Shown here in pieces: positions 1 to 27,757 of a stretch of DNA of 27,757 bases (position 1 is the stretch's first letter; each line of letters starts with the position of its first letter). Under the pieces are notes generated by a model. That model was not told the DNA's origin. It ran no database searches and was given only the letters and a program-made list of their open reading frames with translations. The position numbers and the translations under genes are program-made. The stretch is from a virus. Location of the stretch: positions 1 to 27,757 of the IMG/VR virus record IMGVR_UViG_3300043411_002715, one strand, 5' to 3'.

Positions 1-3000
1 CTAAATGAATTATCACAAACGATTCCAGTATCACAACCAAGTATGTTTTCCGATCTATATGCTCTTGATACAGAGGAAAATTCTCCATCTGTTAAAACCT
101 TTCCAGAGAAGTTATGTTCTAATACTAGTGAATCTGTGATGTTTGTATAATCACTATCAGAAACAATTACATCTACAGGAATGTTAATAACCCTAGAAGA
201 TCTTGCTCTAAAGACCCATTGACCCACTTGTTCAGACATTGGGGATGTGCATAATTCATCAAACCAAATGAAAACGCCATCTGTACTAGATGCCAATTGA
301 GGTTCACCAACTGTACCATTAGGAAAATCATTTCTAGATATACTAAATGGTAATCTACTAGGATTAAAACCACTTTTTCCTATGTATATATCACCTACAT
401 CATATCTGTTCTCTAGGGTGCTATGTACTTTGAGTAATTCAAGATTGGAAAGAATGCTTGAACTTGGTATTCCAATCATTAAACCTTTTAAATTTGTTGA
501 CTCTATACTGAGACCAAAACTTAAATTACAACTATAAAAACTATCCGTATAGAACATCTGTGACTGATGATTATCGATTAATATCGATACTAAATTATTT
601 AGTGGATCTCTAGATACTTTATAATCATGAAAATTATTCCAATCTAACACATTAGATTTTTCAAAATTAAAAGCGTTTATTGAATTTGTTATTTCATTTT
701 TTGTTAAAGCATCTACTGATTTATAGAAAAGCCTCAATATTCCTGATGGCAAAGAATTATTAATTGAAGTAGAACTTTGAGCTGATAATGATGTATTATT
801 ATTGCCAAATTTTTTAACAGCTAATTTTATAAATGAATCAGGCAGTACATTCTTGTTTAAAAACCCTGAACTTTCATAGAACCCTATAACTTGATAAAAA
901 ATTCCATTTGAATCCACCAATATAAATATGTTTGGTTTACTTTCTATAAAGTTATAACTTTCTTTAAATATAGATAAGTCAAATAACTCTGACAACTCTA
1001 TTGAAATCTGAAGATCTGAAAAATTTAAAGAGTTTTCAATGTTTGTATCTATTGAACAAGAGCAATTCTTTGTGAATTGATATCTATCAAAATTTACAAC
1101 TTCGTCACCTAAAATTTCATTAATTTCATCATTCTTTGACGCATCAAATGAAAACTCATTTATCTGTGTTAAATTAAACAAAAATCCTGAGGACCTATCT
1201 CCATCTGCAATAAATATTGAACCAACATTATATATTGATGCTGGTGATGCCAAATTAAATGGCCATGGGCCCTCTATAATGTTTCCTGGGCCATGTTTTC
1301 CAATAATAAAAAACTCTTCGTTTGGATTTTCATTATTACAATAATCAAAACCATTACTAGGGTTGGAAATTATTTTTCTTAAATCATTAAAATGACTTCC
1401 AATAAGGTTTACTTTTGCTGTAACAAATAAATCGGATTTTAGCGTTCTATTGAGATTATTTTGCTCTTTATATAAACCATAGGATCCAACGTTAATTCCA
1501 AACGTTTCGCTTGCATCTGATTTAAAGTTAAATATACTGATTCCTGAGCCTGTGTTTATTTTTCCAACCTGATTGTTAACAGGAAATAATGACCAGCCAT
1601 TACTGAAATCAAAAGGATCTGATTTTTCAGTTAATACAAACTTTTCTTTTCCAAAATGATCTAAATCAAAAGTTAAAGTTGCATCATTGTTAATACCTGA
1701 CCATTCAGGTCTAATCCAAGCCTCCAGAGTTCCCTCGTTTAAATTAATTGATGATAAAGCTGGTATATCAACAACCACATCATCATTAAATTTCAACCCG
1801 CCATCAAATTTTCCCTCAGCGAAATTTAAAACACCTTTATAATTTACATTTTCAGGACTTAAATAATCTCGACCTAAAACCCAGTTTCCAAATATTAGTT
1901 CATCAATATTTGGGTTAATTTTTGTAAATGACTTAATTAAATCATTATAAGATTGTACAGTTGGTCCCTTAGGAAAGGATTGCAATGTTCCAATTAATGC
2001 ATCTCTATATAATTCCCTATCAGTATTAATTCCAAAAGATTTAAAAAACGGTATGTTCGTCAAATTTCCAAAATTATTTTTTAAAGCATCTCTTAATGCT
2101 CCATACTTATATGTGACAAAATATTGATCACCCTCATTAATAGAATCACTTATACTCCAATCAATAGAGTTGTCACCATACTCATACCATACAGCTATTT
2201 CATCTGCAACATAAGCGTAATCAACAAACACAAAACCAAACCTATAATCTATTGCTAGTTCTGATCCTATTGCTGGTATTAAATTTGTTAAATAAATTAC
2301 CTCAATTAGGCTGCCGCTAGGGAATGGTGCATCTATAGGTATGGTTATTGTCATGCCAGTATCGGTATATTGTATTGTTGGTTTTATTACAACACTGACT
2401 TTACCAATAATGGGATCGCTTACGGATGTATTTTCTGCTGGCGTTAATATCGTAATATTTGATAAAATTGTGTCTACAGCCGTAATCAAGAATCTGTTTC
2501 CATCTTGATCTAATAAATAATCTTCATTTATATCAACATCAGATAAATCCAAACCTGAAGCTATATCTAACTGTGAAGAACCAATGCCTGATGTAATTGC
2601 AACTAAATTTAAATCATCAACCTTAGTTATATTTAAATTTTCATCAAAAATAACCTGATCTGTTGTTGCCAACTTAGCTTTGACAAATGATGTAGCGTTT
2701 GCATCAGAAATGGTTAACACTAAATCATTACCATTGTCAACTAACCTTCTCTTTTGACTCTTTTTAAAATCAATAATGTTGTTATTGAAATAAACTGAAT
2801 TTGCCTCATATAAATTTTTCCCACCATTCTTTTTTAATGTTATTAAATTTTCTGCCGTAGCATCTTCTAATCTCAAGGACTGGTTTGATGATTTTAAATC
2901 CGATCCAGTTAAATCTGTTAATTCAAAAATTGAATTAATACTATTTATAGTACAAGGAACTAATACTGTGTAATCATCCAATATCTTACAAATTAAGTGT

Positions 3001-5540
3001 CTTTCTCCATCTTCGTTTGACGCTTTAGTTTCTCCATCATAAATAGTTAGACTGTGTTCCAAGTCAGTTGGCGTTATAACTTCACTATCATTAGAGAATT
3101 TATAAACCTTGCTAGCCTCACTAAGAGACTCAGGGCCATTTCTCTTCTTTGCGACACCAGATACAGCAAGTATATTTTTCTTATTTGTTTTAATACCAGA
3201 ATAGAAATAATTTACATTTCCTAATTCAATACCTTCGTTTAAACCAACGCTTAGGTAAATTAATCCGCGAGAGTAATCAACTAAATAATCTCCAACCCTC
3301 CTTAATTTAGAAATATTTTTATAAAAAATATCATCTTTATTAGATGTTATTAATTGAGATAAGCCACCAGAACTAGATTTATTCAATCCAGATACATCAT
3401 CTGTATTTTCAAAATACCTTTCTCTTTTAAATAAATTTAAGTCTGAAAATTCCAATGATGTGTTTTGTAAAGTTCCCAAACTATCTAGGTTTTTATTCAA
3501 AATTCCTGTTTTTTCCAAACTAATTACATAACACCTAGTTCCCAAAATAACCTGACTACCTACTGATGGTGCTGATGCTGTAGCACTTATTCCTGCAGAG
3601 CTTATTTGATTATTTGAATCAGGAAAATCAAAAAAGCTAATGTTTGTATCAGAAACATCTATTTCGTTAGATACTTCTCTAAAAAAATAGTCTGAAGAAT
3701 TAGACGAAATCAATTCAGCGGGAATTCCTGGCTTGAATTGTATACTATTATTGGATACATTTGAGGTTACAATAACATTAAAAACAGGAGCTATAAATTC
3801 ACCTATAACTTGAAGACTTTCGTTAGTGACTGTTAAAAATTTTGACTCTTCCCCAAATATATTTTTAATTTCTGGAGATTTTTTACCTGAAAAAGCTATT
3901 TCGTTATCAGTATTAAATAATGTATTATATACCTCTCCGGTTGTTTGATTTAAAATTCTAAACACATTGGTGATTGGGGCGTTTTTTGTAGTTATTCTAA
4001 ATGATTGACTTAATCTATTTTCTACAAACTCTGGCATGACTTCTTTGTGTGATTTGACTAAGTAATCAACACCTTCAGCAAAAGTTTTATCATATCGAAT
4101 AAAAATTTGAGCCTCTTGATTTGATAAATTCCTATTTTGAATAGCCACGATATTTTGATCGTTTATAGAATAATCTGAAGTGTTTTTAAATTCCCTTCTA
4201 AATTTATAACTAACTATAAAATTATTTCTACCTGTTCCCTCTCCAAATTTATCATATCCAACAACAAAGACTTCTCCTGTTTTGTAATTTACAGAATATT
4301 CTCCTATTTTTGAAGGAAGATTGCTTGAATTAAAAACAAGTTCTTTTGAAAAATGATTTGGTACACTATCATCATTTTCTGATGTTGAAAAAGTTAAACC
4401 TCCAATTGATATAATTTCATTATTTGAATTAACAATTGGGGCATGATTTAAGAAAAAGTTAGTACTATTTGCTGGTACTGATTCATTATCAGAGTTTTCA
4501 ACTCTTGAAACTTCAACCTGATCTTCTAATATATTTCTTCCTAAATCTTTATAAAGGTAAGATACAATAAATCTATCCAAAATTGTTGGCTTACTAACAT
4601 TAGAGAACTCAGATAGGAGAACTTGATTTGTATTAAGTTTTTTATATGAGAATGCATAATCTTGATCATAGTAATTATCATGAATAGTATATTTAAATCT
4701 TTCTATATCATAATCAATTCCTATGTTACCTTCGCAATCTTCAACATCTGTACTTGATATAAACTTAACACTCAAAATTTTAATAATATTATTTTTCTTT
4801 AAATTAAGCAAATATCCATCAAAAGAATTTCCTTCTGTACTAGATGAAATTTCTTCATCAGAGACTGTAACTTCTTGTAAAGAAATTGGGTAGGCTGAAA
4901 AAATACGATTTCTTGAAAATTTATTATCTATTGTATAATCTAAAATTTCAAATTTGGGTGCATTACCAGAAGGTTCTTTTGACACTCTTAATATTTCATA
5001 AGCATTTTCATTCGCTAAACGATCTGTTGCGCCAGCACTTCTTGTTCTTATTTCATCAACAACATCAACAGATAGATAATTATTACTAAGAACCTCTCCT
5101 ATTTTCTTTTGCGCCGTATATAACTCATTAGATTGTGCTGATATAATGTTTTTTATTGTTGTATTTTCAATTTCAAACAAACTTGGTATTGAATCAAACA
5201 TCCTATCTCGAATAGGATTTACATTATCAATGCCTACAAAGAAAAGTTCTCTTGAATTATCATCAAAAGGTAATGTATGACCTCTCAAAGATTCAAATAA
5301 GACTTCATCTGTATCTAAAAATTTAAGAAGATAGTAATTACCTGAAACTTGCGGTCTGGTTTTAAGGGTTACCTCTCTATCATTGATAACTACGCTTAAC
5401 ACTTCAAGATCATCCACAGCACCATTTAAAGATATAATTTGAAAGTTTTTTGATGACAAACTTAAAGATAGCGCATCTGTAAAAGATATAATCAACTCTG
5501 TTGTCGATGGTATTGAAAATGAAGTTGGTCTAAGTAACAT
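1..5540 (-). CDS. Giant baseplate wedge/receptor-binding protein with LamG-like domains (3' end outside window)
   Basis: Translating the minus strand from the ATG at 5540-5538 gives an open frame with no stop to base 1, so at least 1846 codons; the C-terminus is missing. AGGA eight bases before the ATG supports the start, 21 bases after the J gene stop. Residues about 105-180 are helical and charged, loosely like a gpI-type segment. Three beta modules follow, each with a [ND]YxxGxVxV-like core, near residues 412, 750 and 1092. Residues about 1125-1200 contain LRDAL...LYRDAL...KGPT, and about 1234-1500 look like a LamG/concanavalin jellyroll (EGTLEAWIRPEW). A second lectin-like part lies near 1637-1770 (HDYKVSRDP, GVFIWFDEL). 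Its position directly after J matches P2 gpI/H or T4 gp7-gp10, so it probably forms the outer baseplate and may bind surface glycans. The reading frame is certain; the function is inferred. Confidence 0.85.
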   Translation of the reverse strand, partial: MLLRPTSFSIPSTTELIISFTDALSLSLSSKNFQIISLNGAVDDLEVLSVVINDREVTLKTRPQVSGNYYLLKFLDTDEVLFESLRGHTLPFDDNSRELFFVGIDNVNPIRDRMFDSIPSLFEIENTTIKNIISAQSNELYTAQKKIGEVLSNNYLSVDVVDEIRTRSAGATDRLANENAYEILRVSKEPSGNAPKFEILDYTIDNKFSRNRIFSAYPISLQEVTVSDEEISSSTEGNSFDGYLLNLKKNNIIKILSVKFISSTDVEDCEGNIGIDYDIERFKYTIHDNYYDQDYAFSYKKLNTNQVLLSEFSNVSKPTILDRFIVSYLYKDLGRNILEDQVEVSRVENSDNESVPANSTNFFLNHAPIVNSNNEIISIGGLTFSTSENDDSVPNHFSKELVFNSSNLPSKIGEYSVNYKTGEVFVVGYDKFGEGTGRNNFIVSYKFRREFKNTSDYSINDQNIVAIQNRNLSNQEAQIFIRYDKTFAEGVDYLVKSHKEVMPEFVENRLSQSFRITTKNAPITNVFRILNQTTGEVYNTLFNTDNEIAFSGKKSPEIKNIFGEESKFLTVTNESLQVIGEFIAPVFNVIVTSNVSNNSIQFKPGIPAELISSNSSDYFFREVSNEIDVSDTNISFFDFPDSNNQISSAGISATASAPSVGSQVILGTRCYVISLEKTGILNKNLDSLGTLQNTSLEFSDLNLFKRERYFENTDDVSGLNKSSSGGLSQLITSNKDDIFYKNISKLRRVGDYLVDYSRGLIYLSVGLNEGIELGNVNYFYSGIKTNKKNILAVSGVAKKRNGPESLSEASKVYKFSNDSEVITPTDLEHSLTIYDGETKASNEDGERHLICKILDDYTVLVPCTINSINSIFELTDLTGSDLKSSNQSLRLEDATAENLITLKKNGGKNLYEANSVYFNNNIIDFKKSQKRRLVDNGNDLVLTISDANATSFVKAKLATTDQVIFDENLNITKVDDLNLVAITSGIGSSQLDIASGLDLSDVDINEDYLLDQDGNRFLITAVDTILSNITILTPAENTSVSDPIIGKVSVVIKPTIQYTDTGMTITIPIDAPFPSGSLIEVIYLTNLIPAIGSELAIDYRFGFVFVDYAYVADEIAVWYEYGDNSIDWSISDSINEGDQYFVTYKYGALRDALKNNFGNLTNIPFFKSFGINTDRELYRDALIGTLQSFPKGPTVQSYNDLIKSFTKINPNIDELIFGNWVLGRDYLSPENVNYKGVLNFAEGKFDGGLKFNDDVVVDIPALSSINLNEGTLEAWIRPEWSGINNDATLTFDLDHFGKEKFVLTEKSDPFDFSNGWSLFPVNNQVGKINTGSGISIFNFKSDASETFGINVGSYGLYKEQNNLNRTLKSDLFVTAKVNLIGSHFNDLRKIISNPSNGFDYCNNENPNEEFFIIGKHGPGNIIEGPWPFNLASPASIYNVGSIFIADGDRSSGFLFNLTQINEFSFDASKNDEINEILGDEVVNFDRYQFTKNCSCSIDTNIENSLNFSDLQISIELSELFDLSIFKESYNFIESKPNIFILVDSNGIFYQVIGFYESSGFLNKNVLPDSFIKLAVKKFGNNNTSLSAQSSTSINNSLPSGILRLFYKSVDALTKNEITNSINAFNFEKSNVLDWNNFHDYKVSRDPLNNLVSILIDNHQSQMFYTDSFYSCNLSFGLSIESTNLKGLMIGIPSSSILSNLELLKVHSTLENRYDVGDIYIGKSGFNPSRLPFSISRNDFPNGTVGEPQLASSTDGVFIWFDELCTSPMSEQVGQWVFRARSSRVINIPVDVIVSDSDYTNITDSLVLEHNFSGKVLTDGEFSSVSRAYRSENILGCDTGIVCDNSF

Positions 5541-5548
5541 CTTATATA

Positions 5549-5552
5549 TCCT
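5549..5552 (-). promoter_or_regulatory. Ribosome binding site of the post-J giant gene
   Basis: The minus strand reads AGGA here, eight bases before the ATG at 5540. It sits in the 21-base gap after the J stop codon. This site fixes the start of the protein that runs off the left edge. Confidence 0.6.
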
Positions 5553-5561
5553 AAATATTTA

Positions 5562-8500
5562 TTAAGTAATTCTAAAATCTTTTCTTGAAATAGAAACGAA
5601 TATTATTTCGCCTGCCTCTATAGATTCATTATCAAGTGCCTTTATGAATGATTTTCTACCAGAGGAACCATCTTCGTTAAATAACGAAATGTTAACTGAA
5701 TCAACTCCAGACACAGAGGTTGCCGCGTTAATTACATCAGAATAATCTATCGTTCCACCTAATGTGGTGCTGTTTAACAAATTTGAAACCGAGTTAGATA
5801 CATTTTCTAAAATGGTACTTGTTTCGCTCAGAACATTCTCATTAATAATCACCTCACCTTTTATATTTACAGTTATAGTAGGGGCTTCTTTTACTAGAAC
5901 ATCTGCAGTTATAGATCTAACTGATTCAAGGTTGGCTGTTACATCTGAAATCAGCCTATTTAAATTATAACGAACTGTTATTCGCTCTCCTTCGACTGGA
6001 GCTTTGAATTTATAATTAACAAAATAAGATGTATTACTACCAGGCTGGCTTGTTGGATTTATTATAAGAGATCCTATCAAAGACCCTGAAGGACTTTTGA
6101 ATCCTGATGATACAGATACCTTATTAATTTTAAAAAATTGTTTATTTGTTATAACCTTTGAATTTGTTGCAAAATACAAATCTTCAAAATCATTACTATT
6201 GTAAATTAAACAATTAACTATAATTTTTTCTCCCTCACTAAAGCTTAAAGCATTGTTTGTTGCGGTATTAGGCAATTCAAAATGATAATTTTTAAGACTT
6301 TCATCTGTCTCCACTAAACCAAAGCCGTACAGATTTGTATGAAGTTTTTGCCCCATTAATTCAAATGTTTTATTAGAATCATTTAATGATGTAACAAGAT
6401 CTACTCTTGCGATACCTATATTATTTGGAATTGATGTTAGATTTAAAGAAGATCTTATTGCTAAACCCAAGTCAAAAACTCTTCCTGAAATGGAGTTACC
6501 TGCTGTAATAACTAACTCATATCTTGTTAGTGATGTACCATTTATCTTAATTTTTCCTGGTTTTGTGATTCCAGAAACTATTACACTTAACCTAGTTGGA
6601 CCAAATCTTTCTATGCCATATATAGAACCTTCCGAATTAAATTTATAAAAAACTGGTTGATTACTTCCGGTTACTGTAGATAAATTTGAATTAAGTAATG
6701 AATTAGAATAATCCGATCCACTTACTGGTAAACTAGTAAACGATTGTGATGGAAGTAAATTTGTTATTTCTGCAACATAATCAATAAAAACTTCTTCTTC
6801 TGTTAGAAAAGCTGAATCTACATTTGATAGTACATCATTTCCTGATAATATATCTGTAGAAGGTAATGTTATTATATCATTTGAATGTGATCCATCACCA
6901 TTACTAATATTAAAGAATTCAATCTTATTATAAATAACAGTTGCGACACCAGAAATATCCGCGGGACAGTCAGATGGTAAATAAATAGTCCTACCTGAGA
7001 AAGAACCGTCATCAGTTATTGTTTTGTACAATTCGACTCCAGATGAACTCTTAATTGATACTATATCATCAATAGCATCATCACCTGAACTTATCTCTAA
7101 ACCTAAAACTTGATCTCCATCACTACCATTTACTAACGATAGAGTTGCTGTTGTAGTTAGGGCTGAATAAACAGAAACAACTCTGCTAATATTATTAGCT
7201 ACCTGAATTTGATATTCAATTCCACTCTGATCTCTTTCAATAACTGACTTTTCTGAAAAAACACCATTACTTACACCCCAATCGATAGAATCACTTACCG
7301 AACTATCTTTAAACTGAACCCCTGTATATTCCCCGTTAAAATCAATAAATTTATCAAAATAAAGTCTCCACACATAATCTACACTTAATACATCTGCGCT
7401 TGATGGTAGTGTTTTCCCTGATATATAAACCTCTCCACTTGTATTAGTTCCTGTTTCTGAATTAATATTCTGTGACTCAACAACATAAACTTCCCCTGTT
7501 GTTTTATTAACAATTCTGGTAACAGTGGTTATTGGATAATGATTTAATTTAATTAATCTTCTATCGGCAGAACTAACACTTGAGTTTTCTCCAACAATTG
7601 ATATATCTTGAAAAACATTTAGAATATCTGACGTGCCAGTAAATCTTAATGCGTCAACACTATTTTCCGACTGTTTTATTACACTTTCTGCATCCACCTC
7701 TTTATAGCTTGATATGAATTTTATTTTATCAAAACCAAACGGACTCCCTCCTGTTTCAACGTTATTATCTTTCACCAATTCAAAATTGCCTACTACATTA
7801 CCATTAGAATCAAGACTTTTTTCTGCAAATATTCCTGAGCTACTACCAATAACAGAAATGATCGATTCGGCTGGTTGAAGTGGGAGAACTCCATTTTTAA
7901 AAGCTTTGACTCTCCTTTCTTCTGAAGTTAGTGTTATATCAACATTACTTTGCCCTAATATGAAGTCATTTCTTTCATCAGAAGCACTGCCTGAGCCAGA
8001 TTTATCTGTAAATATATAAGACTCAACGATTTCTTCTGTTTTTTTTCCTAAAATATACAAATCAACCTTGCCACCAGTGCCAGAATTTAAAATCCTAAAA
8101 CTGCCATCATTAACCTCAATAGTCTCTGTACCATCTCTTAACATTAAAGTGTTTCCTGGTTCAATAACTACAGCATCATTAACTCCACTTACACTAATCG
8201 CTGCATTCCTATACCCAAACGATGTTCCTGTATTAGAACCACTAAAAATTGCAAAAATTCTTGATTTGAATGCTGCGTCACTTTCTTCATTTGTTCCGCC
8301 ATTAAATGATTTTAAATTTGTTATTTTTAACCCATCAGATAATGTATGTTCAATTAATTGAAAACTTGATATATTACCTGAACTTCCAGAATTTATTGCT
8401 CTAACCGGAACCTCTATTGCATAACTATCATTTATACCAGCCAAATTTAATGCAGACCTCAGTCTGGAAGCTGTTGCCGAAAACCTATTTTTTTCAGCCG

Positions 8501-8879
8501 ATGTCATAATATAATTACCTATTGTTTTAAATTGCAATCCATTACGAGAAAATACACCTGTATTGGCAGGGATTGGTATATCTCCAACAATATCATTAAC
8601 AGTAAATACTGCTATACCATTAGATGGGGAACCTGAATTTTTACTCATACCAAAATTACTAGCCCAACGTTCTAAGTCTTTACCTTTTGCAGAATCCGGT
8701 GATTGCTTTTCCGAAACTAATAGTAAGCTTCCATGGAGCTTTTCTATTTGATCAGCTGGTATGTCAACAAAAAGGTCTCTTGATACAGTGCCAGGTTTTG
8801 TATCTAAATTAGGCTGAGTTAACCTAAGTCTCTCTAAAATAGAGTTCACAATTTCACTAAAAGATCTAAATATTGCCAC
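5562..8879 (-). CDS. Baseplate J-like (gp6-type) wedge protein with large central insertion
   Basis: Baseplate wedge protein that forms the ring around the hub and moves when the sheath contracts. The N-terminal 240 residues follow the baseplate J pattern: an early helical part (LTQPNLDTKPGTVSRDL, near residues 19-35), then IPIPANTGVFSRNGLQFKT, the NSGSSGNI turn, and NGGTNEESDAAFKSRI near 190-205. The last 150 residues match the gpJ end (VNIKGEVIINENV, then ATSVSGVDSVNISL). Between them, about residues 300-950 are a beta-rich, Ser/Gly/Asn-rich insertion. P2 gpJ has about 300 residues and T4 gp6 about 660; this has 1105. The start codon is GTG. The gene follows gp25 by 11 bases, the usual W-J order. 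Residues 446-466 resemble a stretch of the next gene. The family call is strong; the role of the insertion is unknown. Confidence 0.9.
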   Translation of the reverse strand: MAIFRSFSEIVNSILERLRLTQPNLDTKPGTVSRDLFVDIPADQIEKLHGSLLLVSEKQSPDSAKGKDLERWASNFGMSKNSGSPSNGIAVFTVNDIVGDIPIPANTGVFSRNGLQFKTIGNYIMTSAEKNRFSATASRLRSALNLAGINDSYAIEVPVRAINSGSSGNISSFQLIEHTLSDGLKITNLKSFNGGTNEESDAAFKSRIFAIFSGSNTGTSFGYRNAAISVSGVNDAVVIEPGNTLMLRDGTETIEVNDGSFRILNSGTGGKVDLYILGKKTEEIVESYIFTDKSGSGSASDERNDFILGQSNVDITLTSEERRVKAFKNGVLPLQPAESIISVIGSSSGIFAEKSLDSNGNVVGNFELVKDNNVETGGSPFGFDKIKFISSYKEVDAESVIKQSENSVDALRFTGTSDILNVFQDISIVGENSSVSSADRRLIKLNHYPITTVTRIVNKTTGEVYVVESQNINSETGTNTSGEVYISGKTLPSSADVLSVDYVWRLYFDKFIDFNGEYTGVQFKDSSVSDSIDWGVSNGVFSEKSVIERDQSGIEYQIQVANNISRVVSVYSALTTTATLSLVNGSDGDQVLGLEISSGDDAIDDIVSIKSSSGVELYKTITDDGSFSGRTIYLPSDCPADISGVATVIYNKIEFFNISNGDGSHSNDIITLPSTDILSGNDVLSNVDSAFLTEEEVFIDYVAEITNLLPSQSFTSLPVSGSDYSNSLLNSNLSTVTGSNQPVFYKFNSEGSIYGIERFGPTRLSVIVSGITKPGKIKINGTSLTRYELVITAGNSISGRVFDLGLAIRSSLNLTSIPNNIGIARVDLVTSLNDSNKTFELMGQKLHTNLYGFGLVETDESLKNYHFELPNTATNNALSFSEGEKIIVNCLIYNSNDFEDLYFATNSKVITNKQFFKINKVSVSSGFKSPSGSLIGSLIINPTSQPGSNTSYFVNYKFKAPVEGERITVRYNLNRLISDVTANLESVRSITADVLVKEAPTITVNIKGEVIINENVLSETSTILENVSNSVSNLLNSTTLGGTIDYSDVINAATSVSGVDSVNISLFNEDGSSGRKSFIKALDNESIEAGEIIFVSISRKDFRIT

Positions 8880-8885
8880 GTTATA

Positions 8886-8890
8886 TCCAG
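8886..8890 (-). promoter_or_regulatory. Weak ribosome binding site before the GTG start of the J gene
   Basis: The minus strand reads CTGGA, six bases before GTG at 8879-8877, and directly follows the gp25 stop codon. With the stop just upstream, it supports GTG as the true start, the only non-ATG start in the window. The weak match and the GTG may lower J output relative to gp25. Confidence 0.45.
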
Positions 8891-9322
8891 TTAAATAATT
8901 CTAATTGTTAAACTTTCTGTAATAGGAGTCATAGCTCCTGTTTGAACAGTAATGAAAATATTATATAGCCTTGGGTCAATATTATCTCTTTGAACTGAAG
9001 AATCAATTAATGCCAATATACGCTCTCCAGGAGTTATAAATTGCTTTCTAGACTGTGATTTTTGTAATGCTATTAATTTATTAACAGAATCTCTGACAGA
9101 TGATTGCAAATCCAATTCGAGTAATTCTTGATCGGCAACCATACCTATGCTTAATGAACCAATTTCACTGCCATAAGAGGGATGGTATTTATTTTCCCCC
9201 AATTTTGTTAATAATATTTTAATGATATCTTGTCGAAGTTTCCCGTTATCTACAACAATGTCCATTAGACCATCTTGTGATATAGACAGATCTCCATTTT
9301 GGATTTTTAAATCAAAAGACAT
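8891..9322 (-). CDS. gp25/gpW-like baseplate wedge and sheath initiator
   Basis: Small baseplate protein of the GPW/gp25 family, which joins the wedge to the hub and nucleates the first sheath ring. Its 143 residues fit the family (T4 gp25 has 132). Near residues 36-60 is the conserved stretch ILLTKLGENKYHPSYGSEIG, equivalent to the usual 'LLT..GER..NP.FGS' block, and the C-terminal strand LYNIFITVQTG fits the family's final beta strand. The EPR triad typical of gp25/TssE is not seen; PGERI stands at the comparable place (near residue 98). AAGGA ten bases before the ATG supports the start. It lies directly before the J gene, the standard W-J pair, which strengthens the call. Confidence 0.88.
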   Translation of the reverse strand: MSFDLKIQNGDLSISQDGLMDIVVDNGKLRQDIIKILLTKLGENKYHPSYGSEIGSLSIGMVADQELLELDLQSSVRDSVNKLIALQKSQSRKQFITPGERILALIDSSVQRDNIDPRLYNIFITVQTGAMTPITESLTIRII

Positions 9323-9373
9323 TTATTTTAAATCCTTGCTACTACTTTATTAAATAATAGAAAAAAAATAAAA
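9323..9373 (-). promoter_or_regulatory. Longest intergenic spacer, with ribosome binding site of the gp25 gene
   Basis: This 51-base spacer is the only sizeable non-coding gap. On the minus strand it holds a T-rich tract, then an imperfect palindrome (CTATTATTTAATAAAGTAG), then AAGGA at 9337-9333, ten bases before the gp25 ATG. The palindrome is A/T-only in its centre and is not followed by a T run on the minus strand, so it is not a convincing terminator. No sigma-70 or T4-type late promoter could be identified with confidence. Confidence 0.4.
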
Positions 9374-11251
9374 CTAATCTCTCCTTTCATCATTGTCAAG
9401 TTCATTAATAAACACTTTGTATCCATCAATTACTAACTGTGTAAATTCATTCAGGGCATCGACTGTATCAATCTTGTCTCCATCACCAGGCAAAAGATTT
9501 TTAAATTCCCCATTTTTAATTCTATCGTATTGAGATTTAGATAGTAGCCCTAATAAACCTTCCTCTGATATAGTAAACATTGCTAACGCAAATACGGCAA
9601 GATCTATTGTTCCTATACCAATATCAGTTCCTAATATCACACCGATTTCTTGTGCTTTCTTTTCTATGTTAATTGCCGCTTGTTTATTTCTGCTTTCTAT
9701 AATCTTCTTTAGATCTTCATCAATTCTTTTTCTTGGCACATCAATAACACTTATTAACCCACTCATCATATGAGAATTATGCATAGATGAACTTCTCTGT
9801 GTTTGTGATTGCAAATCCATAACTTCGGAATTATCCCCTAACAAAAATAATATAGAGTCCTCAATTAATTTTTGTTGCTGTAAAACCAATAACGAATTTT
9901 CACTAATAGCCTCATCAGGAGCTTGTTCTTCAGTTCCTGTCATTTGAACGGCAGCCTCATTAGAAGCTATATTTTCAACCTGTCCTGTTGATGCATCTTC
10001 GTCTATTGGTAATCTTCGAGATTTTTCCATTTCATTAATCATAATATCTATATCAGAATATAATTTCTGCGCTAAACCAGATATGGCACTCCTTAATCTT
10101 AATATAAACAAAGATTCTAGTACACCAAAGTTATCAGGAATAACTTCCACACCACCTGATTCACTCCCAATTTCGTAATTGATTGAAAAATCATCTATAT
10201 TACTATCGTCGGATTTTAAAAAAGTATTTGAGCCACTTATTTTATCTAAACGAATTCTTATTACACTCTCTAATAATGTAGGTCTAATATTTGAATTATT
10301 AATCTTTCTATTTTTTACAGAAGAGAATGGAGTTGATATAATTTTATCAGGCTCATTTATATATCTTGATATTTCAATATTTTGAATAGGTGGTAATAAT
10401 AAATATGAAAATTTCCATAAGTCTTGAGATATTGACGCTATCCCCACCTTAACTTCTTCTAAAGAAGAATTATTATGTAATTCTTCTATTTTTGTTGTTC
10501 CTATAGCATTACCAGTATAAGGATCCAAAAAAGGTTCGGTTTCCGAAGTTCTCATTATTTCTGTTGGTGTAAATGTAGCAATTTCTCCAGTTGACTTATC
10601 GAACAACTGATTTGTTGCTCGATCTACAATTGTGTCTAATAAATTGGCAATTTCATCCATTGATAAGTTTCTTATTGATATGGTATTACCAGCCAACTCA
10701 GATTCTGTTTTTTCTGAAATGTTATAAATACTATTGTTTATTAAAAACTTTCTAGAATCTCTATTTTTTTGTCTCTCATTTAAAATAGTATTTTTCACTT
10801 CTTGATATGACAAATTTAAAGCATTACCAGTTATTGGATCTATAGCTTTTAATGTCTGAGAACTTCTTATTTCACTATCTTCTTGTGTTAAACCGAATTC
10901 TGTTAAACCAACTGATGGCATACCAAGCATTCTCATAAATGCATTTTCATAAGACTCTTGTGTAGCAACTGTATTGGAAAAATCAACATCAAATTGATTT
11001 GTGTCACTATTTATAAAAAAATCAATTGGTAGATAACTAGATCTCATCTGACGAATAGCTTTAGCTATTGATAAAAATTGCTCCGTAACTTCTTTTGATG
11101 AAGCTTCTTCTTTATAAGCATTTATTAATGATTCTAAATCTAAATACCTATTAGAACCTTCTCCCTGTTGCTGTTTTGAAATTCCAAATGTTCCATTTAG
11201 AATTTCCTCTGCACTTTTAATTCTTGTTTCCAAATCCCTATTGTCTGACAT
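9374..11251 (-). CDS. Uncharacterised 625-residue baseplate-module protein
   Basis: I do not recognise a family. The protein is acidic and mostly helical in pattern. It contains an internal duplication: residues about 127-146 (LKAIDPITGNALN) and about 231-250 (EPFLDPYTGNAIG) share RxSxT...DPxTGNA. A Gln-rich helix lies near residues 450-468 (LLVLQQQKLIEDSILFLL). A hydrophobic stretch near 544-565 (IGTIDLAVFALAMFTI) is interrupted by an Asp and has no flanking signal, so a membrane role is uncertain. Its ATG overlaps the preceding stop as TAATG, with GGAG five bases upstream, so it is probably coupled to the 2082-residue gene. It is the only gene here ending in TAG. Its place between spike-side genes and gp25/J suggests a structural link between hub and wedge; this is inference from position only. 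Confidence 0.8.
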   Translation of the reverse strand: MSDNRDLETRIKSAEEILNGTFGISKQQQGEGSNRYLDLESLINAYKEEASSKEVTEQFLSIAKAIRQMRSSYLPIDFFINSDTNQFDVDFSNTVATQESYENAFMRMLGMPSVGLTEFGLTQEDSEIRSSQTLKAIDPITGNALNLSYQEVKNTILNERQKNRDSRKFLINNSIYNISEKTESELAGNTISIRNLSMDEIANLLDTIVDRATNQLFDKSTGEIATFTPTEIMRTSETEPFLDPYTGNAIGTTKIEELHNNSSLEEVKVGIASISQDLWKFSYLLLPPIQNIEISRYINEPDKIISTPFSSVKNRKINNSNIRPTLLESVIRIRLDKISGSNTFLKSDDSNIDDFSINYEIGSESGGVEVIPDNFGVLESLFILRLRSAISGLAQKLYSDIDIMINEMEKSRRLPIDEDASTGQVENIASNEAAVQMTGTEEQAPDEAISENSLLVLQQQKLIEDSILFLLGDNSEVMDLQSQTQRSSSMHNSHMMSGLISVIDVPRKRIDEDLKKIIESRNKQAAINIEKKAQEIGVILGTDIGIGTIDLAVFALAMFTISEEGLLGLLSKSQYDRIKNGEFKNLLPGDGDKIDTVDALNEFTQLVIDGYKVFINELDNDERRD

Positions 11252-14200
11252 TAGTTCTCCAACGCTGACCCAAAAGCTTGTGGATCTGTAATAATGTTAT
11301 CTCCTCCACCACCCTGCGAAGAAATAAATGTTCCTTCTTGAGAAGAATTAACAAAATATATAGTTATAATACGATCAACTTTTGTTAATGCGCCCAAAGG
11401 TGGAGATGATGATACTGCTTGAGTTAAATTATCTGGAACACAATCAACATCAGAAGCTGAATTCGTAGTATCTAAACCAGAATAAGTTAAAGCCTGTATT
11501 GTTCTATCACAAATTCTTGCTCTAAGCTTTACATTCCCTACCTTAGATGCAGTTAACTTTGCAATATATGATGTTCCTGACTTAATTACAACATTATTAT
11601 TTTCCAAGATAAGATTTGCACTCCCAGTCGTGTCACTAATAATATCTATTGATATTCTTTCTGTCAAATCACCAATAATTTCTTTATCATAACTATCTCT
11701 AGGAATAATTTCAATATGTGCAATTTTACCAACTTCAATATTTGCGTTATCACCAATTCCTGCAGCGTATTCTCTAGCTCCTGTAAATGCTGGACCTATT
11801 GAATCGAAACCATCTAGTATTTCTTCATCAATATCTCCGTTTACAAACTCATTCGATGTTGATAAAGTATTATCTTCAATAACTTTAAATGAAGTATTCA
11901 GACTATTAACCACGTATTTACAAATTTGATCCGCAGAACCCTCTAAACATGATATAAGATCATCATTGGCTCCACTAAACTTATCTATATCAATCTCAAC
12001 TAATGGCAAAGAACCTGCAGATTGGGCATCTCTGACACTTGAAACAAGACCTTTTGCTAAAGTTAGATAATCCTGTAAACAGTTCTGAGAATTTGATATT
12101 ATATTGGTGATATCATCAACATTATTATCTTCAAAAGGAAAACTGTTTATTGATGATGTTGAACAAAATTGTTGTAATTGATCAGCTGCCTGTCTCATAT
12201 CAAAGAAATACATTTGCGGAAAATCAAAAACTTGAATTGTACCATCATCTGTAGATGAGTCATTATCTGTATCCAATTCAACATCTTCTCTTGAGAATTT
12301 TAATTTAGGTGCTGACGAAGCATTAACTATTTCTGCTGTAATTTTTGAAACGAAACCATCATCATCATATTCTATTCCATTTTGAATTATAAAATAAACA
12401 TTAAATTCATCATCCATAATTACCAATTTAGGAATGTTATCAAATGTTCTTGTTACAGATTCTGTTCCAGTTTGAACTGGAATACCCGTTGTTTCGTCCG
12501 TTGTAAAAACTGGAACGTCAATATTTATAATCAATGGTTTAACTGATGCCGTTTTTTCAGATGTATTTATATTCAAAAATTCTTCACCATCTACTGGACT
12601 ATAAATGTTGCCAAAAGAAGATATTTTTATTTCTCCATTAATATTTGAAAAAAGTGCTAGAGTACTATCTGCCGTTTGATTTGGCTCAATATTTTTGGAA
12701 TTAAGAGTTGTTGAAATACCCTTTCCTTTAAAAAGAAATTCTACTTGTGTAGGATTTCCAGCCTTCTTAGAAGTTTTTGTAAAAGCTGGAGCCATGGTTG
12801 CATTAAATTCAACCCCATCGTTACCAATATTGGTCCCCCTAAGACTGTCAGGATCGAGAGCCATAGAATTCAAATATGAACCACTGACCGTATTAGCAAT
12901 AACCAATCCAACCGTGGGCTCAATTAAATAAGGAGAACTTGTACTCCCTTCCTCAGAGTCCGTTGAATAAGATTGAGCTATTGGTAACATGACATCAGGT
13001 ATGACAAACAAATCAGGTGCAGCAATACCTGCAACTATGCCTGCCAACATAGTTCCATCAACACCACAATCAGCTTCACCTCCAGCCGGATTTATATTAC
13101 ATGGAAATCTAAAAATTAGCTGTAACAATTCTAAGAAAATTGATAAAATTGATAAAATTGGTTCTAAGAATGATAAATCCGCCTCGATCTCGAACAAATA
13201 TTCTGATAAAGTCTCTTCTAAAGATTTTATTGCTGTAAAATTTATTGGTTTTTGAGCCGCTAAGTTAATTGCTCTAGCTATTTCATTTATTGCTGTTATT
13301 GTAAACAATATTTTGTCAATAACACATTGCAATAACTCTAACAAATGTAGAATCAGCTGAAGAAACATTACTGGTATTGAAATTTGTGGTAACAACAAAA
13401 TTAAATCATATAAACATTGAAATAATCTGATAACTGATTTTGCTATCTTAACTGGATTTAACAAAGAACAAATGACATCAATAATACAAAATATAACCTG
13501 AATAGGAATCATTAGTACTTGAAAGCCATTTAGTGATATTTTCAATTCTGCTAACAAATGAAAAGAAAAATCACAAAATGATTTTATTAAATCTTTCGGA
13601 ACATTTGCTTTATCTAAAACAATACTCGCAAACCGTAGGGGGGCATCCTTTAGTTTATCAATTAAACCCTGAACATCAGGAATTTTATCTTTTAATGGTC
13701 CTGATAACATATCTTGATAAATCTCATCCAAATCAATAACAAAGTCTCTACCAAGATTCAATTTCGCTCTATTTCTTGTCGAGTTATCTGTAGAAGCACA
13801 AACAACAAAACAATTGTCTTTTACCAAAAGAGCTTCCGGGGCTTCAACTATAGCTATATACTCTCCTGGAGTACTCGTAGATTCTGGACGACCTCTTGGC
13901 TTTAAAACTATATCATCTAATTTAATGATAAAATCTCTATCTGTGTTTTTAACCAAAAATTTATATTTTTTTCCAACAGTTATTGGTATTTCATTACCAG
14001 AACTTAACTTTATTGGCTCTTGTTCTTCTTCCCCAATAGAGATTACCTCAGGAACATTATATTTTATTGATGCTAAACCATCTAATAAAATATTTCCAAA
14101 TAATAATACTGTATCTTTTGTTTCATTTAATAAGTAACTTCTTGAATTAAATGTTCCGGCATTATTTATTACAAAATAATTTCTTACTAATTCAGAAACG

Positions 14201-17200
14201 TTACCTTCTGCAATTTCTGGCAATAGAGAGCTTATTTCATTTAAATCCTGACTATTAAATTTAAAACTAGATGATGCTGTTGATTTAACATTAATGTTTG
14301 AAAAACATTTATGTGTAATTTCTTGTTCAGTATTTGTTGGATCAAAAATTAAACCATCAGTATCAGAATTTGGAAAAATTGAATCTAATAAATTTGTCTG
14401 GTTTTCTGCATTGCCAAGTAATCCAGATGTTTTTTGACTTGTTAAAAAATCTCCTAAATTAGGTATTAGCTCCGAATCTGAGATTTCCACATTTAATGTA
14501 AGAATTCCCGTTCTATCATCAATAGAAAATGATGTACTGTTTGTATTTTTTACTACCGCCGTAAATTGCCCTGAATATGAAGAGGTTGCGTAATCAGAAC
14601 CAAACCTTTTCTCATTTTTTTCAATAACAAATGGTAGCACTCCATCTATAACTGATGTTATATTATCCAATATAAATAATAACTTACCTGACCCAATACG
14701 AATAGGTTCTTTTGATATTTTTTTTGAAATATCTATTCCACCTAACTTTATTTTATATCTCTTTCTGAGGAAACTTTCTTTAACACCAGATATTATCAAA
14801 GCTATTCTATTTATCTTGTTAAAGACATTAATTCCACCAGGACTAAAGTCTGTAGTTCCAAATATGTCTTCTGAAAGAAAGAATGGGTTGCCTGCAAAAG
14901 ATGTCGTTATTGAGGAATTACCAGTGTCAGCCGCAAGCCCTAGGACTGTTGCTGGTTCTATAAAAGCAGGCTCTTCTGAACTTCCTAACTTTAGTAAGGA
15001 GTAATCTTCTGATGCAAGAGTTAATTCTGTAGAATTACCAAAAATTTCTTTCAAAGATCTTCCTGAAAACAAAAAATACCCTGTTTCTATATTTTGTAAT
15101 CCTGAAAAGTTATACATAGAATATGCCTGCCCAGGGAATTTAAGTGACGAGCGCCGGGCGGACATTGGATCCTTAACAAAGTCAGATAATAAGGATGAAC
15201 TTAATTTATATTCTATATTTAAAGGCAACAATAATCTGCCTACCGATGTCGTGATTACACCAATATTTTCCGGGAAAGAAACTTTTGATAGAATCTCATT
15301 TGCGGAATTAGACTCAGGGAGAGCTAAATAAGCAAAGACATCGCTACCATCTTTGAATATTTTTGACTTAGATTTTATCGATATTGTTGCACTTTGACCA
15401 TTTTTAAACAATGGAATTCCAACAATAGGTTTTGTTCCAAAAACAGCTGACGAAACCTCACCATCCTGAAACTTGGTTATTAAATTACCCTTTATAGGTC
15501 TTTCGTCATTAAAGTTACTAACCAAATATATAGAATCTTCTGAAGAAATAATGTTGGATCCAGAACCTTGTATTGTTACTATATAAGATTGATTCGCTAA
15601 CAACCCAAAACTTTCCATACTTCTATTTGAAAAATCTAACAAGATTGCGGAATTAGTAGGTTCAGACATAACCCCATCTCCTGGCACAAATATGAATATA
15701 GAACCTGTGTCAGAATTAACTAATTTAACCTGCTTAGCGTTACCAAGATCTTCGCCTAAAATTTCTATAACAACTGGGTCTGCTATTATTATTGGAATAG
15801 ACCCCACAAAACCATTTGGGTTTATTTTTGTTATAGATGGCGTTGCATCTTCTAACACAATATTAGGTCCACTTATTCTTGTTATTTGTCCTAGTGAATC
15901 ACCTACATACGCAATGTATTCGATTGCGCCATCTAAATCTTGTATATTCAGATCACTAAAATCATTGAAATTAAATGTAGCAACATAATTTCCATCCTGA
16001 TTTTTACTAGGTATTGTACTAATCCACTTACTTGGAGTAATTTCATAAAACTTTGGACGGGTTGAATTTAAAATTTCTAAAACACCATATGAAGAAATAT
16101 TAAAATACCTACTATCGTTTTCTGGTAAATTTTCGCCATTATTGCTTAATATCATCTCTGGACGATTAGCTTCCCCAAAAATAACATTTGCATCCTTTTG
16201 TCCAAAAAAAGGAAACCCATTATCCACTAAACTATCGCTTGAAGAACTAAAACCCGGATAATACAGGTCCACTTTATTTCTATAATAATTTAAGTCCGAA
16301 ATTGCTGGAGAACTATTTTCATTTATTGTTGCCGTCCTATTTTCAGTACTTTGAATTGGTTTTGTTAAAACTGGAACGGAAAATAACTCTATTGTGTTAC
16401 CGAAACTAGATATAGTTCTTCTTTTTGAAGCTTTTTGATTCTTAACTACTGGTGAGAGATAGACCCTCACACTTTCATCTTCCGCTAGTTCAAAAACTAT
16501 ATCTAAATTAGATAGTTTTGGAAATTCATGTTGTTGATCTCCAACAAAGTTAGCCAAAGGAGCCTGTTTAAATGAAGAAATTTCTAATCTTGAAATAGTC
16601 GATTCTATTAGAAATTCAAACCAAAGACTACTTTGTGATGAAATAACACTACTACCCATTCCTGCTGAATTTCTACCTGACATATCAGGCATCTTAATAT
16701 ATATTCTTCCATCCATTATTGTATAATAACCACCAATTGATGGTGTTGTATTTTGCCCACCTAAAACATCTTCATTTAAATTTACGATAGGAAAAAATTC
16801 AAGAATAAGATCAACTATATTAGGTTCATTTCCACCTATCAATGGAAAAGAAGGAAGCTCAACATTTAGAAGGGTTGAAGAACTTTGTACAATTTTATTA
16901 TTTAAATCGTTAGCCAATGTTTTTAAATCACCATACGTTCTACCTGATACACCAACTATATCTGCAAAAGATACCGAGTCTAATAAATTATCTAATATTT
17001 TAGAAAATGCTTCAACAGGAATAAATCTAAACTCACATACCCGATTCATCTCTGGGGAAAAAATTCCATCTTTAATGGTTGATGAGTCTTCGCCATTATA
17101 TATAGATAAATATATTGATGGTGCTCTTAATTTATTTTGTTTGTCATCAACAACTTTAAGATTTCTTCTTGCAATATCAAAAAGAGCATTATTTACAAGA

Positions 17201-17499
17201 ACTCTGGATTTAACAAGATCTTCAATTTTGTTTTGAAGATTTAATCCCTGTAATGAAGATAAATTTTTAGTTAAAATATTTGAAACATTTATAGAAGAAC
17301 TTAACTTTAGATTTGATGCACCAAAGCTAACTACCGAACCGCCCGCTAAAGGCAAAATAGTCTGTGATCTTGGAAACTCAATTTTATAAGCAGAATCAAT
17401 CTTTGTTGAGTTAACTCCATCACCACAATTAACTGGCAAACTATCTACACAGTTATCTGTTGTTTGCTTAGGAACTAAACTTGATAAAATCGATGACAT
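11251..17499 (-). CDS. Giant 2082-residue baseplate/hub-associated protein with TIG-like, hydrophobic and Ig-like regions
   Basis: Very large structural protein of unknown exact role. Residues 1-530 are mixed alpha/beta (RAPSIYLSIYNGEDSS, CEFRFIPVEAFSKILD). Residues about 533-656 resemble an IPT/TIG domain (PSITKINPNGFVGS, then VVIEILGEDLGNAKQVKLV). Residues about 1315-1510 are extremely hydrophobic, with several segments of transmembrane quality (IPIQVIFCIIDVICSLL; LILLLPQISIPVMFLQLIL; FLEPILSILSIFLELLQLIF) and unusual cysteines; most other tail proteins here have few. Residues about 1926-2000 look like an invasin-type Ig fold (HIEIIPRDSYDKEIIGDL...KVGNVKLRAR). GAGGA ten bases before the ATG supports the start, two bases after the spike stop. 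It sits between spike and gp25, where no protein of this size is standard. It may decorate the hub, contact lipid or form a membrane-crossing structure; these are inferences. Confidence 0.88.
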   Translation of the reverse strand: MSSILSSLVPKQTTDNCVDSLPVNCGDGVNSTKIDSAYKIEFPRSQTILPLAGGSVVSFGASNLKLSSSINVSNILTKNLSSLQGLNLQNKIEDLVKSRVLVNNALFDIARRNLKVVDDKQNKLRAPSIYLSIYNGEDSSTIKDGIFSPEMNRVCEFRFIPVEAFSKILDNLLDSVSFADIVGVSGRTYGDLKTLANDLNNKIVQSSSTLLNVELPSFPLIGGNEPNIVDLILEFFPIVNLNEDVLGGQNTTPSIGGYYTIMDGRIYIKMPDMSGRNSAGMGSSVISSQSSLWFEFLIESTISRLEISSFKQAPLANFVGDQQHEFPKLSNLDIVFELAEDESVRVYLSPVVKNQKASKRRTISSFGNTIELFSVPVLTKPIQSTENRTATINENSSPAISDLNYYRNKVDLYYPGFSSSSDSLVDNGFPFFGQKDANVIFGEANRPEMILSNNGENLPENDSRYFNISSYGVLEILNSTRPKFYEITPSKWISTIPSKNQDGNYVATFNFNDFSDLNIQDLDGAIEYIAYVGDSLGQITRISGPNIVLEDATPSITKINPNGFVGSIPIIIADPVVIEILGEDLGNAKQVKLVNSDTGSIFIFVPGDGVMSEPTNSAILLDFSNRSMESFGLLANQSYIVTIQGSGSNIISSEDSIYLVSNFNDERPIKGNLITKFQDGEVSSAVFGTKPIVGIPLFKNGQSATISIKSKSKIFKDGSDVFAYLALPESNSANEILSKVSFPENIGVITTSVGRLLLPLNIEYKLSSSLLSDFVKDPMSARRSSLKFPGQAYSMYNFSGLQNIETGYFLFSGRSLKEIFGNSTELTLASEDYSLLKLGSSEEPAFIEPATVLGLAADTGNSSITTSFAGNPFFLSEDIFGTTDFSPGGINVFNKINRIALIISGVKESFLRKRYKIKLGGIDISKKISKEPIRIGSGKLLFILDNITSVIDGVLPFVIEKNEKRFGSDYATSSYSGQFTAVVKNTNSTSFSIDDRTGILTLNVEISDSELIPNLGDFLTSQKTSGLLGNAENQTNLLDSIFPNSDTDGLIFDPTNTEQEITHKCFSNINVKSTASSSFKFNSQDLNEISSLLPEIAEGNVSELVRNYFVINNAGTFNSRSYLLNETKDTVLLFGNILLDGLASIKYNVPEVISIGEEEQEPIKLSSGNEIPITVGKKYKFLVKNTDRDFIIKLDDIVLKPRGRPESTSTPGEYIAIVEAPEALLVKDNCFVVCASTDNSTRNRAKLNLGRDFVIDLDEIYQDMLSGPLKDKIPDVQGLIDKLKDAPLRFASIVLDKANVPKDLIKSFCDFSFHLLAELKISLNGFQVLMIPIQVIFCIIDVICSLLNPVKIAKSVIRLFQCLYDLILLLPQISIPVMFLQLILHLLELLQCVIDKILFTITAINEIARAINLAAQKPINFTAIKSLEETLSEYLFEIEADLSFLEPILSILSIFLELLQLIFRFPCNINPAGGEADCGVDGTMLAGIVAGIAAPDLFVIPDVMLPIAQSYSTDSEEGSTSSPYLIEPTVGLVIANTVSGSYLNSMALDPDSLRGTNIGNDGVEFNATMAPAFTKTSKKAGNPTQVEFLFKGKGISTTLNSKNIEPNQTADSTLALFSNINGEIKISSFGNIYSPVDGEEFLNINTSEKTASVKPLIINIDVPVFTTDETTGIPVQTGTESVTRTFDNIPKLVIMDDEFNVYFIIQNGIEYDDDGFVSKITAEIVNASSAPKLKFSREDVELDTDNDSSTDDGTIQVFDFPQMYFFDMRQAADQLQQFCSTSSINSFPFEDNNVDDITNIISNSQNCLQDYLTLAKGLVSSVRDAQSAGSLPLVEIDIDKFSGANDDLISCLEGSADQICKYVVNSLNTSFKVIEDNTLSTSNEFVNGDIDEEILDGFDSIGPAFTGAREYAAGIGDNANIEVGKIAHIEIIPRDSYDKEIIGDLTERISIDIISDTTGSANLILENNNVVIKSGTSYIAKLTASKVGNVKLRARICDRTIQALTYSGLDTTNSASDVDCVPDNLTQAVSSSPPLGALTKVDRIITIYFVNSSQEGTFISSQGGGGDNIITDPQAFGSALEN
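13136..13160. repeat. Short 9-base tandem repeat inside the 2082-residue gene
   Basis: The plus strand holds 2.8 copies of AAAATTGAT in phase with the codons. On the minus strand it encodes the repetitive hydrophobic segment PILSILSIF, flanked on both sides by FLE, each from a TTCTAAGAA stretch. The period of three codons keeps the frame, so slippage here would lengthen or shorten the hydrophobic helix without breaking the gene. Confidence 0.7.
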
Positions 17500-17501
17500 A
17501 A

Positions 17502-19859
17502 TTAAGAATTCCTCGTTGGTGGTTTAGCAACATTCATTGCACCTTTTGGACTTACTGTCTTGACTTGGACGCCCTTTATAGTTACATCACTATCAGAACT
17601 TTCCATTAAAATTGGACCTTTATTTCTAATAATCATTGGTTTTTCGCTCATCATACCTGCTATAACAAAACCTTCTTCACTCATTGATATAATCAAATCT
17701 GAATCAGATCCAGGATTCCCTCCACGTTCGGGAGTGTCTCCAGTAAATTGAGTGCTAACAAATTTTTTATCAACCACATTCACTCTCAACTCAAATCTTC
17801 CTTTATTCATCTGTTTTTCTTCTGAGGAACTATTATTATCATAAGAACCACCAATATTAAGCAAAAAATCTCCATCCGTTTGCATGACCATAGAACGACC
17901 ATTTTTATCCTTACCTAACCAAGATATTATAGATCCTGCTGTATCCAAAACTAAACTTTTTTGATCATAATTATCCTTTCCTATTGAAGCTTCTATAGAA
18001 CCTTCTAAATTAAAATGAGCACTTTTACCACCTACTGGACGAGCAGGCTCGCCGCCATTTGAAATTTCCGCATTAACCTCATCACCTGATATCGAAGAAT
18101 TAAAAGCATTTGAGTATGGTGGGTATTTATTCTCATCAAGATAGGATTTACCTGCTATTAAAGTACCTACACCATTTCCATCGCTTCCTCCTCCAGAATA
18201 AATGGCCGGAGGACCAGGCTCTATTGCTACTACGCCCATATATGTCGGAAAATCTGTTTTTCCTTTGCTTAGGAAACTTCTAAAGGATTCTAAATCAGTT
18301 GTTTCTTCAGTATTTAAACTATTAGGTATTGGCACCTCAAAAGGCTTCATGACTGATAAACCCTCTGGAAACCCTGCATCATTTAAAAATCTTGGTGGTA
18401 TATTAACTATTTTTATAGTATTTGCAATTAATCTTTCTGCTGCAGCAAACATATTATGATATTTTGTTGTATTAACCCTAACCTCTGTTACTGTAGAATC
18501 ATTCTGTGTAGGGAAGTAAGGAGATTCATCACCAACATTATACCTTACCCCAGTTTTTCTGTGAGTTATACCTTGAGCATTTTTATCAGGATAAACAATT
18601 TCCCCATTTTCATCTCTAAGTGTTACTGGTACTGGCTCGATAAACGATGGATTGCCATATGAAATATTTATTGAATCACCTGCACCAACGAAATTGGCTG
18701 AAGATACAAAAGGAATGTTTCCCGTATCTGATGATGCTGGTATGTTAACTTTCAACATACCCTCCTTATCAAGGTCCCAAACAAAATTTGTTTGGGATGT
18801 ACTTTTATCTGTCGATCTAGAATTAGTTGCGAGTTGAAAATGATATCCAATACCTCTTCGACTAATTCTTCTTGCTCTATCATAATTTATAGCTATTTGA
18901 TCATTTGGTACACGGTTAGATTCTCTGCCATATAATAATGTATTATAATTAATATCCAAAACATTGCCATTTATATCAACAACGTTACCACCTATAACTT
19001 CTATCAACTCATGTTCCGCCAAATGAAGAGTATTACCCTGCTCTCTATTTCTAGAATGTGTTTCAGCATTATCAAATGTTTTTAAATCATTTAGAGCTCT
19101 TTTAACTTCATTATCAAAACCCGTAAACATATAATCTGTTGAAAATTCATTGATTACCATTCTATATTCTGCCATCTCAACATTTCTTTTTCTATTTAAA
19201 TAACTTTTTCGCAAAGGTTGACTGCCAGTAAAAAAAGCGTATGGAGTTGTATTTTTTGCATAATTAGGATCTGCAAACAATGGAGTTTGTGTTAAGTCAG
19301 GTTTTGGAAATAAATTTCTATGTATTCCAGACATTCTTCTTACTGACCCAGATATTGTTTTTGAGGCATTTGAATATGCAACAATATCCTCAGATGAAGT
19401 CAGAAATGAAGATCTTGAGTTGTTTTTCTTTAAGTATGTACCTCCACCATTAACGGTGTTAATAATAACATCACCTTTTTCATTTAAATCTATTTCAGAT
19501 CCCTGATCTCCACGCAAAATTAATTGACCTTCTTTTAATGAAGGGTAAGCAAATGTTCCGTTTGGAACATCAGATGGTTTTCTTTTTTGAAAAACGTCCT
19601 GATGTAAATTTGGTTTTGGTATAAGTCCTGTTATTACCGTTACATCTCTACTTTTTCCTGATGTAAACATAGCAACAACCCTTGTTCCTATGTGAATTCC
19701 ATAAAACATGCCAGAATTACCATTTCCAGCATAATGTGGTAACGGAACTTCTGAAATAGTTGAATCAGAATTTGCATCAATTGGACTTAGTGAACAGGTA
19801 CCATTTCTATAATTTATAGAAACAACTATTGCCTCAAATATTTGCTCTGAAAAGATCAT
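17502..19859 (-). CDS. Baseplate central spike (gp5/gpV-like) with N-terminal OB-fold
   Basis: Trimeric spike expected at the tip of the tail tube. Residues about 5-85 show the OB-fold of gp5/gpV/VgrG proteins: EAIVVSINYRNGTCSLSPID, VPLPHYAGNGNSGMFYG, then GTRVVAMFTSGKSRDVTVITG. A glycine-rich linker follows (QGSEIDLNEKGDVIINTVNG, near 118-138). The middle (about 150-600) is not recognised. Residues about 605-785 carry regular short strands of a spike beta-helix type (LEGSIEASIGKDN, AGSIISWLGKDKNGRSMVMQ, TDGDFLLNIGGS). No lysozyme domain like that of T4 gp5 is visible, and no HxH iron-binding tip was found near the C-terminus. Its ATG overlaps the hub stop (TAATG). Hub followed by spike is the expected gp27-gp5 or gpD-gpV neighbourhood. 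The spike call is strong; the middle section is open. Confidence 0.87.
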   Translation of the reverse strand: MIFSEQIFEAIVVSINYRNGTCSLSPIDANSDSTISEVPLPHYAGNGNSGMFYGIHIGTRVVAMFTSGKSRDVTVITGLIPKPNLHQDVFQKRKPSDVPNGTFAYPSLKEGQLILRGDQGSEIDLNEKGDVIINTVNGGGTYLKKNNSRSSFLTSSEDIVAYSNASKTISGSVRRMSGIHRNLFPKPDLTQTPLFADPNYAKNTTPYAFFTGSQPLRKSYLNRKRNVEMAEYRMVINEFSTDYMFTGFDNEVKRALNDLKTFDNAETHSRNREQGNTLHLAEHELIEVIGGNVVDINGNVLDINYNTLLYGRESNRVPNDQIAINYDRARRISRRGIGYHFQLATNSRSTDKSTSQTNFVWDLDKEGMLKVNIPASSDTGNIPFVSSANFVGAGDSINISYGNPSFIEPVPVTLRDENGEIVYPDKNAQGITHRKTGVRYNVGDESPYFPTQNDSTVTEVRVNTTKYHNMFAAAERLIANTIKIVNIPPRFLNDAGFPEGLSVMKPFEVPIPNSLNTEETTDLESFRSFLSKGKTDFPTYMGVVAIEPGPPAIYSGGGSDGNGVGTLIAGKSYLDENKYPPYSNAFNSSISGDEVNAEISNGGEPARPVGGKSAHFNLEGSIEASIGKDNYDQKSLVLDTAGSIISWLGKDKNGRSMVMQTDGDFLLNIGGSYDNNSSSEEKQMNKGRFELRVNVVDKKFVSTQFTGDTPERGGNPGSDSDLIISMSEEGFVIAGMMSEKPMIIRNKGPILMESSDSDVTIKGVQVKTVSPKGAMNVAKPPTRNS

Positions 19860-22800
19860 TATTTAAATCCAATACTAATATCATTTTGTTTTTGAATACC
19901 AACATCGACAGCATTACTAATATCTAGTATACCAATTTCAATTATATTTGAGACCTTAAAGGAAATTGATGAAATTAATTTATTTTCCGATTTAATATCA
20001 AGCCAACTTCTTTGCTTTGGCCCTCCCTTGGGAAAAATTGCTTCATAATCACCAAGACCAACTAATTTACTATCCAAGACTTGGGCGTTTAAAAGACTTG
20101 GATTTAAAAATTGAATTTCGCTTGTGCTTCCATTATCTTCCATGTAAACAATTTGCTCTGCAAGTTTATCATTAGGTATTGATACAATAGGAAGTCCATT
20201 TGGCAAGATCATTGGAACCACACCTTTTGTTGTCCCTACATCAACACCTATTCCCCGCCGAACTCCAGCCGATGTATCTAATATATCATCAATAATGCTT
20301 GTTGGCTTAGTTTGTGTCAAAGTAACTGGTTCTTGTAACAACTTTTTAACTATATTAAGATTATTTCTAACAATTTCTTCATCAGGATCTGATCTGCCTC
20401 TAACAAATCCCCTAATAAGCACAATTCTATTGCCTATTAATAGGCTACTTAAATCGGCCATCATGTTAGTAAACCTTACTGCATTATCTTTGTAATCTAA
20501 TAAAACAGAAATGTTTTCATCAGTAATCTCTACATTTTGTGGAAACACCAAACTACTATCTGGCTGTAGGGTTTGATAATTGTCATCTCCTTTTTGATTT
20601 CTATAAACAAGTATATTTCCTGCCATAGGATCTTTTGTAAACTGTTGCCCGATTACATCTAATGGACTAGGTAAATAATTTCCTGGTGGGTGGCCAAATT
20701 CTAAATTTAATGTTGTTGTGAAAATTTGACCAATTTCATAATCATGCTGAACACCTCTTACATAATACAAAAGACCTTTGCTTGGAATATAAACAACATC
20801 TCCGGGTTCATAATATTCATTACCAACAATAACAACATTACCTTGATTAATCTTAACTCTTTGAAGTTGAAGCTCTAAGATGGCATATGGTTTAGCCTGT
20901 AATTCAGAATCACTTGCGAATGGGAGAGATCTGTTGCCGCCATGCTTATATCCATATTGCCTCCATAAATCAAAATCTGTAGCTCCTGCCCAAAAATACC
21001 TTTCTTGATATGCAGATTGCAAAGAATCACCAACAATAGGTGCATCACCAACTACGTCTATTCTACAAAAATCTGGTGGTTGTTCTGTGTATGTACAGCT
21101 GATTATATCTTCATCATAAATGATATATCTTTTTCCTGAACCTGGCCCTAATAAATTTTTTGTATCATCCTCAATTAAATGATCAAATAAAGTCCCTTGG
21201 TTAACATCACCTGTAAAAATATCAGTTATTGTTTTTACAGTACTACTTGCTCTATCTAAAACATCAATAATTTTATTTGTAGAATTAATAACGCCTGATA
21301 GAAGACCAGTAGCTTTAGCTTCCTTTATTGCTGTAAATTCCCCTGATAATATTTCTTCAACTTGTTCCAACTCATCTTGTTTTTCTTGATTTCTTTGCAA
21401 GATAGTTACCAAATTATCCCGATCTGATATGGTTTTTTGTAATTTTTGTAAATAATTATTAGCTTTAGTTATATTATCAGTTTCAGAAGAGGATGATGTT
21501 GAATTATTATTAAATATAAAATCAGATGTCTGGAATTTTCCACCATTTGTAACTAAGTCTGATGCTGGATCTATTCCAGATATTTTAACAAAATTTTCTC
21601 TCAATAAATTTAGATTTGAGGCGTTTGCAATTTTTATTGGATTAACAGATGATGGTTGTGTTGCCACTGTCAAAAGATCATTTGTTAAGCCAACACTCTC
21701 TTGAAATATGGGATCAAATGAACCCAATAATGTTGTTGTATCTCCATTTAAAATATCTCCGTTCTTCCCTAATCCAGCCTCTAAGTTCAACCCATTACCA
21801 AGAACTTGACTTCCTGTGTCAATAATATTACCTATAGAAAATTGAAACTTGCCATCAAGAAGATCTAGCTGCCCAGATGCTCCTACTTCATTTACACCAA
21901 AAAATTTTAAACTAGCTTTGCCTGAGGCTGAACCTGCCAGTAGAATGTTATTACTAACACTAGGATTGAAATTAGGAATTAGGGTTCTGTCTGGGTATTT
22001 ATTCAAAAGCAAGCTAAGTAGCACTATTCTGAGGTTTAGACTATGAATCTCCATTCTTAGGCTAGAAGTTCTTGATTGAAAAATCTGAGTTAGAAACTCA
22101 GGAATAATACTCTTGTTAGTATCTTGGCTTATCTGAAATAGTCTTTCTAAGACTGTAAGTGGAGTTTTATTCCATTGTGGCGGACGAAATTCCAAATGCC
22201 CCTGTGAGTTGCAAAAAAATTCAAGATTAATAAATTTGGCTGCCTCAGAACATTTATCATAAACACTTATAAAGTTGCCTTTAAAAATTTTATAATCAGC
22301 ATCTTTTATTTTAAAAATAAAAGGACGTATATCTGTTTGTTCATCATATTGATCTGAAACGATAAATAAATTTTGATCTCTGTTTAATCTAACATCTTCA
22401 ATTCTTCTTTGTGCTCCAACCAAAGTCATGGCTCTAGTGATTTGATGATCAGCTGTATAATTTCCTGTTAGTGGTAAAGTCTTGCTTTTTCCAAATAAAT
22501 TAAAATTTTGTGTGATAATATCTGAAGATGATACAGTACCACTGCTCATTAAAATATTTATTTGTTCTGATATGCCACTTTCAATAGATCTTCTTTCCTC
22601 TATCAAGGAATTTAATAATATTCCACCAGCATTATTTGAGCTCTGTAGACGTCTGATTAACGCATCGAGTTGAGCTCTTCTTTGTTGAAGTTGTCTAACT
22701 TTTTCATTTAATCCATTTCTTAATATATTTGAATTTGCTGTTTGTAATAATGTTTGACTACTCATTGTAATCATTCTGTATGGCCTAAAGTTTCCGAAAT

Positions 22801-24673
22801 GATTATTTTGTCTTTTTACAACATCTAATACTGCAGCTAATGGATCTGATGAATTAAGACTACCGTTATTTTGACTAATGTTGTGAGCTTGGTATGCTTG
22901 ATTAACGAAGGTTTCAATATTATAGGGTTGACCAACTATCAAAATGCTTAATATATTTGCTATATCTAAATTATTTAACACATCTTGAGCAACACTTAGT
23001 CCATACACTTGATTATGTAAAGCTTGTGAAACTTCATGCTCATGATAAGGATCAATTATATTGACCCCAGCTGTTGCTGTAATAATACCTTCTTTCCAAC
23101 GATACACTAATCCATGAGGATGCTGTAGAACCTTAGTTCCAGATAATGAACCACCCTTATTATATTGACCTTGAAGTAAATTGTTTTCTGTCGCTATTTG
23201 ACCATTTAATATTCCTGAATCATAAAAAAGTAATCCATTTTTTATTAAATATTTATTTTCTTCTAATAATTGTGGCCCTGATGCAGATAAAACACTTCCT
23301 GTGGCGTCAACCTTAATCTCATAAGGCGTGAGAGGATCTTCTAAAATACCTTGTGGATCTTGTAAGGCTGGTGTCATCATAAACCTAGACCAAGTTAACC
23401 ATCCCATATTATTTGTACATGAAGCTTTCAAAACCCATCTTCCGTTACTCCAAGACTCACTAATATTAGTGATATATCCGCCATATACATGGCGCATACC
23501 AAAAGAATTATCTGAAAATTGTCTAATGTTTTTATATGTTTCTAAATCTATATTGCCATTTGTAAATAATATCCTTTCAGCTTCAAAAATAGTTTCGTCT
23601 AATGAGAAAAAATCTTTATCTAAAATATTGTTTTCTTTAGAGAAATCTTGTACCGTCTTATTGCCCCGAATATAAAAATGGACTCCATCACCACTGCTTA
23701 CGAAAGGTTTGCCTAAATAAAATAATCGCAATCTATTTCTAATATAATTAACATCAATATCAGGATCTAGATTTCCCAATCCTAACAATTCAAGCCCAGC
23801 ACCGAGTACACTTCTTGCATCAATCGGTGGCGCCTCAGGATCAGATAAACTACTTAATAATCCGATAGTTCCAACTAAAGCTTCTTCTATGGATAATTCT
23901 ATATCTTCTTCATTAACATTCATTACTTGATAAGGATCTTCTAATGAGAAACTTGCTCCAGTTGGCTCTGTGTTAAGATTTGTCTCTGTGTTAAAACCAG
24001 AATACATGCCTATTTCAATAACTCCTGTACCAGGACCTGTTTCATAATTATCAATATTATTTGGATCAACAATCCATGTTGTTAATTGTAAATTTCCAGC
24101 AAATGAATTTCTTTCTAATAAAAGTAAAACATCTTGTTTTAAATCATCATATCCTAAGTTAGATAGATTTTCAGAAAATAAATTTACAACCTGATTAAAC
24201 AAACTTGAATTTAAATTAGATTCACTTGGCAAAACTAAATGTTTTGCATTATCTAATAATGACGCAAATAATGATAAATTTACCTCTGAACTTTGTTGAA
24301 AGTAATTCTCCACTTTAGTTAAGCTTTCATAAGCTCTTATTTGAGCTACTTTTAATGCAAAAAGAGCTTTCGTAGCTCTTAGCAACATTTTTTCGGTTCT
24401 ATCTAGCCACTGTAAATCATTAGTGTCTTTAAACGAAGAAAATGCCTTCTTTTTTACCAAAATTGATGCTTGTGGAGCGAGATTAACTATTTTTCTTTCG
24501 TTAGGCGAAGATGCGGTTACTTTATTTTCACCCAAAAACATGGAAACACCGTCACCAAACAAATTACTTTCATTATTGGAAGAATAATTGATAGCATATT
24601 TGCCATTTAATATATCCGTAAATATATTGTTAATGCTTGAGGATATTGTGCTTCCGTATTTTTTTTTAGACAT
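19859..24673 (-). CDS. Baseplate hub protein (gp27/gpD-like), greatly extended
   Basis: Hub protein that joins tail tube to spike. Features of the gp27/gpD fold appear in order but spread over 1604 residues: a first tube-like beta domain near 330-420 (MRHVYGGYITNISESW, WVLKASCTNNMGWLTWSR); a helical part near 546-590 (LSVAQDVLNNLDIANILSIL, GQPYNIETF); NSQGHLEFRPPQW near 818-832; and the last beta domain near 1230-1335 (QYGYKHGGNRSLPF, NEYYEPGDVVYIPSKGLLYY, then HDYEIGQIFTTTLNLEFG). T4 gp27 has about 390 residues. The extra length includes two coiled coils, near 653-710 (VRQLQQRRAQLDALIRRL) and 1070-1108 (LQKLQKTISDRDNLVTIL), a Gly/Ser-rich stretch near 900-1000, and a C-terminal tail of about 260 residues. 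ATG overlaps the previous stop (TAATG), with AAAGG upstream. The family call rests on pattern, context and the next gene being a spike. Confidence 0.82.
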   Translation of the reverse strand: MSKKKYGSTISSSINNIFTDILNGKYAINYSSNNESNLFGDGVSMFLGENKVTASSPNERKIVNLAPQASILVKKKAFSSFKDTNDLQWLDRTEKMLLRATKALFALKVAQIRAYESLTKVENYFQQSSEVNLSLFASLLDNAKHLVLPSESNLNSSLFNQVVNLFSENLSNLGYDDLKQDVLLLLERNSFAGNLQLTTWIVDPNNIDNYETGPGTGVIEIGMYSGFNTETNLNTEPTGASFSLEDPYQVMNVNEEDIELSIEEALVGTIGLLSSLSDPEAPPIDARSVLGAGLELLGLGNLDPDIDVNYIRNRLRLFYLGKPFVSSGDGVHFYIRGNKTVQDFSKENNILDKDFFSLDETIFEAERILFTNGNIDLETYKNIRQFSDNSFGMRHVYGGYITNISESWSNGRWVLKASCTNNMGWLTWSRFMMTPALQDPQGILEDPLTPYEIKVDATGSVLSASGPQLLEENKYLIKNGLLFYDSGILNGQIATENNLLQGQYNKGGSLSGTKVLQHPHGLVYRWKEGIITATAGVNIIDPYHEHEVSQALHNQVYGLSVAQDVLNNLDIANILSILIVGQPYNIETFVNQAYQAHNISQNNGSLNSSDPLAAVLDVVKRQNNHFGNFRPYRMITMSSQTLLQTANSNILRNGLNEKVRQLQQRRAQLDALIRRLQSSNNAGGILLNSLIEERRSIESGISEQINILMSSGTVSSSDIITQNFNLFGKSKTLPLTGNYTADHQITRAMTLVGAQRRIEDVRLNRDQNLFIVSDQYDEQTDIRPFIFKIKDADYKIFKGNFISVYDKCSEAAKFINLEFFCNSQGHLEFRPPQWNKTPLTVLERLFQISQDTNKSIIPEFLTQIFQSRTSSLRMEIHSLNLRIVLLSLLLNKYPDRTLIPNFNPSVSNNILLAGSASGKASLKFFGVNEVGASGQLDLLDGKFQFSIGNIIDTGSQVLGNGLNLEAGLGKNGDILNGDTTTLLGSFDPIFQESVGLTNDLLTVATQPSSVNPIKIANASNLNLLRENFVKISGIDPASDLVTNGGKFQTSDFIFNNNSTSSSSETDNITKANNYLQKLQKTISDRDNLVTILQRNQEKQDELEQVEEILSGEFTAIKEAKATGLLSGVINSTNKIIDVLDRASSTVKTITDIFTGDVNQGTLFDHLIEDDTKNLLGPGSGKRYIIYDEDIISCTYTEQPPDFCRIDVVGDAPIVGDSLQSAYQERYFWAGATDFDLWRQYGYKHGGNRSLPFASDSELQAKPYAILELQLQRVKINQGNVVIVGNEYYEPGDVVYIPSKGLLYYVRGVQHDYEIGQIFTTTLNLEFGHPPGNYLPSPLDVIGQQFTKDPMAGNILVYRNQKGDDNYQTLQPDSSLVFPQNVEITDENISVLLDYKDNAVRFTNMMADLSSLLIGNRIVLIRGFVRGRSDPDEEIVRNNLNIVKKLLQEPVTLTQTKPTSIIDDILDTSAGVRRGIGVDVGTTKGVVPMILPNGLPIVSIPNDKLAEQIVYMEDNGSTSEIQFLNPSLLNAQVLDSKLVGLGDYEAIFPKGGPKQRSWLDIKSENKLISSISFKVSNIIEIGILDISNAVDVGIQKQNDISIGFK

Positions 24674-25611
24674 TACTTATTACCTTTGATTATTCCATTT
24701 CTACTTAATGGAACTGCATTAATTACTTTTTTTTGAGATTCTTGCGTTTCCTTTATTTTGGATGTTGCTGAATTGATTATATCTGGATTTGATTGATTTA
24801 ACTGTCCTTTAAAAATAACTCTTTCTGAATTTGTTTCAAAAGAAAGTTCATTTGGTTGCGGACCATCCCTTGGTATAGAAGCAGAGATTGGCTGACCGCT
24901 ACTATCAACAGGACTTCTATGCCATGGCATAAAATTAGTTCTTGTTCCGCTCCTTTTAGTTACCATAAATGTAAACTGGTAATTGAATATTCCAGGAGAG
25001 CTCGCATTTTCATCAACTCTAAAATTTTTAAAATAACCTGTAAATTTTTCACCTTGCCAATACAAGATCATGCTAACAGCAAAGGCGCCTATTGATGGAA
25101 TTAACTCTATTGAGTTTGGATTATTTTCCGTAATTCCTAATGCAGAATTTGTTATTTGTTCTATGGCAGATTTTGTTCCATCTACAATATCTGAAAAACC
25201 ACCTTGAGTCAATTCATTTAATATTGATGTTATTCCTGTACCAACATTTAATTTTGATGTGTCTGATATTGCACTTTGTGTTACATCAGATAATAAAACT
25301 GAGCGTTCCAAGAGTATTTTATTAAATTGACTTATTTCATTTTTGTATATAGCATAAAGAATATTTATCGCCTCAATACCTCCAGAACCTGTGGAGCCAC
25401 CAGCTTGTATTTCAGAAAGTTGCTCTCCCCAATACTGAACTGCATATCCACCTTTAGTTAGGGTTTCGCTAATAATTTTTGTATTTTGTATGTTGAATGT
25501 TTCTGGATTAACATATACTGGTACTACTGCTCTGCCAACCAAATCATCTCTACTTAAAGACTCTACGGTTAATGGTATTAAAAATTTCATAATGCGACGC
25601 GATACTGTCAT
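24673..25611 (-). CDS. Putative tail-tube/baseplate hub adaptor (XkdP/gp53-like N-terminal pattern, no LysM seen)
   Basis: A 312-residue protein between tape measure and hub. Its N-terminal half has VYVNPETFNIQNTKIISETL followed by GGYAVQYWGEQLSEIQAGG. This 'NP..i......G....YWGe.L..i...G.tG' pattern is one I associate with tail-tube-proximal baseplate proteins, including LysM-bearing ones, but no LysM repeat is visible. The second half contains IGAFAVSMILYWQGEKFTGYFKNF and FNYQFTFMVTKRSGTR, then NFMPWHR, consistent with a tube-like beta fold. A perfect TAAGGAG site five bases before the ATG at 25611 supports this start; a second Met (codon 25590-25588) would give MKFLIPL but has no comparable site. 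Expected role: end of the tail tube at the baseplate, like T4 gp48/gp54/gp53. The name is tentative; structural membership of the module is firm. Confidence 0.65.
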   Translation of the reverse strand: MTVSRRIMKFLIPLTVESLSRDDLVGRAVVPVYVNPETFNIQNTKIISETLTKGGYAVQYWGEQLSEIQAGGSTGSGGIEAINILYAIYKNEISQFNKILLERSVLLSDVTQSAISDTSKLNVGTGITSILNELTQGGFSDIVDGTKSAIEQITNSALGITENNPNSIELIPSIGAFAVSMILYWQGEKFTGYFKNFRVDENASSPGIFNYQFTFMVTKRSGTRTNFMPWHRSPVDSSGQPISASIPRDGPQPNELSFETNSERVIFKGQLNQSNPDIINSATSKIKETQESQKKVINAVPLSRNGIIKGNK

Positions 25612-25616
25612 TATAG

Positions 25617-25623
25617 CTCCTTA
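25617..25623 (-). promoter_or_regulatory. Near-perfect Shine-Dalgarno site (TAAGGAG) of the adaptor gene
   Basis: The minus strand reads TAAGGAG, five bases before the ATG at 25611, and its first three bases are the stop codon of the tape-measure gene. It is the best match to the bacterial anti-Shine-Dalgarno sequence in the window. It decides the start over the in-frame Met at 25590 and indicates a bacterial host. Confidence 0.75.
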
Positions 25624-27426
25624 AGGGCCAAACAAATTACTTCCCTGTCTTCTTGTTAAATATTCACTTAATTTTTGAACTAATGAATCTATAGATACTT
25701 TCAGTCCATTTATCGCGTTATCTCCATTCGGATTTGAGACGTTTAATGTAGTTCCACTTAATGCTGTAGCTACAGACATTCCAATTTCATCAATATTACC
25801 TATTTTTTCAGCCAATTTATTTAAGCCATCACCTGTTGAAGATTGTAACTTATTTAATACACCCTCAAAGTCAAACTTCATTTCTTCTGGAGCTCTTGCG
25901 TTTAAATCTTTTAATATTTGTTGAGCCTCAGGGGAATCCATTGCTGTTTTTTGAAATTCTGAAAACACACCACTTAAGGAATCTCCACTTATTCTTAGAC
26001 TTTCAATCAAAAGCTTATTCATAAGTTGTAATTCGGCATAAGTACCTGCTGTTGAAGCCGCCGTTTTTTCCTCAAAACTAAGTGTTTTGCTTTGACCTGT
26101 CATTGCCTCCTGTAATTGTTTTCCAAGCTCTGCTTGTAAATCAGCATCACCTTTTGTTGTGGCTTCACCAAGTTGTTGAAGTAACTCTAACGTTCTGTCT
26201 TGGTCAGCAGTATCTGCAATACCATATAATCCCTTTAACAGTTCTGTTTGAGTATAAAATGTCTTTTGAAGGGCTGGATCCTCAGCAGCTTGTTGAACCG
26301 TTATTATTTGGCCACCTGTAAACGATGATATTGTCTTTTTAACAGCATCAGCTAATTTTGCTGCTATTTGACCCTGATCCGTTTCTCCTTTTTGAGATTT
26401 TAAAAGCTCAGATCTCAAACCAATACTAGCACCTAGCGCTCCTCCGCCAGAACCGATATCTAAGCCACCACGTTGAAAGGTAATATACGCAGCGGAATAG
26501 TCTGATGTTAGTTTTGCTAATGATGTACTTAAACTTTCTGATAATTCTATTGCATTCATAAATCCTAATCCCATAGTATTTAATGAAGTGGCAAAACTTT
26601 GTAAAATCGGTTTGCCAAAGTTTGCAGTTACACCCAATTTAGTAAATTTAGAAGAAACTCCTTCTAAACTTCTGGCTACATCAGTTACCCTAATTCCAGT
26701 TTCTGACGAAACTTCTCCAAACATGCTCATTTGTTCAGCTGATTTTTGTGAACTTAACCCTTGCTTTGTCATAGCATTACCTAATAGATCAAGATAACTT
26801 TCCGTTGAGAGACCTATTGATTTTGAGTGCAAAAATGATGTATTTAGTAAATCCATACTACCTGCAGCAGAATTTATAGTATCTGTCATATGTTCTAATG
26901 GGATTCCAGCTTGTTCTAATCCCTTAACTGCTGCAATTCTATCTGCAGGTGTTATAAAGCCGAATTCCGCAGATGCATAATCTTGAGCTGAATTTATTAT
27001 GTAATCAGAAAATCTTTTTGCTGATTCAAAACTACCATTAAATTTTGTAACACTATCAAATAATGTTGCATTAAGCTCTCTGGAAAAACCTGTAACAGAA
27101 TCGATTCCTTTACCAACGGAATTAAATATTCCGGCTAATCTTGCTCCATTACCAATAATTAGCTCGAAGAGATCTCCTAGTTTAGAGAAACTACCACTAA
27201 TTAAACCAAAATCTAAACCTAATGTTAAACTACTCCCAAGTTCCCCGATTGATGTCGTTAAATTTTTAACAACAGAGACACTTTTTTCAACGGAATTTAT
27301 TAAGGTATCAAAACCAATTCCACCCTTTAATGCTTGATTATTCAAATCATTTAAAGCACCAGATGCACTCTCTATGGCCTCCTCAATACTACTTAAAACA
27401 CCAGATATTTTACTTACTTCCGCCAT
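25621..27426 (-). CDS. Tail tape measure-like protein
   Basis: Protein expected to fill the tail tube and set its length. The 601 residues are almost entirely helical in pattern, Ser/Ala/Leu-rich, with no cysteine seen, small hydrophobic stretches near residues 62-110 (LTLGLDFGLISGSF, LFELIIGNGARLAGIF) and Gly-rich turns (GGLDIGSGGGALGASIG, near 325-345). The stretch from ADRIAAVKGLEQAGIPLEHM through LLNTSFLHSKSIGLS to GVSSKFTKLG follows the rhythm of PhageMin_Tail-type tape measures. At about 1.5 angstrom per residue it predicts a tail near 90 nm, close to T4, whose gp29 has 590 residues. No peptidase or lysozyme insert is visible. ATG overlaps the preceding stop (TAATG), with GGAG upstream. 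Position before hub and spike genes is typical. An alternative would be another helical tail protein. Confidence 0.78.
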   Translation of the reverse strand: MAEVSKISGVLSSIEEAIESASGALNDLNNQALKGGIGFDTLINSVEKSVSVVKNLTTSIGELGSSLTLGLDFGLISGSFSKLGDLFELIIGNGARLAGIFNSVGKGIDSVTGFSRELNATLFDSVTKFNGSFESAKRFSDYIINSAQDYASAEFGFITPADRIAAVKGLEQAGIPLEHMTDTINSAAGSMDLLNTSFLHSKSIGLSTESYLDLLGNAMTKQGLSSQKSAEQMSMFGEVSSETGIRVTDVARSLEGVSSKFTKLGVTANFGKPILQSFATSLNTMGLGFMNAIELSESLSTSLAKLTSDYSAAYITFQRGGLDIGSGGGALGASIGLRSELLKSQKGETDQGQIAAKLADAVKKTISSFTGGQIITVQQAAEDPALQKTFYTQTELLKGLYGIADTADQDRTLELLQQLGEATTKGDADLQAELGKQLQEAMTGQSKTLSFEEKTAASTAGTYAELQLMNKLLIESLRISGDSLSGVFSEFQKTAMDSPEAQQILKDLNARAPEEMKFDFEGVLNKLQSSTGDGLNKLAEKIGNIDEIGMSVATALSGTTLNVSNPNGDNAINGLKVSIDSLVQKLSEYLTRRQGSNLFGP

Positions 27427-27757
27427 TACTTAAATTTCTCCAATGTAGATCGAATCGAAGAAAGGTCTGTTGGAAGTTTACTCTTCAAACGAGCTTTCTT
27501 GTTAGACTCTAAGTTTTTAATATCTTTTTCACCTTCCATTTCCTTTATTTTTCTAACAGCTTCAAGCAATGGATTATTCTTATAATCTCCTGATAATATA
27601 TGCTCCTCAAATTCATTGTTATCCTTAAACTTATGCATTTCTGAATTGCCTCTAGCTTCTTGTATTTTCTTAACAGCCTCCAAATTCCAAAATGAAGCTA
27701 AATATTCAACTAACATTCTTTGGTTTTCCAGTTCATTTTTATGGTCTTTATAAATCA
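27426..27757 (-). CDS. Small charged helical protein, 5' end at or beyond the window edge; possible tail assembly chaperone
   Basis: The first ATG inside the window is at 27716 (96 codons), but the frame stays open upstream to the right edge, reading IYKDHKNELENQR before that Met. The codon cut by the edge ends in TG, so an ATG or GTG start lying one base outside is quite possible; no good ribosome binding site precedes 27716. The protein is charged and helical, with an internal duplication: LEAVKKIQEARG (about residues 12-23 from the inner Met) and LEAVRKIKEMEG (about 50-61). It sits just upstream of the tape measure and overlaps it as TAATG, the place where tail assembly chaperones (lambda gpG/GT, T4 gp51) are usually coded. 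No family is recognised with confidence, so the chaperone role comes from position. Confidence 0.6.
   Translation of the reverse strand, partial: IYKDHKNELENQRMLVEYLASFWNLEAVKKIQEARGNSEMHKFKDNNEFEEHILSGDYKNNPLLEAVRKIKEMEGEKDIKNLESNKKARLKSKLPTDLSSIRSTLEKFK

Follow-up and report, generated by a model that had tools for sequence, protein, structure and literature searches.

A conserved module common to two neighboring baseplate wedge genes of a jumbo-phage family, consistent with one old duplication

Two adjacent genes in the baseplate region of an uncultured virus both encode the string TTGEVY within a longer stretch of likeness. An earlier note on this DNA had read the strings as a sign of module duplication or swapping between neighboring wedge genes and perhaps of a shared docking surface. 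The locus raises the question of whether the two proteins carry a module of common descent and, if so, whether it was duplicated once or has continued to move between the genes. The DNA analyzed here (the window) comes from IMG/VR, where it is a virus record with a length of 27,757 bases; its large genes are all encoded on the minus strand.

Identity of the J and Q genes

The three genes at the center of the analysis are as follows.

5562..8879, minus strand: J, 1105 aa with a GTG start, a Baseplate_J / gp6-like / Tri2-like wedge protein
3..5540, minus strand: Q (the post-J protein, at the gp7 / Tri1 position), 1846 residues, cut by the window end
8891..9322, minus strand: gp25-like sheath initiator gene, adjoining J upstream (phrog_120, E 6.6e-10)

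The wedge role of J rests on its homologues. It matches Baseplate_J (PF04865) in Pfam with 85.6 bits against a gathering cut-off of 21.1 (E 4.3e-24) and the baseplate wedge family phrog_6 in PHROGs at E 2e-41, while its profile matches the diffocin protein CD1371 (8v3w) at E 2.3e-9. Its predicted structure aligns with baseplate chains of Mu, phiCD508, diffocin, and phi812 at a Foldseek probability of 1.00 over ~284 alignment columns, and judged by these matches J is homologous to Tri2. The upstream gp25-like gene also matched Sheath_initiator at E 6.9e-6, which is under Pfam's cut-off. Searches of Q in Pfam and PHROGs returned no match, and neither did its joined flanks. Helical segments of Q do match gp189 of phage G, which itself matches the baseplate protein family phrog_1160 at E 4.5e-12. 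Q follows immediately after J in every relative locus whose flank is present, and complete Q proteins in these relatives measure 2180-3335 aa. Gene order, together with a 61-residue match to gp189, suggests by way of these homologues that Q is a gp7/Tri1-like wedge protein.

Several other features of this region were apparent. Very large proteins are also encoded at window positions 11251-17499 (2082 aa) and 19859-24673 (1604 aa), the former having no confident match in Pfam. Within Q (window 3-5540), residues ~1235-1295 form a stretch that appears LamG/concanavalin-like by eye, EGTLEAWIRPEW, for which a Pfam search gave no match. Q also contains an internal repeat, with residues 340-455 (NYKTGEVFVVG) resembling residues 740-900 (DYSRGLIYLSVG) at an hhalign P of 1.4e-7.

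Large insertions in both proteins

Bacillus phage G has the same gene order and served as the reference for the extent of the two proteins. By hhalign, residues 4-279 of gp188 match J 5-297 (P 1.6e-33) and residues 477-585 match J 961-1070 (P 1.3e-11), i.e. both ends of J. The N-terminal region of gp189 matches the flanks of Q, with residues 68-128 aligned to Q 1151-1215 (P 2e-7) and a weak match of residues 14-62 to Q 110-156 (P 0.0014). At the places between these matches, gp188 has 198 residues and gp189 has ~5, and J and Q thus carry large insertions relative to phage G.

5997..7991, minus strand: J insertion, residues ~297-961 (~664 residues), separating the Baseplate_J core from the C-terminal domain
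2091..5072, minus strand: Q insertion, residues ~157-1150 (~990 residues)

All of the shared modules described below are located inside these insertions, and both gp188 and gp189 lack the TTGE module. The AlphaFold model of J has a mean pLDDT of 87.3 and its insertion consists mostly of strands. Q was modeled as a fragment comprising residues 180-730 (mean pLDDT 84.1, and ~71-88 around the motif), with its module b segment and SIDW region falling outside of the model. A Foldseek search with this fragment found no PDB match below E 0.001, and its matches in a viral library were weak only.

A TTGE module common to J and Q

The strings and positions reported previously proved correct: TTGEVY starts at residue 460 of J and residue 533 of Q, J 446-464 corresponds to 7488-7544 and Q 519-537 to 3930-3986, and the ISGK of J (486-489) and the FSGK of Q (550-553) come into register after a 9-residue gap. 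The features involved are the following.

7356..7634, minus strand: J module a, residues 416-508; a long strand, the TTGE-turn hairpin, and two more strands
7479..7604, minus strand: shared core, J copy, residues 426-467 (E431, P449, N458, TTGE 460-463, Y465)
3921..4046, minus strand: shared core, Q copy, residues 499-540 (E504, P522, N531, TTGE 533-536, Y538)

A direct BLASTP comparison of J and Q yields one standout alignment, with 42% identity over 50 residues (E 1.9e-5). For more sensitive comparisons, profiles were built from 60 J and 50 Q sequences; close relatives had been found via Q, and 80 metagenomic jumbo-phage loci with J via J alignment. The hhalign comparison of the J insertion with Q scored 67.4 (P 1.1e-6), compared to maxima of 24.4 when single columns were shuffled and 42.7 when 8-column blocks were (60 shuffles each), and the TTGE modules alone matched at a probability of 97.4% (P 1.3e-11). 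The minimum P among 216 control comparisons was 0.018, all of these controls being made with tiles of the unrelated 2082-aa protein; a control profile built from a 785-aa protein contained too few sequences and was left out. When 621,440 gapless 24-column pairs from the J and Q insertions were ranked, the pair beginning at J443/Q516 came first with a score of 53.4 (z 12.4), whereas the next independent window pair scores 20.6. Two other profile matches were set aside, namely a first alignment of whole J with whole Q, whose 419 columns we regard as over-extended, and a match of J 385-515 with J 505-565, which is an overlap artefact.

At 42 residues, or ~65 with the SGK stretch included, the shared core is short. 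In 10 of its 42 aligned columns the same residue occurs at a frequency of at least 70% in both J and Q (E431/E504, P449/P522, V453/V526, R455/R528, N458/N531, T460/T533, T461/T534, G462/G535, E463/E536, and Y465/Y538), and the P, N, E, and Y of the core are invariant in both. Every J and Q sequence aligned from the 80 loci has its copy of the module. At the level of profiles, the J and Q TTGE modules are shown to be homologous.

Specificity of the module pair

The module appears to be confined to these two proteins in the genomes searched. In four phage records of 317-473 kb, a model of the J module retrieved J first and then Q (E 2.0e-6 to 1.8e-3), with nothing beyond the J and Q frames at E 10, and a model of the Q module retrieved Q first and then J (E 1.1e-6 to 2.9e-5). 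Applied to four additional virus records and a 3.1-Mb bin, the J-module model again found J and Q, and across all ORFs of 87 loci it detected Q at E < 0.05 in 71 cases and no other gene class. Neither module copy gave a consistent match in Pfam at E 0.1 or a match in a PDB sequence search at E 10, and a tblastn search of 50,697 phage records with hand-written module consensus sequences was likewise without a match at E 10. On a limited search, we found no description of J/Q module sharing in the literature.

The strongest competitor to common descent is convergence, as N-x-T-T-G-E-x-Y is a favorable beta-hairpin turn that might have arisen twice in beta-rich arms. In the J model, the strands of module a span residues 416-431, 450-458, 464-469, 483-487, and 498-508, and TTGE forms the tight turn of the hairpin between 450-458 and 464-469, as this explanation would predict; related turns also occur in other Q hairpins (NYKTGEVF at 418). 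In the Q model, the turn is followed by strands at 537-543 and 547-551, and the J fold is seen there only in part. However, the likeness spans 42 gapless columns and includes E431/E504 far from the turn, no other protein in the whole genomes searched matches the module, and the score of the best window pair is far removed from that of the next independent one. We therefore judge convergence to be unlikely.

Further modules common to J and Q

Two more pairs of segments in the insertions resemble one another.

6165..6446, minus strand: J module c, residues 812-905; pairs with Q 240-340
4521..4823, minus strand: Q module c, residues 240-340; strand order and spacing as in J module c
6918..7082, minus strand: J module b, residues 600-654; pairs weakly with Q 1046-1086
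2283..2405, minus strand: Q segment like J module b, residues 1046-1086

By hhalign, the module c pair scored 57.2 against a block-shuffle maximum of 25.6 (P 3e-9) and the module b pair 33.2 against 22.6 (P 1.1e-5). A domain-by-domain comparison gave similar values (J 770-905/Q 180-340, P 3.7e-9; J 560-660/Q 1050-1150, P 1.5e-5; the TTGE pair, P 1.2e-10), and pairs a, b, and c each scored above 100 block shuffles. In whole genomes, the J module c model matched Q in five of six and no other frame, while the Q module c model matched J in one of six. The modules are ordered a-b-c in J and c-a-b in Q. Besides the TTGE pair, J and Q probably share two further pairs, at least module pair c, and part of the likeness in pairs b and c could be generic to beta-sandwiches. 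The SIDW motifs, which the earlier note had listed alongside the shared strings, do occur in both proteins (J 531 and Q 1125), but their surroundings are no more alike than expected by chance (profile score 22.6 versus a block-shuffle maximum of 25.5). They are also not collinear, being ~70 residues from the TTGE motif in J and ~590 in Q.

Age of the duplication

J and Q copies of the TTGE module (60 and 50 sequences, respectively) separated completely in a tree, with a support of 1.0 and none of the 110 misplaced. Out of 24 core positions, identities numbered 10.7 for J-Q pairs, 13.3 among J copies, and 15.0 among Q copies, and J-Q pairs from the same genome were not closer than pairs from different genomes (permutation p 0.135). 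The split in the tree and the lack of closeness among own-genome pairs are the expected trace of one duplication that occurred before the family diversified. Constraint on both copies appears to be strong: of all 20-residue windows in the Q insertion, the one with the TTGE motif is the most conserved, and its counterpart in the J insertion ranks among the top 4.5% of windows there. From these sequence comparisons, the TTGE module is best described as the product of one old duplication with no recent swapping. Of the two routes proposed originally, duplication between the neighboring wedge genes is thus favored by the profiles, the exclusive matches, the top window pair, and the clean tree, while swapping at the TTGE site finds no footing in them.

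A related explanation is that the modules of J and Q stay alike because they are still being swapped, or homogenized by gene conversion, and two relatives do exhibit modules in unexpected places. In L067, residues 786-872 of Q (L067:13243-19896) match the b model at E 4e-18 and form a J-type module b, IIDSVLYVKDSNDNELYNTALSDGSFAGSTITLPSDT, at the same place as residues 1046-1086 of the window Q; other Q proteins lack it or have a faint likeness. In L062, the homologue of the 2082-aa protein (L062:5183-7828) resembles Q 395-450 at its residues ~484-561 (E 1.6e-7), which indicates that modules are present in a third gene of the cluster as well. Against such an explanation, the L067 module b is most similar to the J of L037, a member of another lineage, rather than to its own J, and the reciprocal separation of the TTGE copies together with the own-genome comparison led us to reject recent gene conversion at the motif. 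We consider continued swapping to be very improbable as the source of the likeness. The L067 and L062 sequences hint at later movement of modules other than TTGE, and by sequence they show that modules are not tied to a single gene of the cluster. An assembly artefact or misjoined contigs can be practically dismissed, because even though the sequences are all metagenomic except for a few outgroup records, the J-Q order and both motifs recur across dozens of assemblies made independently of one another. Among these are contigs 178-473 kb long and a contig from a separate GTDB bin.

Proposed origin and role of the shared modules

We consider it likely that J and Q are gp6-like (Tri2) and gp7-like (Tri1) proteins whose arms derive from a common module stock, with the TTGE module duplicated once and early. 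Both proteins would have gained a large insertion, consisting largely of small beta-modules, in this phage family, and the two insertions would draw upon the same stock. A single duplication between the neighboring genes, earlier than the diversification of the sampled family, would have given rise to the two TTGE modules, both of which would have remained under strong constraint ever since. Module c, and more weakly module b, would also be common to both proteins, in a differing order. By analogy with AlgoCIS and diffocin, the insertions may form arms around the wedge core.

Small beta-modules, Ig-like and other beta-sandwich types among them, occur in several phage virion proteins. The TTGE copies differ in being specific to two adjacent wedge genes and in having no Pfam or PDB sequence match. 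The diffocin triplex contains two copies of CD1371 (Tri2) and one of CD1372 (Tri1) per wedge, and comprises a core bundle and a trifurcation unit with a wing domain inserted between the two (PMC10996793). Its proteins are far smaller than J and Q (350 aa in the case of CD1371). The AlgoCIS wedge protein Alg11 has a large extra domain IV (278-643), six copies of which cage the spike, and the gp7-like part touches the fibers and was termed a hotspot of evolutionary re-engineering, according to the portions of that report consulted (PMC8894135). Those portions do not describe sharing with a partner protein, and the Alg11 sequence lacks the module; Alg11 (7aeb_G) matches the J model at a Foldseek E of 1.3e-4 and a probability of 0.44, with a poor whole-chain TM of 0.12.

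If the stoichiometry of diffocin applies, each wedge would carry three module copies. The docking surface suggested by the earlier note is plausible on this analogy, and we tentatively suggest that the conserved turn may be a contact element in both arms, either binding the same partner or packing on its counterpart. A more speculative and rather doubtful arrangement would have the three TTGE modules of two J and one Q come together around the trifurcation unit in a cluster with pseudo-threefold symmetry. Through the ancient duplication between the genes of these partners, Q would then have become a partial mimic of J, and the cluster would connect wedges to each other, or to the spike or the fibers.

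What is new here is an old, exclusive, and strongly conserved module pair in two wedge partner proteins, located within insertions absent from phage G. It appears that a conserved phage machine has had two of its partner proteins enlarged with the same building blocks, one of which is near-fixed in both throughout the history sampled here for a large jumbo-phage family. The members of this family are giant phages, mostly uncultured, and the phage records searched contain no close relative of J or Q. The N-x-T-T-G-E-x-Y turn offers a sequence marker for the family as well as a precise target for finding what the giant wedge arms attach to.

Additional observations in related loci

The J proteins of 1365-1378 aa (L076, L077, L078, and L082-L085) contain an additional ~250 residues following the position that corresponds to J 738, with two repeats around IRLxDxKELW. 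In one of them (L078), part of J 747-928 resembles the Q of L076 with a pairwise E of 1e-8. Lastly, a J and a Q with both motifs are encoded on the 383-kb contig JAIXLO010000160.1 (L093), which was binned as a Chitinophagales MAG. This contig may be a jumbo phage genome, pointing to a Bacteroidota host.
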